From positions 35,712 through 99,711 of the forward strand of contig NZ_JONJ01000014.1 in NCBI RefSeq assembly GCF_000711825.1: a DNA stretch of 64,000 nucleotides, read 5' to 3'. The stretch comes from [Clostridium] aminophilum DSM 10710. Lineage in GTDB: Bacteria; Bacillota; Clostridia; Lachnospirales; Lachnospiraceae. A program made the position numbers and the translations under genes. Shown piece after piece: positions 1 to 64,000 of the stretch (its first letter is position 1; every line of letters begins with the position of its first letter). Below the pieces are notes generated by a model. The model made no database searches, was not told where the DNA came from, and was given only the letters and a program-made list of their open reading frames with translations.

Positions 1-7
1 CCTTGAA

Positions 8-1336
8 ATGAGTGTTCGTACCTTTACTTCAGAACGACTCAAAAAGAAGATTACCTTTACTAAGAGGAAATTTGAAGATTATCCGAAATACATTATTTCC
101 AAGGACTATACATTACGTAGACGTCTTTCCGGAGAAACCGAACCGGGGTTTATCATGCGCCAGCTCGATGGAAAGAAACATGATATCTCTTTTTTGGATC
201 TCCAAGGCGAAATGAGATTTGACAAATGTAAGGTTGGGGTTTTGTTGAAAGCGATTGAAGCGTTTAACTTGCAATACGAATCTCTCGCCTTGATTAAATT
301 CGTGGATATACAGGAGTCTGGAAGGCTTGATTTTAAAAAGAGGGCAGCAAAAGAAAATTCTAAAAGGATTCAGGAACTGCTGAAATCATTTGGCGTACAT
401 ATCGTTGATCAGATTGATGATGTGTATTCTAAGCAGTTTGTTGAAACATTACAGTCATTGTTGCTTCAAAAATATGATGTTCTTTCATCTTTTGGGAAAA
501 GAATTAAAAAAGATAAGCTCAATATATGTGTGATCCATAATAGGGAGTATTATGAAGGTATTTCGGATCCCTACGATAAAAAAATACCAAGAGTAGCTCT
601 TCAACATGTGACATTGGAGGATTTTGCGAAAGATGCTCAATTTGCAATTGCTACGGTGGTTCACGAGGTTCTGATAAAAAGGGATTTAGAAGAAGGAAGA
701 ATCACATTATTTCATTGGGATACACTTGGATTAAAGGAAGACATATCTTTTGGCGCAGAAGCGAAGCTGGAGGAAGAAACAAAGTATTTCTTTATGAAAA
801 TTCATCCGGATGGATCCTTTGTTATCCAGGAACAGGAATTTAATCTGTTTGAAATGAATGAGTATACCGATTGTGTGAACATTTTTGAGGATGCGAAAAC
901 TAAAGGGGAGAATGTCAAAGGGCTTATCCGTGACAAGCAGGGAAGAATCAATATCATAAAAGATACTGGCATCATTACACTGCCAGAGGCGGATGAGATA
1001 AAAGAATTATTAGCATCAGGGGATTCGAATCTTCGTGGAAAAGAACGACGGGAAGATCTGCTTTCTTCGTGTTTGGACATTAAAACTTACATGGAAGATG
1101 GTAAGCAGTATTATTATGTTGGAACGATCGGTGATGGTTTGCGCTGGAAAATTCCGCACGCAGCCAATGTAAGGTGTATCGAGGCATATAATGGAGCGCC
1201 ACTGATGTTTGAACAACTTCTACCAACGATGAATGTTACTTTTGTCCACAATGGACAGCTGACTGTTCTTCCATTCCCGTTTAAATATCTGCGAGAATAT
1301 ATCGAAAGTCTCAGGGATAAGTATAATTCGAAATAA
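8..1336 (+). CDS. Unrecognised protein, possibly 5'-truncated by the window edge
   Basis: A 442-residue open frame whose codons remain open to the window edge upstream of the first ATG, so the true start may lie outside. It has no signal peptide and no membrane segment. The N-terminal third is basic (many Lys/Arg). The middle carries alternating hydrophobic strands, including ICVIHNREYY near residue 174 and RVALQHVTLEDF near residue 196. The C-terminal part is rich in aromatic and charged residues. I do not recognise a family and assign no function. Composition is AT-rich like the following 2 kb. The gene ends at a clear terminator, so it is probably transcribed as a unit. Neighbouring gene debris suggests an accessory region where defence or mobile functions would be plausible, but that is inference only. 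Confidence 0.6.
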   Translation: MSVRTFTSERLKKKITFTKRKFEDYPKYIISKDYTLRRRLSGETEPGFIMRQLDGKKHDISFLDLQGEMRFDKCKVGVLLKAIEAFNLQYESLALIKFVDIQESGRLDFKKRAAKENSKRIQELLKSFGVHIVDQIDDVYSKQFVETLQSLLLQKYDVLSSFGKRIKKDKLNICVIHNREYYEGISDPYDKKIPRVALQHVTLEDFAKDAQFAIATVVHEVLIKRDLEEGRITLFHWDTLGLKEDISFGAEAKLEEETKYFFMKIHPDGSFVIQEQEFNLFEMNEYTDCVNIFEDAKTKGENVKGLIRDKQGRINIIKDTGIITLPEADEIKELLASGDSNLRGKERREDLLSSCLDIKTYMEDGKQYYYVGTIGDGLRWKIPHAANVRCIEAYNGAPLMFEQLLPTMNVTFVHNGQLTVLPFPFKYLREYIESLRDKYNSK

Positions 1337-1347
1337 ACAGTTCAAGA

Positions 1348-1378
1348 AGAGTCGTGTAATAGCGGCTCTCCTTTTTTT
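1348..1378 (+). terminator. Rho-independent terminator after the first gene
   Basis: A 7-bp stem (1348-1354 with 1363-1369, one G-T pair) is followed by seven T residues, 12 bases after the stop codon. Confidence 0.7.
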
Positions 1379-1578
1379 GGCCAGGAGGATCAGATCCGGA
1401 AGAGGGGATTCAGCTGACGTTGGCATCTTCGGTTTGGGAGATGGTTCGTTATTGTAAAACAATTCATTGAGCAATCCCAAAATCAAATAGAAGAAATATA
1501 GAAAACTATATTTATTTCGATTCCGGTCCCTCTATGATAATATTAAAATGTGTTGTTTGTTTTATTTGAGGTGAAAAA

Positions 1579-1792
1579 ATGAAAGTAAGCTATAACAAAT
1601 AAAGGACAAGAGATAGAAGAAAAACTTGCATTGCCCCTTGATTGGCAAAAGTTGGATGGAAAAAAGGCTTCAAGAATTCTATACCGTATTCCAGGGTTAA
1701 ACTTTGACGATCATTCCAATTATGATGTTCTAATGAATGAGATGATCGATAAAGCGGTTCTGTTTTCCAGAGTCTTTAAAAGATACATATAG
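1579..1792 (+). pseudogene. Frameshifted remnant of a DUF4268-like domain
   Basis: An ATG with a GAGGTG ribosome binding site reads MKVSYNK and then stops at 1600. In the next frame the sequence continues open from about 1601 to a stop at 1792, reading residues such as LALPLDWQKLDGKKASRI and ending FSRVFKRYI. The W-x-x-L-x-x-KKAxRI pattern and the F-x-x-VF-x-x-YI ending resemble the short C-terminal DUF4268 module found alone or fused to nuclease-like proteins. One base change in the A-rich stretch near 1595-1603 would join both parts into a protein of about 70 residues. It is best read as a decayed gene. Family assignment is from memory of the motif pattern and is tentative. Confidence 0.4.
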
Positions 1793-1880
1793 CTTGTAAA
1801 GTCAGACAATATAAAAGAAGTAAACAGATTCCGTGGATTATTCACGATTATGATGTAAATGTGTTTAGGAGGAAATTAGA

Positions 1881-2063
1881 ATGGCTAAGAACGAAAGATT
1901 TGAAAAGGTATACACTCAGGGGACACTTAATATCACTGAGATCTGGGTAGACAGGGAAACGGGGATAAACTATATGTATCACTGTAGCGGCAATGCCGGT
2001 GGCCTTACACCGCTTCTGGATCGCGAGGGGAAACCGATTATCAGTACAGTTTTGAACAGTTGA
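1881..2063 (+). CDS. DUF6440-like small protein
   Basis: A complete 60-residue protein with a strong AGGAGG ribosome binding site about 9 bases before the ATG. It has the pattern of the DUF6440 family: an N-terminal RFEKVYTQGT segment, then WVDRETGINYMYHCSG, then GGLTPLLDREGKP near the C-terminus, at about the usual length of the family. It is soluble with no membrane segment. The function of the family is not known. It stands alone between the DUF4268-like remnant and a GNAT gene, without an evident operon partner. The 180 bases after it hold no gene I can support. Confidence 0.75.
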   Translation: MAKNERFEKVYTQGTLNITEIWVDRETGINYMYHCSGNAGGLTPLLDREGKPIISTVLNS

Positions 2064-2240
2064 AAACGTTTTACCGTATTTTGGGGAAAACCATAAGAGC
2101 GAGAAGCGTTCACTTCAAAAACGCCGAAGCAAAAAATGTGAGGAACTTATAGAACTTCGGGTAACGGATGAAATGGCACCTGCCGAACACACTCGCTCTG
2201 ATTTGAGAGATAATCAGGGTAAAGGAGAGAATGGTTTTTT

Positions 2241-2738
2241 ATGAAGATCAGACATTCTACGGAACAGGATTTCGATCGAATGATGGAGATATACAGCTAT
2301 GCGAGAACGTATATGGCAGAGCATGGAAATCCCAACCAATGGGGACCGACCAACTGGCCGCCGGAAACTCTGATCCATAACGATATTCATGACGGCAACA
2401 GTTATGTATGCGTCAATGATGACGGTAAGGTCGTGGGAACATTTTTCTTCCGTTATGGGAAGGACATTGAGCCGACCTATTGCGGGATCACAGATGGTTC
2501 GTGGCTTGATAACAGTCCCTACGGTGTCATCCATAGAATCGCCGGAGACGGCTCCGAAAAGGGGATCGGGGCGTTCTGCATCAACTGGGCGTATGAGCAG
2601 TGCGGTCATCTGAGAATCGATACCCATGGCGATAATATTGTCATGCAGAATCTTGTCAGGAAGTTGGGCTTTGTACATTGCGGGACAATTTATGTGGAAG
2701 AGGATCATTATCCCCGACTGGCCTTTGAAAAAAAGTGA
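2241..2738 (+). CDS. GNAT family N-acetyltransferase
   Basis: A 165-residue protein with the layout of GNAT acyl-CoA N-acyltransferases: N-terminal strand and helix (MKIRHSTEQDFDRMMEIY), a central strand DDGKVVGTFFFRYG near residues 55-68, the acetyl-CoA loop region around residues 97-110 (IHRIAGDGSEKGIGAF), and the C-terminal signature NIVMQNLVRKLGFVHCGTIY that closes the fold. The early NPNQWGPTNWPPETL segment is common in small GNAT proteins of gut Firmicutes. It would transfer an acetyl group to a primary amine; the substrate cannot be told. An AAAGGAGAG ribosome binding site lies upstream. Its stop codon is immediately followed by a truncated radical SAM frame, suggesting a deletion joint just after it. 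Confidence 0.85.
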   Translation: MKIRHSTEQDFDRMMEIYSYARTYMAEHGNPNQWGPTNWPPETLIHNDIHDGNSYVCVNDDGKVVGTFFFRYGKDIEPTYCGITDGSWLDNSPYGVIHRIAGDGSEKGIGAFCINWAYEQCGHLRIDTHGDNIVMQNLVRKLGFVHCGTIYVEEDHYPRLAFEKK

Positions 2739-2739
2739 A

Positions 2740-3093
2740 ATGTTCATTGATTCTTACTGTGACGGGATAAACATCGCCATGGAGACTGCAATTAACGTCC
2801 CACGTGAAAATCTCGAAGCCGTTATGGACAGGATAGACCGTTTTTTTATTGATGTAAAAACGTTGAACGGCCGTATTTACAGGGAATATACCGGAAAAGA
2901 CAACGATCAGGTCCTTCAGAATCTTCAATTGCTGGTGGACAAATGCCCGGAAAAGATCGGGATAAGAGTGCCGATGATCAAGGGGTATAATGATCGGGCC
3001 GACTGTGAGCAAACAAAAAGGCTGCTTACGGAAATGGGTATCGAAGACATCGAGATTTTTAAATATAGAACCGGGCTGAGCGATGAAGTATAG
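2740..3093 (+). pseudogene. C-terminal fragment of a radical SAM glycyl-radical-enzyme activase
   Basis: The frame from 2740 to 3093 reads like the distal half of a PflA-type activating enzyme. It has MAMETAINVP-like text (ETAINVPRENLEAVMDRID), then FFIDVKTLNGRIYREYTGKD, NLQLLVDKC and GIRVPMIKGYNDRADCEQT. These match the second half of the radical SAM barrel in that family. The N-terminal half, including the CxxxCxxC iron-sulfur motif, is absent, so the product could not be catalytic. It begins right after the GNAT stop codon with no ribosome binding site. I interpret it as a relic left by a deletion. No glycyl radical enzyme gene is visible nearby. Confidence 0.7.
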
Positions 3094-3158
3094 GGAATAT
3101 GGAAGCTAAATGGATAATCACACTTCCGAAATATTTGAACAGAGAAACGGACGGTATG

Positions 3159-3191
3159 TAAACGGCATATAAACAGCATATAAACGGCATG
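3159..3191. repeat. Three 11-bp tandem repeats upstream of the GGDEF gene
   Basis: TAAACGGCATA, TAAACAGCATA and TAAACGGCATG are directly adjacent and are followed by a short ACATATGT palindrome at about 3198. The 11-bp spacing is close to one DNA helical turn. Confidence 0.7.
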
Positions 3192-3275
3192 TAATAACAT
3201 ATGTTATGGTGCGAAGTGCCATGATATGTTAAAATAGAAAAAGACACGCAGATCAATCAGGAACGGCAGAAAGAG

Positions 3276-5396
3276 TTGAAGAATTACATGAAGAAAAAGA
3301 TTGATTTTTCGCGATTTTACATGGCCTGTACCGTTTTTTTTACCCTGATTTTTGTTATGCTGTTTTGCCGTGTTTCATGGGCAGCAGAGCAGACAGTAAA
3401 GGTCGCTTTTTTTGAGGGTGAAAATTTTTTAACAGAAGACGACAACGGCCATAAACAGGGCTATGCATATGATTATCTCCAGATGATATCCTACTATACA
3501 GACTGGAAATATGAATATGTATACGGTACCTGGACGGAACTTCTGGAGCAGTTTTACCGCGGGGAAATTGATCTCATGCCCGGACTGACCAAGACAGCGG
3601 AGCGGGAGGAAAAAGCTTTCTTTCCGGGATATCCGATGGGTGTCGAGAGTTATTATATCTATGCACATGCGGATGATCCGCTGGTACAGCTCAGAGGTTC
3701 GTCTTTTGACGGACATGTGATCGGCATTAACAGAAACTCTTACCAGTATGATCTTCTGAAAAAATGGATCCGGGAAGAAGCGCCGGGCGCCCAGATCCGG
3801 CTGTTTGACGGGAATGAGTCCAGGCAGAAGGCATTTTCCTCCGGTGAGACACAGGAAACCGTCACAACTGCGCTGAATATCAGTTACGGGATGAACATGA
3901 TTCCGGTCAAATGGATCGGTGGATCGGATTATTATCTCGCGGTTTCCAAAAACAGACCGGATCTCTTGGGAAAACTGGACTCTGCGTTGGGTGAAATTGT
4001 GGCGATCAAACCGAATTTTACGAACCAGCTCATGGAAAAGTATTTTCAGGGCAATGCGGTCAGTATGTCGCTCTCGAGGGAGGAAAACCGGTATATCACG
4101 GAACATCCGGTTCTCCGAATCGGATACTTCGCAAATTATCTCCCGTTTTCCGGAAAAGACCCGGACGGAAATGTTCAGGGCGTGATCACGGACATTGTCA
4201 GCAATATGCTCCATTTTCTCGGGATTGAACGACGTGTCACACCGGTCTATATCAGCTATGATTCCATGGATGACATGCTGAAGGCGCTGAAAAACGGAGA
4301 GATCCAGGTGATGTTTCCGTGTGAGAACGATGTGACCATAGCAGAGGAAGAAGAGGTATTTCTGACGTCGGAATTGATCCGGGTTCCCATGTTTATGATT
4401 TTCCGCGGAGAATACCAGGAAGATATGGTGAAGCGGATTGCGGTGGTAAACGGAAACAACTTCCAGAAAAGGCTTTCAGAGAGATTGTATCCGGATGCGG
4501 AAACCGTTGAATGTGAGAGTACGGATGAGGGATTTCGGATTGTCGAAGCCGGAGATGCCGACGTGATGCTGGTAAATGAGACCGTGAAGGATGCGTATTT
4601 CAGCAAGGTGAGAAATCGCGTATTGAATACGTTTCCGATTCCGGAAAACAGAACGATCTGCATGGCGGTCAACCGGGGGAAAATCCCTTTGTATTCTCTT
4701 TTGGAGAGAGGAATTGCCGCGCTCCCGAAGAATTTTGTCATCACATCAACCTATGAGTATATCGGTGCCGGTTCGTCGTTTGATATCGATAATTTTATTC
4801 ACGAACATATCTATACGATTTTCATTGTCACAATTCTGACTGCGGTTCTGGTGATCGGATCGATATCGTATCTGATCATGAGCAGGAGAGAGAAGGCTGC
4901 GTATGACCGGATGGCACATACGGATAACATGACCGGACTGTGGAATCGACGGGCGTATGATGAGGATATGGAGCGCGTTGAGAAGAAAGACCTTCCGGCG
5001 GATGCCGTCTACATTTCTGCTGATCTCAATGAATTAAAACATTGTAATGACACGTTGGGACATGAGGCCGGGGATGAGATGATCCGGGCTGCCGCGGACG
5101 GGCTGAAGGAAGTTTTAAACCCCTATGGAAAAGTCTATCGGATCGGCGGCGATGAGTTTGCGGCGATGGTCCGGATTCCGCGGGAACGGCAAAAGGAGAT
5201 TCTGGAAGCTCTTTCGCAGGTGAAGAAAGACTGGACCGGTTCTGGCGGACAGCGTGTGTCGCTGTCTCTGGGAGTTGTGGCAGGGGATGAGATCCGAAAG
5301 CTAACTCTGCACGAAATTATTTCCGAGGCGGATCAGCGAATGTATGACAACAAGGCAGCTTACTATCAGCAGACCGGCCATGACCGGAGAAAGTAG
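3276..5396 (+). CDS. Membrane diguanylate cyclase with two periplasmic-binding-protein domains
   Basis: This is a receptor-type GGDEF protein of about 706 residues. A hydrophobic signal/anchor lies at residues 15-35. Two type-2 solute-binding (SBP_bac_3-like) domains follow, at roughly 42-260 and 275-495; they carry typical phrases such as GYAYDYLQMISYYTDWKYEY and GVITDIVSNMLHFLGI. A membrane helix (about 512-535) leads into a cytoplasmic GGDEF domain starting DNMTGLWNRRAYDED, with the catalytic GGDEF at 624-628. The RxxD inhibitory site usually found upstream of GGDEF is not present. It should make cyclic di-GMP in response to an extracellular amino-acid-like ligand. The start shown is a TTG; an ATG four codons later (3288) is equally possible. 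It is monocistronic, and 11-bp tandem repeats lie just upstream. Confidence 0.88.
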   Translation: MKNYMKKKIDFSRFYMACTVFFTLIFVMLFCRVSWAAEQTVKVAFFEGENFLTEDDNGHKQGYAYDYLQMISYYTDWKYEYVYGTWTELLEQFYRGEIDLMPGLTKTAEREEKAFFPGYPMGVESYYIYAHADDPLVQLRGSSFDGHVIGINRNSYQYDLLKKWIREEAPGAQIRLFDGNESRQKAFSSGETQETVTTALNISYGMNMIPVKWIGGSDYYLAVSKNRPDLLGKLDSALGEIVAIKPNFTNQLMEKYFQGNAVSMSLSREENRYITEHPVLRIGYFANYLPFSGKDPDGNVQGVITDIVSNMLHFLGIERRVTPVYISYDSMDDMLKALKNGEIQVMFPCENDVTIAEEEEVFLTSELIRVPMFMIFRGEYQEDMVKRIAVVNGNNFQKRLSERLYPDAETVECESTDEGFRIVEAGDADVMLVNETVKDAYFSKVRNRVLNTFPIPENRTICMAVNRGKIPLYSLLERGIAALPKNFVITSTYEYIGAGSSFDIDNFIHEHIYTIFIVTILTAVLVIGSISYLIMSRREKAAYDRMAHTDNMTGLWNRRAYDEDMERVEKKDLPADAVYISADLNELKHCNDTLGHEAGDEMIRAAADGLKEVLNPYGKVYRIGGDEFAAMVRIPRERQKEILEALSQVKKDWTGSGGQRVSLSLGVVAGDEIRKLTLHEIISEADQRMYDNKAAYYQQTGHDRRK

Positions 5397-5531
5397 AATG
5401 TGCGATTATATGACACGGCCAACTCGACAAGGTCCACGCCCCGGTGAGGTCCTGGCGACTGCCGCTGAACGTTTGAAATTCGCGAAACGTGTTTCGACTC
5501 GGTATTTGATCCTATCTTTGGAAAATGTGGA

Positions 5532-5566
5532 AATCACCCGGCGGGGAGCGCTCCGGCCGGGTGATT
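5532..5566 (+). other. Strong GC-rich hairpin downstream of the GGDEF gene
   Basis: An 11-bp perfect stem (5532-5542 with 5556-5566) lies about 135 bases after the stop codon. There is no clear T tract, so it may be a transcript end or a structural element. The stretch 5397-5531 before it holds no supported gene. Confidence 0.5.
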
Positions 5567-5632
5567 AGAATGATTAAAAATTTTGGATCAGAAGATCAGA
5601 AAATTTAGATCTGAAAATTTTGGAAAAAGTGC

Positions 5633-5661
5633 TTGCATTATCTGAAACGGGATGGTAATAT
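5633..5661 (+). promoter_or_regulatory. Sigma-A-type promoter of the tRNA-Leu pair
   Basis: TTGCAT and TAATAT are separated by 17 bp, ending about 42 bases before the first tRNA. Confidence 0.6.
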
Positions 5662-5702
5662 ATATGAGTCGATGCGAGAGCGCCGACGAAAAGAATAAAG
5701 AT

Positions 5703-5786
5703 GCGGAAGTGCTGGAATTGGCAGACAGGCAAGACTAAGGATCTTGTGTGCGTATACACGTGTGGGTTCAAGTCCCATCTTCCGCA
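5703..5786 (+). tRNA. tRNA-Leu, anticodon AAG
   Basis: An 84-base class II tRNA. The acceptor GCGGAAG pairs with CTTCCGC at the 3' end, followed by discriminator A. The anticodon stem CAAGA/TCTTG holds the loop CTAAGGA, giving anticodon AAG. A long variable arm and the T-arm motif GGGTTCAAGTCCC are present. The CCA end is not encoded. It lies 35 bases before a second tRNA-Leu and is probably co-transcribed with it. Confidence 0.93.
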
Positions 5787-5821
5787 GTTTTTATTTTTTT
5801 ATTCATTTTAATATGTGATAT

Positions 5822-5905
5822 GCAGAAGTGGCGGAATTGGCAGACGCGCACGGTTCAGGTCCGTGTGATCGCAAGATCTTGTGGGTTCAAGTCCCATCTT
5901 CTGCA
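5822..5905 (+). tRNA. tRNA-Leu, anticodon CAG
   Basis: An 84-base class II tRNA. The acceptor GCAGAAG pairs with CTTCTGC, then discriminator A. The anticodon stem CACGG/CCGTG encloses TTCAGGT, giving anticodon CAG. It has a long variable arm and the same T-arm as its neighbour. No CCA is encoded. The last 13 bases recur at 6068-6080, inside the repeat region that follows. Confidence 0.93.
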
Positions 5906-5911
5906 CGAATG

Positions 5912-5952
5912 AAAGAAACAAGGATAGGCGTTAAGCCTATCCTTGTTTCTTT
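5912..5952 (+). terminator. Terminator of the tRNA-Leu transcript
   Basis: A perfect 18-bp inverted repeat (5912-5929 with 5935-5952), whose right arm ends in TTTCTTT, begins six bases after the second tRNA. Confidence 0.85.
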
Positions 5953-5957
5953 ATGCG

Positions 5958-6160
5958 GCAGAGGAGATCCTTGAACCCAGATTCAAGGTCTCCTCGCCGC
6001 ATGGCGGCTTCGTCGGTCGGATCGACGGGAAAAAGGTCCATCGGACCTTTTTCTGAAACCGTCTCACCCCATCTTCTGCAGAGGAGAGTCATGAACCCAG
6101 ATTCAAGGTCTCCTCGCCGCATAGCGGCATCGTCGGTCGGATCGACGGGAAAAAGGTCCA
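5958..6160. repeat. 83-bp hairpin-forming element in two direct copies, 120 bp apart
   Basis: Copies at 5958-6040 and 6078-6160 are nearly identical. They differ mainly in five bases of the first stem (about 5968-5972) and two scattered bases. Each contains GAGGAGA and TCTCCTC arms that fold into a long hairpin around CCCAGA. The second copy follows a 13-base duplicate of the tRNA-Leu 3' end (6068-6080). On the minus strand the two copies encode a repeated peptide in one open frame, but there is no ribosome binding site, so I do not call a gene. Confidence 0.8.
6029..6053 (+). terminator. Perfect 11-bp hairpin with A and T tracts between the two repeat copies
   Basis: GAAAAAGGTCC at 6029-6039 pairs fully with 6043-6053 across a 3-base loop. 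The A/T tracts on both sides would let it terminate transcription in either direction. Confidence 0.6.
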
Positions 6161-6273
6161 ATAAAAGGTTATCAAAGTGATGAGAAAGCGGCGTATAATA
6201 GAACCAGAAGTCAAATGAATACCTGATGGTAGAAAAAAAGTGCTATGCTGCGGAAGAAAAAAGAGGAATCGAA

Positions 6274-6391
6274 ATGAGCTCATATTTCGGAATAGGGATT
6301 GTCGGTATAATGATACCGGAAGGACTACCAGCATTTTGAGCTTCCGACGGCAATCACTGAAAAATATGCGGAAGCTTATACGAAGGAATAG
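6274..6391 (+). pseudogene. Possible frameshifted small gene
   Basis: A GAGGAATCGAA ribosome binding site precedes ATG at 6274. That frame reads MSSYFGIGIVG and stops at about 6338. In another frame the sequence continues as KDYQHFELPTAITEKYAEAY and stops at 6391, just before the methyltransferase start. A single indel would join them into a product of about 40 residues. The family is not recognised. The rest of 6161-6400 shows no supported gene. Confidence 0.3.
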
Positions 6392-6403
6392 AGGTTTGAT
6401 TTG

Positions 6404-7015
6404 ATGTTTTGGAACAGGATTTCACCAATATATGATCTGTTTGAAAATCTGTATAACCGTAAAGTTTATACCGGAACCGGAAAGAAGGTCGCGGAACTGA
6501 TCGACCCGTCAGACGAAGTTCTCGAATGCGCCTGCGGAACCGGTGCGATCAGCATTTATGCTGCGCAGAAGTGCAGAAAACTCATTGCGACAGACTTTGC
6601 CCCGGGGATGCTTCGACAGGCCGCAAAGAAATGCCGAAAATACCCCAATGTCACCTTCCGGAAAGCAGATATTACCCATATCAGGTGTCGGGATGGCCGG
6701 TTTGACAAGGCGGTTGCAGGCAATGTGATTCATCTGCTCCCGGAACCGGAGAAGGCCTTACAGGAACTGGTGCGTGTGGTGAAACCGGGAGGAAAGATCA
6801 TTATCCCGACGTATATCAATTTGACGAAAGGTTCCGCAAGCGCTGCGGTAAAGTTCATTGCCCTGCTCGGTGCGGATTTCAGGAGGCAGTTTGACTTGAA
6901 TTCCTACAAATGCTTCTTTGAAGAAATGGGATACACCGGAGCAGAGTATTATGTGGTGGAGGGGCGAATGCCCTGTGCCATTGCGGTTATTACGAAAACG
7001 ATGCAGGCGACCTGA
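6404..7015 (+). CDS. Class I SAM-dependent methyltransferase
   Basis: A 203-residue Rossmann-fold methyltransferase of the UbiE/Methyltransf_11 type. Motif I is VLECACGTGAISIYAA near residues 44-59, the acidic residue after strand 2 is in LIATDFAPGMLRQA, motif II is FDKAVAGNVIHLLPEPEKAL, and motif III is VKPGGKIIIPTY. It transfers a methyl group from S-adenosylmethionine; the acceptor is unknown. An unusual point is Cys in place of the first Gly of the usual DxGxG loop. I use the ATG at 6404; an upstream in-frame TTG at 6401 is less likely. It follows a small broken frame whose stop region supplies the ribosome binding site. It is followed by 260 bases that hold the MerR promoter. Confidence 0.85.
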   Translation: MFWNRISPIYDLFENLYNRKVYTGTGKKVAELIDPSDEVLECACGTGAISIYAAQKCRKLIATDFAPGMLRQAAKKCRKYPNVTFRKADITHIRCRDGRFDKAVAGNVIHLLPEPEKALQELVRVVKPGGKIIIPTYINLTKGSASAAVKFIALLGADFRRQFDLNSYKCFFEEMGYTGAEYYVVEGRMPCAIAVITKTMQAT

Positions 7016-7148
7016 TATTCCGGACAGGATTTCATCATGATACGAATCACGAAACCAACATGTTTACGGGACACCGAATCCTGAAACGGAATCCTGTCAA
7101 TACACTGCTGATATTGATGCAGGACGGTAGGGCGGCATAAAAAAGGTA

Positions 7149-7179
7149 TTGACTTAGAGCTGACTCCAAGGTGTATAGT
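7149..7179 (+). promoter_or_regulatory. MerR-family promoter/operator with 19-bp spacer
   Basis: TTGACT (7149-7154) and TATAGT (7174-7179) are 19 bp apart. The spacer contains an imperfect dyad, CTTAGAG and CTCCAAG. This spacing and dyad are hallmarks of promoters activated by MerR-family regulators, and resemble those of the AdhR/NmlR group. It lies about 100 bases before the merR-type gene it probably controls. Confidence 0.85.
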
Positions 7180-7279
7180 GCAAATATCAGAGGCGTCAAT
7201 GATCGTGAGAGATGCAGTAAAAACGCAGTGAAAAACAGAAATAAAAACAGCGAAAACACAGGATAGAGGGCCTAAAGTC

Positions 7280-7654
7280 ATGACAATTAAAGAAGTATGC
7301 GAGAAATATCATCTTTCCCCGGATACGCTCAGATATTATGAACGCGTAGGGGTTATCCCGGAGGTTCATCGTACAGCGGCGGGTATCCGGAATTATCAGG
7401 AAGAGGATATCGGATGGGTTGAAAATGCGGTCTGTATGCGCGATGCGGGCGTTCCGGTGGAAATGCTGATCGAGTATGTAAGACTGTTTCAGCTTGGCGA
7501 CGGAACCATTGAGGCAAGAGCGAATCTTTTAAAAGAGGCCAGAGAACGGATTCTGGATGCAAAGAAGAAATATGACACTGCTCTGGAAAAACTCAATTAT
7601 AAGATCGGCCGTTACGAAATTGCACAGAAAACAGGCAAACTGACCTGGGAATAA
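7280..7654 (+). CDS. MerR-family regulator, AdhR/NmlR-like
   Basis: A 124-residue transcription factor with an N-terminal MerR winged helix (MTIKEVCEKYHLSPDTLRYYERVGVIP) and a C-terminal coiled coil (about 80-115). Cys52 in NAVCMRDAGVP is at the position of the reactive cysteine used by Bacillus AdhR to sense aldehydes; Cys7 is the only other cysteine. It lacks a large effector domain. It heads an operon with an alcohol dehydrogenase 13 bases downstream and a flavodoxin-like reductase. The upstream 19-bp-spacer promoter fits autoregulation and activation by this protein. Aldehyde or other electrophile stress as the signal is inferred from the family. Confidence 0.9.
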   Translation: MTIKEVCEKYHLSPDTLRYYERVGVIPEVHRTAAGIRNYQEEDIGWVENAVCMRDAGVPVEMLIEYVRLFQLGDGTIEARANLLKEARERILDAKKKYDTALEKLNYKIGRYEIAQKTGKLTWE

Positions 7655-7667
7655 GGAGGAATTCAAT

Positions 7668-8834
7668 ATGTTAGGTAATTTCAGCTATCGCAACGCAACA
7701 ACATTATATTTTGGAGATGATTCCTTAAAATATCTCAATGAGGAACTTCCGAAATATGGAAAGAATGTTCAGCTGATTTACGGAGGCGGTTCTGTCAAGA
7801 AGAACGGTATCTATGACGCCGTCATTGAGATCCTTAAATCAAATGGCAAAAACGTTATTGAAGATGCCGGTGTAATGCCGAATCCGACGGTAGAAAAGCT
7901 TCGTGAAGGAGTGAAGCTTGCGAAGGAGAATCAGGTCGATCTTCTCCTGGCGCTTGGCGGCGGTTCATGCTGCGATTACGCGAAAGCAGTGTCGGTATCG
8001 GTCTGCTGCGACGAAGATCCATGGGAGAAGTATTTCATTCGTTTTGAGGAGCCGACCTGTGAAATCGTTCCGGTTGGATGCATCCTTACGATGGCGGGCA
8101 CCGGTTCTGAAATGAATGCCGGATCGGTTATTACCAATCATGAGACGCATCAGAAAATCGGACATGTCTTTGGGGAAGCGGTCATGCCGAAGTTTTCCAT
8201 CCTGAATCCGAAGTTTACCATGAGTCTTCCAAAGAGACAGATGGTAGCGGGCATCTATGACATTTTCAATCATATCTGTGAGCAGTATTTTTCGGGAGAA
8301 GATGACAACACCAGTGATTATATCGCAGAGGCGCTGATGAAGTCGGTTATTCATTCCTCTCTGATTGCCATCGAAAACCCGGAAGATTATGAGGCGAGAT
8401 CCAATATCATGTGGACGGCGACATGGGCGCTGAACACGCTTATTTCCAGAGGAAAGAGAACCGACTGGATGGTGCATATGCTGGGACAGTCTGCGGGTGG
8501 ATTCACGGATGCTACCCATGGCATGACACTCGCTGCGGTATCTTTACCGTATTACCGGTTCATTATGCCATACGGACTTCCGAAATTTAAGAGATTTGCA
8601 ACAGAGGTTTGGGGCATTCAGGCAGACGGAAAGTCGGATGAAGAAGTTGCCATGGCGGGACTTTCGGCAATGGAAGACTGGATGAAAAAGATCGGGGTTG
8701 CCATGAGCCTTTCGGAACTTGGCGCCACAGAGGATATGATTGAAGGGATTGCAGACGGAACCTTTATCCTTGAAGGCGGATATAAGGTTTTAACCAGAGA
8801 TGAAGTGGTAAAGATTCTCAGAGAGAGTCTGTAA
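7668..8834 (+). CDS. Iron-containing alcohol dehydrogenase
   Basis: A 388-residue group III alcohol dehydrogenase of the butanol dehydrogenase (YugJ/BdhA) type. It has the nucleotide-binding GGGS loops (LIYGGGSVKKNG and ALGGGSCCDYAKAVS), the MAGTGSEMNAGSVITN segment, and metal ligands from DIFNHICEQYF and from HMLGQSAGGFTDATHGMTLA (Asp/His, His, His). It would reduce aldehydes to alcohols with NAD(P)H in the cytosol. GGGSCCDY carries two cysteines where many relatives have small residues. A strong AAGGAGG ribosome binding site precedes the ATG. It is co-transcribed with the MerR regulator, which fits detoxification of reactive aldehydes. Confidence 0.93.
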   Translation: MLGNFSYRNATTLYFGDDSLKYLNEELPKYGKNVQLIYGGGSVKKNGIYDAVIEILKSNGKNVIEDAGVMPNPTVEKLREGVKLAKENQVDLLLALGGGSCCDYAKAVSVSVCCDEDPWEKYFIRFEEPTCEIVPVGCILTMAGTGSEMNAGSVITNHETHQKIGHVFGEAVMPKFSILNPKFTMSLPKRQMVAGIYDIFNHICEQYFSGEDDNTSDYIAEALMKSVIHSSLIAIENPEDYEARSNIMWTATWALNTLISRGKRTDWMVHMLGQSAGGFTDATHGMTLAAVSLPYYRFIMPYGLPKFKRFATEVWGIQADGKSDEEVAMAGLSAMEDWMKKIGVAMSLSELGATEDMIEGIADGTFILEGGYKVLTRDEVVKILRESL

Positions 8835-8909
8835 AGATGAGTTTCATTATAATGTTCTGAAAAAATGTTCAGGAGCGTCAATACCTGTTTAGAGAGAAGG
8901 AGGCACCCT

Positions 8910-9422
8910 ATGAAAATTGCGGTTTTTAACGGAAGCCCGAGGAAAGTCAATACCTTTGCACTGGTTGAGGCCTTTTGTGAGGGAGCGAAAGATGCCGGTC
9001 ATGAAGTGGATGTGTATCATGTCGGCCAGATGAAAATTGCAGGCTGCCTTGGCTGTGAGTACTGTCATACAAAGGGGAACGGCGTCTGTATTCAGAAGGA
9101 TGATCTCGAGAAGATCCTTCCGGCATACAAAGAAGCCGATATGATCGTATTTGCTTCTCCGATTTACTATTTCACGATGACGGCGCAGATGGAAGCTGCG
9201 ATTCAGAGAGTTTACTGTATTGGAAAGCCTTTAAAGGCGAAGAAGGCAGCACTTCTTCTTTCCTCAGGATCGGAAGGAGTGTATGATGCAGCTATCGCTC
9301 AGTTTAAGGCTTACATGGGATATGCGGGAATCGAAGCTGCCGGAGTCATCACTGCGAATGGGGACGAGAACCAGTCCGAAGCAAAGCTGAAAGAAATCCG
9401 AGAGTTCGCGAAAGCACTTTGA
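8910..9422 (+). CDS. Flavodoxin-like NAD(P)H-dependent FMN reductase family protein
   Basis: A 170-residue flavodoxin-fold protein. The N-terminal FMN-phosphate loop is FNGSPRKVNTFAL (residues 5-17), followed by the GCLGCEYCHTKGNGVC segment, which has the cysteine pattern typical of the iron-sulfur-flavoprotein/NADPH-dependent FMN reductase group. FASPIYYFTMTAQMEAAIQRV marks the second flavin loop. It should bind FMN and reduce quinones or other electrophiles. I chose the ATG at 8910 because of the GAAGGAGG site 7 bases upstream. It is the last gene of the MerR-alcohol dehydrogenase operon. Confidence 0.88.
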   Translation: MKIAVFNGSPRKVNTFALVEAFCEGAKDAGHEVDVYHVGQMKIAGCLGCEYCHTKGNGVCIQKDDLEKILPAYKEADMIVFASPIYYFTMTAQMEAAIQRVYCIGKPLKAKKAALLLSSGSEGVYDAAIAQFKAYMGYAGIEAAGVITANGDENQSEAKLKEIREFAKAL

Positions 9423-9439
9423 CACAAAGCTTCTGTGAC

Positions 9440-9480
9440 ACAGGGGCCTGCCGTTTTGCTGCGGCGGCCCTTGTTTTTTT
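9440..9480 (+). terminator. Terminator of the MerR-alcohol dehydrogenase operon
   Basis: An imperfect GC-rich hairpin (9440-9453 with 9462-9473) is followed by seven T residues. Confidence 0.8.
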
Positions 9481-9551
9481 GGGGGTCAATCATTTTTTCT
9501 ATGTGATAGCTCGGCCGTTGACCCTGCGGCGTAGTATATCGACAGTTGCAT

Positions 9552-9575
9552 AAAAAAGGATCTTCCTGAGGAAGA
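9552..9575 (-). terminator. Terminator of the AbgT gene (minus strand)
   Basis: On the minus strand, TCTTCC-tca-GGAAGA is followed by TCC and six T residues, about 75 bases after the abgT-type stop codon. It faces the convergent terminator at 9440-9480. Confidence 0.7.
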
Positions 9576-9647
9576 GCGAGTTTGTACCTGTGGACAGAGG
9601 ATGCACATAAACTCACATCCTGATATTTATAGGCTCCATCCGAATCC

Positions 9648-11198
9648 TCATGTGTTCACCAAGGTCGTTACCCCCGGCCCGATGGGAAGACCCAAGGACA
9701 TCCATACCACCAGGAAAATGACCCACATTACCAGAAGGATCATTCCGATCGGGAAGAGATTTGAGACAAACGTTCCTATCTTCAGCTTGGGATCAAACAT
9801 ATCCTGTGATGCCTTCAGCGTTACCCACAGGTATGGCATAACCGGAGTGAAGCAGTTGGTGGTTGAATCTCCGATCCTGTAAAAGAGCTGTGTCATGGCA
9901 GGGTGATACCTGCCGGCCAGCAGCATCATGGGAATGAAGACCGGCGCAAAGATCGACCATTTTGCAGAAGACGAAGTAATAAATATATTTATTAAGGCAC
10001 TGAACAGAATGAAACTGACGATCATTCCGAAGCCGGTAAATCCACTGGCTTTAAGAGCATTTGCTCCATTGATGGCAAGAAGTTGATCTATGTTGGTCCA
10101 TGAAAACAGTTTCTGGAACTGAGCGGTAAAAAAGCAAAAGACCAAATATCCGCTCATCCTGCCCATGACCTTGACCATAGCCCTGTATATGTCATCAAGC
10201 CCTTTAAATGTACCGGCCGAAAGTCCGTAAACAATACCCGGGACGCTGAAAAAGAAAACAAGGATAGTGATCAGATTCTTCAGAAGATAGGAACCTATAA
10301 AGGCTCTTGTATCGACATTTTCCTTTCCGACTACAATTCCGAGAGGACCCCATACTGTTGCGCAGACTACTATTATAAGAAATAGCAGAATGGAAATACC
10401 GGCCCGGGAAAGGGCTTTTCTTTCCTGCGGTGTAACCTCATCTTCCGTGTTGAGCAAAAGCCCCTGTGCAGGAACATATTCACCTAATCTTTTATTGATG
10501 AAGTGATTGCACATAAAGCCTATCAAAAAAGTACAGAAAATGGTGGATGCAGCCATGAAATACCAATTACATGTGACATCCACATTAAGAACTCCCTCTC
10601 CGAAAAAATCATCAACAACATTTTGAGAAATCCCCTGTAAAAGCGCATCTGTACCGGAAATCATAATGTTGGCGGAAAAACCCGACTGAGTGGCGACATA
10701 AGCGCATAAAACTCCTGCAACCGGATGAAGTCCCGCAGATAAGAAGAGAAGCCCCGCCAATGGCGGAATCACTATGGCTGAAGTATCGGAAGCAATATTG
10801 CCGAGGATACCTATGAAAGCCACAAGATAGGGAAGAAACCGTTGAGAGGTATGCTTCATTTTGGCATTCAGGAAAACCTTGATGAGTCCTGACTCCTCAC
10901 AGAAACCTACGGCTACGGTCATCACAAGTACAAGGCCCAGAGGCGGGAAGGACGTAAAATTGGTGATCATATTTGCAAGAAACCAGTACAGGCCTTCTCT
11001 TGAAAAGAAATTTTTCACATGGACCTCCGCCATGTTGGCCGGATTGATGACCGTCACATTAAAAACGTTGAAAATCAGCGACAACACAGCAGTTATTATG
11101 AATAACCACATGAACAGGATCGCCGGCTGCGGCAGCTTGTCACAGAATTTCTCAATACGCAATAGTATGTTTTCAAGTTTTGATGATTTGGTTTTCAA
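9648..11198 (-). CDS. AbgT family transporter (p-aminobenzoyl-glutamate type)
   Basis: About 516 residues with some 11-13 hydrophobic segments. It matches the AbgT family: the N-terminal DKLPQPAILFMWLFIITAVLS, an FPPLGLVLVMTVAVGFCEESGLI loop, ASDTSAIVIPPLAGLLFL, QSGFSANIMISGTDALL, and the late TSSSAKWSIFAPVFIPMMLL. The family moves p-aminobenzoyl-glutamate or folate-like and antimetabolite compounds across the inner membrane using an ion gradient. The actual substrate here is unknown. I place the start at the TTG at 11198, because an AGAGAGGA site lies 7 bases before it; an ATG at 11219 has none. Directly upstream is a broken gene in the same direction. No AbgA/AbgB-type peptidase is nearby. 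Confidence 0.9.
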   Translation of the reverse strand: MKTKSSKLENILLRIEKFCDKLPQPAILFMWLFIITAVLSLIFNVFNVTVINPANMAEVHVKNFFSREGLYWFLANMITNFTSFPPLGLVLVMTVAVGFCEESGLIKVFLNAKMKHTSQRFLPYLVAFIGILGNIASDTSAIVIPPLAGLLFLSAGLHPVAGVLCAYVATQSGFSANIMISGTDALLQGISQNVVDDFFGEGVLNVDVTCNWYFMAASTIFCTFLIGFMCNHFINKRLGEYVPAQGLLLNTEDEVTPQERKALSRAGISILLFLIIVVCATVWGPLGIVVGKENVDTRAFIGSYLLKNLITILVFFFSVPGIVYGLSAGTFKGLDDIYRAMVKVMGRMSGYLVFCFFTAQFQKLFSWTNIDQLLAINGANALKASGFTGFGMIVSFILFSALINIFITSSSAKWSIFAPVFIPMMLLAGRYHPAMTQLFYRIGDSTTNCFTPVMPYLWVTLKASQDMFDPKLKIGTFVSNLFPIGMILLVMWVIFLVVWMSLGLPIGPGVTTLVNT

Positions 11199-11211
11199 AT
11201 GTGAATCCTCT

Positions 11212-11525
11212 CTATGCATAAATTTGATCGTTGCTAATAGATCCTGTTGGAATTCTTAATACTTCTCCTGAGTATCTTAAATTCAACCTTTTTGCTCCCC
11301 CGTAAGAACCGGTACCATGCAGTATCACCATTCCCTTTCCGGGCTTTGTATTTTTTTCATACCGATGATCTCATAGCTTCCTTCCGGTGCATCGGTCTCG
11401 ATATCCGTTATCTGAGGCTCTATCGGTTCGCCTATAAATAGAACTCTTTGCTGATACTGAATTTCTCGTTCTTTATAAGTTTATTCACAACACGATATTA
11501 ATTGCTGCTCCTTTTTGAGGTTCAT
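11212..11525 (-). pseudogene. Broken gene upstream of the AbgT transporter
   Basis: On the minus strand an ATG at 11525 opens MNLKKEQQLISCCE and then meets an in-frame stop. The same frame resumes as QYQQRVLFIGEPIEPQITDI and EGSYEIIGMKK. It then shifts at the seven-T run 11351-11357 into a frame reading KPGKGMVILHGTGSYGGAKR and ending ISNDQIYA at 11212. One stop and one homopolymer slip therefore disrupt an otherwise protein-like stretch of about 105 codons. The family is not recognised. Its end is 13 bases from the AbgT start, so it was probably the first gene of that operon. Confidence 0.45.
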
Positions 11526-11567
11526 TTATGTATATTTTACCATATATCAGGGATTTGTGTTATACAA

Positions 11568-11599
11568 AAGCCAGCAGGTAAGTGAGACCTCGCTGGCTT
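11568..11599. other. Inverted repeat in the AbgT upstream region
   Basis: AAGCCAGC (11568-11575) pairs with GCTGGCTT (11592-11599), with a further AGG/CCT pair inside. The T tract on the minus side is weak. It could be a back-up terminator or an operator. The rest of 11600-11801 shows no gene. Confidence 0.4.
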
Positions 11600-11801
11600 C
11601 GCATAGGATGATGGGAAAAGAAGTATTGAATTTTGCAATATACTTTAAAAAGTTTAGGAGTCTTTTTTATTGAGTTTTGCCATCATATCTTACTCTTGAA
11701 GATCATGGATATGAGCCGGAAGGAGTATGTCAGGAATCAGCCATCACATAAAATTTGTGATTGAGCCTTTTTTTGGGGGAATTTCGGAGATATTTCCTAT
11801 G

Positions 11802-11826
11802 AAAAAATGCCACCTCCGCGGTGGCA
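11802..11826 (-). terminator. Terminator of the Ser/Thr kinase gene (minus strand)
   Basis: A perfect 7-bp stem (11808-11814 with 11820-11826) is followed on the minus strand by six T residues, 28 bases after the stop codon. Confidence 0.85.
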
Positions 11827-11853
11827 GCGAAGAGCGGCGATTCATGCTATATT

Positions 11854-12945
11854 TCAAGATGGAAAGAGTATCATTCTCATAAATATCAGCAGAACGAACG
11901 AAAGGACAGAGTAGATTCCGCAGAAGAGAAGAATTCCAAAAATCCGAAGATACGGATTTCGGTTTCGGCATGGCGGAAAGAACCTCTGTACACCGAGATA
12001 ATTGTAACCAATAAAAATGTCACCGAGTGCAATCAGGAGAAATCCGATACGGATGAGCCACAGCGCGGCACCGAACGTATTCCTCACATCAAATGAGAGA
12101 CAAAGAGCGAAGACGACCGCATATGTCGGGATCGCAATGGCCATTTTTCCCGGAGTCATGGTTCGGAAACCGGGCGGGAGAAAGGTCGTTACGGTGTTGG
12201 ATTCCGGACGGAGATCCGCTTCTTTGTCCATCAGCTTCCGGAGCGCGTTTTGGAGGTCCCGGACGGAACGATAGCGTTTTTTCGGATCCATTTGGGTGCA
12301 TTTGGAGATGACCGCATCAAAAGAAGAATCACGGTCTGAAAGGGAATTTACCATCTCACGGAGAACGATACCGATGGAATAAATGTCGGTTTGCGGAGAG
12401 GATTCTCCAAAACCGTACTGTTCCGGAGCGGCATACCCCTGTGTGCCCAAAAGAACGGTATCGGAAGAACGGTTTTGCTCCACCGAACGGTATTTCGCGG
12501 CGTTAAAGTCCAAAAGGAACACATTGTCATAACTCGTTATGATAATATTTGACGGTTTGATATCGCGATGGACCATGGGCGGCTTATGGGAATGGAGCTT
12601 CTCCAGAATTCCGCAGAGATCGGTGAGATAGCGGACGATGCTATGAGGGGAAAGACGGTGAGACTCGATCATTTCGCGAAGGGTTGTGCCGGAAACATAC
12701 TCTTCAATGAGAATAAGGGTGCCGTCGTCCTCAAAATACTCGATGATCTCCGGAATGCCGGTAATATGGTGTTCCTTTAAATATTTGTATACATCAATGG
12801 AATAGACGTTCAGAGTTTTCTTTACATAGATCTTTCCGGTTTCCTGATGCCGGACCAGATCGATCTTGTGAGATTCATTGATTGCGGCGATGGTTTTGTA
12901 GTAGGAGACGGACAGACGCTGGTTCAGATCCACGGCTTTACCCAT
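11854..12945 (-). CDS. Membrane-anchored Ser/Thr protein kinase (Hanks type)
   Basis: A 363-residue protein with an N-terminal kinase domain (about 15-240) and three hydrophobic C-terminal segments (about 268-288, 292-312 and 335-358). ATP-site lysines are in IYVKKTL (residues 42-43). The catalytic loop is HRDIKPSN (126-133), the metal motif reads DFN (146-148) instead of DFG, and the activation segment ends in GYAAPEQYG (170-178). DFN is a recurrent variant in Firmicute kinases of this kind. It should phosphorylate cytosolic targets from the membrane. No PASTA repeats or partner phosphatase are present. A GTG at 12933, better spaced from AAAGGATGG, is an alternative start. It diverges from an HTH gene 50 bases away, a likely functional partner. 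Confidence 0.88.
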   Translation of the reverse strand: MGKAVDLNQRLSVSYYKTIAAINESHKIDLVRHQETGKIYVKKTLNVYSIDVYKYLKEHHITGIPEIIEYFEDDGTLILIEEYVSGTTLREMIESHRLSPHSIVRYLTDLCGILEKLHSHKPPMVHRDIKPSNIIITSYDNVFLLDFNAAKYRSVEQNRSSDTVLLGTQGYAAPEQYGFGESSPQTDIYSIGIVLREMVNSLSDRDSSFDAVISKCTQMDPKKRYRSVRDLQNALRKLMDKEADLRPESNTVTTFLPPGFRTMTPGKMAIAIPTYAVVFALCLSFDVRNTFGAALWLIRIGFLLIALGDIFIGYNYLGVQRFFPPCRNRNPYLRIFGILLFCGIYSVLSFVLLIFMRMILFPS

Positions 12946-12995
12946 CCTTTCATTCGTTGATTCATAACGCTATTTTAACACGCAAGGAGGCATAT

Positions 12996-13457
12996 ATGCA
13001 GGAAAAAGATACCGGTGAACTGGAAAAGGTTCTGAAGAACACGCATTTTTCCGATTACCAGGCTTATGTGAGGGATAACAGTGACAGCATGCTGTCGGAT
13101 GCAAATTCCTTTTATGTGATGATCAAGGACAGGATTGCGGCTAAAAAAATGACGCTCCAGCGTGTTTTTCTCAATGCGGATATTTCGGAGCGCTATGGAT
13201 ATAAGCTGCTCTCCGGGCAGAAGCACACCCAGCGAAGGGATGTCATTTTGAGGATCTGCTATGCGGCGGAACTGTCACTGCCCGAAACACAGCGAGCATT
13301 GAAAAAATATGAAATGCCGGAATTATACGCCAAGGATCCGAGGGACGCTCTTCTCATGATCGCGTTTAACGAACGCCCCGGAAGCATCATTGATGTCAAC
13401 ACTATGCTCAAAGAGAACGGATTTGAGCCTCTTCGGAACAGCGGAGCCCAAAACTGA
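12996..13457 (+). CDS. Helix-turn-helix protein divergent from the kinase
   Basis: A 153-residue protein preceded by AAGGAGG 5 bases before the ATG. An XRE-like helix-turn-helix lies at residues 45-95 (MTLQRVFLNADISERYGYKL, then RDVILRICYAAEL and LPETQRALKKY). The rest is helical and ends with MLKENGFEPL. It has no catalytic motif. It probably binds DNA or acts as an adaptor. The position, 50 bases from and divergent to the kinase gene, suggests that the kinase and this protein form a signalling pair, and that this protein could be a substrate. That is an inference from context only. A 7-bp hairpin overlaps its stop codon. Confidence 0.75.
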   Translation: MQEKDTGELEKVLKNTHFSDYQAYVRDNSDSMLSDANSFYVMIKDRIAAKKMTLQRVFLNADISERYGYKLLSGQKHTQRRDVILRICYAAELSLPETQRALKKYEMPELYAKDPRDALLMIAFNERPGSIIDVNTMLKENGFEPLRNSGAQN

Positions 13458-13617
13458 ACATCAGTTTCCCACCGCAGCGGGGGCAACAGAGAAACGGAAG
13501 ACAGACTATAATACAGAAAAAGACGGAATGGCCAACGTTTTTTAGAAGACATGCGGAGGGCGCGGAAAAATACAGCTGTCCCATGGATTTAAGACGTCAA
13601 AGAGGAGGAAATGGTAA

Positions 13618-14550
13618 TTGAAAAAGCGTAAGAAGTGGCTGATCCCGGTATTAGGTCTGGTTTTGGTGGGGGTGATTCTGGCAAACGGCGGATCGTCGAA
13701 AAAGAAATCTGTCGTGTCGTCAGACGGCAAAACGGAAACCGTAGACAGTACGGCTGCAAACCCGGAGGAGGGTTCGGATGCCGGCGAGAATACAAAAACG
13801 CCGGAGAAGGTTACGATTGAAGAACAGGTTCTGGTGGATCACGAAGGCGTCAAAATCACTGCCCTGGGATATGAAACAGACGAGATCTGGGGTGATGGTG
13901 TAAAACTTCTGATTGAGAATCATTCGGATAAAAAGATCATGGTGGGGTGCTCAGCACTGATCGTGAATGACTGCATGATCTCGGACCTGTTTGCATGCGA
14001 AGTCGCGCCGGGAAAGAAGGCGAATGAAACCATGCATCTTTCCAGCAAGGAACTGAAGGCTGCAGGAATCGATACCGTCGGGCAGATCGAAATCTATTTC
14101 CATATCTATGAGTCGGATAACATTTCCAACCGATATAATCCGGATTGTGTGACGATCAAAACGTCGGCATATGATCAGATGGATACCACGATCGATGCGG
14201 CGGGCACAGAACTCTACAATGAAAATGGCATCCGGATCGTCGGTAAGACCGTGGATGAGAACAGCTTCTGGGGGAAATCCATTCTGGTATACTGTGAGAA
14301 CACATCCGGCAAGAATGTGACCATTCATGTAGATGATCTCTCCATCAACGGCTTTATGATGAAACCGTATTTTTCGACTACGGTATATAACGGAAAAAAA
14401 TCGCTCGATGACATCACACTCATGAAGTCCGATCTGGAAAAGAACAATATCACGGAGATTCAGGATGTTGAGCTGAAGTTCCGCATTACCGACGCGGATT
14501 CTTACAAGACCATTGCCGAGTCAAAACCAATTACGTTTCAGGCACAGTGA
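13618..14550 (+). CDS. Exported or membrane-anchored protein of unknown function
   Basis: 310 residues, starting at a TTG spaced about 8-10 bases from a strong GGAGGAAA site. The N-terminus MKKRKKWLIPVLGLVLVGVI is an uncleaved-looking anchor or signal peptide without a lipobox. A Ser/Thr/Glu-rich linker (about 28-65) follows, then two beta-rich domains of about 115 residues each (about 70-185 and 195-310). These appear to be internal repeats: both have a Gly-x-x-V/I-x-x-x-G strand, a mid WG motif (IWGDGVKLLIEN and FWGKSILVYCEN) and a final FRITDAD-like or YFHIYESD strand. This pattern fits immunoglobulin-like DUF4352-type surface modules. The function is unknown. A TATAAT-like -10 box is at 13507. 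The next small membrane gene may be co-transcribed. Confidence 0.75.
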   Translation: MKKRKKWLIPVLGLVLVGVILANGGSSKKKSVVSSDGKTETVDSTAANPEEGSDAGENTKTPEKVTIEEQVLVDHEGVKITALGYETDEIWGDGVKLLIENHSDKKIMVGCSALIVNDCMISDLFACEVAPGKKANETMHLSSKELKAAGIDTVGQIEIYFHIYESDNISNRYNPDCVTIKTSAYDQMDTTIDAAGTELYNENGIRIVGKTVDENSFWGKSILVYCENTSGKNVTIHVDDLSINGFMMKPYFSTTVYNGKKSLDDITLMKSDLEKNNITEIQDVELKFRITDADSYKTIAESKPITFQAQ

Positions 14551-14590
14551 TTTGTATAAAAACAGATCTGTAAGATGAGAGACGAAAAGT

Positions 14591-14872
14591 TTGTCCGGTG
14601 CCGCCGGTTTTGTTGTGGCATTTCTGATGCTGTCCGGAGGTATCGTATCGATTGCGACCAGAAATTCCAAAGGGAAAGGCGCAGCAATCTCGCTGATTGT
14701 GATTTTTGGGGTTGCAGCTCTGATGGGATTCCTGTGTCATGGAAAGTTTTCGGACCTTGCAATCTGGTCCGGATGGTGTCTGATCAATGCCATTTTCGCG
14801 GTGATGGATCTTTCCGGAAACAAGAAGAGAATTCAGAAAGAGTCAGCGGAAAAGAATACAACAAATGAATAG
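14591..14872 (+). CDS. Small membrane protein
   Basis: A 93-residue protein with two to three hydrophobic segments (about 3-20, 33-48 and 55-73) and a charged tail (GNKKRIQKESAEKN). Phrases such as FLMLSGGIVSIATRNSKGK recur in small Firmicute membrane proteins of unknown role. The start is a TTG at 14591 with only a weak upstream site, so translation may be coupled to the preceding surface protein, which ends 40 bases earlier. No function is assigned. The following 300 bases (14880-15178) hold a GC-rich hairpin and a degenerate copy of the dispersed repeat, but no gene. Confidence 0.6.
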   Translation: MSGAAGFVVAFLMLSGGIVSIATRNSKGKGAAISLIVIFGVAALMGFLCHGKFSDLAIWSGWCLINAIFAVMDLSGNKKRIQKESAEKNTTNE

Positions 14873-14948
14873 GGCAAATGAATAAGAGAAGGATGAATGC
14901 GAGTCTGTACGTAATAGAGTTTGGGACAGGCAGCAAAACTCCACGGAA

Positions 14949-14982
14949 AACGGGGACGGGGTCTGATGATCTCGTCCCCGTT
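14949..14982. other. GC-rich hairpin
   Basis: AACGGGGACG (14949-14958) pairs with CGTCCCCGTT (14973-14982). There is no T tract, so it is a possible terminator only by position. Confidence 0.45.
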
Positions 14983-15178
14983 GACTTTCGTGTGAGCATC
15001 CTCGTTTGGGAGTGAGCATACATCACGTCCATCACTATGGAAAGAGGATAGTATATAGTCTGGAAATTGCGGCGCAGGTATCGCGGTGAAGTAAAAGAGG
15101 GGGTATAATGGAAAAAGGAATCTGAGCCTGGAGGACACAATCTGCTGCTTGGGGATTGACCGAGGAGGAAATGACGCA

Positions 15179-15562
15179 ATGAGAATTGAACATATCGCGA
15201 TGTATGTGGCAGATCTGGAGGCTGCAAAGGATTTTTTTACAAATTATCTTGGCGGCACGCCCAATGATGGATATCATAATCCAAATACGAATTTTCGATC
15301 CTACTTTATTTCGTTTGATGACGGTGCACGACTTGAGCTTATGAATAAAAATGATATCGATGAGATGGAAAAATCGCTTAATCGCACAGGTTACATTCAT
15401 ATTGCTTTTTCGGTCGGCAGTAAAGAACGGGTGGATGAATTAACCGCGCGGTTTAGGGCGGACGGATACGAAGTTGTAAGCGGTCCGCGTACCACGGGTG
15501 ACGGGTACTACGAGAGCTGTATAGTAGGGATTGAGGGAAATCAGATAGAGATTACGGTATAG
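15179..15562 (+). CDS. VOC (glyoxalase/bleomycin resistance) family protein
   Basis: A 127-residue single-module vicinal oxygen chelate protein. It starts MRIEHIAMYVADLEAAKDFF, the classic first beta-alpha unit with a metal-ligand His5. It continues with ISFDDGARLELM, the second half GYIHIAFSVGSKERVDEL (second His), and ends with GIEGNQIEITV carrying the last glutamate. The family binds a divalent metal and handles small metabolites or electrophiles, and acts as a dimer. The substrate is unknown. The ATG at 15179 follows a GAGGAGG site. It is monocistronic. The 260 bases after it contain a CAGCTGTGT/ACACAGCTG hairpin (15627-15660) but no gene. Confidence 0.9.
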   Translation: MRIEHIAMYVADLEAAKDFFTNYLGGTPNDGYHNPNTNFRSYFISFDDGARLELMNKNDIDEMEKSLNRTGYIHIAFSVGSKERVDELTARFRADGYEVVSGPRTTGDGYYESCIVGIEGNQIEITV

Positions 15563-15822
15563 TGAGGAAGTTCAACCCGAAAAATGGACATTTCAGATTC
15601 TGGCCGGAGTTGCAACCGGCGCGTCGCAGCTGTGTTCCCGTTGTTGTGAGCACACAGCTGGGGACAGAAGGTGGTCCGATGCTACGATTCTTACATAGCT
15701 CTTCAGTCTCCGGATAACGGAGAGGTGTGACCATCTGCAATATTGTGATTTGAGCGATGGATAAGCGAAACAAAAAAAATGAGATGTCTTGAGAAAACAA
15801 ATGATCACCACAGGAGACGGTA

Positions 15823-16476
15823 TTGATTTACGACAATGTCACGAAAGCAGTATTTGTAGAGCGTCCCAACCGATTTATTGCAGAGGTGGAAATAAACGAG
15901 CATAGGGAAACGGTGCACGTTAAGAACACGGGACGCTGCAGGGAACTTTTGATTCCCGGATGTGAGGTATGGCTGACGGCTCCCGGAACGCCCGGGCGAA
16001 AAACAAAATATGACCTGATAGCGGTTCGAAAAGACACCGGGATTCTGTTCAACATAGACAGTCAGGCTCCGAACAAGCTAGTGAAAGAGTGGCTGCTATC
16101 GCAGGATTATGATAGGGTTGTGCCGGAGTATACATATGGGGATTCCCGCATCGATTTCTACATGGAGCGTAGGGATGAAAAGTATCTGATGGAAGTGAAA
16201 GGATGCACGCTGGAAAGAGATGGCATCGGCTTCTTTCCGGATGCGCCGACAGAGCGCGGGGTAAAACATATCCGTGAACTGATAAAGGCCCGGGAAGACG
16301 GATATCATTCGATCCTTGCTTTCGTAATCCAGATGGATGGGGTTTCCGAGGTGAGAGCAAATGTCAATACCCATCCGGAGTTTGGAGAGGCACTGGAAGA
16401 AGCAAAAAAAGCAGGCGTAGAGATCTGGTTTTTCAAATGCCACGTGGAACCGGATTCTCTTACCGCTGTGTTATGA
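15823..16476 (+). CDS. sfsA: SfsA family DNA/RNA nuclease
   Basis: 217 residues matching SfsA. The N-terminal OB-like domain has FVERPNRFIAEVEINEHRET and HVKNTGRCRELLIPG. The nuclease domain has SRIDFYMERRDEKYLMEVKGC, the PD-(D/E)XK-type active site with Asp, Glu and Lys, and FFPDAPTERGVKHIRELI. The length is about that of family members. SfsA was first named for sugar fermentation stimulation and is now regarded as a nucleic-acid binding nuclease. A TTG start is preceded by CAGGAGA. It stands alone, ending near a weak T-rich hairpin at about 16463-16500. Confidence 0.92.
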   Translation: MIYDNVTKAVFVERPNRFIAEVEINEHRETVHVKNTGRCRELLIPGCEVWLTAPGTPGRKTKYDLIAVRKDTGILFNIDSQAPNKLVKEWLLSQDYDRVVPEYTYGDSRIDFYMERRDEKYLMEVKGCTLERDGIGFFPDAPTERGVKHIRELIKAREDGYHSILAFVIQMDGVSEVRANVNTHPEFGEALEEAKKAGVEIWFFKCHVEPDSLTAVL

Positions 16477-16566
16477 AGAATGACATAGATCTGCGGTTTT
16501 TTGTACACCATGTACACCAGAATGGTATTATTATGCTGCGTCCGCGGATTCTAAGCGAGGAAATAT

Positions 16567-17334
16567 ATGGAAAATGAGAACGGCAAATGGATCATGCATG
16601 GCGTAAAATGGGACGATCCCCAATGCCTGCATATGGTTCAGGATGCAATAAACTACATAAACGAGATCGGCTTTCTGCCGCTTTTTAAAAATGATATTCC
16701 GGGTTTTTCGCTGGAAGAGCAGACGGTTCCGGAATACTGGTGGAGCGGAGATCCGGAAGTGGATCCGTGGGAATGGCGTGAACAGATCGCAAAAAGCGGC
16801 GAGGTCGCCTACGGAAAGTTCTTTGAGAAGAAGGCGGGATTTATCTCAAAGGAATGGCTGCCGTATTTTGCAAACTTCCGGCGGAACGGCTATGACTTTG
16901 ATGCGCTCTGGGATGATGAGAAGGCTTCCCGAAAGCAAAAGAAAATCATGGATCTCTTCGAGAATGAGGATGAAATCTATTCTAATGAAATAAAAGCCCG
17001 GGCAGGCTTCGGAAAAGACGGGGAAAAAGGCTTTGAAGGGACACTGACAGACCTTCAGATGAGAACCTACCTGATTGTCCGAGAATTCCGCCAAAGAGTG
17101 AACCGGAAAGGCGGGTTCTATGGCTGGCCCATCGCCATATATGCAAAGCCGGAGTCTGTTTGGGGGTATGATCATGTGACCTCCAGATACTGTGAGGAAC
17201 CGGCAGAATCCGGAAAAGCAATCTTGCAGCATATTATAGAGCTTTATCCGGATGCCGATGAGCGATTGACTCGAAAACTGATTGGCGGTTGTAGTGCGGC
17301 AGTCAAACCGGTACTGAAAAAGAAGTACTGTTGA
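16567..17334 (+). CDS. AlkZ-related (HTH_42/DNA-glycosylase-like) protein
   Basis: 255 residues, soluble. Characteristic phrases are GFLPLFKNDIPGFSLEEQT, YWWSGDPEVDPWEWRE, AYGKFFEKKAGFISKEWLPYFANFRRNGYDFD, a TDLQMRTYLIVREF helix and the end GWPIAIYAKPESVWGYDHV. These fit a clostridial family usually labelled AlkZ-related, with distant similarity to the AlkZ/YcaQ DNA glycosylases that unhook crosslinks. The catalytic QxQ motif of AlkZ itself is not seen, so glycosylase activity should not be assumed. A GAGGAAAT site precedes the ATG. It is monocistronic and ends before a strong terminator. Confidence 0.65.
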   Translation: MENENGKWIMHGVKWDDPQCLHMVQDAINYINEIGFLPLFKNDIPGFSLEEQTVPEYWWSGDPEVDPWEWREQIAKSGEVAYGKFFEKKAGFISKEWLPYFANFRRNGYDFDALWDDEKASRKQKKIMDLFENEDEIYSNEIKARAGFGKDGEKGFEGTLTDLQMRTYLIVREFRQRVNRKGGFYGWPIAIYAKPESVWGYDHVTSRYCEEPAESGKAILQHIIELYPDADERLTRKLIGGCSAAVKPVLKKKYC

Positions 17335-17409
17335 GGTACACCGGAAGGATGCCCCTGTAAAAAGGTCATAGAAAGTGGAAATCCATATACCATATCGTTC
17401 GTATTCTGA

Positions 17410-17453
17410 AGGGGCTGGGGCACTAACTTTAGTTAGTGCCCCAGCCCCTTTTA
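17410..17453. terminator. Strong bidirectional-type terminator before the catabolic island
   Basis: A perfect 19-bp stem (17410-17428 with 17431-17449) with a 2-base loop and a TTTT end. It insulates the island from the AlkZ-related gene. Confidence 0.9.
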
Positions 17454-17475
17454 TCTGGATAGTATAATTGGGATC

Positions 17476-17530
17476 TTGAAATTTAGTAATAGAAAAATAT
17501 AATACTTATTAAGACGTTATATAATGATAC
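17476..17530 (+). promoter_or_regulatory. Promoter and putative GntR operator of the sialidase-MFS operon
   Basis: TTGAAA (17476) and TATAAT (17498) are 16 bp apart. Immediately downstream is GACGTTATATAATGATAC (17513-17530), which recurs in variants before dctQ and hyuA. A repressor bound here would cover the transcription start. Confidence 0.6.
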
Positions 17531-17570
17531 ACAGATGAGCTGGAAGTTTTTACAGCTTTGGAGGTGCATT

Positions 17571-18698
17571 ATGGGAGAGTTAAGAGAGAAAAATAATATT
17601 ACGGAAATGATCACGAAACCAAAGGATGTATTAAATAAAAATGCCGTTCGGATAATCACAACTTGTCACGAAGGTGGATACGATATGTACCGTGTACCAG
17701 GTATTATTACAGCTTCAAACGGTGATATTTTGCTGTATTTTGAGGGCCGACAGAGGGATGAGAAAAGAAGATCATTACTAATGGTTCGAAGTAAAGATAA
17801 CGGAAAAAACTGGTCGGACATACAAATACTTAAAGCGGATAGCGGAATCCATATGTTGCATAATCCGCTTATGCTTTGCGATCAAATCGGAAGAGTTTTC
17901 CTGTTTTGGAACGTGGATTATCGGCGTTTGTTTTATCAGATTTCCGGTGATAGTGGATATTCCTGGGGAGAACCATGTGAGATCACAGATGTGATTCTTG
18001 ACTGGAGGAGGGATGGTTGGAATGTGAGACAGTTCGCGGTTTCTTGTGGACACGGAATCAGCACGAAAAATGGAGAATTGATCGTTCCACTTTGGATGAG
18101 TTCTTCTGAGACAGCACATTCACCAGCAGTATTTGCGACGATAAGCAGTCAGGACGGAGGGAGGAGCTGGTCGAGAAGTAATATTGTTGGATCTGAAAAT
18201 GGAGTTGAGAATCCAACAGAGGGATCGATCGTGGAATGTGAAGACGGGAGACTGTTGGCGACACTACGACACGGAAGTCAAAAGGACAGAAAAAGAGCAT
18301 TTGTACAGGGCAGGATAAACCGCTGGGGGATACCATATTTGAACGAGGCGCTGCCCGACCCAATTTGTGCAGGTAGTCTTTTGCGTATGAAGGATGGAAG
18401 TCTTCTGTTTTCTAACTGTGCATTTGAGGATATTGCGTGTTTAGAGGCAAGGAGAAGAGGAATAGATTTAAGCTGGAGTAAAGATGCTCGGCAAAATCTC
18501 CGGATTCGCCGAGGTGGAAGAAATCCAGGAGAATGGAATGAGGGATTGTTTATTACGAAAGAGGCCGGGTATTCTGATTTGGGCCAGAGTACCGATGGAA
18601 AGACGGTGTACTGCTTTTTTGAACAAGGATGGATAGAAGGAAACTGTATTTTGAATAAACACCTTGTATTCCTTTCAATTCCAGCCTCGATTATATGA
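17571..18698 (+). CDS. Sialidase-like (GH33/BNR) hydrolase without a signal peptide
   Basis: A 375-residue six-bladed propeller hydrolase of the sialidase superfamily. It has the YRVPGI motif (Arg of the carboxylate-binding triad) near residue 40, and FEGRQRD near residue 58 with the acid/base Asp position. Three Asp boxes are present: SKDNGKNW, SGDSGYSW and SQDGGRSW. The glutamate is in PTEGSIVECEDGRLL, followed by the TLRHG Arg, and AGYSDLGQS has the nucleophilic Tyr position. There is no signal peptide or carbohydrate-binding module, so it acts in the cytosol. The ATG at 17571 has a GGAGGTG site; an upstream ATG at 17535 does not. It is followed 13 bases on by an MFS permease, which would import its glycoside. 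No nan genes are nearby, so sialic acid as substrate is doubtful. Confidence 0.85.
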   Translation: MGELREKNNITEMITKPKDVLNKNAVRIITTCHEGGYDMYRVPGIITASNGDILLYFEGRQRDEKRRSLLMVRSKDNGKNWSDIQILKADSGIHMLHNPLMLCDQIGRVFLFWNVDYRRLFYQISGDSGYSWGEPCEITDVILDWRRDGWNVRQFAVSCGHGISTKNGELIVPLWMSSSETAHSPAVFATISSQDGGRSWSRSNIVGSENGVENPTEGSIVECEDGRLLATLRHGSQKDRKRAFVQGRINRWGIPYLNEALPDPICAGSLLRMKDGSLLFSNCAFEDIACLEARRRGIDLSWSKDARQNLRIRRGGRNPGEWNEGLFITKEAGYSDLGQSTDGKTVYCFFEQGWIEGNCILNKHLVFLSIPASII

Positions 18699-18711
18699 TA
18701 GGAGAGTTGCA

Positions 18712-19893
18712 GTGTTTTACAGCGTATATTTTATCTATTATGGAGCCTATGCATTGTTCTCCAGTTACATTGTTTCCTATTTGACTACTTGTGGACTTAG
18801 CGCAACAGTATGTGGGATCGTAACAAGCTTCATGCTTCTTACCAATATCATTATGCAGCCGGTTTCCGGTTTCCTGACGGATTCCTTTCTGACGGTTAAG
18901 AGATATCTGATTTTCGCCAGCGGTTTCTTGGTGATATGGTACGCTTTTATTCATATAGTCCGGTCGAAGATAATCCTTTGCGTGATCATGATCGTGGTAT
19001 CAGCAGGATTTTCATATCCGTTTATTCAGTTGATGGACGCATGGGTTACAGATGCTGCCGAGCAGATAAATTCCGGAATCGTGTACAGTAAAATTCGTGC
19101 TATCGGTTCTATTGGATTTGCCATCATATCGTGGGTTGCGGGATACTATTTTGAGAATAATGGATATGAGTTCTATTTTTTGATTCAGGCAGCACTGTTT
19201 ATTCTTATAATCCCTTTTTTGAAATGCCTTCCGGAAATAGTGCCCGGAAACAAAAAAAACACATCAGAAAAAATAGTCCAGTCCCAGTTGACCATGCAGG
19301 AGTCCTTCAAAATCCTGTTTCGTAATGTGCGATTCAAACTTTGTACCATTCTGTTCATTTTGTATTGGATGAGTCATCGACCGATCGGAAGTTTTCTGGC
19401 ATTGTTTTGCCGACAGTATGACAATGGAGACATTCTATTTGGTCATGTATGTGCAAGCGGGGCGATAGGAGAATTTTTGATGTTGTTTTGCGCAGAGAGA
19501 ATACGGCAGATGACGTCTCTTCGAACTGAGTGTACTTTGGCGTTACTTTTAAATCTTTTTCGACCTGTTATGATAATGGTTTTTCCTTCCGAGGGGAGTC
19601 TTTATTTCGGGCAGATTCTTCAGTCCTTCAGTTTTGCAATGTACTTTGATGTTTCGGTTGAACTGTTTTCATTATATGCGGATAAGCGATTACACAATTT
19701 TACTGTTTCCATGGGGTTAATGGTATCAAATGTAATCGGGACGCTTAGCGCAAATATATTGGGAGGAAAGTTGTACGATCTCTTCGGTGTCAAAGGAAAT
19801 CTATGGTTGAGCTTTGTGGGATCCATCCTTCTTATCATCTTATATTTTCTTGTCTATTCTCATTTATTCATGATCAAAAAAACAGAAGGATGA
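18712..19893 (+). CDS. MFS permease (LacY/nucleoside-symporter-like)
   Basis: 393 residues with 12 predicted membrane helices, split by a polar loop at about 185-205. Features include an N-terminal FYSVYFIYYGAYALFSSYIV helix pair and the MQPVSGFLTD loop between helices 2 and 3, equivalent to the GxxxD motif. The family includes proton symporters for disaccharides and nucleosides. I use the GTG at 18712, because AGGAGAG lies 5 bases upstream; a TTG at 18664 would overlap the sialidase gene. It probably imports the small glycoside cleaved by the cytosolic sialidase-like enzyme. The base composition is AT-rich, like the rest of the island. Confidence 0.85.
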   Translation: MFYSVYFIYYGAYALFSSYIVSYLTTCGLSATVCGIVTSFMLLTNIIMQPVSGFLTDSFLTVKRYLIFASGFLVIWYAFIHIVRSKIILCVIMIVVSAGFSYPFIQLMDAWVTDAAEQINSGIVYSKIRAIGSIGFAIISWVAGYYFENNGYEFYFLIQAALFILIIPFLKCLPEIVPGNKKNTSEKIVQSQLTMQESFKILFRNVRFKLCTILFILYWMSHRPIGSFLALFCRQYDNGDILFGHVCASGAIGEFLMLFCAERIRQMTSLRTECTLALLLNLFRPVMIMVFPSEGSLYFGQILQSFSFAMYFDVSVELFSLYADKRLHNFTVSMGLMVSNVIGTLSANILGGKLYDLFGVKGNLWLSFVGSILLIILYFLVYSHLFMIKKTEG

Positions 19894-19998
19894 TATTAAG
19901 AACAGCGTGATTAAGACAAAGAAAGTGCACTTGTTGCACAAATTTTCAGATAAATATTCATCATAATATACAAATCGCTGTCAAGATGCAGGAAAGTG

Positions 19999-20062
19999 TT
20001 GATTTCATAGAAAAGGAAGATTATCATTCAGTATATAATGATATATGACGATATATAAGTTA
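19999..20062 (+). promoter_or_regulatory. Promoter and putative operator of the TRAP operon
   Basis: TTGATT (19999) and TATCAT (20022) are 17 bp apart. GACGATATATAAGTTATG (20047-20064) follows and resembles the motif at 17513 and 24430. An overlapping TATAAT at 20034 is an alternative -10 box. Confidence 0.5.
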
Positions 20063-20088
20063 TGATGAAGATAAGGAGGGATTAAGAC

Positions 20089-20109
20089 ATGAGAATATTT
20101 TTCTCATGA
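20089..20109 (+). CDS. Six-codon leader ORF coupled to dctQ
   Basis: An ATG lies 9 bases after a strong AAGGAGGG site and reads MRIFFS, then TGA. The stop overlaps the dctQ ATG as ATGA. A small hairpin, GAGAA/TTCTC (20091-20105), spans the mini-ORF. dctQ itself has no other good ribosome binding site, so re-initiation from this mini-ORF is likely. Confidence 0.5.
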   Translation: MRIFFS

Positions 20110-20660
20110 GCGAACGTATGAAAAAAATACTGATAAAAACAGGCGACATACTGGAAAAGTTTAATCATGGCTTGGAATTGCTCACAGGTTTTCTGCTATT
20201 TGCATTTATGACGCTCCTGTGTTTTCAGGTAATGATGCGGTATGTTTTTTCAAACCCGATCTACGGGATTGATGAGTTGGTTGTTGCCCTCATGATTTGG
20301 AGTTGTTGTCTTTCTTGGGCCACGGTGTATTGGCAGAACGGCCACGCAATTCTGGAATTCATTGTAAAGAATCTTCCGCAGTCGGTGAGGACAGTAATAT
20401 TCAATGGCATAAACGTGATTGTTATGATTCTTCATATTACGTTTATTCCGGGAAGCATGAAGCTTTTTGAATTGCAGAAGAAACAGGCACCGGTAGGAGG
20501 GCTTTTTTTTAGCAAAGCATATTACTACGCCCTTCCGGTTCTTGTTATGGCTGTGATTCTATCGGTTTACACGGCATATAAACTAATTGCGTATCCGGTC
20601 ATTAAGTCGGACCTGATCGTGGCACCACTACCAAGTGAGGAGGGAAACGCAATTGATTAG
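20106..20660 (+). CDS. TRAP transporter small permease subunit (DctQ family)
   Basis: 184 residues with four membrane helices (about 25-45, 60-80, 100-120 and 140-162), the usual DctQ topology. It has family phrases such as CFQVMMRYVFSNPIYGIDELV and AVILSVYTAYKLI. It forms the membrane complex with the large subunit encoded next, and supports ion-gradient-driven uptake from the binding protein. It overlaps the large-subunit gene by 8 bases, which indicates coupled translation. The start is an ATG at the end of a six-codon leader ORF. It belongs to a three-gene TRAP operon in the catabolic island. Confidence 0.92.
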   Translation: MSERMKKILIKTGDILEKFNHGLELLTGFLLFAFMTLLCFQVMMRYVFSNPIYGIDELVVALMIWSCCLSWATVYWQNGHAILEFIVKNLPQSVRTVIFNGINVIVMILHITFIPGSMKLFELQKKQAPVGGLFFSKAYYYALPVLVMAVILSVYTAYKLIAYPVIKSDLIVAPLPSEEGNAID

Positions 20661-21948
20661 TCTTGATATGTGGTTGTTCCTTTATTTCGGAACATTTGTT
20701 GTTCTTATTCTTCTCCAGATGCCTATCACCTATGCGATGTGTGTGTCAGCGCTGGAATTTCTGATTGTCAATCATCAGCAGTTTGTCATGTTTGCGCAGA
20801 AGACGGCTGCATCTTTTTCAGACTTTAATATGTTGGCTCTTCCATCGTTCCTGTTCGTGGGATGTTTTATGAATGAGGTTGGGTTAACCGATCAGCTGTT
20901 TAATATGTGTGAGAAGTGGCTTGGACATTTATCAGGAGGCCTTGCACACGCAAATATTCTGGCGTCCATGATTTTTGCGGGAATGTCAGGATCTGCACTC
21001 GCCGATGCAGGAGGACTAGGAACCATCGAGGTAAAAACCATGAGCGATGCCGGTTATGACAAGGATTTTTCCATTGCCGTTACGGCAGCATCTTCAGGAA
21101 TCGGACCAATCATTCCTCCGTCCATTAACTTTGTTGTATGGGCTTTTTTGTCGGGATGCTCGACACTTGCCATGTTTGATGCCGGATATTTGCCTGGTAT
21201 TTTGATGGGTGTCTCTATGATGGTGTGGAGCACAATTTCCATAAAAACACAGGGGATTCAGTGTCCAAGAACCAGAAAGTTCACCTTGAAAGAGAGAGCA
21301 GAGGCTACGTTTCAGGCGCTTCCGGCACTTGGTGGACCCGCCATTTTGATTTTTGGCGTATCTTCCGGCGCGTTTACTCCAGCAGAGTGCGGAACCGTTG
21401 CTGCAATGTATTGTGTCATTTGTGCGGTGGTTCTGAAAAAATTCAATCGTAAAATGTTCTTCCGGGCTCTTCGGAATACTGTTTCCAGTGTTGGAATGTC
21501 AATGTCTCTTTGCGCAGCCGGGTTGATTTTTGATTGGGTTATTGTCACATCCGGACTGGTTACGGTTATGTCCAATGCGATTTTGGCTCTTGGAAATAAG
21601 GTAATCATTATTCTGTTTCTTAATGTGATCTTGTTGTTCCTTGGCTGTTTCATTGGGTCCATGCAGATTCTGATCATGGTGGCGCCGCTTCTGATGAATA
21701 TCGCAAATGCAATTGGTATGAGTTACATTACCATGGGTGTTATGGCGGTCCTTAACGTTACGATCGGACTGATTACGCCACCGATGGCTCCGGCGTTATT
21801 TGTAACCTGTAAGGCTACAGGCGGAAAGTTCGACACAGCATTAAAATATACAGTTCAGTTTCTGATACCGATGGTGGTAACCCTTCTTTTGGTTGCATTT
21901 GTTCCGGAGATTACGATGTTCATTCCGAGACTTCTCGGTGCGGTGTGA
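20653..21948 (+). CDS. TRAP transporter large permease subunit (DctM family)
   Basis: 431 residues and about 12 hydrophobic segments with DctM signatures: LALPSFLFVGCFMNEVGLTDQLF, SGGLAHANILASMIFAGMSGSALADAGGLGTIEVKTM, and AASSGIGPIIPPSINFVVWAF. The late segment GLITPPMAPALFVTCKATGG matches the substrate/Na+ site region of the family. A TTG start at 20653 is favoured by a GAGGAGG site inside the end of dctQ; an ATG at 20668 is an alternative. It carries out sodium-coupled uptake of an organic-acid-type solute. Adjacent enzymes suggest a glycated or lactam-type ligand. Confidence 0.93.
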   Translation: MISLDMWLFLYFGTFVVLILLQMPITYAMCVSALEFLIVNHQQFVMFAQKTAASFSDFNMLALPSFLFVGCFMNEVGLTDQLFNMCEKWLGHLSGGLAHANILASMIFAGMSGSALADAGGLGTIEVKTMSDAGYDKDFSIAVTAASSGIGPIIPPSINFVVWAFLSGCSTLAMFDAGYLPGILMGVSMMVWSTISIKTQGIQCPRTRKFTLKERAEATFQALPALGGPAILIFGVSSGAFTPAECGTVAAMYCVICAVVLKKFNRKMFFRALRNTVSSVGMSMSLCAAGLIFDWVIVTSGLVTVMSNAILALGNKVIIILFLNVILLFLGCFIGSMQILIMVAPLLMNIANAIGMSYITMGVMAVLNVTIGLITPPMAPALFVTCKATGGKFDTALKYTVQFLIPMVVTLLLVAFVPEITMFIPRLLGAV

Positions 21949-22065
21949 CAAGGTGCAGTAAAAATGATGTGGTTCGTTATTATGCAACAGCAGATGAACC
22001 GAAAAAATTGAACGTAATGTAGAGATGTTATATAAACATCAAACTTTTAAAGGAGGTTTAAATTT

Positions 22066-23238
22066 ATGAAAAAGGCAGTAAGTCTGGTTTTAGCCGGGAC
22101 CATGGTAGCCGGAATGTGCGCATGCAGCGGAGCACAAACACAGTCAGCCACGAATGCGCCGTCATCGACAGCAGCGGTGACAGAGGCTACAACCGAAGCC
22201 GCTGGATCAGCGGAAACTTCGGCAACAGAAAGTGTCAGCATGGATTTGGATGAAGCATCAGCGAAAAAAGCTGCAGAATCCATCGATTATTCCAAAGCAA
22301 CGGTTGTGAAATTTGGAAATGCCGGAGCGGTCGGCGAACCAGCATATGCAGCATGCGATTATTTCTGCAATCTGATCAACGCGAACAGTGGCGGAAAATA
22401 CAGATTTGATTTTTATCCGGCAGAGCAGCTCGGTAACGAGGCAACCATGATGGAGAACCTTCAGACCGGACTTCAGGAAGGCATGATGAGTTCATTGGAT
22501 TCTCTTGCATCGTATTCTACAGATCTGAACATTCTTTCTATGGCGTTTGCATTTGGCTCATCGGAACAGATGATGAATTTTCTTGGTTCAGACGACGCGA
22601 AAACGCTTTGGGGCGATTTGGATGACAATGGATTCCATGTTGTAGCGTATGGATACAAAAAGAACCCAAGAGGATTCTTTGGAAAGAAGCCGTTAAAAAC
22701 TCCGGCAGATATGAAGGGGATGAAATATCGTATTCCGCAGCTTCCGATTTTTGAGAAGAATGCGCAGGCGATGGGGGCAACGCCGGTTGTTGTTTCCTGG
22801 TCGGAATATGCATATGCACTGAAACAGGGAACGGTAGATGGTGGCGAATGCTCGAAAGACGCATATCGGTCTGCAGGTCTTTATGAATCTGCACCGTTTT
22901 TCTCAGAGGTGGATTACGCATATCCGGTAGAGTGCATTTATTTTGCAAATGACTGGTGGAATGCGCTTCCGAAAGAAGAACAGGAGATCATTACTGTGGC
23001 AGCAAAAAAGAGTCAGGATGTTTATAACAACCAGATCAAAGCTACATGGGAAGCAGATCGTAAGTGGCTGGAAACAGAAGGAAATGCTACTTTTGTGGAC
23101 ATTGATAAAGATGCATTTATGGCGGCTGCAGCGGACCTTGGATCCCAGCTTCAGGCAGAGGGATTCTTTAAGACACCGGATCTTTATGATCGTGTAGTAA
23201 AACTTAACGAAGAATACGAAAAGACACACAAGAATTGA
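22066..23238 (+). CDS. TRAP transporter solute-binding protein (DctP family, lipoprotein)
   Basis: 390 residues. A signal peptide with a lipobox near VAGMCAC (Cys at 18 or 20) is followed by a long Ala/Thr/Ser linker to about residue 75. The binding domain begins ATVVKFGNAGAVGEPAYAA and has the DctP landmarks: FYPAEQLGNEATMMENLQTG, GMKYRIPQLPIFEKNAQAMGATPV with the ligand-carboxylate Arg, WSEYAYALKQGTVDGGE and VECIYFANDWWNALP. The ligand therefore probably carries a carboxylate. An AAAGGAGG site precedes the ATG. It is the third gene of the TRAP operon, followed by a terminator-like hairpin. Confidence 0.93.
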   Translation: MKKAVSLVLAGTMVAGMCACSGAQTQSATNAPSSTAAVTEATTEAAGSAETSATESVSMDLDEASAKKAAESIDYSKATVVKFGNAGAVGEPAYAACDYFCNLINANSGGKYRFDFYPAEQLGNEATMMENLQTGLQEGMMSSLDSLASYSTDLNILSMAFAFGSSEQMMNFLGSDDAKTLWGDLDDNGFHVVAYGYKKNPRGFFGKKPLKTPADMKGMKYRIPQLPIFEKNAQAMGATPVVVSWSEYAYALKQGTVDGGECSKDAYRSAGLYESAPFFSEVDYAYPVECIYFANDWWNALPKEEQEIITVAAKKSQDVYNNQIKATWEADRKWLETEGNATFVDIDKDAFMAAAADLGSQLQAEGFFKTPDLYDRVVKLNEEYEKTHKN

Positions 23239-23334
23239 TGATTTGAGTGGTTAAATATCATGGCGTGTGTCGGAGAGTGAAAAGAAAATGCAGTGAGCCG
23301 AATTAGCTTTTCTGCATACTTTCATGATCAACCA

Positions 23335-23381
23335 AGAGCCATGTGAACGCTGTTAATATAGCATGACACATGGCTCTTTTA
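23335..23381 (+). terminator. Terminator or attenuating hairpin between dctP and the kinase
   Basis: A 12-bp perfect stem (23335-23346 with 23368-23379) with a 21-base loop and a short T run. It may reduce read-through from the TRAP operon into the enzyme genes. Confidence 0.7.
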
Positions 23382-23422
23382 TCAAGTACACAAACTAGAG
23401 GCATGATACAAGGAGAGAACTC

Positions 23423-24343
23423 ATGGTTAAGGTGATCGGAATTGGAGATAACGTCTGTGATATTTATATTCACACCGGAATAATGTATCCGGGAGGTCAG
23501 GCCTTTAATTATGCTGCATATGCAAGAATGCTTGGGGCAGAAAGTGCGTTTATTGGCGCGCATGGGGATGATCCCGTTGGGCAACGTGTGATAGAGATTT
23601 TGGATCAGCGCGGTATTGATCGAAGCCATACAAGAATATATCCGGGCGAGGAGAATGGCTTTGCGTGCGTAAAACTGGAAGACGGGGATCGGGTTTTTTG
23701 CGGAAGTAACAGGGGAGGAGTACTTCAAAAACATCCGATCATTCTTCAGGAAAATGATCTTCAGTATATTTCTGGATTTGAGGCGGTTCATATGTCCAAT
23801 AATGGATTTACCGATTTGGAACTGCCGAAATTGAAGGGGTTAGGTCCGTGGATTAGCTATGATTTTTCTTATCGATGGACGGAAGAGGAACGGGTGAACC
23901 GTGTATGCCCATACGTTGACGTAGCATTTGCATCATGCAGTGATCTGTCAGAAGAAGAGATATGGAATCTGTGTGAACACATGCATGAAAAAGGGTGTGA
24001 CATTGTTGTTGCTACGCGGGGAAGCGATGGGGCATTTGCCAGCGATGGAGAAAACCATTTTCGACAGCTGCCGCACTTGGTTCAGGCGATTGACACCATG
24101 GGTGCGGGAGATAGTTTTGCGTCGGCGTTTATGGTCGCAGTAGCAGAGAATGTGACACAAATGGGAAAAGATGTATGGAAAAAAAAGGATGATCGAAAGG
24201 CCATTATCCGGAATGGTCTAGAGAGAGCTGCAGAGTTTTCGTCGAAGATATGTTTGATTTCTGGAGGATCCGGAGACGGGATCAGAGTTCCGGAAGAAAT
24301 GTATAACAGAATACAGGAAATTACAAAGACTGTGTCACGTTAA
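23423..24343 (+). CDS. PfkB-family sugar kinase, FrlD-like (fructosamine 6-kinase type)
   Basis: 306 residues of the ribokinase/PfkB fold. It begins KVIGIGDNVCDIY, close to the GDNCVDIY start of fructoselysine 6-kinase FrlD, followed by PGGQAFNYAAYARMLGA. Further FrlD-like points are GAHGDDPVGQRV, GDRVFCGSNRGG, WISYDFSYRW and DVAFASCSD. The PfkB signature DTMGAGDSFASAF carries the catalytic base Asp230. It would phosphorylate the sugar part of an Amadori-type compound using ATP, giving the substrate for the SIS deglycase encoded later in the cluster. The C-terminus is about 40 residues longer than E. coli FrlD. AAGGAGAG precedes the ATG. The exact substrate is inferred from context. Confidence 0.85.
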   Translation: MVKVIGIGDNVCDIYIHTGIMYPGGQAFNYAAYARMLGAESAFIGAHGDDPVGQRVIEILDQRGIDRSHTRIYPGEENGFACVKLEDGDRVFCGSNRGGVLQKHPIILQENDLQYISGFEAVHMSNNGFTDLELPKLKGLGPWISYDFSYRWTEEERVNRVCPYVDVAFASCSDLSEEEIWNLCEHMHEKGCDIVVATRGSDGAFASDGENHFRQLPHLVQAIDTMGAGDSFASAFMVAVAENVTQMGKDVWKKKDDRKAIIRNGLERAAEFSSKICLISGGSGDGIRVPEEMYNRIQEITKTVSR

Positions 24344-24381
24344 GAGAGGGAACGGATAGGGTAAAATCACAGGGATTGCAC

Positions 24382-24445
24382 TTGACATAAGAAAACAGCG
24401 GTGCTATTTTGATATTACAATCATCATATATCGTTATATAACAAT
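24382..24445 (+). promoter_or_regulatory. Promoter and putative operator of the hyuA-hyuB-deglycase operon
   Basis: TTGACA (24382) and TATTTT (24405) are 17 bp apart. ATCGTTATATAACAATAC (24430-24447) lies just downstream and matches the core of the 17513 site. The arrangement repeats that of the two other island promoters. Confidence 0.6.
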
Positions 24446-24497
24446 ACAAAAGGTCCTAAAGAAAAGCATTGTCAGTTATCAGAGAGGTGAACGATTT

Positions 24498-26561
24498 ATG
24501 GGGTACATGATCGGCGTAGATGTGGGCGGAACTTTTACTGATTTTTCCGTATTTAATCTTGAGACGGGGGAACTGTTTAATTACAAGGACAGTTCAACTC
24601 CGGATGATCCTTCCAGAGCAATTGTAAAGGGGGTAAAGGATGTCTTAGACATCAAGAAAGCAGCCCCTTCAGAAGTATCGTACCTTGCGCATGGAACCAC
24701 TGTTGGTACAAATGCGCTGATCGAAAAGAAGGGCGCGAAGGTGGGACTGATTACAACAAAAGGTTTTAAAGATCTTATGGAAATCGGCACACAGAGAAGA
24801 CCTTCATTATATGACTTGAAGGCACAGAAACCATATCCGTTGATTCCGTCAGGCCTTAACTGCGGCGTTACGGAAAGAATTCTTTATGATGGTTCTGTTG
24901 AGACCGAGCTTGATGAAGAAGAAACAAGAGAGGTTATTCGGTATTTAAAGAATAAGAATGCAACTGCCATTGCTGTGTGCACGTTATTCAGTTTTATTAA
25001 CCCGGATCACGAGCAGAGGATTCGAAAACTGATTGAAGAAGAGTATCCAGAGGCGTATATTACGACTTCCTGCGAAATCAGTCCGGAATTCCGCGAATAC
25101 AGCCGTATGAGCACCACGGTTCTGAATAGTTATCTTGGGCCGGTGATGAAGAAGTACGTTCATAATTTTAGAGAATCCGTTCATGATATGGGCGTGAACG
25201 TGGAACCATACATTACCATGTCAAATGGATCCATCATTTCCATAAAAGAAACCATTGACTGTCCGATCAAATGTGCTGTATCCGGGCCTTCGGCCGGAGC
25301 AGTTGCCGCAGCTTTCATTGGGAAACAGTGTAATGCAGATAAGATTATTACATTCGATATGGGGGGGACTAGTGCGGATATCTCTCTGATCGAGAACTAT
25401 ACGCCACAGGTCACAAATGAACGCGATGTAGAGGGATATCCTTGTAGAATTCCAATGATCAACATTATTACAATTGGTGCAGGGGGTGGTTCGATCGCGA
25501 AGATTGATGCCGGCGGAGCGTTAAAAGTAGGGCCGGAATCTGCAGGGGCAACACCGGGACCGGCCTGCTACAAGCGCGGTGGTGAGAATCCTTGTGTTAC
25601 GGATGCGAACATCGTTCTTGGAAAACTGAACCAGAAGAAAATTCTTGGCGGACGAATGGATGTTGATGTGGAGTTGGCCAAGAAAGCAATTCGGGAAAAA
25701 ATCAGTAATATGAGCGGATTAACGACGGAAGAAGCTGCGAATGGAATCATCACTGTTGTGAATTCGAATATGGTTCGGGCTGTAAGAAGTGTATCTGTTG
25801 AGAAAGGGTATGATGTTCGCGAATTTAGTCTTATGGCATTTGGCGGTGCAGGTCCGCTTCATGCTTGTGAGGTGGCGAAAGAACTTGGTATGAAGAGAGT
25901 CATTATTCCGCCTCATGCAGGAACACTTTGCTCTCTGGGACTTCTGCTTGCAGATACCAGGTTTGATATCAGTAGAACATCAATTGTAGATGGAACCGCG
26001 GAGAATCTGAAAACCGTAAATAAAATGTTTGAAGATATGATTCGGCAGGGAACGGAAGCGCTCAACCGGGAAGGAATACCGGAAGTGCGGAGGAACTTCG
26101 AGTTTTCGATTGATATGCGGTATCTTCGGCAGAACTTTGAGATTAATATCCCTGTTTCAACCGGAAAAATAGATGAGGAGCTGTTGAAAGAATCCATAGC
26201 AGCGTTTCACCGTGAGCATAAAAGAAGCTATGGATACTGTAACGAGAATGCAACGGTGCAGTTTGTCAGCTATCGTCTGACAGCGGTTGGAACTATTGAT
26301 AAACCGGAGTTTGTAAAAAAAGAATTGCATCCGGAAGTACCTGTACCGGCTCCGGTTGAAATCCGGGACGTTTTATTTCAGGGAGAGTCAGAGAGGATAA
26401 AAACGCCGGTTTACAAACGCTTTGATTTTACTGCAGGACAGAGTATTCCTGGCCCGTGCATTTGCGAACAGATGGATTCGACACTGGTCGTTCCGAAAAA
26501 TTGGGTTATTCATGTGGATGGATACGATAATCTGCAGATTGACTATAGAGAGGAGAACTAA
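24498..26561 (+). CDS. Hydantoinase/oxoprolinase subunit A (HyuA family)
   Basis: 687 residues. The N-terminal hydantoinase domain begins MIGVDVGGTFTDFSVF, an actin/ASKHA-type phosphate loop, with YLAHGTTVGTNALIEKKGAKV following. The central Hydant_A domain has AVSGPSAGAVAAAF, ITFDMGGTSADISLI and TIGAGGGSIAKIDAGGALKVGPESAGATPGPACY. The C-terminal domain starts near residue 510. With HyuB it would use ATP to phosphorylate and hydrolyse a lactam or cyclic ureide, such as 5-oxoproline or a hydantoin. Its stop is one base before the hyuB start, so the two are co-translated. The combination with Amadori-type enzymes is unusual. Confidence 0.93.
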   Translation: MGYMIGVDVGGTFTDFSVFNLETGELFNYKDSSTPDDPSRAIVKGVKDVLDIKKAAPSEVSYLAHGTTVGTNALIEKKGAKVGLITTKGFKDLMEIGTQRRPSLYDLKAQKPYPLIPSGLNCGVTERILYDGSVETELDEEETREVIRYLKNKNATAIAVCTLFSFINPDHEQRIRKLIEEEYPEAYITTSCEISPEFREYSRMSTTVLNSYLGPVMKKYVHNFRESVHDMGVNVEPYITMSNGSIISIKETIDCPIKCAVSGPSAGAVAAAFIGKQCNADKIITFDMGGTSADISLIENYTPQVTNERDVEGYPCRIPMINIITIGAGGGSIAKIDAGGALKVGPESAGATPGPACYKRGGENPCVTDANIVLGKLNQKKILGGRMDVDVELAKKAIREKISNMSGLTTEEAANGIITVVNSNMVRAVRSVSVEKGYDVREFSLMAFGGAGPLHACEVAKELGMKRVIIPPHAGTLCSLGLLLADTRFDISRTSIVDGTAENLKTVNKMFEDMIRQGTEALNREGIPEVRRNFEFSIDMRYLRQNFEINIPVSTGKIDEELLKESIAAFHREHKRSYGYCNENATVQFVSYRLTAVGTIDKPEFVKKELHPEVPVPAPVEIRDVLFQGESERIKTPVYKRFDFTAGQSIPGPCICEQMDSTLVVPKNWVIHVDGYDNLQIDYREEN

Positions 26562-26562
26562 G

Positions 26563-28311
26563 ATGGGACAGAAAAAAGTAGACACTGTTACGGTTGAGGT
26601 TGTTCGGAATCTTCTCATGTCGATTGCGGAAGAAACATATGGAATTATTGTTCGAAGTGCGTATTCGACCAATATGAAGGAACGACGGGATGTTTGTACT
26701 GCCGTGATTGATCCGGATGGAAACAGTGTTGCACAGGTAGAAAGTCTAGCTGCACTTTTGGGTTCTTTGTTGAGCGTTGTTCCGAATATCTATGAGAAAT
26801 TCGGAAGAGAGAATATAAAGCCGGGAGATATGTTTGTGGCAAATGACTGTTACCATGGAGGAGGTAACCATCTGCCGGATATTGTATTTGCCGCACCGGC
26901 TTTTGTGGACGAAAAGCTTGTCGGTTGGATTGCAAATATCGGTCATCATTCGGATATTGGCGGAAAGGTACCGGGTTCCACATCAGGAGATGCAGATAGC
27001 ATGTTTCAGGAGGGTTTACGGATCCCTGTGATCCGAATTCGGGAAAATGATGAGATTTTACCGAGTGTTATGGATCTGCTTCTTGATAATTCTCGGGTAC
27101 CTCAGGAACGATATGGAGATCTTACCGCACAAATGTCAGCAAACCTGATCGGAGTACAGAGAATTCAGGAGGCATACGGGAGATATCACGATATACTGAT
27201 CGACTGCATGAAAGAACTGGTAAGTTATTCGGAACGCCGTGTAAGGGCGGTCGTAAAAGAGCTTCCGGATGGGGTATATGAATTTACGGATTATGTGGAC
27301 GGTTGCGGAGAGAAATACCCGGATCCGCTTCCGATCAAGGTTAAAGTCACCATAAAAGAAGATGACCTCACCATTGATTTTACCGGCACTGCAGATCAGA
27401 TTGAGGCACCGATCAATGTTCCATATCCATGTACCAAAGCTGACGTATTCTTTGCTATCAAGGCACTGATGGGTAGTGACATACCGGTCAATGAAGGAAT
27501 CAATCGTGCGATCAGGATTATTGCGCCCAAGGGCTGCATTTTAAATCCGATTGAACCGGCACCGGTCGGGGCACAGATGGATTGCAGTCAGCGAGTTCCG
27601 GATGCGATTTTCGGGGCATTGGCACCTTTATTTCCGGAGAGCGTTACTACGGCTGGAAACGGAGCATGCACAACAACCATTCTTGCCGGAACCGGCGAGA
27701 TTGGAACGGATTCGGTCTTCATTTTTCATGAGGTAATTGCAGGAGGCGGTGGAGCAAGCAAAGAGTATGATGGATTATCAGGAACCCAGGTTAACATGAC
27801 CAACACGTCCAATATGCCGATTGAAGCGACGGAAATGGAGTTTCATAAGATACTGGCGCGTAGGTACGAATTGATGAAAGATTCGGGCGGAGCTGGAATG
27901 ATGAGAGGTGGTTTGGCAATCAATCGTGAATTGGAAATCCTGCAGGATGGTGTAAAATACACCGGTCTGGGGGATCGACACAAATTCCATCCATGGGGAT
28001 TAGCCGGAGGTCTGGAAGGCGGATGCGGAGCATTTTATCGAATTGAACCAGATGGTACGGTAACCCAAATGGGGCATAAGACGACGTCAAAAACCATGAA
28101 TAAAGGAGATATTATCCGCGTTGTTACACCGGGGGCAGGCGGATATGGGAATCCGAAGAAGCGAGATGCAGAACTCGTATTGCGTGATGTGATTGAAGAA
28201 AAGGTATCGCAGAAGGCTGCTCGGGACCTCTACGGTGTTGAGATTATTGAGAAAAATGGCGACTACGTCATTGATGAAAACGCGACTCAAAAGCTTAGGG
28301 CAAATGAATGA
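26563..28311 (+). CDS. Hydantoinase/oxoprolinase subunit B (HyuB family)
   Basis: 582 residues of the Hydantoinase_B family. It begins with TVEVVRNLLMSIAEETYGIIVRSAYS and has FVANDCYHGGGNHLPDIVF, with metal-binding His and Asp residues. It continues with NIGHHSDIGGKVPGS and the glycine-rich AGGGGASKEYDGLSGTQVNMTNTSN segment. HWGLAGG-like text (FHPWGLAGGLEGG) and TPGAGGYGNP end the catalytic region. It supplies the hydrolase site that receives the phosphorylated intermediate made by subunit A. The start is the ATG at 26563 behind AGAGGAGA. A long upstream in-frame extension into hyuA is not credible. Confidence 0.93.
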   Translation: MGQKKVDTVTVEVVRNLLMSIAEETYGIIVRSAYSTNMKERRDVCTAVIDPDGNSVAQVESLAALLGSLLSVVPNIYEKFGRENIKPGDMFVANDCYHGGGNHLPDIVFAAPAFVDEKLVGWIANIGHHSDIGGKVPGSTSGDADSMFQEGLRIPVIRIRENDEILPSVMDLLLDNSRVPQERYGDLTAQMSANLIGVQRIQEAYGRYHDILIDCMKELVSYSERRVRAVVKELPDGVYEFTDYVDGCGEKYPDPLPIKVKVTIKEDDLTIDFTGTADQIEAPINVPYPCTKADVFFAIKALMGSDIPVNEGINRAIRIIAPKGCILNPIEPAPVGAQMDCSQRVPDAIFGALAPLFPESVTTAGNGACTTTILAGTGEIGTDSVFIFHEVIAGGGGASKEYDGLSGTQVNMTNTSNMPIEATEMEFHKILARRYELMKDSGGAGMMRGGLAINRELEILQDGVKYTGLGDRHKFHPWGLAGGLEGGCGAFYRIEPDGTVTQMGHKTTSKTMNKGDIIRVVTPGAGGYGNPKKRDAELVLRDVIEEKVSQKAARDLYGVEIIEKNGDYVIDENATQKLRANE

Positions 28312-28337
28312 TGGTTTAAGGAAAGGAAGAAACAATC

Positions 28338-29342
28338 ATGGTTATGGGAATGAGCGAAGTTACGGAAGTAATGAATAGAGTAAAGGAAGAGTTTGCGAAG
28401 AGAGAGGGAGGTTTGCAGACTGTTATTTTTGTGGCTTGCGGCGGATCGCTTGCTTCAAGTTATCCTGCAAGATATCTTTTGAATGCAGAAGCTCGCAATC
28501 TTCGGATTGCCGGATATAATAGCAATGAGTTCGTCTATGCAACACCTAAGGCGGTGGGATCGAATGCACTTGTCATTTGCACATCGACGAAGGCTACGGC
28601 TGAAACGGTGGAAGCGGTAAAGACTGCGAATAAGCTGGGCGCAGTAACAGTAGGCCTTACAGGTTATGATGACAGTCTTACTGCACAGAGCGCACAGTTT
28701 TATATTACCTATTATCATGCAGATGAGTGGTATAAAGATCCTTCCCTAATTCATTATAACAGTCAGGGTACTGCTTTAAAAATTGCTTTTTGGCTCTTGA
28801 AAGAGTATGAAGGATACGAGTATTACGATCAGGCTCAGAAAGCATTTGAATTGATGCCGGAAATCTATGGAAAAGCTTACGAAAAGGTAAAAGAGGATAC
28901 GGCAAAATTTGCCATGGATTATAAGGACGATAAGGTTTGGAACGTTCTCGGAAGCGGAGTTACGTATGAAGCGGTATATTCCGATGCTTTCTGCTTTTTC
29001 CAGGAGATGCAGACGGTTCATTGTGTTCCGATTCATTCCGGAGAGTATTTCCACGGGGCATTTGAGACGACCGATAAGGACCTTGCGATACTTCTCCTGA
29101 AGAGTGCTGGACGAACAAGATATCTTGATGACCGAGCAGAGAGATTTCTGAACAAATTTGCCGGACACCACTATATTATTGATGCGGAAAAACTTGGCTT
29201 GGATCGATTAGACGAAAAGGTTGCAGAGTATTTCAATTCGCTTCTTATTCATCCGATTACGAAACAGTTTATTACAGCGATGGGGGAGGTAAGGATGCAT
29301 CCGATGTCATATCGTAGATATATGTGGAAATTTGAGTATTGA
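28338..29342 (+). CDS. SIS-domain sugar-phosphate deglycase, FrlB/FraB-like
   Basis: 334 residues with two SIS domains. The first has TVIFVACGGSLASSYPARYLL and NALVICTSTKATAETVEAV. The second has VWNVLGSGVTYEAVYSDAF and the family motif SGEYFHGAFE, with Glu236 and His239, comparable to SGEFRHGPLE in FrlB. The C-terminus RRYMWKFEY mirrors the RRY...EY ending of FrlB. Such enzymes split 6-phosphorylated Amadori compounds into glucose 6-phosphate and a free amine. They are distinct from the glutaminase-linked GlmS. It follows hyuB by 26 bases and closes the operon. It is the expected partner of the FrlD-like kinase. Confidence 0.87.
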   Translation: MVMGMSEVTEVMNRVKEEFAKREGGLQTVIFVACGGSLASSYPARYLLNAEARNLRIAGYNSNEFVYATPKAVGSNALVICTSTKATAETVEAVKTANKLGAVTVGLTGYDDSLTAQSAQFYITYYHADEWYKDPSLIHYNSQGTALKIAFWLLKEYEGYEYYDQAQKAFELMPEIYGKAYEKVKEDTAKFAMDYKDDKVWNVLGSGVTYEAVYSDAFCFFQEMQTVHCVPIHSGEYFHGAFETTDKDLAILLLKSAGRTRYLDDRAERFLNKFAGHHYIIDAEKLGLDRLDEKVAEYFNSLLIHPITKQFITAMGEVRMHPMSYRRYMWKFEY

Positions 29343-29386
29343 TGACCAGCTGTACACTCGTGACTTTAGTCGAGTGAGGCTTCACA

Positions 29387-29400
29387 ATTAAGACGTTATA
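29387..29400. promoter_or_regulatory. Fourth copy of the island motif
   Basis: ATTAAGACGTTATA at 29387-29400 is identical over 14 bases to 17508-17521. It lies between the deglycase stop and its terminator. No promoter is evident here, so it may be a spare operator or a relic. Confidence 0.4.
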
Positions 29401-29426
29401 GTTTCTTTTCCTTATCATATTCGATA

Positions 29427-29466
29427 GGCTGGATAGTCTCCAAAACGGGAGCATTATCCAGCCTTG
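29427..29466 (+). terminator. Terminator of the hyuAB-deglycase operon
   Basis: A perfect 9-bp stem (29427-29435 with 29455-29463) is followed by TTG TTG. It lies 85 bases after the stop. The stretch 29467-29659 is very AT-rich and should hold the gntR promoter, but I cannot fix it. Confidence 0.65.
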
Positions 29467-29659
29467 TTGCGTAAGAAAAGACTGTATGTGTCAAATACTT
29501 AAAAGAATTTTATTATTGCATTCAAAATAAATTAAAATATGAAGAAAAAATATGATCTATATTGGAATGATGATATAGTATGTGTTATGATGATTTAAAC
29601 AATAAAAATAATATTTTACTATAGATTGCGGAAAGCGTTTGTGGATTGGGGGGAAGCGA

Positions 29660-30385
29660 ATGGGAACCATTGAGTATGATAGCGTTATTCCTTTGTACCA
29701 GCAGATTATTGATGCTGTGAAGAAAGATATAACGACAGGCGTCTATAAGTCCGGAGAAAAGCTTCCGATCGAGAGTAAACTGAGTGAAATATACAGTGTC
29801 AGCAGAATTACAATACGACGGGCAATTGATGAGCTTTGTAGTCAGGGATTGGTTGAGAAGAAACAGGGAAAAGGAACATTTGTCTGCACAAAAACGATTT
29901 ATAAATCTTTGAATACGGAAAAAATCAGTTTTACGGAGCTATGCATTGCAAACGGAATGAAGGCAAGCTCAAAACTTCTTAGTGCAAAAGTGGTGTGTCC
30001 GAAAGACCATACGGTTTTGGCAGAATTGGGCCTGAAGCCGGGAGAACAGGCTGTTGAAATTGTTCGTTTACGTTATGCGAATGAGCGACCGATTGTTATT
30101 GAGACAAATGTTTTTCCCATGGAATATGCGTTTCTGTTAAATGTGAACTTAGATCATGATTCTCTATATCGATATTTACGAGAGGAAAAAAAGGTAAATA
30201 TTTTTCCGGGAAAGCTGTCCTTGAGAATTGTACGTACAAATGCGAAGCAGTCGAAAATGTTGGAAGTTCCGCGGAACACGCCGGTATTAAATACATTTGG
30301 TTATGCGCTGACAGAAAATGGAAAGGTGCTTCATACGATTCAAAATGTAGGGTACGGCGAGGACTTTGATTTAGTTATTCGCTGA
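29660..30385 (+). CDS. GntR-family regulator with UTRA domain
   Basis: 241 residues of the HutC subfamily. The winged helix spans about residues 8-75 (LYQQIIDAVKKDITTGVYKSG, RITIRRAIDELCSQGLV and GKGTFVC). A UTRA ligand-binding domain follows at about 90-238, with LKPGEQAVEIVRLRYANERPI and TPVLNTFGYALTENGKV. Regulators of this subfamily control frl and fra genes, binding a sugar phosphate or phosphorylated Amadori intermediate as inducer. The start is the ATG at 29660 after a GGGGGGAAG site. It is transcribed alone, in the same direction as the island, and is the likely repressor at the repeated GACGTTATATAA sites. Confidence 0.9.
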   Translation: MGTIEYDSVIPLYQQIIDAVKKDITTGVYKSGEKLPIESKLSEIYSVSRITIRRAIDELCSQGLVEKKQGKGTFVCTKTIYKSLNTEKISFTELCIANGMKASSKLLSAKVVCPKDHTVLAELGLKPGEQAVEIVRLRYANERPIVIETNVFPMEYAFLLNVNLDHDSLYRYLREEKKVNIFPGKLSLRIVRTNAKQSKMLEVPRNTPVLNTFGYALTENGKVLHTIQNVGYGEDFDLVIR

Positions 30386-30403
30386 TGAATTCTTAATTCT
30401 TTG

Positions 30404-30440
30404 ACCGGGAAAGGATGGTATTCCTTTCCCGGTTTTTCTT
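30404..30440 (+). terminator. Terminator of the gntR-type gene
   Basis: An 11-bp perfect stem (30404-30414 with 30423-30433) is followed by a T-rich run. It marks the right end of the catabolic island. Confidence 0.85.
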
Positions 30441-30520
30441 TTTTACCGCCGGCGTCATTGACCCTATTTTGTTAAAGAGTTAAAATTAAATAAATGACAA
30501 CAAGATATTGATATAGATTT

Positions 30521-30590
30521 CAGTTTGAACAGTTCAGTTTGAACAGTTTAGTTTCATCAGTTTAGCTCCAACAGTTCCTCTCCAACAGGA
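30521..30590. repeat. 14-bp tandem repeat, five degenerate units
   Basis: The units begin at 30521, 30535, 30549, 30563 and 30577. The first two (CAGTTTGAACAGTT) are identical and the others drift. It is AT-rich, non-coding, and sits about 70 bases before the sensor-MFS gene. No gene is seen in 30441-30661. Confidence 0.75.
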
Positions 30591-30661
30591 AGTTACAACG
30601 ATTCGATTGATTTTCATGAATGTAGTCAAGAATGTACCGGTGAATGAAAGAGGAGTTGCAT

Positions 30662-33367
30662 TTGAGAAAAAAACTATTTTTGATCATATCAATACTGGCT
30701 GCTTTATTTGTATTTATCGGCGCCCGGAGAACACATTACTATCCCTTTATGCGCTCAATCGAACTTGATCAGTCCAATGTGCTGGATGTGGTGGATCAGG
30801 AGAACGGGATGGTCGCAATCTGGGACAGGCAGCTTCTTTTTGCATCGCATGACCGGGAACTGATCCGGATCATTTCCACCGATATCAACGGAGTGCAGAG
30901 TGAGCCCCGCGTCGTTGCGTCCGACGGGGCCGATGTCTATGCAATTGTCGGGGATATCTACAACGATTATAATTATTACAGTAATGAAAAACTTCTGAAA
31001 TATTCTTCTTCGGGCAAATATCTCGGTGAACTGTACATACAGAATTATGACGAGAATCAGCGCATCAATTCCAATCAGCTCAAGGATGTCGTGGTTCGCG
31101 ACGGATACGCATATATCACAAAGATCCAGGACAGCAGCATTCAGCTGATCCGGGTCAGCGCTGATTCGGTCAATGAAGATTCCGAGACGGAATACACGGT
31201 TGCAGCGTCGGTTACGGCTCCTGAGATAATTCAGGCAGGAGAGTATAATATCGATGAGAACCGGATAGAAATCTACAATCGCTTTGGCGAGGTCTATTAC
31301 TATGACATGTCTGAGCATGAGCTCAGTTTTCATCCTGACATAATTCACACCCAATTTCACAATCAAAGCTGGAGTGCGTCGATCACATTTTCCACGTTTA
31401 CCAGGATTATGGATATCCTGTATCATCTGGGCGCGGTTATTCTTGTGATCACCGTTCTGTATGCCGTTTTCCGGATTGTTTCCACCGGTTATCTGAACCG
31501 ATATAAGATCGCAATCGCTTTTATTGGACTCTTTTTATCGGTTGTGGCGTATTACACCGGCATAACGCTGAAAGAATTTGATGAAGAACAACGGCTTAGA
31601 ACCATTTCCGCCGCCGAAGCCGTCTCGGCAGGTTTTCGCTATTTTGCCATGGATGAACTCAGCGTTCTTGGAGGCAAAGAGCCGGAAGATTTCAAGACGG
31701 AAGAGCTGAGAGACAGGACGGAATGGATTGGCCCTTACCTTCAGGAAGTCTGCAGGGCAAACGGGAAAGAGATGGGAATGTATGCTCAGATCTATGCATT
31801 TGATAAGGGCGGAGAAGCATATCTTATCGCAGATTCCTACAATGAGTATATTCTCGGAACGCTGTACACGGATCTTTCGATTGCTGCCGACGACAATCCC
31901 GATTCATCGCACATAATGGGTTATACGGTCGAAAAGGAAGTGGACGGAATCTATGGTTTTGTCCATTCTCCGATCTATGATAACGAGAACAACATGGTCG
32001 GATTCCTCGAAATGGGAAGTGAATATGGCAAGCTCCGAAATGACCGGATCCGCAGAGTGATCGGCTCGGCAATGCAGCTGGTTTCTTTTGTTGTATTTGC
32101 TGTCATGCTCGTCGATGTGATCCGAAAGTACTCCAGGGAACTGAGGGAGTATACGGCCATCCGGAAAAGCCAGCCCAGAGAGGCAAAATACTGCCTGAGC
32201 AATACCTATGATTTTCTGGTGACCGGACTGGTATATATGGACGGTATGATGATGGTCATGGCGGTTTCCAGTATAAGCGCGAATTCGGATATCGACATGG
32301 CGCTCCTGTTCGCGATTCCATTCACTGCCTACCGCATCGGCTCCTGGCTGGGGTCTGTCATCACATCGATGCTTCTCGGCCGTTTTGGAGAGAGACGGAT
32401 GGGTGTCGCCTCCGCGATCATCAGCGCCGCTTCCTTTGCCGGTATGGTGTTCTCCATTCACCGGGGAAATATTTATTTCTTTGCGGTATGTAAGTTCCTG
32501 GAAGGAATCTTCCTCGAAAGCGTTCTGTATGCGCTGGCAGAAGGAATTCCCTATGAGATCGAGGACATGGATCGCAGAAATAAAAAGATTTCGGAGAGTC
32601 AGAGTGCGACCGAGGCTGCGACCCTGATCTTTACGATGATTGCGGGTCTTGTTGCATCTTCCCTCGGTTTTTCCTGTATGTACGGTATCGGGGTGATTGT
32701 CTGCGTATTGTTGATCCCGTTCAGTTTTGTCATCTTTGAAGATGAGGAGGATGATGAAGAGGTCAAAACGCTGCAGGTCTGGAAGGCTTTTGCCCGGCCG
32801 CGTGCTCTGATCTATATCCTTCTGATGGTACTCACCATTTCATTTGCCACCAGCTATGATGAGTATCTGTTCCCGCTGATTTCGGAAAATGCCGGACTTA
32901 CCGAGATCGAGATGACCAGCATCGGTGTATTCTCCGTCACAATCACCTATTTCGCTGAGAGCATCGTGGAGATATTTAACAAATGGCATCCTCTGAAAGC
33001 CATGATCACCGCGCTGTCGGTCTGCGGCATTGCAATCATGCTTCTGATTCTGAACACGAATGTTGTGTTTGCCACGATCGTTCTCTTTATCGTCTGCGTC
33101 ATGATCCGTGTCGTTGAAGTGCACCGGATCAGCTGGCTGATTGGCCTGACGGAAAATGACGGCGTGGAAGGAAAAGATGTTCTGGAGAATTATTTTGCTT
33201 TGGAAGACGGGTTTAAGGTCCTGCACGGACCGGTTCTGGGACCGCTGTTCACCGTCTCATCGTCTGTCGCAGCCGGTTTCCTTGGGTTCTTGTGTCTTGT
33301 ATCACCAAGAGTGTACGGAATGATTGCTGAAAAAATGAAAACAAATAACTCGAATGAGGAGGACTAA
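30662..33367 (+). CDS. MFS transporter fused to extracytoplasmic sensor-like domains
   Basis: About 901 residues. An N-terminal anchor (about 3-18) is followed by a beta-rich extracytoplasmic region (about 25-240) with propeller-like strands. Two helices follow (about 250-300), then a second extracytoplasmic domain (about 305-455) resembling a Cache/PAS sensor: QIYAFDKGGEAYLIADSYN and VHSPIYDNENNMVGFLEMG. A helix follows (460-482), then a full 12-helix MFS domain (about 510-890). There is no kinase or other output domain, so sensing may gate transport directly. The TTG start at 30662 is favoured by AGAGGAG 6-7 bases upstream; an ATG at 30644 is an alternative. It ends 4 bases before a homospermidine synthase-like gene and is certainly co-transcribed with it. 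The polyamine link is an inference. Confidence 0.8.
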   Translation: MRKKLFLIISILAALFVFIGARRTHYYPFMRSIELDQSNVLDVVDQENGMVAIWDRQLLFASHDRELIRIISTDINGVQSEPRVVASDGADVYAIVGDIYNDYNYYSNEKLLKYSSSGKYLGELYIQNYDENQRINSNQLKDVVVRDGYAYITKIQDSSIQLIRVSADSVNEDSETEYTVAASVTAPEIIQAGEYNIDENRIEIYNRFGEVYYYDMSEHELSFHPDIIHTQFHNQSWSASITFSTFTRIMDILYHLGAVILVITVLYAVFRIVSTGYLNRYKIAIAFIGLFLSVVAYYTGITLKEFDEEQRLRTISAAEAVSAGFRYFAMDELSVLGGKEPEDFKTEELRDRTEWIGPYLQEVCRANGKEMGMYAQIYAFDKGGEAYLIADSYNEYILGTLYTDLSIAADDNPDSSHIMGYTVEKEVDGIYGFVHSPIYDNENNMVGFLEMGSEYGKLRNDRIRRVIGSAMQLVSFVVFAVMLVDVIRKYSRELREYTAIRKSQPREAKYCLSNTYDFLVTGLVYMDGMMMVMAVSSISANSDIDMALLFAIPFTAYRIGSWLGSVITSMLLGRFGERRMGVASAIISAASFAGMVFSIHRGNIYFFAVCKFLEGIFLESVLYALAEGIPYEIEDMDRRNKKISESQSATEAATLIFTMIAGLVASSLGFSCMYGIGVIVCVLLIPFSFVIFEDEEDDEEVKTLQVWKAFARPRALIYILLMVLTISFATSYDEYLFPLISENAGLTEIEMTSIGVFSVTITYFAESIVEIFNKWHPLKAMITALSVCGIAIMLLILNTNVVFATIVLFIVCVMIRVVEVHRISWLIGLTENDGVEGKDVLENYFALEDGFKVLHGPVLGPLFTVSSSVAAGFLGFLCLVSPRVYGMIAEKMKTNNSNEED

Positions 33368-33371
33368 TAAT

Positions 33372-34706
33372 ATGATGCCAAAAATTATGTTTCTGGGTAT
33401 GGGAGTAGTGCCGCAGTCGTTGATGGATATACTCCTGAAGGAAAAAATGTTTGATCCGGATGATATGATCGTGATCGATAAAAACGAGAAAATGCTTGAT
33501 TTTTTCAGATCCCGGGGCGGAAAGGAAGAGAACATTCACCGAATGATCATCAACCACGATAATTATCAGGAAATCTTTCAGCACTTAAATCGCGGGGACT
33601 TTTTATTGGATCTTGCGAATGAACTGGATGATTTCGTTCTGACCGAGGAATGTACCAAACGGGGTATTCATTTCATTACTACTTCGGACGGCTGGTTTCC
33701 GGTCAATAATCAGGCGAATCTGGACTATGAAGAACATCTTCAGGAGACGCTGAAACTGGCCCGGAAGAATCCGAAGACCCCTACAACCGTGCTGAATTTC
33801 GGAGTAAACTCCGGTGTGATCAACGTTTTGACCAAAAAAGCCCTTTGCGATATCGTGGAGGAGGATGATACTCCTTTTGTCGTGGAAAACCGGGAACATT
33901 TGAAAAATCTTATCAAAGAAGACCAATTTGCCCAGCTGGCCCGGGAACTCCGGGTGACGTATTTGATCGAGTCCGATTATGACACAACAGAGACCAATAT
34001 TACCGAGCCCGCGCCAAACACGGTTTATTCCACCTGGAATGCAGTGGATTTCTATAATGAAATGGATGACAGGGCATCCATGATCGTGGGAACGGAAGTG
34101 AAATTATCCGAGGCGCTGAGAAGAATGGGGGCGGATGTGGATCAGATTTACGGTTTTGATCCGGACAGCAGATTGCTGCAGCTCAATTTTTCGGGCAAGT
34201 TTTCCAAAGTAAAAGCGGTCATCAATGATCAGATTATTGAGGGATGCGCCGATGATCACGAAGAACTCCACTCCATGCGTGAATACTTCTCTGTATGGGA
34301 TGAAGATGGAGAACTGGAGTATGCCCCGTCTGCAATGTTTGTCTATCTTCCCTGCGAGATTGCGGTTAAAACCGTTCGGACAGAGAACGTCGATCACTAC
34401 CATGTGATCGCTCTGGATGAGATCGTTTCCGGCGGTGAGGCTATTGGAATGCTGGTTGAGGGGAAAAACTTCAAAAGCAGATATGTTGGAACCGAAGCAA
34501 ATCTTGAGGATGGATGTATCGGAACCCCGGTCGCATACCTTGTGGCGGTTTCCATCTTTGCCGCGCTGAAGTACATCTTCAAACATCCGAATGAGGGAAT
34601 CCTTTATCCGGAGCAGCTGGACACCGATGAAGTGATCTCCTATATTGCACCGTATCTTCCGGTGATTTCCGGGGAATGCCGGCTTCTTGAACCGGACAAA
34701 AAGTAA
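33372..34706 (+). CDS. Homospermidine synthase-like / saccharopine dehydrogenase-fold protein
   Basis: 444 residues. An N-terminal Rossmann domain (KIMFLGMGVVPQSLMDILL) is followed by the homospermidine synthase pattern: TTVLNFGVNSGVINVLTKKAL, TVYSTWNAVDFYNEM, HVIALDEIVSGGEAIGMLVEG, then GTPVAYLVAVSIFAALKYIF and a C-terminal LDTDEVISYIAPYLPVISG. Homospermidine synthase condenses two putrescines, or putrescine with spermidine, with NAD as cofactor. Several residues usually seen in verified enzymes, such as an HGANPG loop, differ here (NFGVNSG), so a related substrate is possible. It starts at the ATG after AGGAGGA. It forms an operon with the sensor-MFS fusion, suggesting made-and-exported or sensed polyamines. 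Confidence 0.75.
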   Translation: MMPKIMFLGMGVVPQSLMDILLKEKMFDPDDMIVIDKNEKMLDFFRSRGGKEENIHRMIINHDNYQEIFQHLNRGDFLLDLANELDDFVLTEECTKRGIHFITTSDGWFPVNNQANLDYEEHLQETLKLARKNPKTPTTVLNFGVNSGVINVLTKKALCDIVEEDDTPFVVENREHLKNLIKEDQFAQLARELRVTYLIESDYDTTETNITEPAPNTVYSTWNAVDFYNEMDDRASMIVGTEVKLSEALRRMGADVDQIYGFDPDSRLLQLNFSGKFSKVKAVINDQIIEGCADDHEELHSMREYFSVWDEDGELEYAPSAMFVYLPCEIAVKTVRTENVDHYHVIALDEIVSGGEAIGMLVEGKNFKSRYVGTEANLEDGCIGTPVAYLVAVSIFAALKYIFKHPNEGILYPEQLDTDEVISYIAPYLPVISGECRLLEPDKK

Positions 34707-34732
34707 ACGTAAACGAACTCTGCTGTCAAAGA

Positions 34733-34768
34733 AGGATCAAGGGATGGATCAGGCCCTTGATCCTTTTT
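34733..34768 (+). terminator. Terminator of the sensor-MFS operon
   Basis: An 11-bp stem (34733-34743 with 34754-34764) is followed by a run of T. The next 160 bases hold AT-rich promoter-like boxes for dnaG. Confidence 0.85.
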
Positions 34769-34930
34769 CATGGATCGAAAAGAAATATATCGATAGGGAA
34801 AGGATGAATTGACAAAATTCTGAATATTATCATTCTTATTCACTTTATACTGTTAAAAACAGATAAAATGTGATATGCTGTCAATATCATTGGCTTCAAT
34901 CTATACATGACGGAAGGGGATGACAGCAGC

Positions 34931-37012
34931 ATGTATTATCCGGACGAGGTAATCGAGGAAGTACGGTCCAGAAACGATATTGTGGACGTCATTTCCGGAT
35001 ATATAAAACTGAAAAAATCCGGTGCGAATTACTTCGGACTCTGTCCTTTTCACGGTGAAAAATCGCCTTCCTTCTCCGTCTCGCCCACCAAGCAGATGTA
35101 TCATTGCTTTGGCTGCGGCGTCAGCGGAAATGTCATCACGTTCGTGATGAAATATGAGAATTTCACGTTCCGCGAGGCACTGGAGATGCTTGCGGACCGG
35201 GGCGGCGTCACTCTGCCGAAGATGCAGTACAGCCGTCAGCAGAAAGAACAGCAGGATCTGAAGAATACGATTCTTGAAATCAATAAGACCGCAGCAAACT
35301 ATTTCTATCATCAGCTGAAGGCCCCGCAGGGCAAACGCGGATTGGATTATTTTGCGGGAAGACAGCTCAGCGATGAGACCATCCGGCATTTCGGTCTCGG
35401 ATATTCCAACAAAACCAGCAATGATTTATATCAGTATCTGAAGAGCAAGGGATACAGCGATTCGGTGTTAAAGGAGACGGGCCTTGTCAGCTACAAGGAA
35501 CGCGGCGTTTACGACAAGTTCTGGGACCGTGTGATGTTTCCGATTATGGATGCGAACAACCGTGTGATCGGTTTTGGCGGCCGCGTCATGGGCGACGGGG
35601 AACCGAAATATCTGAATTCGCCGGAGACGAAAGTGTTCGAGAAGAACCGGAATCTGTACGGTCTGAATTATGCGAGAACCACGAGAAAAAAATATATGCT
35701 TCTGTGTGAGGGATATATGGATGTGATCTCCATGCATCAGGCCGGATTCACCAATGCTGTGGCGTCGCTGGGAACCGCGCTCACCGAGAATCATGCCAAG
35801 ATTCTGAAACGATACACCGATACGGTCATTCTGACGTATGACAGCGACGGAGCCGGGACCAAGGCGGCGCTCCGCGCGATCCCGATGCTTCGGGAGGTCG
35901 GAATTACGACCAAAGTTCTGAATATGAAGCCGCATAAGGATCCGGACGAGTTTATCAAGGCGGAAGGCGCGGAAGCCTTCGAGGCGCGGATCGAAGAGGC
36001 GAGAAACAGTTTTTATTTTGAAATCGACGTGCTGAAGCGGGATCTGGACATGTCCGACCCGGATCAGAAGACGGAATTCTATAACAAGACTGCCCGTAAA
36101 CTGCTCGTTTTTGAGGAAGCTCTGGAGAGAGACAATTACACGGAAGCCGTCGCGAGAGAATTCATGATTCCGCAGGACAAGCTGCGGGGACTGGTCAATC
36201 AGCTGGCGATGAAATACGGTACCGGGCCGGAGAGTCAGGAAGGCTATTTCCGGAGCCGGACCGAACCGAAAAAAGATGCCTACGGTTTTCAGACACCGCA
36301 AAGTGTAAAATCCACCGGACGAAATCAGGAAGAGACAAGGGCCGGATCAAACGGACCGAACACGCAGAATTACGAGGAGAACAGCTTTATGCCGGATAAT
36401 TTTATTCCGGACGGCTGGAATCCGGAGGACTACGCGTCGGACCCGGATGATTTCGGCGGATATGTGCCGGATGAGTTTGCGGATGCGGGAGAAAGACCGG
36501 ATTCCGCCCGGTTCCGGGAGGCGGAAAACGGGGGACGGCGGACGCCGGAGCCGGTTCGGAGCGCGCCGAAAAGGAGAAGTGCTTCCGAGGAGGGACTTCG
36601 TCAGTCAGAGAGACTTCTTCTGACCTGGCTGATCGAAAAACCGGCGCTCTTTGAAAAACTGAGCGGCATCATCGGACCGGAAGATTTTGTGGAACCGCTT
36701 TACCGGAGAGCGGCGGAGGATGTATTCCGGGAACACGAAAACACGCCGGACGGCAGTGTCAATCCGGCAAAGATCCTGAATCATTTCATTGATGATGAAG
36801 GAAGCCAGGAAGAGGTGGCAAAGTTATTTAATTGCGATATCGCCGAATCCCTGGAGAATGAAGCACAGAAGAAGGCATTTTCCGAAACCGTGCTTCGAAT
36901 CAAGAAAAACAGCATAGAACATCAGCTGGCATCCTGCACGGATATCGCAAAAATGCAGGAACTGATACACGCACAGCGGGATCTTACAAACCTCAGAGTT
37001 ACGATGGACTGA
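34931..37012 (+). CDS. dnaG: DNA primase
   Basis: 693 residues. The CHC2 zinc finger has Cys38, His41, Cys59 and Cys62 (LCPFHGEKSPSF and YHCFGCGVSGNV). The catalytic core has the TOPRIM domain with LLCEGYMDVISMHQAG near 256 and TYDSDGAGTKAALRA near 301. The C-terminal helicase-binding part begins around SERLLLTWLIEKPALFEKL. Between them is a long, acidic and Pro/Gly-rich linker of about 110 residues (about 435-550), far longer than usual. The start MYYPDEVIEEVRSRNDIVDVI is the typical DnaG N-terminus, with AAGGGGA upstream; an ATG 24 bases earlier lacks a site. It is followed 82 bases on by rpoD, the classical macromolecular-synthesis arrangement. Confidence 0.96.
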   Translation: MYYPDEVIEEVRSRNDIVDVISGYIKLKKSGANYFGLCPFHGEKSPSFSVSPTKQMYHCFGCGVSGNVITFVMKYENFTFREALEMLADRGGVTLPKMQYSRQQKEQQDLKNTILEINKTAANYFYHQLKAPQGKRGLDYFAGRQLSDETIRHFGLGYSNKTSNDLYQYLKSKGYSDSVLKETGLVSYKERGVYDKFWDRVMFPIMDANNRVIGFGGRVMGDGEPKYLNSPETKVFEKNRNLYGLNYARTTRKKYMLLCEGYMDVISMHQAGFTNAVASLGTALTENHAKILKRYTDTVILTYDSDGAGTKAALRAIPMLREVGITTKVLNMKPHKDPDEFIKAEGAEAFEARIEEARNSFYFEIDVLKRDLDMSDPDQKTEFYNKTARKLLVFEEALERDNYTEAVAREFMIPQDKLRGLVNQLAMKYGTGPESQEGYFRSRTEPKKDAYGFQTPQSVKSTGRNQEETRAGSNGPNTQNYEENSFMPDNFIPDGWNPEDYASDPDDFGGYVPDEFADAGERPDSARFREAENGGRRTPEPVRSAPKRRSASEEGLRQSERLLLTWLIEKPALFEKLSGIIGPEDFVEPLYRRAAEDVFREHENTPDGSVNPAKILNHFIDDEGSQEEVAKLFNCDIAESLENEAQKKAFSETVLRIKKNSIEHQLASCTDIAKMQELIHAQRDLTNLRVTMD

Positions 37013-37094
37013 TCAAATGCAGTCTGTCTTGCCGTAATACCTTTTGCAGTTAAACAGGTGAACGAAGTCACAAAAACCACAAGGGGGAGCAAAC

Positions 37095-38300
37095 ATGGCC
37101 AGAACCAGGAGAACAGAGGACAGAGGAGAAATGATCATCGGGGACGCAGAGTTCGAAGCGAAGCTTCAGGAATTGCTGAAGCTTGCGCAGACGAAGAAAA
37201 ACGTTCTGGATGAGCGTGACATTGTGCAGGTGTTCCGGGTCCCGAAACCGGATGAGATGGACCGGATTTATGAATTCCTCGACAGGAACGGTGTCGACGT
37301 GGTCGCGGAGGAGACCGACGAGGAATTTGATCCGGAGCTGGCTCAGGACATAGAGAATGACATCGAAGATGACAATCTGATGGACCATGAGGATGAGATA
37401 TCCGAGGAAGACGTTGCGCTGGACGATGCTTCGATTGAGCGCATCGGTGAGGGAAGCAGTGTCACCGATCCGGTCAGAATGTATCTGAAGGAAATCGGAA
37501 AGGTGCCGCTTCTGTCCAGTGATCGGGAGATTGAGCTGGCAAGACAGATTGAAGAGGGAACCGACGAGGAGAAGAAACTGGCGAAAAATGAGCTCGCTCA
37601 GGCAAATCTCCGTCTGGTGGTAAGTATCGCAAAAAAATATCTCGGCAGGAAGCTTTCTTTCCTGGATCTGATTCAGGAGGGAAATCTCGGTCTGCTGAAA
37701 GCAGTTGAGAAATACGATTATCGAAAGGGATTTAAGTTCAGCACATACGCGACATGGTGGATCCGTCAGGCGATCACGAGAGCGATCGCGGATCAGGGAG
37801 ATACCATCCGCAAGCCGGTTCACATGTACGAGACGATGAGCCGGCAGCAGCGCACGGCGCGGCAGCTTCTCCAGGAACTCGGAAGAGATCCGTCTCCTGA
37901 GGAGATCGCGGAGCGCATGGGCATCAAGGTCGAACAGGTGCGCAGGATCATGACGCTCGCACAGGATCCGGTTTCTCTTGAGACTCCGATCGGAGAAGAG
38001 GGTGACAGCCACATGGGCGATTTCATTCCGAATGACAATGTCCGCGTGCCGCAGGATGAGGCGGAGAAACAGTCGCTTCATGAGGAGATCATGGAGGCAC
38101 TGGATACGCTGACCGACCGCGAGCAGCGGGTCCTCCGCATGCGTTTCGGTCTGGATGACGGAAAACAGCGCACCCTCGAGGAAGTCGGACAGACGTTCGA
38201 TGTCACGAGAGAGCGAATCCGTCAGATCGAGGCAAAGGCACTGCGCAAGCTGAGACATCCCAGCAGAAGCAGAAAATTAAAAGATTTTCTGGATGAGTGA
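37095..38300 (+). CDS. rpoD: RNA polymerase primary sigma factor
   Basis: 401 residues. Region 1.1 is N-terminal with an acidic segment at about 70-120. Region 1.2 is [16 protein letters not shown]. Region 2 (about 168-238) has [40 protein letters not shown] and [18 protein letters not shown]. Region 4 has [19 protein letters not shown] and [20 protein letters not shown]. It directs RNA polymerase to housekeeping promoters. Region 3.0 reads [20 protein letters not shown], where most relatives have RIPVHMVETINKL. The His and Glu that contact the extended -10 element are kept, but the flanks differ. AAGGGGGAG precedes the ATG. Confidence 0.97.
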
Positions 38301-38417
38301 CGCTGCCGCTGCGAAACCGCTTTGCGGTCCTTCCGCGGGATCGGGGCAGCCGCCGGAACCGGGCAAAACGCGCGGGCTTTGGCGCATATGCACGAAAATA
38401 AAGGAACAGACAAATCT

Positions 38418-39134
38418 ATGACAGGAAATACAATCGAACTTTCCGCCCGGCTTTCTCTGGTGGCGTCCTTTGTGCGTCCCGGGGAGACCGCAGCGGATAT
38501 CGGAACCGACCACGGGTATATTCCGATCCATCTGGTGCAGAGCGGCGTTTCGCCGCGGGCACTGGCGATGGATGTTGTTCCGGGACCACTGGAGCGGGCA
38601 GAACAGCACATCCGCCGGTACGGCCTTTCCGACCGGATCGAAACCCGGCTTTCCAATGGCTTTGAAAAAATGGTGCCGGGAGAGACCGATACCTGCGTGA
38701 TCGCCGGAATGGGCGGACCGCTCGAGGAAAAAATCATCGAGGCCGGCTGGGCCTGCGTCCGCAGACTGAAGCATCTGATTCTTTCACCGCAGTCGGACAT
38801 CATGGAATTCCGACGCTTCTTAAACCGGAAAGGTCTTGTAATTGTGCGGGAAAAGATGGTGAAGGACGCCGGGAAGTATTACACGGTGATGGATACGGAA
38901 CTTCGCGAAGAGGGCAGCGCGCTTCCGGAAGACAGCATTTTCCTCCGGTTCGGGGCATGCCTGATCCGCGAAAAAGATCCTGTGTTCCGCGAATATCTCG
39001 AGAAAGAAAGGCAGGTCAGTCTGCAGATTCTCTCGGAACTGGAACATCAGGATTCCGGGCGGAGCAGAGAGCGCGCGCGGGAACTGCGGGAATATCTTGC
39101 GGCGATCAAGGAGGCAGAACATGAAATGCAGTGA
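38418..39134 (+). CDS. trmK: tRNA (adenine(22)-N1)-methyltransferase TrmK
   Basis: 238 residues. It begins ELSARLSLVASFVRPGETAADIGTDHGYIPIHLV, with the SAM-binding DIGTDHGY loop typical of TrmK, followed by AMDVVPGPLERAEQHI. The second motif, DTCVIAGMGGPLEEKIIEAG, and LILSPQSDIMEFRRFL complete the Rossmann core. A helical C-terminal tail (about 185-238) follows. It methylates N1 of A22 in tRNAs. The ATG at 38418 fits the family start; upstream ATGs give poor extensions. It is in the usual place after rpoD and overlaps the Nif3-family gene by 14 bases. Confidence 0.93.
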   Translation: MTGNTIELSARLSLVASFVRPGETAADIGTDHGYIPIHLVQSGVSPRALAMDVVPGPLERAEQHIRRYGLSDRIETRLSNGFEKMVPGETDTCVIAGMGGPLEEKIIEAGWACVRRLKHLILSPQSDIMEFRRFLNRKGLVIVREKMVKDAGKYYTVMDTELREEGSALPEDSIFLRFGACLIREKDPVFREYLEKERQVSLQILSELEHQDSGRSRERARELREYLAAIKEAEHEMQ

Positions 39135-39921
39135 CGTCATTCTGGTATGCGAAAAACTGGTGCCGCTGTCTTATGCCGAAGAATGGGACAATCCGGGCTT
39201 TCAGACGGGCAGACACGATAAAGAGGTGTCAAAGATCCTGCTGGCGGTTGACCTGACCGACGCCGTTCTCGACGAAGCGGAGGCGCGGGGCGCGGATATG
39301 ATCATAACCCATCATCCGCTGATCTTTAAGGGACTGAAACTGGTCAATGACAGCGACTTTGTGGGGAAACGGATTCTGCGGCTTGCGTCGAAAGACATCG
39401 CGTATTATGCGATGCACACAAACTTTGACTGCATGCCGGGAGGAATGGGCGACAGTGCCGGTAAAATGATGGATCTTCAGAATATGAAGGTTCTGGAGCC
39501 GACCGGAGCCGGCCCGGACGGAAAAGAATACGGAATCGGTGTGGTAGGGAATCTGCCGGCACCGATGACGCTGAGGGAGATCGCGGAATATACCAAAAAG
39601 GTGTTCCGTATTCCGCATGTTTCCGTTTTCGGAGATTTGGGTTCGGAGAAAATGATCCGGCGCGCCGCGATCCTTCCGGGCTCCGGCGGAAGCGATGTGG
39701 ATGCCGCGGTGGCAAGCGGCGCAGAAGTCTACATTTCGGGCGATATCAGTCATCATCAGGGACTGGACGGTCTTGAGAAGGGCATTCCGGTCATTGACGC
39801 GGGACATTACGGTATCGAACACATATTTATGCCGGTGATGAAGGATTATCTGGAGGAGATTCTGACGGATGAAGTGGAGATCATGACGGCGGAGGAACAT
39901 TTTCCGGCAGAGGTGATCTGA
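39121..39921 (+). CDS. Nif3-like dinuclear metal center protein
   Basis: 266 residues of the Nif3/YqfO family without the middle insert seen in longer members. Metal ligands are in AVDLTDAVLDEAEARGADMI and ITHHPLIFKGLKLV (two His), YYAMHTNFDCMPGG (His and Asp), and the C-terminal SGDISHHQGLDG and AGHYGIEH segments (His, Glu). The family forms hexamers with a two-metal centre. Its biochemical role is unsettled; GTP cyclohydrolase-like and nucleic-acid roles have been proposed. AAGGAGG lies in the end of trmK, and the two genes overlap, so translation is coupled. Confidence 0.94.
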   Translation: MKCSDVILVCEKLVPLSYAEEWDNPGFQTGRHDKEVSKILLAVDLTDAVLDEAEARGADMIITHHPLIFKGLKLVNDSDFVGKRILRLASKDIAYYAMHTNFDCMPGGMGDSAGKMMDLQNMKVLEPTGAGPDGKEYGIGVVGNLPAPMTLREIAEYTKKVFRIPHVSVFGDLGSEKMIRRAAILPGSGGSDVDAAVASGAEVYISGDISHHQGLDGLEKGIPVIDAGHYGIEHIFMPVMKDYLEEILTDEVEIMTAEEHFPAEVI

Positions 39922-39934
39922 GGGAGGTATTCAC

Positions 39935-41587
39935 ATGCTTACGATCAAAATCGGAGAAGACACTTACGAAGTGGAACACGGAACTGCGATCCGTGAGTTG
40001 ACGGACCGCTATGAGAATCCGGATGCGCCGAAGATTCTTCTGGCGGAGATCAACGGAAAGCTTCGCGAGCTGCATCGGCCCATCGAGGAGGCCGGAACGC
40101 TGACACCCATCACGGCACGCGATAAGAGCGGATTGTCCGCCTACAGCCGAAGCGCACTGTTTCTTCTGATGAAGGCATTTTTTGATGTATGCGGCAAGGA
40201 TGATGTCAATCGTCTGAAAGTGCTGTTTTCCATCGGGAGCGGCCTTTATCTGGAACCGCGCAATAATCTGAATGTGACGCAGGAACTTCTGGACCGCGTG
40301 GATGCGGAGATGCGGAGACTGTCCGAGAGCCGGATTCCGATTCACAAGAGAAGCATCAATACCGACGACGCGATCGCGCTCTTCCACAAGCATCATATGT
40401 TTGACAAGGAACGGCTGTTCCATTACCGCAGAGCGTCCCGTGTCAATGTGTACAGCATCGAGAATTTTGACGATTACTTTTTCGGATATATGGTCCCGGA
40501 TACCGGATATATCCGCACGTGGAAACTGGCTCTCTACGGAAAAGGATTTGTCCTTCTCCTTCCGACCGTGGAAGATCCGGACCGCATTCCGGAATTTTCT
40601 CCGAGTTCGAAACTGTTCGAAATTCAGAGGGAAGCGGATACATGGGGAGCAAAACTCGGTGTATTTGACGTGGGAACGCTGAATGACGCCATCGCAGAGG
40701 GAAGAACACAGGATCTGATTCTCATGCAGGAGGCGATTCAGGAAAAAAAGATCGGAGAGATCGCCGAAGAAATCTACCGGTCCGGCCGGAAGATCATTCT
40801 GATCGCGGGGCCGTCGTCCTCCGGCAAGACCACATTTTCCCACCGTCTGTCCATCCAGCTGGCTGCGCTCGGGCTCACGCCGCATCCGATCGAGACGGAT
40901 AATTATTTTGTGGATCGCACGAGAACGCCGAGAGACGAGAACGGGAAGCTGGATTTTGAGTCCATCGACGCGCTGGACGTAGATCTTTTGTCCAGAGATA
41001 TCAACGCGCTTCTTCGCGGGGAGCAGGTGGAACTTCCGAAATTCAATTTCCTTACCGGAACGAGGGAGTACAACAAGAATTTCCTGCAAATCGGAGAGGG
41101 AGACGTTCTGGTACTGGAGGGAATCCACTGCCTGAATGAAAAACTGTCCGGTGGTTTTCCGAAGGACAAGAAGTTCAAGATCTATATCAGTGCGCTGACT
41201 CAGCTGAACATTGACGAGCACAACCGGATCCCGACGACCGACGGAAGACTGATCCGCCGCATCATCCGCGACGCGAGAACAAGAGGCCACGGTGCGCAGG
41301 CGACGATCGCGATGTGGGACAGTGTTCGCCGGGGAGAGGAAAAGAACATTTTCCCGTATCAGGATGAGGCGGATGTGATGTTTAACTCGGCGCTGCTGTA
41401 CGAGCTGTCGGTGCTCAAACAGTTTGCGGAGCCGCTCCTCTACAGGGTGCCGCGGGACAGCGAAGAGTATCCGGAGGCGAAACGTCTGCTGAAATTCCTC
41501 AGCTATTTCCTTGGCGTTTCGAGCGAGACCGTTCCGAACAATTCCCTGCTCCGGGAGTTTGTGGGCGGAGGATGCTTCGGCGCATAA
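39935..41587 (+). CDS. Nucleoside kinase with TGS-like N-terminus (uridine kinase family)
   Basis: 550 residues. The N-terminal 60 residues resemble a TGS domain, as in threonyl-tRNA synthetase (LTIKIGEDTYEVEHGTAIRE). Residues about 60-260 resemble the threonyl/alanyl-type editing-associated region (FKKHHMFDKERLFHYRRAS-like text). The C-terminal PRK/uridine kinase domain starts near 285, with Walker A GPSSSGKTTF (291-300), ETDNYFVDRTRTPRDENGKLD, and VLVLEGIHCLNEKL. It should phosphorylate uridine or a related nucleoside with ATP or GTP. This long form is common in Clostridia. GGGAGG precedes the ATG 14 bases after the Nif3-family gene. It is the last protein gene before rnpB. Confidence 0.9.
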   Translation: MLTIKIGEDTYEVEHGTAIRELTDRYENPDAPKILLAEINGKLRELHRPIEEAGTLTPITARDKSGLSAYSRSALFLLMKAFFDVCGKDDVNRLKVLFSIGSGLYLEPRNNLNVTQELLDRVDAEMRRLSESRIPIHKRSINTDDAIALFHKHHMFDKERLFHYRRASRVNVYSIENFDDYFFGYMVPDTGYIRTWKLALYGKGFVLLLPTVEDPDRIPEFSPSSKLFEIQREADTWGAKLGVFDVGTLNDAIAEGRTQDLILMQEAIQEKKIGEIAEEIYRSGRKIILIAGPSSSGKTTFSHRLSIQLAALGLTPHPIETDNYFVDRTRTPRDENGKLDFESIDALDVDLLSRDINALLRGEQVELPKFNFLTGTREYNKNFLQIGEGDVLVLEGIHCLNEKLSGGFPKDKKFKIYISALTQLNIDEHNRIPTTDGRLIRRIIRDARTRGHGAQATIAMWDSVRRGEEKNIFPYQDEADVMFNSALLYELSVLKQFAEPLLYRVPRDSEEYPEAKRLLKFLSYFLGVSSETVPNNSLLREFVGGGCFGA

Positions 41588-41647
41588 AGAGAAGAAGAGA
41601 CAGAGATCTCATTTGACAGAGAGAATAAAAGATGATAAAGTAACGGA

Positions 41648-42002
41648 TGTTCTGAGCAGGACAGATGGTCGCTGCCGTAAGTGCCGAAAGGCCGCGGGAG
41701 AGGAAAGTCCGGGCTTCGCAGGGCAGGATGCCAGATAACGTCTGGTGGAGGTGACTCCCAGGACAGTGCAACAGAAATAAACCGCCATGATTTCATGGTA
41801 AGGGTGGAAAGGCAGTGTAAGAGACTACCGCCCGCGTGGTAACAGGCGGGGCACATGTAAACCCCATCCGGAGAAAGACCGAACAGAGAACATATGGCGG
41901 CCCGTCAGTTCTCGGGCAGGTCGATTGAGCCTGGTGGCGACATCAGGTCTAGATAGATGACCATCCAAAGACATAACCCGGCTTACCGTTCGGCTCAGAA
42001 CT
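41648..42002 (+). ncRNA. rnpB: RNase P RNA, class A
   Basis: Helix P1 pairs GTTCTGAGC (41649-41657) with GCTCAGAAC (41993-42001). Conserved elements are present in order: GAGGAAAGTCCGGGCT, GGCAGGATGCCAGATAACG, CAGTGCAACAGAAA, GGTAAGAG-like text, GTAACAGGCGGGG and GTAAACCCCATCCGGAG, then a 3' ACATAACCCGGCTTAC segment. This is the ancestral (A) type found in Clostridia, not the Bacillus B type. Ends are set from P1 and may be off by a few bases. Confidence 0.93.
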
Positions 42003-42155
42003 CTAATAATATAGTATTTCTGATAAACTCAGAAGATTCGTTCGAGAGATTATTTCAGAAGATCAATTCAGAAAAATAATTCAGAAGAGAAACGATATAC
42101 ACCTGATCCCGGGAAAAAGACTATACGCACCGGATCAGGGGATATACCGCGGGAT

Positions 42156-42204
42156 AAAAAAGAGAAGGCAATCGGCTTTGGCGTCCGATTGCCTTCTCTT
42201 TTTT
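42156..42204. terminator. Bidirectional terminator between rnpB and pyrI
   Basis: A perfect 20-bp stem (42156-42175 with 42185-42204), with A and T tracts at its two ends, can serve rnpB on the plus strand and pyrBI on the minus strand. The 42003-42155 stretch has several ATTCAGAA copies and a CCTGATCC/GGATCAGG hairpin, but no gene. Confidence 0.85.
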
Positions 42205-42273
42205 ATTTCCTAGGAAATTTCTCCGAAATTCCCTAGGAAATAAAAACGCTCCGCGAGGATGCGCACGCCGCTG
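42205..42273. repeat. Dispersed intergenic repeat, copy A
   Basis: An inverted-repeat head around GGAAATTTCTCCGAAATTCC is followed by CGCTCCGCGAGGATGCGCAC and CGCTG. About 58 of 69 positions match 55706-55774. A partial copy is at 48430-48490. Confidence 0.85.
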
Positions 42274-42379
42274 TAAGGAAGCTGTCACCTAACGGTGACC
42301 AGCGGCGGCGCGCAAAGTCCGCGGGGCTCCCCTCAGGACTGAGGGGATGGGGGAGCCGAAGTCCGCTTGCGGACTTTGT

Positions 42380-42811
42380 TCATCCCTTTTTCGCGTACTT
42401 TTCGTCGCAGTATTTGCAGCGGTAGGTTCCCTTTTCCTCATCGGCGAGATAGAAGACCTGCGGGAGTTCCTGCTCGATGGTAGTGATGCAGCGGGGATTG
42501 TGACATTGAATGATGTTGGTGACCATCTTCGGGAGAGAGAGTTTCTTCTTCTCCGCAACGACGCCGTCACGGATGATGTTGACCGTGATGGTGTGGTCGA
42601 TATAGCCGAGTGCGTCCAGATCGACAAGATCCAGTCCGCCTTCGATTTTGATGATGTCCTTGCGGCCCATGGCCTTGCTCTTTGCATTTTTGATGATGGC
42701 AACCTGGCATTCCAGTTTGTCCAGTCCGAGCATGAAATAGATGTCAAGGCTCCTGCCCGGTTTGATGTGATCGAGGACGATGCCTTCGCCCAGTCCGCTT
42801 ATGTTCAGCAT
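42380..42811 (-). CDS. pyrI: Aspartate carbamoyltransferase regulatory chain
   Basis: 143 residues of PyrI. The N-terminal allosteric domain begins [19 protein letters not shown], with [19 protein letters not shown] next and [20 protein letters not shown] after. The C-terminal zinc domain has CHNPRC and CKYCDEKY, four cysteines that bind zinc and contact the catalytic chain. It confers nucleotide regulation on the PyrB trimers. The start overlaps the end of pyrB by 7 bases, so the two are co-translated. 42274-42379 contains hairpin-rich sequence. Confidence 0.96.
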
Positions 42812-43728
42812 GGTTTTTCTACCCCCAGAAGTGTCATAATCAGTGCCATTCTCACGTAAACTCCGAACTGTACCTGCTTGAAGTAAGCGGCACGCGGATC
42901 ATCGTCAACTTCCACGGTGATCTCATTGACACGCGGAAGCGGGTGGAGAACATACATGTCATCTTTGGCCAGTTTCATTTTCTTCGCATCCAGAATATAG
43001 AAGCCTTTCATGCGGAGATAATCTTCTTCATTGAAAAAACGTTCTCTCTGTACTCGGGTCATATAGAGAACATCGAGTTCCGGGATGACATCGTCCAGGC
43101 TGACGACTTCTTTGTACTCGATGCCTTTCGGATCCAGAACATCTTCTTTAATATAATCCGGCACACGCAGTTCCGGTGGAGAGATCAGGACAAAACGGAC
43201 TCCCTCATAGCGGGAGAGCGCATTGATCAGAGAATGAACGGTACGGCCGAATTTTAAGTCGCCGCACAGGCCGACGGTCATATGATCCAGTCTTCCCTTT
43301 AAGGTACGGATGGTCATGAGATCGGTCAGTGTCTGGGTCGGATGCTGATGTCCGCCGTCTCCGGCATTGATTACCGGGATACCGGATTTTGATGCTGCGA
43401 CGATCGCCGCGCCTTCTTTCGGGTGACGGATCGCTGCAATATCAGCGAAACAGGAAATAACGCGGATGGTGTCCGATACGCTCTCGCCCTTTGAGGCGGA
43501 ACTGGACTGTGAAGAAGAAAAGCCGATGACGCTTCCGCCGAGGTTCAGCATTGCTGTCTCGAAACTGAGGCGTGTCCGTGTGCTCGGCTCGTAGAAGAGC
43601 GTTGCAATCTTCTTTCTGTCACAAACGTGAGCGTATTTGTCCGGGTCCGACATGATATCTGTGGCGAGATCCAGAAGCTGATTGGTCTCCTCTACAGAAA
43701 AATCCAGCGGATTAAGCATGTGTCTCAT
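42805..43728 (-). CDS. pyrB: Aspartate carbamoyltransferase catalytic chain
   Basis: 307 residues. The carbamoyl phosphate site is STRTR (49-53). Other landmarks are the [21 protein letters not shown] loop with the Ser/Lys of the active site, [28 protein letters not shown] with the catalytic His, and a C-terminal [10 protein letters not shown] and HPLPRVNEI aspartate-binding segment. It makes carbamoyl aspartate in pyrimidine synthesis. GGAGAA precedes the ATG by 6 bases. The short leader (about 30 bases) leaves no room for a PyrR attenuator, so control is probably at the promoter or allosteric through PyrI. Confidence 0.97.
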
Positions 43729-43767
43729 GTGATTCTCCTTTGGTGCCAGTCTTCAGTTGTCGGAATG

Positions 43768-43796
43768 ATTATATAGCAAATGATCGGGAAATTCCA
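43768..43796 (-). promoter_or_regulatory. pyrBI promoter
   Basis: On the minus strand, TGGAAT (-35) and TATAAT (-10) are 17 bp apart, and the start codon is about 40 bases downstream of the -10 box. On the plus side, 43800-43980 holds an extended -10 box (TGGTAAACT, about 43889) for the ABC operon. Confidence 0.6.
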
Positions 43797-43983
43797 CATG
43801 GGATTCCGATGAGATCTTCGGTCAAAAAACAGACATTATTGGGTGGTTTTTGTAAGGATTAAGTAATAAGGCGGAATATGGTTTTTGTGGTAAACTATCC
43901 TAAGGTTAACCAAAGACGACGGAGAGAAGAACGGATTTGCGGTCAATATTTCCAACGGTTCGGAAAGAGAGAGGAGCGGTCAT

Positions 43984-44670
43984 ATGGAAGAGAAACCGGT
44001 GATCCGGGTGAAAAATCTTTATAAGATCTATCACGTCGGTGAGACAGCGGTTCATGCACTCGACGGACTCAGCTTCGATATCCGGCGCGGCGAATTCTGC
44101 GCGATCGTCGGGCCTTCCGGATCAGGAAAGTCCACTCTTTTAAATATGCTGGCCGGGCTGGAACCGCCGTCCCGCGGAGAAATCGTGATTGCGGGAACAC
44201 ATATCGAGCACATGACGGAAAATGAGCTGGTTGCATTCCGCAGGGAACGGGTCGGGTTCATTTTCCAGTCCTACAATCTTCTTCCGACGATGAATGCGCA
44301 GGAAAATGTGGCATTTCCGCTTTCGTTCCGGCGCATGCGGCCGGAGGAGAGAATGCGGATTGCGGAAGAATATCTGAAGCTGGTCGGGCTCGGAAAGGTC
44401 ATGGACCATATGCCGGGACAGATGTCCGGCGGTCAGCAGCAGCGTGTCGGTATCGCCCGGGCTCTGGCGGTAAAGCCGGAGATCATATTTGCGGATGAAC
44501 CCACCGGAAATCTGGATTCTCACACGACGATGGATGTGCTGAAACTGATGCAGAACATCGTCCGGGAACAGAGGCAGACGCTGGTTATGGTTACGCATGA
44601 CAATCAGATTGCGTCATATGCGGACCGGCGTTTTCATATTGTGGACGGAAAGATCCACACGATCGACTGA
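43984..44670 (+). CDS. ABC transporter ATP-binding protein (MacB/LolD type)
   Basis: 228 residues. Walker A is GPSGSGKSTLLNML, the Q-loop is in FIFQSYNLLPTMNAQENVAFPL, the signature is MSGGQQQRVGIARAL, Walker B is EIIFADEPTGNLDS, and the switch His is in MVTHDNQIA. The QSYNLLPT and ADEPTGNLDS text places it in the MacB/LolD/FtsE group that powers FtsX-like permeases rather than import. It is the first gene of a three-gene operon with a secreted CARDB-like protein and an FtsX-family permease, and would work as a mechanotransmission or extrusion machine at the membrane. Confidence 0.95.
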   Translation: MEEKPVIRVKNLYKIYHVGETAVHALDGLSFDIRRGEFCAIVGPSGSGKSTLLNMLAGLEPPSRGEIVIAGTHIEHMTENELVAFRRERVGFIFQSYNLLPTMNAQENVAFPLSFRRMRPEERMRIAEEYLKLVGLGKVMDHMPGQMSGGQQQRVGIARALAVKPEIIFADEPTGNLDSHTTMDVLKLMQNIVREQRQTLVMVTHDNQIASYADRRFHIVDGKIHTID

Positions 44671-44796
44671 GGGAAAAGATGTTTTTTTATGGATCGCCTG
44701 ACGGTCGGACCGGATAAGAAATGGTTCCGGCAGGTTTTGAAAGCAGAAAGACGAACCGGCCGCCAAACGGAGATTGATGAATCGGGGAAAAGAAAT

Positions 44797-46770
44797 ATGA
44801 AAAAGAAATGGTGTAAGTATGTCGTTCGGACCGCACAGGTTCTGCTGGCCGCGGCGGTGATCAGTTTTGCGCCGGCAGCGGTACGGAATACCGAATCGGC
44901 AGATCATACGGCACCGGGGGCTCTCTTTGACGGAGAATTTCCGATGCGGGCCGAGGCGGCCATGCTGGATGTGACATCCTTTAATGACGGGAGAATCACG
45001 ACCAGCAAAGTTCCGCGGGCAAGAGCGGGACAGAAGATTAAGATCTCGATGGTTGTCCACGGCGATGAGTCGTACGACATCAAGAATCTGAAGGTGACGC
45101 TCTGCACACCGGATGAGTCCCAAAGCATCATGGAGGATCAGAATCTCATCCGGGAGAAAGACGATGAGGACGAGGAAGACACGTACTTCCGCTATGTGGA
45201 TTCCCAGTATCCGTTTGAGGCAGATTCCGATACATTTAAGGAGAAGACCATCGGAAACATCGGAAAGGGAAAGGCGAAGTCGGTCACATTGACCTACCGG
45301 CTGAGAAAAGATCTCTCGGAAGGATATTATCAGGCTTTTTTCCGTTTTGAGAGTGACGGGGACGCGCATGTGCCCAACTGGACAAGCGGCGTCAATATCT
45401 GGGTTTCCCCGGCATCGGATAAGGACAAGGATGATGAGGACAAGTCGACGCTGGATTATGATTTCCGGATCGGCGATGACCAGTTTACACCGTATGCGCT
45501 GCATTCGGAGGTCATGGATTTTGATGTCAATTTCACCAATATCGGACAGCGGAAGGCCCATGATGTTACCGTTGACATGCAGGTGGACGGGGATGTCACA
45601 AAATTCCCTTTCGATATCAATGAGGGAAATTATCAGCGGAAACTCGGCGATATGGAATCCGGGGCGAGAACATCCGCCCACTACAGTATGGCGGTTCGGG
45701 AAGATGTGACCGGCGGCTTCTATCCGATCCATTATCAGGTCCGCTGGCGGGAGGAAGAAAACGGCGAGTATTCCGAGCCGAAAGATCTGGTGTTCTACGT
45801 CCGTGTAAAGGGAAAGAAGGATGACAATGATCTTGATAAGGATGCAGGCGAGCAGGACCGCAGCAAGGCGCGAATTGTTGTGGATTCCTTCCGCACCGAG
45901 CCGGAAGAGGTCTATGCCGGTCAGCCGTTTGAACTTCATGTGACGATGAAAAATGCGTCCGGCAGCATCGGTGCATCGAATATCATGCTGAATTTCGTGT
46001 CGGAAGAGGTGGAATCCACGCCGATCTTCACATCGTCCAGCGGCGGGTCCAGCAAGGTGATCAACAGCCTCGGCCCAAACGGGTCTTCGGAGCTGGTGTT
46101 GCAGTACACACCGTCACCCATTGCGGCGCAGAAGTCGTATAAGATGACGATCAAGGAAGTCTACGACAGCCCGGAGTTTAAGAATGCCTCCGCGGAAGTC
46201 AGCATTGCCATCCCGGTCAAACAGGAACCGCGTTTTACAACCGGAACCATTGAAGTGATGCCGGACAATGTGACGGTGGGCAATGAATCCAATGTCATGT
46301 TCGGAATCAATAACACGGGAAAGGTGATTCTCTACAACGTGACGGCGCGCTTTGAAGGCGCTTCCATCGAGACCCGTGACGCCTATGTCGGCAATATCAA
46401 GCCCGGTGAGACCGGAAATGTGGATGCCATGCTGAAGGGCGTCGCTCCGACGGAGGATGACGGAAAGATCCGGATCATCATTTCTTACGAGGATGAAAAC
46501 GGCGAGATCACCGAGTCAGAGAAGGAACTGACGCTGATGGTCACCGAGCCGGTGCCGGAGATGGATTATACGGGGATGGAGCCGGAGATCGAGGAAGATA
46601 CCGGATCCGGACGGAATAAGATGATTGCGGCAGCTCTGATCGGTGCGGTCGCAGCGGCGGGGATCTTCTTCTGGCACAGAAAGCGGAAAAAGAAAGAAGC
46701 CGAGAGAAAGAGACGGGAAGAGGAAGCCATTGACGGCGGGGACGGTCAGGACAATACTTCCGGTCAGTAG
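44797..46770 (+). CDS. Secreted, C-terminally anchored CARDB/NEW3-like surface protein
   Basis: 657 residues. A signal peptide (KKKWCKYVVRTAQVLLAAAV) is followed by about four to five immunoglobulin-like domains: about 60-210, 230-350, 365-480 and 495-610. Repeated phrases such as FDVNFTNIGQRKAHDVTVDM, FELHVTMKNASGSIGASNIM and NVMFGINNTGKVILYNVTAR fit the COG1361/CARDB type. A C-terminal helix (about 618-636) and a highly charged tail (HRKRKKKEAERKRREEE) anchor it, facing the cytosol. The start is the ATG at 44797; upstream codons lack a signal peptide. It replaces the usual HlyD-like adaptor between ABC ATPase and permease genes and may present or sense a wall component. Confidence 0.85.
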   Translation: MKKKWCKYVVRTAQVLLAAAVISFAPAAVRNTESADHTAPGALFDGEFPMRAEAAMLDVTSFNDGRITTSKVPRARAGQKIKISMVVHGDESYDIKNLKVTLCTPDESQSIMEDQNLIREKDDEDEEDTYFRYVDSQYPFEADSDTFKEKTIGNIGKGKAKSVTLTYRLRKDLSEGYYQAFFRFESDGDAHVPNWTSGVNIWVSPASDKDKDDEDKSTLDYDFRIGDDQFTPYALHSEVMDFDVNFTNIGQRKAHDVTVDMQVDGDVTKFPFDINEGNYQRKLGDMESGARTSAHYSMAVREDVTGGFYPIHYQVRWREEENGEYSEPKDLVFYVRVKGKKDDNDLDKDAGEQDRSKARIVVDSFRTEPEEVYAGQPFELHVTMKNASGSIGASNIMLNFVSEEVESTPIFTSSSGGSSKVINSLGPNGSSELVLQYTPSPIAAQKSYKMTIKEVYDSPEFKNASAEVSIAIPVKQEPRFTTGTIEVMPDNVTVGNESNVMFGINNTGKVILYNVTARFEGASIETRDAYVGNIKPGETGNVDAMLKGVAPTEDDGKIRIIISYEDENGEITESEKELTLMVTEPVPEMDYTGMEPEIEEDTGSGRNKMIAAALIGAVAAAGIFFWHRKRKKKEAERKRREEEAIDGGDGQDNTSGQ

Positions 46771-46851
46771 AACGTGAATGGATCTCCTGCTAAATAAGGC
46801 GGTCTGATTATTCCGCAAAGAGAAAAAGCAGCAGACAGTAGAAACCGCAGC

Positions 46852-46930
46852 GAACACAGAACAGACACAGAAACAGCAGGTACAGCAGGCATAGACACAG
46901 AAGCAGGCACAGGTACAGAAACAGGTACAG
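46852..46930. repeat. Imperfect 6-bp-period ACAGAA/CAGGTA repeat
   Basis: The purine-rich spacer between the surface-protein and permease genes is made of drifting ACAGRM and CAGGYA units, ending just before the permease ribosome binding site. It is non-coding in the operon frames. It is likely to vary in length between strains. Confidence 0.6.
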
Positions 46931-46978
46931 CGGCAGAGATAACCGCCGGTGAAGGAGAAGAAAGGAGGCTGCAGAGAA

Positions 46979-48352
46979 ATGAGTTTTCGGGATCTTTTGA
47001 AAATCAGTCTCGGCAGCCTCAGCAGACGGCGCCTGAGGACATTTCTCACGGTGCTCGGCGTCTTTATCGGCGTGACGTCCATTGTGGTCATGCTGAGCCT
47101 TGGAATCGGACTGAAGCAGTTTTTTATGTCCTCTGTCGAACAGCTCGGAAGTCTGACGCAGATTACCGTCTATAATTACGGGGACGCGACGCAGGACAAG
47201 AATGCGGAGTCAAAGTTTCTGACGGACGAGAAGGTGGACAGTTTTCGTTCTATTCCGCATGTTCAGGATGCCTATCCGGTTCTTGAGACCAGCGTTCTGA
47301 TGAAACAGGGACCGTATGAGGCAAATGTCACCCTGACCGGAATTCCGATCCGGGCCATGCAATCCATCCAACTTCGGGAGGGAACGTATCCGAAGGAGTC
47401 GGATAACGGTGTGAAGCTTCTGGTCGGCAATATGGTCGGAACCAGTTTCTTTGATCCGAAAGCGTCGAACCGGTATGACTTTGATATGGACGGTATGGAA
47501 CAGAAGGTTGATTTTCATCTGCCGATGTTTACCATATTCGATACAGACTCTTATTATGCGGCGAAGAATCCGGCATCCGGAGACGACGGGACCAAACCGA
47601 CCGCACCGAAAAAATACATTCTGGACACGGTTGGTTACATTGAAGGCAAAGAGGGTTCCTGGAACCGATACAGTTACAGCGTGATCACGGATCTGGATCA
47701 GCTGAAAGCGCAGCTTCGGAAAATATACCGAAAACGGGCGATTCCGGGGCAGCCGACGAACAAAAAGGGAAAGCCTTACCGCTACTTTATTTACAATGAG
47801 GCGAGAGTCGACGTCGATGATATGGAGGAAGTTGAGATCGTCCAGAAGACGCTGCAGGATATGGGATATCAGGCGACAAGCCAGATGGAATATCTGAAGC
47901 AGACACAACAGACTTCAAACATGATTCAGGCAGTTCTCGGCGGAATCGGAGCGGTATCGCTTCTCGTTGCCGCCATCGGCATAGCCAATACGATGATGAT
48001 GTCGATCTATGAGAGAACCAGAGAGATCGGCATCATGAAAGTTCTCGGATGCGATATGCGCGACATCCGCAGCATGTTTCTGATCGAGGCAGGTCTCATC
48101 GGCCTGTTGGGCGGAGTATTCGGTCTGGTATTCAGCTATGGGATTTCCGTGGTGATCAACCGACTTCTGGGCGGTGCGATCGCCGGGAGTGAGTTTGGAG
48201 GAGATACGGCGTCCGTTGCCATATCGGTCATCCCGATCTGGCTTGCGGCAGCAGCCCTCCTGTTTGCTGTTCTTGTCGGAATGGCAGCGGGCTTCTTCCC
48301 GGCTCAGCGGGCAATGAAGCTCAGTCCGCTCAGCGCTATCCGCAATGACTAA
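46979..48352 (+). CDS. FtsX-family ABC transporter permease (MacB-like)
   Basis: 457 residues. An N-terminal helix follows LKISLGSLSRRRLRTFLTVLGVFIGVTSIV. A large extracytoplasmic MacB periplasmic-core-like domain spans about 50-320. Three C-terminal helices (about 328-350, 378-400 and 420-445) lie in the FtsX domain, with the hallmark ANTMMMSIYERTREIGIMKVLGCDMRDIRSMFLIEAG. ERTREIG contacts the ATPase. The start is the ATG at 46979, with AAAGGAGG 10 bases upstream; a GTG at 46949 is less suitable. It completes the ABC operon and is followed by a strong terminator. Confidence 0.93.
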   Translation: MSFRDLLKISLGSLSRRRLRTFLTVLGVFIGVTSIVVMLSLGIGLKQFFMSSVEQLGSLTQITVYNYGDATQDKNAESKFLTDEKVDSFRSIPHVQDAYPVLETSVLMKQGPYEANVTLTGIPIRAMQSIQLREGTYPKESDNGVKLLVGNMVGTSFFDPKASNRYDFDMDGMEQKVDFHLPMFTIFDTDSYYAAKNPASGDDGTKPTAPKKYILDTVGYIEGKEGSWNRYSYSVITDLDQLKAQLRKIYRKRAIPGQPTNKKGKPYRYFIYNEARVDVDDMEEVEIVQKTLQDMGYQATSQMEYLKQTQQTSNMIQAVLGGIGAVSLLVAAIGIANTMMMSIYERTREIGIMKVLGCDMRDIRSMFLIEAGLIGLLGGVFGLVFSYGISVVINRLLGGAIAGSEFGGDTASVAISVIPIWLAAAALLFAVLVGMAAGFFPAQRAMKLSPLSAIRND

Positions 48353-48377
48353 CGGAATAAATAAAATCAAATGATGG

Positions 48378-48420
48378 ATCTCCGGATCCGGCTGTCAGAG
48401 GCCGGATCCGGAGATTTTTT
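48378..48420 (+). terminator. Terminator of the ABC operon
   Basis: A perfect 15-bp stem (48378-48392 with 48401-48415) is followed by six T residues. Confidence 0.92.
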
Positions 48421-48429
48421 GTGGTATAA

Positions 48430-48490
48430 GAAAGTGCTTCACACTTTCCCATACCGCATAAGCTCTCCGCGAGGATGTGCACGTCCCGCG
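48430..48490. repeat. Dispersed intergenic repeat, copy C (partial)
   Basis: A GAAAGTG/CACTTTC hairpin head (48430-48448) with sequence unlike copies A and B is followed by the shared CTCCGCGAGGATGTGCACG core (48465-48483). The head varies while the structure is kept. Confidence 0.65.
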
Positions 48491-48613
48491 AAAAAAAAAG
48501 TATCATCTGCGCTTGCGATCATAAAAATGGGTGTAGAATCAGAATGTGAGGCTCCATGAAAGCGGGTTATAGCCGACATAAAAATGATGTATAATAATAC
48601 ATAAAACACCAAA

Positions 48614-48776
48614 ATATGCAATGTTTTGTGAATATTACATCGCGGCCGGATTCTCGTCATAATGTCTATATATGCATCAAAAATGGATAATAACACCTAA
48701 TAAGTGCATAAAGATGTAATAATATGCAATAAATATGCAAAATGTGGTTGCATAATATTCAATGAGGCGATATAAT
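48614..48776 (+). promoter_or_regulatory. argG promoter with ArgR-like operator cluster
   Basis: The promoter is TTGCAT (48748-48753), 17 bp, TATAAT (48771-48776). ATATGCA-type half sites occur at 48614, 48669, 48722 and 48733, plus GTGCATA at 48704 and TTGCATAATATTCA at 48748 over the -35 box. TGCAATAAATATGCA (48725-48739) is a near palindrome resembling ARG boxes. Binding here would block RNA polymerase when arginine is plentiful. Confidence 0.65.
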
Positions 48777-48813
48777 CGGTTCAACTTCAGGAGAAATCAC
48801 CCGGAGGAATTGT

Positions 48814-48840
48814 ATGGCGGGACCCGATAACTCCAGGTAA
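48814..48840 (+). CDS. Eight-codon leader ORF upstream of argG
   Basis: Preceded by CGGAGGA at an ideal distance, it reads MAGPDNSR followed by TAA. The last sense codon is AGG (arginine). It lies in the argG leader between the predicted start of transcription (about 48783) and the argG ribosome binding site. It is too short for any family. It may be an arginine-sensing leader peptide or only a chance ORF. Confidence 0.45.
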
Positions 48841-48895
48841 GAATGGAGCGGGGCGCACACCGGAACTCAATATCATGACAGGGAGGATACAGACT

Positions 48896-50149
48896 ATGGC
48901 AGAGAAAAAGTATAACAAAATCGTGCTTGCATATTCCGGAGGACTTGACACATCGGTTCTTATTCCGTGGCTGAAAGAGCATTACGGTGCTGAGATCATT
49001 GCGGTATCGGCGGATGTCGGTCAGGGAGCGGAGCTGGACGGACTGGAAGAAAAGGCAAAGAAAACCGGCGCTTCCAAGCTTTATATCCTCGATCTGAAGA
49101 AAGAGTTTGCGGAAGAGTACATTGTTCCGACCATTAAGGCCGGCGGCGAATACGAGAAATACCTTCTCGGAACATCCTTCGCCCGTCCGATCATCGCAAA
49201 GAGAATTGTCGAGATCGCAAAGAAAGAGGGTGCGGACGCCATTGCCCACGGATGTACCGGAAAGGGCAACGATCAGGTTCGATTTGAACTTGCGATCAAG
49301 CACTTTGCTCCGGCCATGGATGTCATTGCACCGTGGCGTTTCTGGGAGCTGGATTCCCGTGAGAAGGAGATCGAATATGCGGAAGCACACAACATTCCGC
49401 TGAAGATCAGCAAGGAGACCAACTATTCCAAGGACAAGAATCTTTGGCATCTGAGCCATGAAGGTCTGGATCTGGAAGACCCGGCGAACGAGGCTCCGAT
49501 CAATAAAGAGGGATTCCTGGAACTCGGCGTTTCTCCGGAAAATGCCCCGGACAAGGCTACCTACGTGGAGATCCATTTTGAGAAGGGTGTGCCGACTGCG
49601 GCGGACGGCAAGGAGATGGATGCGCTCAGCCTGATCGAGTATCTGAACGGTATCGGCGGAGCAAACGGAATCGGCATTCTGGATATCGTCGAGAACCGTC
49701 TGGTCGGAATGAAGAGCCGCGGCGTATATGAGACTCCGGGCGGAACCATTCTCTATGCGGCACACAGCAAACTGGAAGAGATCACACTGGACAAGGAAAC
49801 CTCCCACTTCAAGGCGATTGCGGCACAGAAGTTCGGCGAGCTTGTCTACAACGGTCAGTGGTACACACCGCTTCGCAAGGCGCTGAGCGCTTTCGTGGAT
49901 TCCACACAGGAGACCGTTACCGGCGACGTGAAGCTGAAACTGTACAAGGGCAACATTATCCCGGCTTCCGTGACCAGTCCGTACAGTCTGTATTCCTCCG
50001 GAATGGCAACCTTTGATGAGGACGACTGCTACAATCAGGCAGATTCGGCAGGATTCATCAATCTTTACGGCCTTCCGCTTAAGGTTCGCGCACTGAATGA
50101 CGCAGAACTTGCGGCAAAGACCGGAAAGCATTTCCCGGACGTGGAATAA
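48896..50149 (+). CDS. argG: Argininosuccinate synthase
   Basis: 417 residues. The N-type ATP pyrophosphatase loop [15 protein letters not shown] (13-27) and [17 protein letters not shown] precede [19 protein letters not shown], the aspartate/citrulline site, and [10 protein letters not shown]. The C-terminal part has [17 protein letters not shown] text ([14 protein letters not shown]). It joins citrulline and aspartate using ATP. AGGGAGG precedes the ATG. It heads the argGHCBDF operon, with 27 bases to argH. Confidence 0.97.
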
Positions 50150-50176
50150 TTTTAGGGCAGGAAGTGAGGACATCAG

Positions 50177-51571
50177 ATGGCAAAAATGTGGGCTGGACGG
50201 TTCAGCAAGACAACCGATAAGACTGTGGATGATTTCAATTCATCCCTTCCGTTTGACAACCGTCTTTATCGGGAGGATATCACCGGTTCGACGGCACATG
50301 CGAAGATGCTCGGAAAGCAGGGAATCATCCCGCAGGACGAGGCGGACCGCATCGTGAAGGAACTCGGTGTGATTCTGAAAGAGATCGAAGAGGGAAAGAT
50401 TGCATTTTCCGATGATGCGGAAGATATTCATATGTTTGTGGAACAGATTCTGACCGAGCGGATCGGCGACGCGGGAAAGCGTCTTCACACCTCGAGATCC
50501 AGAAATGATCAGGTCGCACTGGACATGAGACTGTACGTCAAAAAAGAGATCCGGAACATTCACGCCCTGATCCTCGACATGATGCAGGCATTGAACGATT
50601 CCGCCGGAAAGCACACGGAGACGGTGATGCCGGGATACACGCACCTTCAGAGGGCGCAGCCGGTCACTTTCGGCCATTATATGATGGCTTACGCGAATAT
50701 GCTGAAAAGGGATGTGAAGCGACTGGAGAACACCTATGAGCTGATGGATGAAATGCCTCTCGGCTCGGGTGCTCTGGCCGGCACGACCTATCCGATCGAC
50801 CGTGATTATGTCCGGGAGCAGCTCGGATTTGCCGCTGTGACCGATAATTCTCTGGACGGTGTTTCGGACCGCGATTACTGCATCGAGCTCTGCTCGGACC
50901 TGTCGATTCTGATGATGCACCTTTCCCGCCTGTCCGAGGAGATCATCCTCTGGTGTTCCTGGGAATTCAAGTTTATCGAACTGGATGACGCATTTTCCAC
51001 CGGAAGCTCCATCATGCCGCAGAAAAAGAACCCGGATGTGTGCGAGCTGATCCGCGGCAAGACCGGAAGAGTGTACGGCGCGCTGATGACGTGCCTGACC
51101 TTCCTGAAGGGTCTTCCGCTTGCCTACAATAAAGATATGCAGGAAGACAAGGAAGCGGTGTTCGATGCCATTGACACGGTGAAAATGTGTCTGAAGGTTC
51201 TGAAACCGATGTTCGAGACCATGACCGTTCTTCCGGAGAATATGAAGAAAGCCGCCAGCCGCGGATTCATCAATGCGACGGACTGTGCGGACTATCTCAC
51301 CAAAAAAGGCGTTCCGTTCCGCGATGCATACCATATCACCGGACAGCTTGTCGGCGAGTGTGTAAAGAAGGAAAAGGGACTGGGCGACCTGACACTCGAA
51401 GAATTCCGTCAGCACTCCGAGCTGTTCGAGGAGGATGTCTACCACGCCATTGATCTTTCCACCTGTGTGAAGGGGAGAAAGTCATTCGGCGGACCGGCAC
51501 CGGAGGAAGTTGAGCGGCAGATCGGCGTGATCGGATCATTTATCGAGGCGCACCGGGCGTTTGAATCTTAA
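50177..51571 (+). CDS. argH: Argininosuccinate lyase
   Basis: 464 residues of the fumarase/aspartase superfamily. It starts MWAGRFSKTTDKTVDDFNSS and has TSRSRNDQVALDMRL and MPGYTHLQRAQPVTFGHYM (catalytic His). The superfamily signature is GSSIMPQKKNPDVCELIRG, with the catalytic Ser in the flexible loop. It releases fumarate and arginine as the final step. AGGAAGTGAGG precedes the ATG. The gene lies 33 bases before argC. Confidence 0.97.
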   Translation: MAKMWAGRFSKTTDKTVDDFNSSLPFDNRLYREDITGSTAHAKMLGKQGIIPQDEADRIVKELGVILKEIEEGKIAFSDDAEDIHMFVEQILTERIGDAGKRLHTSRSRNDQVALDMRLYVKKEIRNIHALILDMMQALNDSAGKHTETVMPGYTHLQRAQPVTFGHYMMAYANMLKRDVKRLENTYELMDEMPLGSGALAGTTYPIDRDYVREQLGFAAVTDNSLDGVSDRDYCIELCSDLSILMMHLSRLSEEIILWCSWEFKFIELDDAFSTGSSIMPQKKNPDVCELIRGKTGRVYGALMTCLTFLKGLPLAYNKDMQEDKEAVFDAIDTVKMCLKVLKPMFETMTVLPENMKKAASRGFINATDCADYLTKKGVPFRDAYHITGQLVGECVKKEKGLGDLTLEEFRQHSELFEEDVYHAIDLSTCVKGRKSFGGPAPEEVERQIGVIGSFIEAHRAFES

Positions 51572-51604
51572 CCGAAGAATAAAGCAGAAGAAAGGCGGTA
51601 TCCT

Positions 51605-52543
51605 ATGGCAAAACCTCTTGTATACATCGATGGACAATCCGGAACAACGGGACTTCAGATAGCGGACAGACTGGGCAGCAGAACTGATATTGAGCTTTTG
51701 AAGATTTCGGATGAGAAGCACCGGGATGTGGAAGAGAGAAAGAGAATCATGAATGAGGCGGATATCGTTTTCTTCTGCCTTCCGGATGATGCGGCGAAGG
51801 AGGCCGCGGAACTCGTGGTGAATCCGAAGACACGCATCATCGATGCGGCGACCGTTCACCGTGTTGCCCCCGGCTGGGACTACGGTATTCCGGAACTCTC
51901 CCCTGAGAAAAGAGCGGCGATTGCGGCATCGAAGCGGGTGGCGAATCCGGGATGTCACGCCTCCGGTTTTGTGATTCCGGTCTATGCATTGGTGGAAACG
52001 GGTGTGATCCCGAAAGACCTTCCGCTGACCGCATTTTCCCTGACCGGATACTCCGGCGGCGGAAAGAAGATGATAGCGGAGTATGAGGACGAAGGCCGTC
52101 CGGCAGAGCTGTCAAGCCCGAGAATTTACGGACTGACACTCAAACACAAGCACATTCCGGAAATGCAGAAGATCTGCGGACTGACCCATGCGCCGGTATT
52201 CCTTCCGGTAGTGGATGATTACTACAAAGGAATGGCGGTCACAATCATGTTCCACAACAGTCAGCTGAACGGCGTAACGAGCGCGCAGGATGTTCAGAAG
52301 AAACTGGCGGAGTGGTATGCGGATGCAGCGATGGTGCAGGTGCACGAGTTTGGATATGACGGCATGATCGCGGCCAACACTCTTGCCGGAAGTGACAAAA
52401 TGCAGCTGATCGTGAACGGCCACGAGGATCAGACCATTGTGACCGCACTGTTTGACAATCTTGGAAAGGGAGCCAGCGGTTCCGCTGTTCAGAACATGAA
52501 TATCATGCTCGGCTTCAACGAGACAGCCGGACTGAACGTGTGA
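51605..52543 (+). CDS. argC: N-acetyl-gamma-glutamyl-phosphate reductase, type 2
   Basis: 312 residues, the shorter type 2 enzyme. It has an N-terminal NADP loop IDGQSGTTGLQIADRL, FFCLPDDAAKEAAELV, then ANPGCHASGFVIP with active-site Cys117 and SLTGYSGGGKKMIAEYE. The conserved His is within KHKHIPEMQ. It reduces N-acetylglutamyl phosphate to the semialdehyde. Type 1 enzymes are about 345 residues, so this is a genuine subfamily rather than a truncation. AAAGGCGG precedes the ATG. Confidence 0.95.
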   Translation: MAKPLVYIDGQSGTTGLQIADRLGSRTDIELLKISDEKHRDVEERKRIMNEADIVFFCLPDDAAKEAAELVVNPKTRIIDAATVHRVAPGWDYGIPELSPEKRAAIAASKRVANPGCHASGFVIPVYALVETGVIPKDLPLTAFSLTGYSGGGKKMIAEYEDEGRPAELSSPRIYGLTLKHKHIPEMQKICGLTHAPVFLPVVDDYYKGMAVTIMFHNSQLNGVTSAQDVQKKLAEWYADAAMVQVHEFGYDGMIAANTLAGSDKMQLIVNGHEDQTIVTALFDNLGKGASGSAVQNMNIMLGFNETAGLNV

Positions 52544-52629
52544 TGGTGCCGGAAATCACGTAACGGCATTCACGTGAAGGTATTCACAGAGAAAATGACA
52601 GGAACCGAAATGAGACAGGAGGAAAAGAA

Positions 52630-53496
52630 ATGACCATTATGCCGGAAGAGAGAGCAAAGATACTGGTTGAGGCGCTTCCGTATATTCAGGAATATACCGG
52701 ACAGATCATTGTTGTAAAATACGGCGGAAACGCCATGACAAGCGAAGAACTGAAGCAGGATGTCATCAAGGACATCGTCCTTCTGAACATGCTGGGTATT
52801 CATGTCGTTCTCGTGCACGGGGGCGGCCCGGAAATTTCTGCGATGCTGAAGAAGATCGGACATGAGTCGAAGTTCATCAACGGACTCCGATACACCGATC
52901 AGGTGACCATGGACATTGTTCAGCAGATTCTCTGCGGAAAAGTCAATAAGAATCTGGTCAGCCTTCTGGACAAGGCAGGCGGCCACGGCGTGGGTCTCGG
53001 CGGCATGGACGGCGGTCTCTTCCGCGCAGTGAAGAAGGTGGATCCGGACGGAACCGACTACGGCCAGGTCGGCGATATTGTGGAGGTTCATCCGGAGATT
53101 GTGACCGATCTTCTGGCAAAGGGCTATATTCCGGTTGTGTCTTCGGTAGCCGCGGGCATGAATGATGACGAGAATTTCAATATCAATGCCGATACCGCAG
53201 CGGAAAAGCTTGCCGTTGCACTCCATGCAAAGAAACTCATTCTTCTCACGGATGTCAAGGGCCTTCTCCGTGACCCGAAGGACGACAGCACTCTGATCCC
53301 GGAACTGAAAGTATCGCAGGTTCCGGCGCTGATCACGCAGGGTATCATTTCCGGCGGAATGATCCCGAAAGTGGACTGCTGCGTCGAAGCGGTCCGTCAG
53401 GGTGTCGAGAGAGCCAATATTCAAGACGGCCGTGTGCCGCATTCCATCCTGATCGAGCTTCTCAGCTCCGAGGGTGTCGGAACCATGTTCTCATAA
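52630..53496 (+). CDS. argB: Acetylglutamate kinase
   Basis: 288 residues of the amino acid kinase fold. Lys30 is in VVKYGGNAM. The second glycine loop is VLVHGGGPEISAMLKKIG, and the N-acetylglutamate site is NGLRYTD. Later come NINADTAAEKLAVALHAKKLILLTDVKGLL and GGMIPKVDCCVEAV. The N-terminal helix extension seen in arginine-inhibited hexamers seems present in short form (residues 3-20), so feedback inhibition is plausible. AGGAGGAAA precedes the ATG. An 86-base spacer follows argC. Confidence 0.96.
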   Translation: MTIMPEERAKILVEALPYIQEYTGQIIVVKYGGNAMTSEELKQDVIKDIVLLNMLGIHVVLVHGGGPEISAMLKKIGHESKFINGLRYTDQVTMDIVQQILCGKVNKNLVSLLDKAGGHGVGLGGMDGGLFRAVKKVDPDGTDYGQVGDIVEVHPEIVTDLLAKGYIPVVSSVAAGMNDDENFNINADTAAEKLAVALHAKKLILLTDVKGLLRDPKDDSTLIPELKVSQVPALITQGIISGGMIPKVDCCVEAVRQGVERANIQDGRVPHSILIELLSSEGVGTMFS

Positions 53497-53527
53497 GCGC
53501 ATAAGAGGGAAAAGGGGGAGAATAACG

Positions 53528-54715
53528 ATGAGTTTTCAGGAAATCAAAGATCGCGAGGCAACCTATGTCATGCAGACTTACGGCCGTTTTCCGGTGTGCT
53601 TCGATCACGGTGACGGCGCGGTTCTCGTGGACGTCGACGGAAAAGAGTATGTGGATCTGACCAGCGGCATCGGCGTAAACTGTCTCGGCTACCACAATCC
53701 GAAGGTGACGGCGGCGGTGACGGAGCAGGCGAACAAGCTGATGCATGTCTCCAACCTTTATTATACCGAGCCGATGATCAACGCGGCGGAAAAACTGGTG
53801 AAGGCGACCGGTATGTCCCGGGTGTTCTTCGGAAACTCGGGCGCGGAGGCGAACGAGGGAATGATCAAGATTGCCCGGAAGTATTCCCATGACAAATACG
53901 GTGACGGCCGAAGCAAGATCGTGACACTGGTCAATTCCTTCCACGGGCGCACCATCACCACACTGAAGGCGACCGGTCAGGATCATTTCCACCAGAATTT
54001 CTTCCCGTTTACCGAGGGCTTCGATTATGCGGAGGCAAATGATCTCGAGGACCTGAAGAAAAAGGCCGGGAAAGATACCTGCGGTGTGATGATGGAGCTG
54101 ATTCAGGGTGAATCCGGCGTCCGCCCTCTGAATGCGGACTACGTGAAGGCGGCCTGCGAGTTCTGCCGTGAAAATGATATTCTTTTTATGGTCGATGAGG
54201 TTCAGACCGGAATCGGAAGAAGCGGAGCGCTGTTCTCATTCCAGAAGTTCGGCGTTACGCCGGATGTGGTCAGCATGGCAAAGGGACTCGGCGGCGGTCT
54301 TCCCATCGGAGCGGTCATGGTCGGCGAAAAGTGTGCCGACGTTCTCGGCAAGGGGGATCACGGAAGTACCTTCGGCGGAAGCCCGATGAGCTGCGCGGCG
54401 GCGAGTGCTGTTCTGGATGTGGTCACTCAGCCGGAATTCCTTGCGGAAGTGGAGAAAAAGGGCGAATATCTGAAAGATAGCATCCTCTCGATCGGTTCTC
54501 CGGAGATTACGGATGTCCGCGGCATGGGTCTTATGCTCGGAATTGTGTTGAAGAATCCGGAAAACAGGCTTAAAATTGTAGAAGAACTTTTAAACCAGGG
54601 GGTAATGGTTCTGACAGCAGGAACAGATGTCATCCGTCTTCTTCCGCCGCTTGTCATTACCAGAGAGGAAATTGACCGCGCGGTAGCGGTTATGAAAAAG
54701 GTATTCGGATCATGA
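53528..54715 (+). CDS. argD: Acetylornithine aminotransferase
   Basis: 395 residues, a class III PLP aminotransferase. It has DLTSGIGVNCLGYHNPKV, FFGNSGAEANEGMIKIARKYS, FHGRTITTLKATGQ, LFMVDEVQTGIGRSG, and SMAKGLGGGLPIGA with PLP Lys252. GSTFGGSPMSCAAASAVLDV closes the substrate site. It interconverts N-acetylglutamate semialdehyde and N-acetylornithine. I start at the ATG at 53528 behind AAGGGGGAG; an upstream in-frame extension overlaps argB. The stop overlaps the argF start as ATGA. Confidence 0.96.
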   Translation: MSFQEIKDREATYVMQTYGRFPVCFDHGDGAVLVDVDGKEYVDLTSGIGVNCLGYHNPKVTAAVTEQANKLMHVSNLYYTEPMINAAEKLVKATGMSRVFFGNSGAEANEGMIKIARKYSHDKYGDGRSKIVTLVNSFHGRTITTLKATGQDHFHQNFFPFTEGFDYAEANDLEDLKKKAGKDTCGVMMELIQGESGVRPLNADYVKAACEFCRENDILFMVDEVQTGIGRSGALFSFQKFGVTPDVVSMAKGLGGGLPIGAVMVGEKCADVLGKGDHGSTFGGSPMSCAAASAVLDVVTQPEFLAEVEKKGEYLKDSILSIGSPEITDVRGMGLMLGIVLKNPENRLKIVEELLNQGVMVLTAGTDVIRLLPPLVITREEIDRAVAVMKKVFGS

Positions 54716-55659
54716 ACAATCTGTTAAGACTTGTGGACTGCACTCCGGAAGAGATCACACAGATTCTCGATCTTGCGGATCAGCTGAAGTATGAGAGCAG
54801 ACACGACATTGCACACACGAGATTGTCCGGAAAATCACTCGGACTGATCTTCCATACGGCGTCCACCCGAACGAGAGTTTCTTTTGAGACCGGCATTTAT
54901 CAGCTGGGCGGTCAGTCACAGTATCTGTCCGCGGACGACATGCAGATTTTTAACGGGGAACCGGTTCAGGACACGGCCAGGACACTTTCCCGTTATCTGA
55001 GCGGGGTGGTCATCCGCACGAGAAAGCAGCAGGAACTGGAAGAGTTTGCGAAATACAGCACGGTACCGATCATCAACGGCATGACGGATCTCGCGCATCC
55101 GTGTCAGGTTCTGGCTGATCTCATGACCATTCGCGAAAAATACGGTGTGCTGAACGGTCTGAAAGCCGCGTATGTCGGCTCCGGCAACAATGTCTGCAAT
55201 TCTTTTATCGTCGGCGCATTGAAAATGGGCATGAAGGTAAGCGTTGCGACTCCGCCGGGATACGGACCGGACAATGCTGCAAAGAATTTTGCAAAGGGCA
55301 ATCCGGACTGTGAGTACTCCTATTCTCCGACGGAAGCGGTAAAGGATGCCGACGTCGTGGTGACCGGATCGCTCCTTCCGCCGGGGGAGAAGGCCTCCAC
55401 TGTTCAGATGCAGAAAGTCTTCCGCGGATTTACCGTCAGCGAGCATATGCTTTCCGCCGCAAAACCGGATGTGCTGCTTCAGCACAGTCTGCCGGCCAAC
55501 CGCGGATTTGAGATCACGGAAGAGACCTTTGAGAAACATTCGGAAGAGATCTTTGAGGAGGCGGAGAACCGCCTTCACGTGCAGAAGGCCGTGATGGTTC
55601 TTCTGATGGGACGGGGAGCCGGAAAATCCGAGCCGATGAAGAAAGAAAAATTCGAGTAA
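54712..55659 (+). CDS. argF: Ornithine carbamoyltransferase
   Basis: 315 residues. The carbamoyl phosphate loop is STRTR (51-55). Other motifs are GGQSQYLSADDMQIFNGEPV, DLAHPCQVLADLMTI with the HPCQ signature, and QHSLPANRGFEIT near the C-terminus, equivalent to the HCLPxxR ornithine motif. It makes citrulline from ornithine. It overlaps argD by four bases and is the last gene of the operon. The operon has argG, H, C, B, D and F, but no argJ or argA, so the acetyl donor step must be encoded elsewhere. Confidence 0.95.
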   Translation: MNNLLRLVDCTPEEITQILDLADQLKYESRHDIAHTRLSGKSLGLIFHTASTRTRVSFETGIYQLGGQSQYLSADDMQIFNGEPVQDTARTLSRYLSGVVIRTRKQQELEEFAKYSTVPIINGMTDLAHPCQVLADLMTIREKYGVLNGLKAAYVGSGNNVCNSFIVGALKMGMKVSVATPPGYGPDNAAKNFAKGNPDCEYSYSPTEAVKDADVVVTGSLLPPGEKASTVQMQKVFRGFTVSEHMLSAAKPDVLLQHSLPANRGFEITEETFEKHSEEIFEEAENRLHVQKAVMVLLMGRGAGKSEPMKKEKFE

Positions 55660-55665
55660 TGTGAG

Positions 55666-55705
55666 AAGCAGGTGTCCGAATCATCATCGGGCATCTGCTT
55701 TTTTT
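55666..55705 (+). terminator. Terminator of the arginine operon
   Basis: A 13-bp stem with one or two wobble or mismatched pairs (55666-55678 with 55688-55700) is followed by seven T residues. Confidence 0.88.
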
Positions 55706-55774
55706 ATTTCACAGGAAATTTCTCCGAAATTCCCTATGAAACAATAACGCTCCGTGAGGATGCACACGACGCTG
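55706..55774. repeat. Dispersed intergenic repeat, copy B
   Basis: The same layout as 42205-42273: an inverted head GGAAATTTCTCCGAAATTCC, then CGCTCCGTGAGGATGCACAC and CGCTG. Both full copies start right after a terminator T run. Confidence 0.85.
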
Positions 55775-55957
55775 AGCGGAAGCGCGCCGCCACGATCTAT
55801 TTGTCAGAAAATATTCAGGATATGAACATGGAGTTTTTGGAAAAATAGAGTACAATTAATCTGTCACATGGCAAATGCGGGAAATAACTGTGTCTGTCAT
55901 AAAAAATTCCGGAGAAAGAACATTAAAGAGAACGGCAGAAGGAAGAGGAGGACCGAT

Positions 55958-57343
55958 ATGGGACTGATTCAGGTTGCAGCTGCTTCAGCGGGAACGGTGT
56001 TGGCAGACCAGTGGAAAGAGTATTTTTACTGTCCGTCACTTGACAACGATACATTAGCGGTAAAGGGACAGGTCAGACAGCAGAAGAGGGCATTCAACAC
56101 AAAACGAACCGATAATATCATTTCGCAGGGATCCATTGTCACGGTCAATGACGGTCAGTGCATGATCATCGTCGATCAGGGCGAGATTGTGGAGATCTGT
56201 GCGGAGCCGGGCGCGTTTCAGTATGATCAGTCCACGGAGCCGAGTATCTTTTACGGTAATCTGAAAGAGAGCGTCAGGGAAAGCTTTCGACGCTTCGCGC
56301 ACCGCGTCGGCTTCGGCGGCGATACGGGGAACGATCAGAGAGTGTACTATTTCAACACCAAAGATATTATCGGAAACAAATACGGCACGGCGACGCCGAT
56401 CCCGTTCCGCGTGGTGGACCGCAACATCGGACTGGATATGGATATCGCGATCCGTTGCCACGGAGAATATGCGTTCCGCATCACGGATCCGATCCTCTTC
56501 TACAAGAATATCTGCGGCAATGTTGAGAATGACTATACGAAAGACCGGATCGAATCCCAGATGCGCAGTGAACTTTTGACCGCGCTGCAGCCGGCATTCG
56601 CGAGAATTTCGGAGATGGGTGTCCGTTACAGTGCAGTTCCGGCGCATTCCATGGAGCTTGGCAGAGCGCTGGATCAGGAGCTGACGGAGAACTGGGGCGG
56701 ACACTACGGAATCTCCATCACGGCGATCGGCGTCAATTCCATCACTGCTTCCGAGGAGGATGAGAAGACCATCAAGGAGCTGCAGAAGAATGCCGTTCTC
56801 TCCAATCCGGCGATGGCCGCGGCGCATCTGACGGCTGCGCAGGCGGACGCAATGAAAGCGGCCGCCGCCAACACATCAGCCGGACCGATGATGGCCTTTG
56901 CCGGGATGAATATGGCCAATATGGCCGGCGGGATGAATGCGGGAAGTCTGTTCGGAATGGCGGCACAGCAGCAGGCCGCGGCACAGCAGCAGGCCGCAGC
57001 ACAGCAGGCAGCGGCGCAGAGCGCACCGTCCGGGGCGGCCCCCGCACCGGCAGCATCCAATGCGGCTTCCTGGGACTGTGAATGCGGGCATAAGGGGAAT
57101 ACCGGAAAATTCTGTTCGGAGTGCGGAAAAGAGAGACCGCAGACGGGAGAACTGTTCTGGACCTGCTCCTGCGGCGCAAAAAACAAGGGCAGATTCTGTT
57201 CCGAGTGCGGCAAGGCAAAACCGGCCGGGATACCGCAGTATCGCTGCGATAAATGCGGCTGGGAGCCGGAAGATCCGACCAGGCCGCCGAAGTTCTGCCC
57301 GAACTGCGGGGACCCGTTTGATGACGGCGATATTGTCAGATGA
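55958..57343 (+). CDS. SPFH-domain protein with C-terminal zinc ribbons (YdjI-like)
   Basis: 461 residues. The N-terminal SPFH/virion-core-like domain (about 1-280) begins MGLIQVAAASAGTVLADQWKEYF and contains IISQGSIVTVNDGQCMIIVDQGEIVEI. An Ala/Gln-rich linker (about 330-380, AAQQQAAAQQQAAAQQAA) follows. Three zinc-ribbon-like modules close the protein, with paired CxC/CxxC motifs (CECGHKGN and FCSECGKE, CSCGAKNK and FCSECGKA, CDKCGWEP and FCPNCGDP). It probably forms a membrane-associated oligomeric scaffold. AAGAGGAGG precedes the ATG. It is paired with a zinc-ribbon membrane protein 17 bases downstream, as in Bacillus ydjG-ydjI. Confidence 0.88.
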   Translation: MGLIQVAAASAGTVLADQWKEYFYCPSLDNDTLAVKGQVRQQKRAFNTKRTDNIISQGSIVTVNDGQCMIIVDQGEIVEICAEPGAFQYDQSTEPSIFYGNLKESVRESFRRFAHRVGFGGDTGNDQRVYYFNTKDIIGNKYGTATPIPFRVVDRNIGLDMDIAIRCHGEYAFRITDPILFYKNICGNVENDYTKDRIESQMRSELLTALQPAFARISEMGVRYSAVPAHSMELGRALDQELTENWGGHYGISITAIGVNSITASEEDEKTIKELQKNAVLSNPAMAAAHLTAAQADAMKAAAANTSAGPMMAFAGMNMANMAGGMNAGSLFGMAAQQQAAAQQQAAAQQAAAQSAPSGAAPAPAASNAASWDCECGHKGNTGKFCSECGKERPQTGELFWTCSCGAKNKGRFCSECGKAKPAGIPQYRCDKCGWEPEDPTRPPKFCPNCGDPFDDGDIVR

Positions 57344-57360
57344 TCGGATGAGGTAGATCA

Positions 57361-58515
57361 ATGGATGAGACCAGAATGACGACGGAGGCTTCCGGCGGAT
57401 CCCCGGATGAGGGATATGAAGAGCCGAAGGAGGCCAGACAGGTCGAAGAGTCAAATAAAAAATGTCCGCAGTGCGGAGCTCCTCTGATCTTTGATCCGAA
57501 GAGTTCCCGTCTGAAATGTGAGTTCTGCGGCTATGAAGAAGAGATAGAAGAAGATCGGGAACCGGACCGGCCGGAAGTGCTTGATTTTGAGCATTCGGAG
57601 GAAACGGCTTCCACGGACTGGGGACTGGAGACGAGAACCGTTGTCTGCCGTTCCTGCGGCGCGAGAAGTGTCTATGATGTCAATGCCATCGCGCAGGTCT
57701 GCCCGTACTGCGGAAGCACGCAGATCGTGGAAGCCGGCGATGCGGAGCAGAATGTGATGGCTCCGGGCGGCGTGATTCCGTTCGGCATCGCCCGGAAGGA
57801 GGCGGCAGGACGGTTTACAAGGTGGATCAACGGAAAACTGTTCTGCCCGACGCAGGCGAAGCAGAGCGCGCGTCCGGACGCGTTTCAGGGCGTGTATCTC
57901 CCGTACTGGTCCTTTGACGCCGATTCCCACTCAGTTTACACCGGCCGATACGGGAGAGAGCGGACCGTGCATAGCTCGGACGGAAAAAAGACACAGGTTG
58001 TGGTGGACTGGCATTCGACACGCGGCGAATTCTCCCTCCCGGTCCGGGATCAGATCGTCTGCGCATCGACTAAAAACAGTCAGGCGATGATCCGCGGGGT
58101 AGAACCGTTCCGGATGGAAGAGGCGGTGGTTTACAAGCCGGATTATCTTGCGGGATTTACGGCGGAGCGTTATACCGTCCGCATGAAGGATGCGTGGACT
58201 GAGGCAAAGGATATCCTTGAATCCAGAATGCGGAGCGAAGCGGCGGGGCGGATCCGGAGCCAGCATGTCTGTGACCGTGCGGAGGTCACCTCGATCCGGA
58301 CGGATTATTCCGGGATCGGCTACCGTTATATTTTACTTCCGGTCTGGATGTCATCCTTCCGCTACGGCGATAAAGTATACCGCTTTGTGGTCAACGGACA
58401 GACGGGCCGCGTCAGCGGCGACACGCCGGTTTCGGCTCTTCGCGTCGCAGCCGCGATTCTGATCGGTCTGGCCGTTGCATTCATTCTCTACTATCTGATC
58501 AACGGCGGTTTCTGA
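57361..58515 (+). CDS. Zinc-ribbon protein with C-terminal membrane helix (YdjG-like)
   Basis: 384 residues. There are two N-terminal zinc ribbons: CPQCGAPLIFDPKSSRLKCE with FCGYEE, and VCRSCGARSVYD with VCPYCGSTQ. An acidic segment lies between them. A long beta-rich middle (about 140-345) contains GVYLPYWSFDADSHSVYTGR and LLPVWMSSFRYGDKVYRFVVNGQTGRVSG. A terminal helix (about 358-380) anchors it to the membrane. The family is linked with SPFH proteins and PspA-type stress responses in Bacillus, but no pspA-like gene is visible here. Its function is unknown beyond that context. Confidence 0.85.
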   Translation: MDETRMTTEASGGSPDEGYEEPKEARQVEESNKKCPQCGAPLIFDPKSSRLKCEFCGYEEEIEEDREPDRPEVLDFEHSEETASTDWGLETRTVVCRSCGARSVYDVNAIAQVCPYCGSTQIVEAGDAEQNVMAPGGVIPFGIARKEAAGRFTRWINGKLFCPTQAKQSARPDAFQGVYLPYWSFDADSHSVYTGRYGRERTVHSSDGKKTQVVVDWHSTRGEFSLPVRDQIVCASTKNSQAMIRGVEPFRMEEAVVYKPDYLAGFTAERYTVRMKDAWTEAKDILESRMRSEAAGRIRSQHVCDRAEVTSIRTDYSGIGYRYILLPVWMSSFRYGDKVYRFVVNGQTGRVSGDTPVSALRVAAAILIGLAVAFILYYLINGGF

Positions 58516-58604
58516 CCGAAACAGGTTATATTTCCGCTGCAAACTGTACAAAAATACGGTGCGGAGTGAATATTGCGGTGTAAATTTGTTGAAATCATAT
58601 CTGA

Positions 58605-58632
58605 TTGACAAGAATTTGACGTATGTTATAAT
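58605..58632 (+). promoter_or_regulatory. Promoter of the rex operon
   Basis: TTGACA (58605) and TATAAT (58627) are 16 bp apart. The leader (about 58640-58795) contains a GAAACACG/CGCGTTTC hairpin (58659-58679). No clear Rex operator was found. Confidence 0.75.
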
Positions 58633-58795
58633 CAAAACTGACTAATCAGAGACGAGACGAAACACGCTTCGCGCGTTTCAATTCGTGATCGCGGCAGTCG
58701 CCGGCAACGCTTGCGGGTACGGGCGCTTGCGGGGGGCCGCAAAAATCAAAGTCTGTATGTCCGGGAATGATTTTGACAGAGAGAAGGTTTTAAAA

Positions 58796-59476
58796 GTGGA
58801 GCAGCAGAAAACGATTTCAAAGGCGGTAATTACCAGACTTCCGCGGTATTACCGGTATCTTGGAGAACTGATCGAAGAAGGGGTTGAACGGATTTCTTCC
58901 AATGATCTCAGTGTGCGGATGAAGGTTACAGCTTCCCAGATCCGTCAGGATCTTAACAATTTCGGCGGGTTCGGGCAGCAGGGATACGGTTACAATGTAA
59001 AGTATCTGTACTCGGAGATTGCCAAGATTCTCGGAATCGACCGCCAGCACAATCTGATCATCATCGGTGCCGGGAACCTCGGACAGGCGATTGCCAATTA
59101 TGCGAACTTTGAAAAACGTGGTTTTGTGCTGAAGGGAATGTTTGACGTGAACCCGCGCCTGGTGGGGCTTGTGGTCCGCGGCGTGGAAATTCGAGGAATC
59201 GATGATCTGGAAAACTTTATCCATGAGAATAACGTTCAGATCGCAGCGCTCACGATTCCGAAATCGAAAGCGGCGGAGATTGCACAGAGACTGGTGAATT
59301 CGGGCATTAAGGCAATCTGGAATTTTGCCCATGTGGATCTTCAGGTTCCGGATGATGTCGTTGTCGAGAATGTTCATTTGTCAGAGAGCCTGATGCGTCT
59401 TTCCTATCGCGTCTGTTCGCTTCAGGACAAGATGAAGCAGGAAGCCGAAACGCTTCGAGAGATGGAAAATCAATGA
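58796..59476 (+). CDS. rex: Redox-sensing transcriptional repressor Rex
   Basis: 226 residues from a GTG start behind AGAGAAGG. The N-terminal winged helix starts TISKAVITRLPRYYRYL and includes SNDLSVRMKVTASQIRQDLNNFG. The Rossmann domain has LIIIGAGNLGQAIANY for NADH binding, then MFDVNPRLVG and a swapped C-terminal helix. Rex represses fermentation and anaerobic genes when NADH is low. Upstream ATGs (58757, 58685) give an unusual extension without a ribosome binding site. It overlaps acpS by four bases. Confidence 0.95.
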   Translation: MEQQKTISKAVITRLPRYYRYLGELIEEGVERISSNDLSVRMKVTASQIRQDLNNFGGFGQQGYGYNVKYLYSEIAKILGIDRQHNLIIIGAGNLGQAIANYANFEKRGFVLKGMFDVNPRLVGLVVRGVEIRGIDDLENFIHENNVQIAALTIPKSKAAEIAQRLVNSGIKAIWNFAHVDLQVPDDVVVENVHLSESLMRLSYRVCSLQDKMKQEAETLREMENQ

Positions 59477-59844
59477 TTGCTGGAATCGGAATCGATACAA
59501 CAGAGATAGAACGTATGGAACATGCCTGCCGGAGGGAGACCTTTGTTTCGCATGTCTTTACGGAGAATGAGCGCCGACAGGCCGGGGGCAGCAGCTCGCG
59601 GCTTGCCGGCGATTTTGCGGTAAAAGAAGCGGTTTCCAAAGCGCTCGGGACCGGATTTCGGAACTTCGGACCGACGGACATCGAGGCACTCCGCGATGAA
59701 CTCGGCGCACCGTACTGCGTTCTCTACGGAAAAGCAAAGGAACGCGCGGACAGCCTCGGTATCGTCCGGATTCATGTTTCTATTACCAATACAAAGACGG
59801 AGGCGACTGCGTTTGCGGTCGCGGAAAGGCAGGATCAGCCATGA
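59473..59844 (+). CDS. acpS: Holo-[acyl-carrier-protein] synthase
   Basis: 123 residues. It begins MIAGIGIDTTEIERM, with the Mg/CoA-binding Asp8, and has FTENERRQA and LAGDFAVKEAVSKALGTGF, the second conserved motif (the family consensus has RFAAKEA). It ends with HVSITNTKTEATAFAVAE (family: SHD or SIT variants). It transfers phosphopantetheine from CoA to acyl carrier protein. The arm AGGSSSRLAGDFAVKEA differs at one position (FAVKEA for FAAKEA). It overlaps rex and the downstream nnr gene by four bases each. Confidence 0.93.
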   Translation: MIAGIGIDTTEIERMEHACRRETFVSHVFTENERRQAGGSSSRLAGDFAVKEAVSKALGTGFRNFGPTDIEALRDELGAPYCVLYGKAKERADSLGIVRIHVSITNTKTEATAFAVAERQDQP

Positions 59845-61373
59845 GACATCTTGTTACCGGTGCTCAGATGAAAGAAATTGACGCGCATGCGATCCGCGAA
59901 ATCGGAATCCCTTCGCTGGTTTTGATGGAGCGGGCCGCGCTTTCCTGCTGTGACTGTGCGGAGAAGACATTTCCGGAATGTTTCCGCAGAGAGCGGAAAC
60001 AGCCGCTTCTGATTCTGGCGGGAACCGGCAATAACGGTGCGGACGGTGTGGCGATGGCCCGAATCTGGACGCTTCGGGGATATGAGACCGCCATCGTCAC
60101 GGTGGGCGATCCGTCAAGGTATACCCCGGAGATGCAGGAACAGCTGGACATTGCGGACCGGCTTGGCATTCCGGTTACCGCGTGGAATGATTTTGAGGGC
60201 GGAGAATTTATCCTTGCCGTGGATGCGCTCTTCGGCGTCGGTCTTTCCCGGAATGTGGAGGGAGACTTTGCGGATGCGGTCTCGTACCTGAACGCGAGAA
60301 ACAGCGGGACGGTTGTCGCGGTGGATCTTCCGAGCGGCGTGGACAGCAGAACCGGAGCCATACTCGGCAGTGCGGTCCGCGCGGATCTGACCGTCACCTT
60401 CGGACTTGAGAAGACCGGTATGGTGTTCTATCCGGGGCACGGACTCTGCGGACGGATCGAGATCGCGGACATCGGATTCCCGGAATATAACGGATATTCC
60501 GGCGACCGCTTCTTTGCATACGATGCGGAGGATCTTCACCGGATCCCGCCGAGAAAAGCGGATTCGCACAAGGGAACCTACGGTAAGGTTCTGATCGCGG
60601 CAGGCTCGGAGGGAATGTGCGGAGCAGCATATTTTGCGGCGCTTGCGGCGTACCGGACCGGTGCGGGACTTGTTCGCCTCTTTACGGTGCGGGCCAATGT
60701 GCCGGTTCTTCAGACCCTTCTTCCGGAGGCGATCATTACCGCTTACGATCCGGAAGAGGCGATGGAGGAACCGGAAAACTTCCGGAAGATGGCGGAAGAA
60801 GCCTGCGAGTGGGCATCCGTGATCGTCCTCGGCCCGGGGCTCGGGACCGGAAGACATGTGGAGAAGCTTCTTCAGCACATTCTTCTGAGCGCGTATGTTC
60901 CGATTATTCTTGACGCCGACGGACTGAATGCGGTGGCGGAATATCCGCACCTTGCCGGGTATTTTACGGAAAATGTCATCATTACGCCCCATATCGGCGA
61001 GATGACGCGACTTACCGATCTGGATGCTGCGGAGATCAAGCGGGATCCGGTCAAATGTGCGAAAGAGTACAGTGAGGAGCACGGCGTAATCTGCGTACTG
61101 AAGGATTCCGTGACGGTGGTTGCCCGGCATGACGGAAATGTATTTCTCGGCGACAGCGGCAGCGGGGCCATGGCGAAGGGAGGCAGCGGCGATGTGCTTG
61201 CGGGAACCATCGCGGGGCTGGCGGCGCTTGACCTCGAACTTGACGATGCCGCCTGCCTTGGAGTATATATACACGGAAAAGCCGGAACACTTGCCGGAAT
61301 CGAAAAGGGAGAGCACTCGGTGCTTGCCACGGAGATAGCGGACCGGCTGATGAGATCATTTACTGCTTCATGA
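59841..61373 (+). CDS. nnr: Bifunctional NAD(P)H-hydrate epimerase / ADP-dependent dehydratase
   Basis: 510 residues in two domains. The N-terminal YjeF-type epimerase (about 1-215) has ILAGTGNNGADGVAMARIW and ALFGVGLSRNVEGDF. The C-terminal ribokinase-like dehydratase (about 225-505) has KGTYGKVLIAAGSEGMCGAAYFAA, ITPHIGEMTRL and AKGGSGDVLAGTIAGLAAL. It repairs damaged hydrated NADH and NADPH. It directly follows acpS with a four-base overlap, a common pairing in Firmicutes. Confidence 0.95.
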   Translation: MRHLVTGAQMKEIDAHAIREIGIPSLVLMERAALSCCDCAEKTFPECFRRERKQPLLILAGTGNNGADGVAMARIWTLRGYETAIVTVGDPSRYTPEMQEQLDIADRLGIPVTAWNDFEGGEFILAVDALFGVGLSRNVEGDFADAVSYLNARNSGTVVAVDLPSGVDSRTGAILGSAVRADLTVTFGLEKTGMVFYPGHGLCGRIEIADIGFPEYNGYSGDRFFAYDAEDLHRIPPRKADSHKGTYGKVLIAAGSEGMCGAAYFAALAAYRTGAGLVRLFTVRANVPVLQTLLPEAIITAYDPEEAMEEPENFRKMAEEACEWASVIVLGPGLGTGRHVEKLLQHILLSAYVPIILDADGLNAVAEYPHLAGYFTENVIITPHIGEMTRLTDLDAAEIKRDPVKCAKEYSEEHGVICVLKDSVTVVARHDGNVFLGDSGSGAMAKGGSGDVLAGTIAGLAALDLELDDAACLGVYIHGKAGTLAGIEKGEHSVLATEIADRLMRSFTAS

Positions 61374-61410
61374 GAACTTCATGAGGATGTTTTAAAGGAC
61401 GGGAAGAGAA

Positions 61411-62768
61411 ATGGACATACACCAATATTGGCCGGTCGGAATTCTGACGATTTGTGCGGTGAGCAGTATATTAGCGGTATTCTACGGCTTCGGGTCGGCG
61501 ATCCAGAATCTGAATCAGACGGAACTGGAAGATCAGAGTGAAGACGGGGATCCGGATGCGAAAGCGCTCATGGAACTCATCGATGAGCCGAAAGGCTTCA
61601 TTTCATCCCTTCACCTGATGGAGCAGATCCTGTGCATGGCGGAGGGTGTGATCGGTTATCTGCTGCTTCGGGAGCTTCCGGGGGCTGCGATTCCGGCGGT
61701 GATTCTCGGAACGGCGCTGTTCACGGTTGTGTTCGGCATTGTCATTCCACGGAAAAGGGGCGCGGATTATCCGGAGGGCTGGGCGAAACGCTTTCTTCAT
61801 CCGGTCACCGCGGTGATCACGATTCTCTCACCGTTGCGCGCGATTATCCGGTGGCTGTCGTATCCGCTTCTTCGCCTGATCGGCACTGATCCGGCGGTGG
61901 ATCACGAGCAGGTCACCCGCGATGATCTGAAATATCTGGTGACAGAGGGACATGAAAACGGCGTATTAAAGGCACAGGAGCCGAGATGGTTAATAATGTG
62001 TTTGAACTCGGCAAAAAATCCGCCGGTGATATCATGACGCACCGTTCCGGCATCGTGGCGCTGGACGGGGAAATGATTCTTCATGACGCCGTGGATTTCA
62101 TTCTAAATGAGGCGGCAAATTCCCGGTTTCCGGTGTATCTCGATACCATCGACCGCATCATCGGTGTGATCCATATCCGCGATGTGCTGCAATTTTCGGA
62201 GGAGGACGGAAACCGTCAGAAAAAACTGAAGGAGTTGAAAGGACTGATCCGGGAACCGTATTTTATCCCCGAGATCGCCAGCATTGACCAGCTCTTTCAT
62301 CAGATGCAGACCAGAAAGGTGCATATGGCGGTCGTGATCGATGAGTACGGACAGACGGCCGGACTGATCACCATGGAGGATATCCTCGAAGAGATCGTCG
62401 GAAACATCGAAGACGAGTACGACGAGGATGAGCAGAGAATTACCCGGAGATCGGACGGGAGCTTTCTTCTCGTCGGCGATACGCCGCTGGAAGATGTGGC
62501 CCGCGCATTGGATATTGAATTTGACGGGAAGACGCTCGAGTCCTTCGAGACGATCAGCGGTTATCTGATCGGTCAGCTCGGCCGCATTCCGGAGGAACAT
62601 GAAAAACCGATTATCCGGTCCTGCGGTTGGACTTTCCGTGTCCGCGATGTGCGCCGCAGAACGCTTCATCTGATCTACGCCCAGAAACCGGGGGCAAATG
62701 CGGCCGCAGGCAGTGCGCAGCCGGCGGAGCCCGCCGCGGAAAGTCAGTCTGCAAATACAGTGAAATAA
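61411..62768 (+). pseudogene. CNNM/HlyC-type transporter split by a frameshift
   Basis: Two overlapping frames together give one CNNM (DUF21 + CBS pair + CorC_HlyC) protein. Frame one (61411-62037, 208 residues) has a membrane domain with three to four helices and DLKYLVTEGHENGVLKAQE. It then runs out of family sequence. Frame two (from ATG 61986 to 62768, 260 residues) continues MVNNVFELGKKSAGDIMTHR, two CBS motifs (FPVYLDTIDRIIGVIHIRDV and KVHMAVVIDEYGQTAGLITMEDILEEIVGNI) and a FAD-like CorC_HlyC C-terminal domain. Restoring one base near 61982 gives KAQEPEMVNNVFEL, the family consensus. An AGGAG sequence sits 5 bases before the second ATG, so the two halves could still be made separately. 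The role would be divalent cation (Mg) transport. Confidence 0.8.
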
Positions 62769-62858
62769 CCGCTTGTCAGGACCGGAACCGAGTGTTAAAA
62801 TATTTGATTGTTAAGTTTCCTAACATGGAACAAAGAAAAAATACAGAGGAGTGCTGTT

Positions 62859-63599
62859 ATGTCAGGACATTCAAAATTTGCGAATATCAAACACAAAAAA
62901 GAGAAAAACGATGCGGCTAAGGGAAAAATCTTCACTGTCATCGGACGTGAGATCGCCGTTGCAGTAAAAGAAGGCGGAGCAGACCCGGCAAACAACAGCA
63001 AGCTCCGTGATGTCATTGCGAAGGCAAAGGCGGCAAACATGCCGAACGACACCATTGACCGTGGTATCAAGAAAGCGGCCGGTGATGCGGCATCCGTAAA
63101 CTACGAGAACCTGGTATATGAGGGTTACGGTCCGGCAGGCGTTGCGATCATCGTTGAGACTCTGACCGACAACAAGAACCGTACCGCGGCAAACGTTCGC
63201 GCGGCATTCTCCAAGGGCGACGGCAATGTCGGCGCACAGGGAAGCGTTTCCTTCATGTTTGACCGCAAGGGTCAGATCATCATCGACAAGGAAGAGTGCG
63301 AGATGGATGCGGACGAGCTCATGATGCTCGCTCTCGACGCAGGTGCAGAGGACTTCACCGAGAATGAGGATGATTTCGAAGTGATCACCGATCCGGAGAA
63401 TTTCTCCGAGGTTCGCGAGGCACTTGAGAAGGAAGGCATCGCGATGGTGGAAGCAGACATCACCATGATTCCGCAGACCTGGGTCAATGTCTCCGACGAG
63501 GATGCAAAGAAGAAGCTCAACCGTATTCTGGATCTTCTGGATGAGGACGACGACGTTCAGGCCGTTCACAACAACTGGGAGAACGCAGACGAGGATTGA
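62859..63599 (+). CDS. YebC/PmpR family protein
   Basis: 246 residues. It begins MSGHSKFANIKHKKEKNDAAKGKIFTVIGREIAVAVKEGG, the typical YebC start. GYGPAGVAIIVETLTDNKNRTAANVRAAFSK follows, then AQGSVSFMFDRKGQI, and IPQTWVNVSDEDAKKKLNRILDLLDEDDDVQAVHNN ends the protein. The family was annotated as a transcriptional regulator. Some members are now tied to relief of ribosome stalling at proline-rich stretches. AGAGGAG precedes the ATG. Its stop codon lies inside the -35 box of the following T-box promoter. Confidence 0.95.
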   Translation: MSGHSKFANIKHKKEKNDAAKGKIFTVIGREIAVAVKEGGADPANNSKLRDVIAKAKAANMPNDTIDRGIKKAAGDAASVNYENLVYEGYGPAGVAIIVETLTDNKNRTAANVRAAFSKGDGNVGAQGSVSFMFDRKGQIIIDKEECEMDADELMMLALDAGAEDFTENEDDFEVITDPENFSEVREALEKEGIAMVEADITMIPQTWVNVSDEDAKKKLNRILDLLDEDDDVQAVHNNWENADED

Positions 63600-63624
63600 T
63601 TTTTTTCCGGAGGCGGTATATAAT
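63596..63624 (+). promoter_or_regulatory. Promoter of the T-box leader
   Basis: TTGATT (63596-63601) overlaps the YebC-family stop codon. TATAAT (63619-63624) follows after 17 bp. Confidence 0.75.
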
Positions 63625-63630
63625 ACCGAA

Positions 63631-63905
63631 TGCCTGAAGGAAATGCGAAAAACGCATTTCAATATATCACTGAAATCGCAGATGAGGATTAGTGTTCATA
63701 CGAACGGCAAAGAGAGGAGCGCCCGGATTCCGGTGCTGAAAGCGCTCTGCCGGGACAGGTTCACGGCCACCTCGGAGAGACTCCAATAAAGTCCGGTGAT
63801 TCCGTTATCATCACAATGAGAGACCGCATTTTTTGCGGTAATCAGGGTGGAACCGCGTATCTTACGTCCCTGGTCCGATCGGGAGATCGGATCGGGGATT
63901 TTTTT
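63631..63905 (+). promoter_or_regulatory. T-box riboswitch leader of an aminoacyl-tRNA synthetase operon
   Basis: The diagnostic T-box sequence AGGGTGGAACCGCG is at 63844-63857. A Stem I region begins with GATGAGGATTAGTG (63682) and contains an AGAGAGGAGCGCC segment and the 3' side GGTTCACGGCCACCTCGGAG. The terminator stem (about 63868-63898) ends in seven T. By position, the specifier is best read as TTC (phenylalanine), with GTT (valine) as an alternative, so a pheST operon is likely just beyond the window. The last 95 bases contain no start of a gene that I can support. Confidence 0.88.
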
Positions 63906-64000
63906 GTTTCATAGCTTCCTGTAACATTTAAAGTGTGGATAGAAGTGTAAATTTATAGAAAAAGAAAGATACCTCAGATAAACTGTAATTGCTGACCCTA

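Follow-up and report, generated by a model that had tools for sequence, protein, structure and literature searches.

From protein families and gene context, we propose that a ten-gene cluster of [Clostridium] aminophilum DSM 10710 probably enables the cell to import and degrade an N-glycated lactam acid, with fructosyl-pyroglutamate as the probable substrate. The two-subunit lactamase HyuAB would open the ring with ATP, and a FrlD-like kinase and a FraB-like deglycase would release glucose 6-phosphate and glutamate. Fructosyl-pyroglutamate entered the original prediction as a conjecture and is now the best-supported candidate.

Results

The cluster spans positions 17571 to 30385 of the window, by which we mean the whole 64,000-nucleotide stretch of DNA analysed, and its genes all read on the forward strand (Table 1). 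Every gene call made in this interval by the original prediction was upheld on re-examination; it had passed over the BNR/sialidase-like and MFS genes, which lie within the same interval and are likely part of the same regulon. We place the start of HyuB at the ATG right after the HyuA stop, the mechanically called reading frame beginning at 26422. The best solved relatives of the BNR protein are fungal sialidases, at about 56 bits; inspection by eye revealed no signal peptide, and the protein has no place in the pathway scheme set out below.

Table 1. Genes and predicted sites of the cluster, in window coordinates.
Feature	Position	Strand	Evidence
Operator-like palindrome upstream of BNR gene	17512..17529	+	18-mer, 4 mismatches; core KTATATAAYRATA at 17517-17529
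BNR/sialidase-like protein	17571..18698	+	PF13088, 64.5 bits
MFS permease, MFS_1_like/LacY type	18664..19893	+	PF12832, 121.7 bits
Two overlapping operator-like sites upstream of DctQ	20026..20053	+	5 and 4 mismatches to 18-mer; exact core at 20031-20043
TRAP small permease DctQ	20106..20660	+	PF04290
TRAP large permease DctM	20635..21948	+	PF06808, 290 bits; TIGR00786 above cutoff
TRAP solute-binding protein DctP	22066..23238	+	Family profile matches
PfkB kinase, FrlD/FraD-like, predicted fructosamine 6-kinase	23423..24343	+	NF007321, 171 bits
Best operator-like palindrome, upstream of HyuA	24429..24446	+	1 mismatch; a -10-like hexamer precedes it by 18 bases
HyuA, ATP-binding lactamase subunit, predicted delactamase	24498..26561	+	Profiles, trees, residues
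HyuB, metal-binding lactamase subunit	26563..28311	+	Profile; metal ligands compared with CapB
SIS-domain deglycase, FraB-like (predicted)	28338..29342	+	FraB similarity, Glu/His pair
GntR/UTRA regulator, HutC type	29639..30385	+	Family profile matches
Terminator-like hairpin 3' of GntR gene	30403..30434	+	13-pair stem, T run

The kinase and the SIS protein both resemble enzymes of Amadori product catabolism. The best NCBIfam model for the kinase is fructoselysine 6-kinase, at 171 bits and below that model's 247-bit cutoff, compared with 71 bits for ribokinase; it is 42.5% identical to the kinase adjoining an annotated fraB and carries the GAGD motif with Asp230, all of which suggests a FrlD/FraD-type enzyme of an Amadori locus. 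For the SIS protein, FraB-type chains give scores of 227-250 bits and the GlmS-type isomerase domain gives 24 bits; the protein is 39% identical to annotated FraB and 36% to the SIS protein of the plasmid pAoF64/95. In FraB-type deglycases, a Glu and a His take the roles of general acid and base. Their predicted counterparts here, Glu223 and His239, align with FraB Glu214 and His230, and all 27 sequences in the alignment have the pair; PDB entries 9otu and 9otj differ at the Glu position. Clustering with non-Amadori families, which would have spoken against the original assignment, was not seen in the bit scores, and in trees that included few non-Amadori rows each protein grouped with those of FraB loci. 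Like HyuA and HyuB, the kinase and the SIS protein stay below the NCBIfam equivalog cutoffs.

HyuA and HyuB appear equipped for ATP-dependent lactam hydrolysis. A caprolactamase report (PMC8453981) names Asp11 and Asp295 in CapA and Asp41, His99, Asp102 and His124 in CapB; HyuA has equivalents of the former, and Asp43, His103, Asp106 and His128 of HyuB match the latter, so that a HyuA ATP site and a HyuB metal site are predicted. The metal ligands are uninformative on specificity, since 31-32 of 32 other HyuB rows have them too. The pocket positions of HyuB are unlike those of CapB and partly unlike those of the opine group; the vicinal Cys pair of CapB is missing, as are most of its pocket residues. 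Although the window proteins share the two-part architecture, the ATP-site Asp and the metal ligands with CapAB, N-methylhydantoinase and 5-oxoprolinase, they score under the equivalog cutoffs of these enzymes (624 and 260 bits against 1000 for caprolactamase). Fifteen HyuB alignment columns, Arg183, Ser68 and Glu426 among them, are shared by the linked and opine groups and seldom seen in other rows; we treat them as sequence columns and draw nothing from them about the ligand.

We compared gene neighbourhoods and found the HyuAB clade paired with an Amadori-type deglycase in 15 other loci (HyuA identity at least 63%), so the repeated linkage that the original prediction called for is not limited to this genome. 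Fourteen of the 15 include the kinase, and 10 have a GntR/UTRA relative inside the fetched stretch; an FrlC-like epimerase gene, absent from the window, occurs in 8, directly upstream of HyuA in 7 of these. Clostridium vitabionis has the same locus (L016/L136). By contrast, neither kinase nor deglycase partner was found near more distant HyuA genes (35-47% identity), for which 36 regions of 11.4-20 kb were examined. Starting from the SIS protein instead, 18 loci with at least 66% identity comprise 14 with complete HyuAB, two lacking both genes, one in which HyuA is absent and HyuB partial, and one too short to tell. In a search of 145 genomes, relatives together with the window's own, SIS and HyuA each exceed 70% identity in the same two genomes, one of them its own; among 398 across the phylum, its own included, HyuA exceeds 47% in its own only. 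The linkage is therefore patchy, yet real, as these counts confirm.

A search with HyuA also led to plasmid pBEH4 of Priestia filamentosa, where SIS, HyuA, HyuB, PfkB and GntR genes are adjacent. The five functions are those of the window; the gene order differs, MFS genes lie upstream, the deglycase belongs to a separate lineage and no TRAP genes lie in the stretch examined. Our first view was that gut-type, Petroclostridium and Priestia deglycases formed three lineages. A single clade for the HyuAB-linked deglycases was rejected by the AU test (p = 1.7e-5), but separate gut-type and Petroclostridium lineages were not supported (p = 0.50), and we retain only two. The HyuAB clade has thus been combined with two or more distinct deglycase lineages.

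In HyuA trees, the 17 linked sequences form one clade (support 99 in one tree and 98 in a second), nested with opine-plasmid HyuA in a larger clade (99 and 96). The window HyuA lies in the linked clade, outside the opine-plasmid group; the branching between the two is an open fork in one tree, and the other joins the linked rows first with pTiS4 and L111, at 74. The original prediction knew of no described pathway with this gene set. However, the opine regions of pTiA6 and pAoF64/95 each hold HyuAB, a SIS protein and a PfkB kinase, and the three enzyme types together are already known from these plasmids. In their aga/moc regions, which serve the catabolism of agropinic acid and mannopine, HyuA is 45% and HyuB 42% identical to the window proteins, with SIS and PfkB genes on the same plasmid 14 to 18 kb away; the modules are kept apart and served by ABC importers, whereas the window has one cluster and a TRAP importer. 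The aga genes are reportedly described in a 1999 paper by Lyi and co-workers. We take the opine-plasmid HyuAB to open agropinic acid, and the oxidoreductase beside it to be AgaE, acting on the mannityl group; no such FAD oxidoreductase is found among the ten proteins of the cluster. In a study of pAoF64/95 (PMC6341043), the conserved genes end with mocE, about 500 nt short of a small traR-like ORF. This position of mocE matches the PfkB gene, so that mocD is likely the SIS gene directly upstream. The same study describes a mocD mutant that makes deoxyfructosyl-glutamine and cannot degrade it, and a proposed model in which this compound relieves MrtR repression.

The TRAP importer had been read as implying a carboxylate ligand. 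Arg222 of DctP does fall within a predicted carboxylate-binding motif. Importers differ between related loci, however: TRAP genes occur at only 8 of the 15 linked loci, and three others that we scanned (L005, L009 and L015) have oligopeptide-type ABC genes nearby. We therefore regard TRAP as a weak clue to the ligand and dropped it as a strong argument. The MFS permease, with relatives at four linked loci (L006, L009, L011 and L014), is possibly a second importer.

The window's own sites supplied the pattern for an operator-like site, which is found upstream of three units; these account for four of the five genomic matches. The site is also present in relatives; none lies upstream of the window's GntR gene itself. 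These sites are the predicted target of the GntR/UTRA protein, which is likely a repressor of the locus. For relatives the palindrome test is better than counting a 13-base motif, since the latter (at most one mismatch) gave 18 matches against 15 in reversed sequence and was better placed only. Promoter-like matches showed no excess (38 against 31.8 in shuffles, sd 6.2).

Discussion

Of the original prediction, the Amadori-type kinase and deglycase stand, and HyuAB has become their phylogenetically coherent partner; what falls away is the novelty of the set and the weight placed on TRAP, and the BNR and MFS genes have to be added. We infer the substrate and the order of steps, as we do each step, from family and context. 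The acid would be imported by DctPQM, perhaps also by the MFS permease. HyuA would activate the lactam carbonyl with ATP, and the HyuB metal site would hydrolyse it to fructosyl-glutamate. The PfkB kinase would phosphorylate the fructosyl C6, before or after ring opening, and the SIS deglycase would cleave the resulting fructosyl-glutamate 6-phosphate. The GntR protein would hold three promoters repressed until a fructosamine ligand appears.

The deglycase mechanism requires an amine, a part that a lactam nitrogen cannot play, so ring opening should precede deglycation. Fructosyl-pyroglutamate, as the 2-keto form of agropinic acid, fits the larger clade that HyuA shares with opine-plasmid proteins. 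Both fructosyl-glutamine and fructosyl-glutamate cyclise to a lactam. N-fructosyl pyroglutamate has been reported from tobacco extract (PMC12300879); among the matches listed from the open-access literature, none gave a microbial route for it.

It is unlikely, though deserving of attention, that the locus encodes an ordinary fructosyl-glutamate or fructosyl-glutamine pathway in which HyuAB merely salvages, re-opening lactam into which the substrate or its 6-phosphate has spontaneously cyclised. L003, whose SIS protein is 79% identical, shows the kinase, SIS and GntR genes without HyuAB, and the MocD and MocE relatives degrade alpha-glycated glutamine, according to the pAoF64/95 study. The lack of HyuAB in L003 is, however, also expected if the deglycase substrate is an open-chain fructosyl amino acid. 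Against salvage, the 14 of 18 loci counted above have a complete HyuAB; its genes run together with SIS, and HyuA is immediately preceded by an operator-like site.

The same enzyme logic could instead serve another tail, a glycated hydantoin or another N-substituted lactam. The divergent HyuB pocket leaves some room for this, and the closest solved relative of HyuA is N-methylhydantoinase (497 bits). We nonetheless think it rather improbable: the larger HyuA clade includes proteins beside opine genes, two of them next to opine dehydrogenases, which points to lactams of N-substituted amino acids.

There is little to recommend the idea that the ring attacked by HyuAB is a small, unrelated one, for example 5-oxoproline or a hydantoin, and that only regulation connects the enzyme with the Amadori pathway. 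The HyuAB family does take in 5-oxoprolinases and hydantoinases, but the linkage is clade-specific and seen with two separate deglycase lineages. Moreover, the genome's only PF03746 match, a LamB/YcsF protein of the PxpA family, lies outside the locus on another contig (the search covered PxpA). Plain 5-oxoproline thus has another likely route, and we judged its catabolism here unlikely. Chance adjacency of unrelated catabolic genes, for which only the rarity of the cluster in the phylum sample speaks, is rejected by recurrence in 15 loci and, in a different order, in Priestia, against none of 36 control regions.

The proposed fructosyl-pyroglutamate pathway has close parallels in the fra and frl loci, which likewise combine a PfkB kinase, a SIS deglycase with the same Glu/His pair, a GntR regulator and a dedicated importer. 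They differ from the window in the importer, TRAP here, and in the FrlC-like gene, found in relatives but not in the window. The fra locus adds the asparaginase FraE, a hydrolase that processes the amino-acid tail; family profiles found none among the ten proteins of the cluster, where HyuAB, an ATP-dependent lactamase, would be the tail enzyme. An amidohydrolase gene adjoins a Klebsiella kinase-deglycase pair. If our reading holds, these loci would follow a modular rule, a kinase-deglycase core plus a tail-processing hydrolase: asparaginase in fra, amidohydrolase by the Klebsiella pair and HyuAB here. The locus would then be a marker gene set for the use of fructosyl-pyroglutamate and would account for a HyuAB clade so far without assignment. 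Whether the wider picture holds we consider evenly balanced: Clostridia, gut kinds included, and a Bacillus-type plasmid may carry a dedicated N-fructosyl-pyroglutamate pathway in which an ATP-driven delactamase of opine type came together with different Amadori deglycases on at least two occasions, and the chemistry of crown-gall opines may also salvage Maillard products.

Gene content and conserved residues

The original prediction placed a PfkB kinase, a SIS deglycase, HyuAB, a TRAP importer and a GntR/UTRA regulator in one locus (17571–30385). Pfam and NCBIfam scans upheld these gene calls and added two genes within the same interval, one for a BNR/sialidase-like protein and one for an MFS permease. 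In NCBIfam, the PfkB protein matched fructoselysine 6-kinase best (171 bits, under the cutoff of 247), and the top models for HyuA and HyuB were caprolactamase alpha (624 bits) and caprolactamase beta (260 bits), both under cutoffs of 1000. The SIS protein scored highest against fructoselysine 6-phosphate deglycase (54 bits against a cutoff of 430) and next against GlmS (48 bits). Among solved structures, it matched 3fkj (250 bits), 9otj and its variants (202–229 bits) and, at 196 bits, the putative fructose-amino-acid deglycase 3eua; no GlmS-type chain exceeded 24 bits. We take 9otj, an entry titled only SIS domain protein, to be Salmonella FraB.

SIS Glu223 and His239 align with FraB Glu214 and His230, presumably active-site residues, and are kept in 27/27 sequences; in PDB 9otu the Glu214 equivalent is replaced by Ala. 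HyuA Asp8 and Asp287 are the counterparts of CapA Asp11 and Asp295. By alignment, HyuB Asp43, His103, Asp106 and His128 correspond to the CapB metal ligands named in the available part of PMC8453981. Each is kept in 17/17 linked rows (from loci with an Amadori-type SIS deglycase), 10/10 opine-plasmid rows and 31–32 of 32 other rows; being nearly universal, they are a sign of a working enzyme type, not of substrate.

HyuAB is linked to an Amadori-type deglycase and kinase

An SIS-based scan of genome contigs returned 23 loci, in which SIS is present by construction and which, as exact peptide words were used, are biased to close SIS relatives. Complete HyuA and HyuB were present in 14 of the 18 loci with SIS of at least 66% identity; one had a partial HyuB and no HyuA (L010), two had neither (L003, L020) and one stretch was too short to judge (L019). 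Where SIS identity was below 50% (n=5), HyuAB was present in Petroclostridium (L021) and absent in L022 and L023; L024 and L025 were short. A kinase was found in 14 of the 15 loci with HyuA of at least 63% identity, truncated by the stretch edge in four (L005, L007, L008, L015); the L018 contig begins past the expected kinase position. These 15 loci also contained GntR (10), TRAP DctM (8) and an FrlC-like epimerase gene (8, in seven immediately 5' of HyuA). A HyuA-based search gave Priestia filamentosa pBEH4 as the top plasmid match of 1003 records, with SIS-HyuA-HyuB-PfkB-GntR consecutive.

HyuA at E ≤1e-100 occurred in 52/398 genomes of the phylum, the window's genome counted. As a control, we sampled 40 stretches, comprising 38 places from this search and two genomes from the relatives' search (G001, G043). 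Three lay on contigs under 5 kb and were left out of the count, and G001 was the sole case with the complete gene set. An Amadori-type SIS or kinase was found in 0/36 control regions (11.4–20 kb, HyuA 35–47%; no match above 60 bits).

Phylogeny of HyuA and SIS

All trees were quick searches, with groups named with neighbourhoods already in view. HyuA trees were built from 71 rows and again from 61, minus eight of the longest branches, two near-copies and one fused sequence. The 17 linked HyuA rows formed a single clade (support 99 and 98), within a larger clade (99 and 96) that adds the opine-plasmid group (pTiA6, pAoF64/95, Rhizobium, Martelella, Paracoccus, Sagittula, Microvirga, Neorhizobium) and also holds pTiS4 and the unlinked L104 and L111; its internal branching order had no supported resolution. 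The opine label, including pTiS4, took three changes on the 71-row tree; with Sodalis replacing pTiS4, a switch made after the first tree was seen, it fell on one side of a branch (100) in the 61-row tree.

In a 49-row SIS tree, the window protein grouped with FraB and a Klebsiella protein (support 99), with the SIS of pAoF64/95, pTiA6 and Priestia outside; the annotated FrlB of Pantoea was distant (22% identity). Monophyly of all HyuAB-linked SIS (with L003, L020) was rejected (p = 1.7e-5) and that of gut-type plus Petroclostridium SIS was not (p = 0.50), arguing for at least two separate deglycase partners for the HyuAB clade.

Operator-like sites

The pattern KTATATAAYRATA, derived from the window's own sequence, has five matches in the 3.11 Mb genome, four of them inside the locus: one ahead of BNR, one ahead of DctQ and an overlapping pair ahead of HyuA; the reversed pattern has none. 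The cores begin 14, 4 and 19 bases past the end of a -10-like hexamer, in a region where promoter-like matches show no excess over shuffled sequence. The search found no operator-like site ahead of the GntR gene. When the loci of 18 relatives were scanned for the palindrome TATCGTTATATAACGATA with ≤4 mismatches, 9 matches emerged, of which 7 fell in the 300 bases preceding a locus gene, a zone of 9.3% of bases searched; 20 permuted palindromes averaged 1.35 and 0.2. The counts at 3 mismatches were 4 in all and 3 upstream (permuted 0.2, 0.05), and at 5 mismatches 26 and 17 (permuted 13.9, 2.15). With a site ahead of its BNR gene, the BNR-MFS pair would seem to be controlled together with the locus; in L009, BNR, MFS, kinase, FrlC-like, HyuAB and SIS form one run.

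Features of the window, of fetched neighbourhoods (L numbers) and of opine plasmids
Source	Position	Content	Reading
Window	17571–19893	BNR/sialidase-like protein (no evident signal peptide), LacY-type MFS permease; operator-like site in common; both recur in L009	Hints at a disaccharide-derived form of the substrate
Window	23335–23381	Between DctP and PfkB, a hairpin with a T run behind it; visible on inspection of the sequence, missed by hairpin scan	May be TRAP transcript end or attenuation
L009	19021–20965	Second HyuAB pair, opposite strand, ~8 kb from main cluster; HyuB 56%, HyuA 47% (truncated at stretch end)	
L003	8751–13600	Kinase, SIS, GntR, no HyuAB; then Na+/H+ antiporter family protein	Probable open-chain fructosyl-amino-acid locus
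L098, Klebsiella plasmid	5989–11750	SIS, PfkB, amidohydrolase, YfcC permease, GntR adjoining	Likely further Amadori locus with another tail-processing enzyme
L141, L142 (Microvirga, Neorhizobium plasmids)	6977–11660; 6881–11806	HyuAB adjoining opine/octopine dehydrogenase genes	Suggests additional N-substituted lactam pathways
L138, Martelella pMM593	1552–11200	TRAP importer, SDR, FAD oxidoreductase, HyuAB, RidA clustered	aga-like set with a TRAP-type importer
pTiA6	169.8–174.9 kb	FAD oxidoreductase, HyuAB	
pTiA6	155.0–156.9 kb	Fructoselysine 6-kinase, SIS	
pAoF64/95	44.2–47.9 kb	HyuAB	
pAoF64/95	65.9–67.9 kb	SIS, PfkB	

Opine parallel and proposed pathway

Agropinic acid is N-mannityl-pyroglutamate, and opine-plasmid HyuAB reportedly opens it, in 1999 work of Lyi and co-workers. 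The pAoF64/95 PfkB gene lies 497 bases from the next annotated gene, fitting mocE, which the available part of PMC6341043 describes as the final conserved gene, ~500 nt ahead of a small ORF. The same part reports that a mocD mutant makes deoxyfructosyl-glutamine and is unable to degrade it, and models this compound as lifting MrtR repression.

We infer a chain in which import would be followed by ring opening, phosphorylation and deglycation. Ring opening is placed ahead of deglycation because, by general chemistry, the nitrogen of a lactam is unfit to act as the amine in the deglycase mechanism. A deglycase acting on an open-chain compound fits the absence of HyuAB from L003, whose SIS is 79% identical to the window's. 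No microbial pathway for fructosyl-pyroglutamate appeared among the papers listed by searches of the open-access literature. This compound is the favoured substrate, since HyuA and opine-associated enzymes fall in one clade, MocD/MocE relatives act on fructosyl-glutamine, and the compound is reported from tobacco extract.
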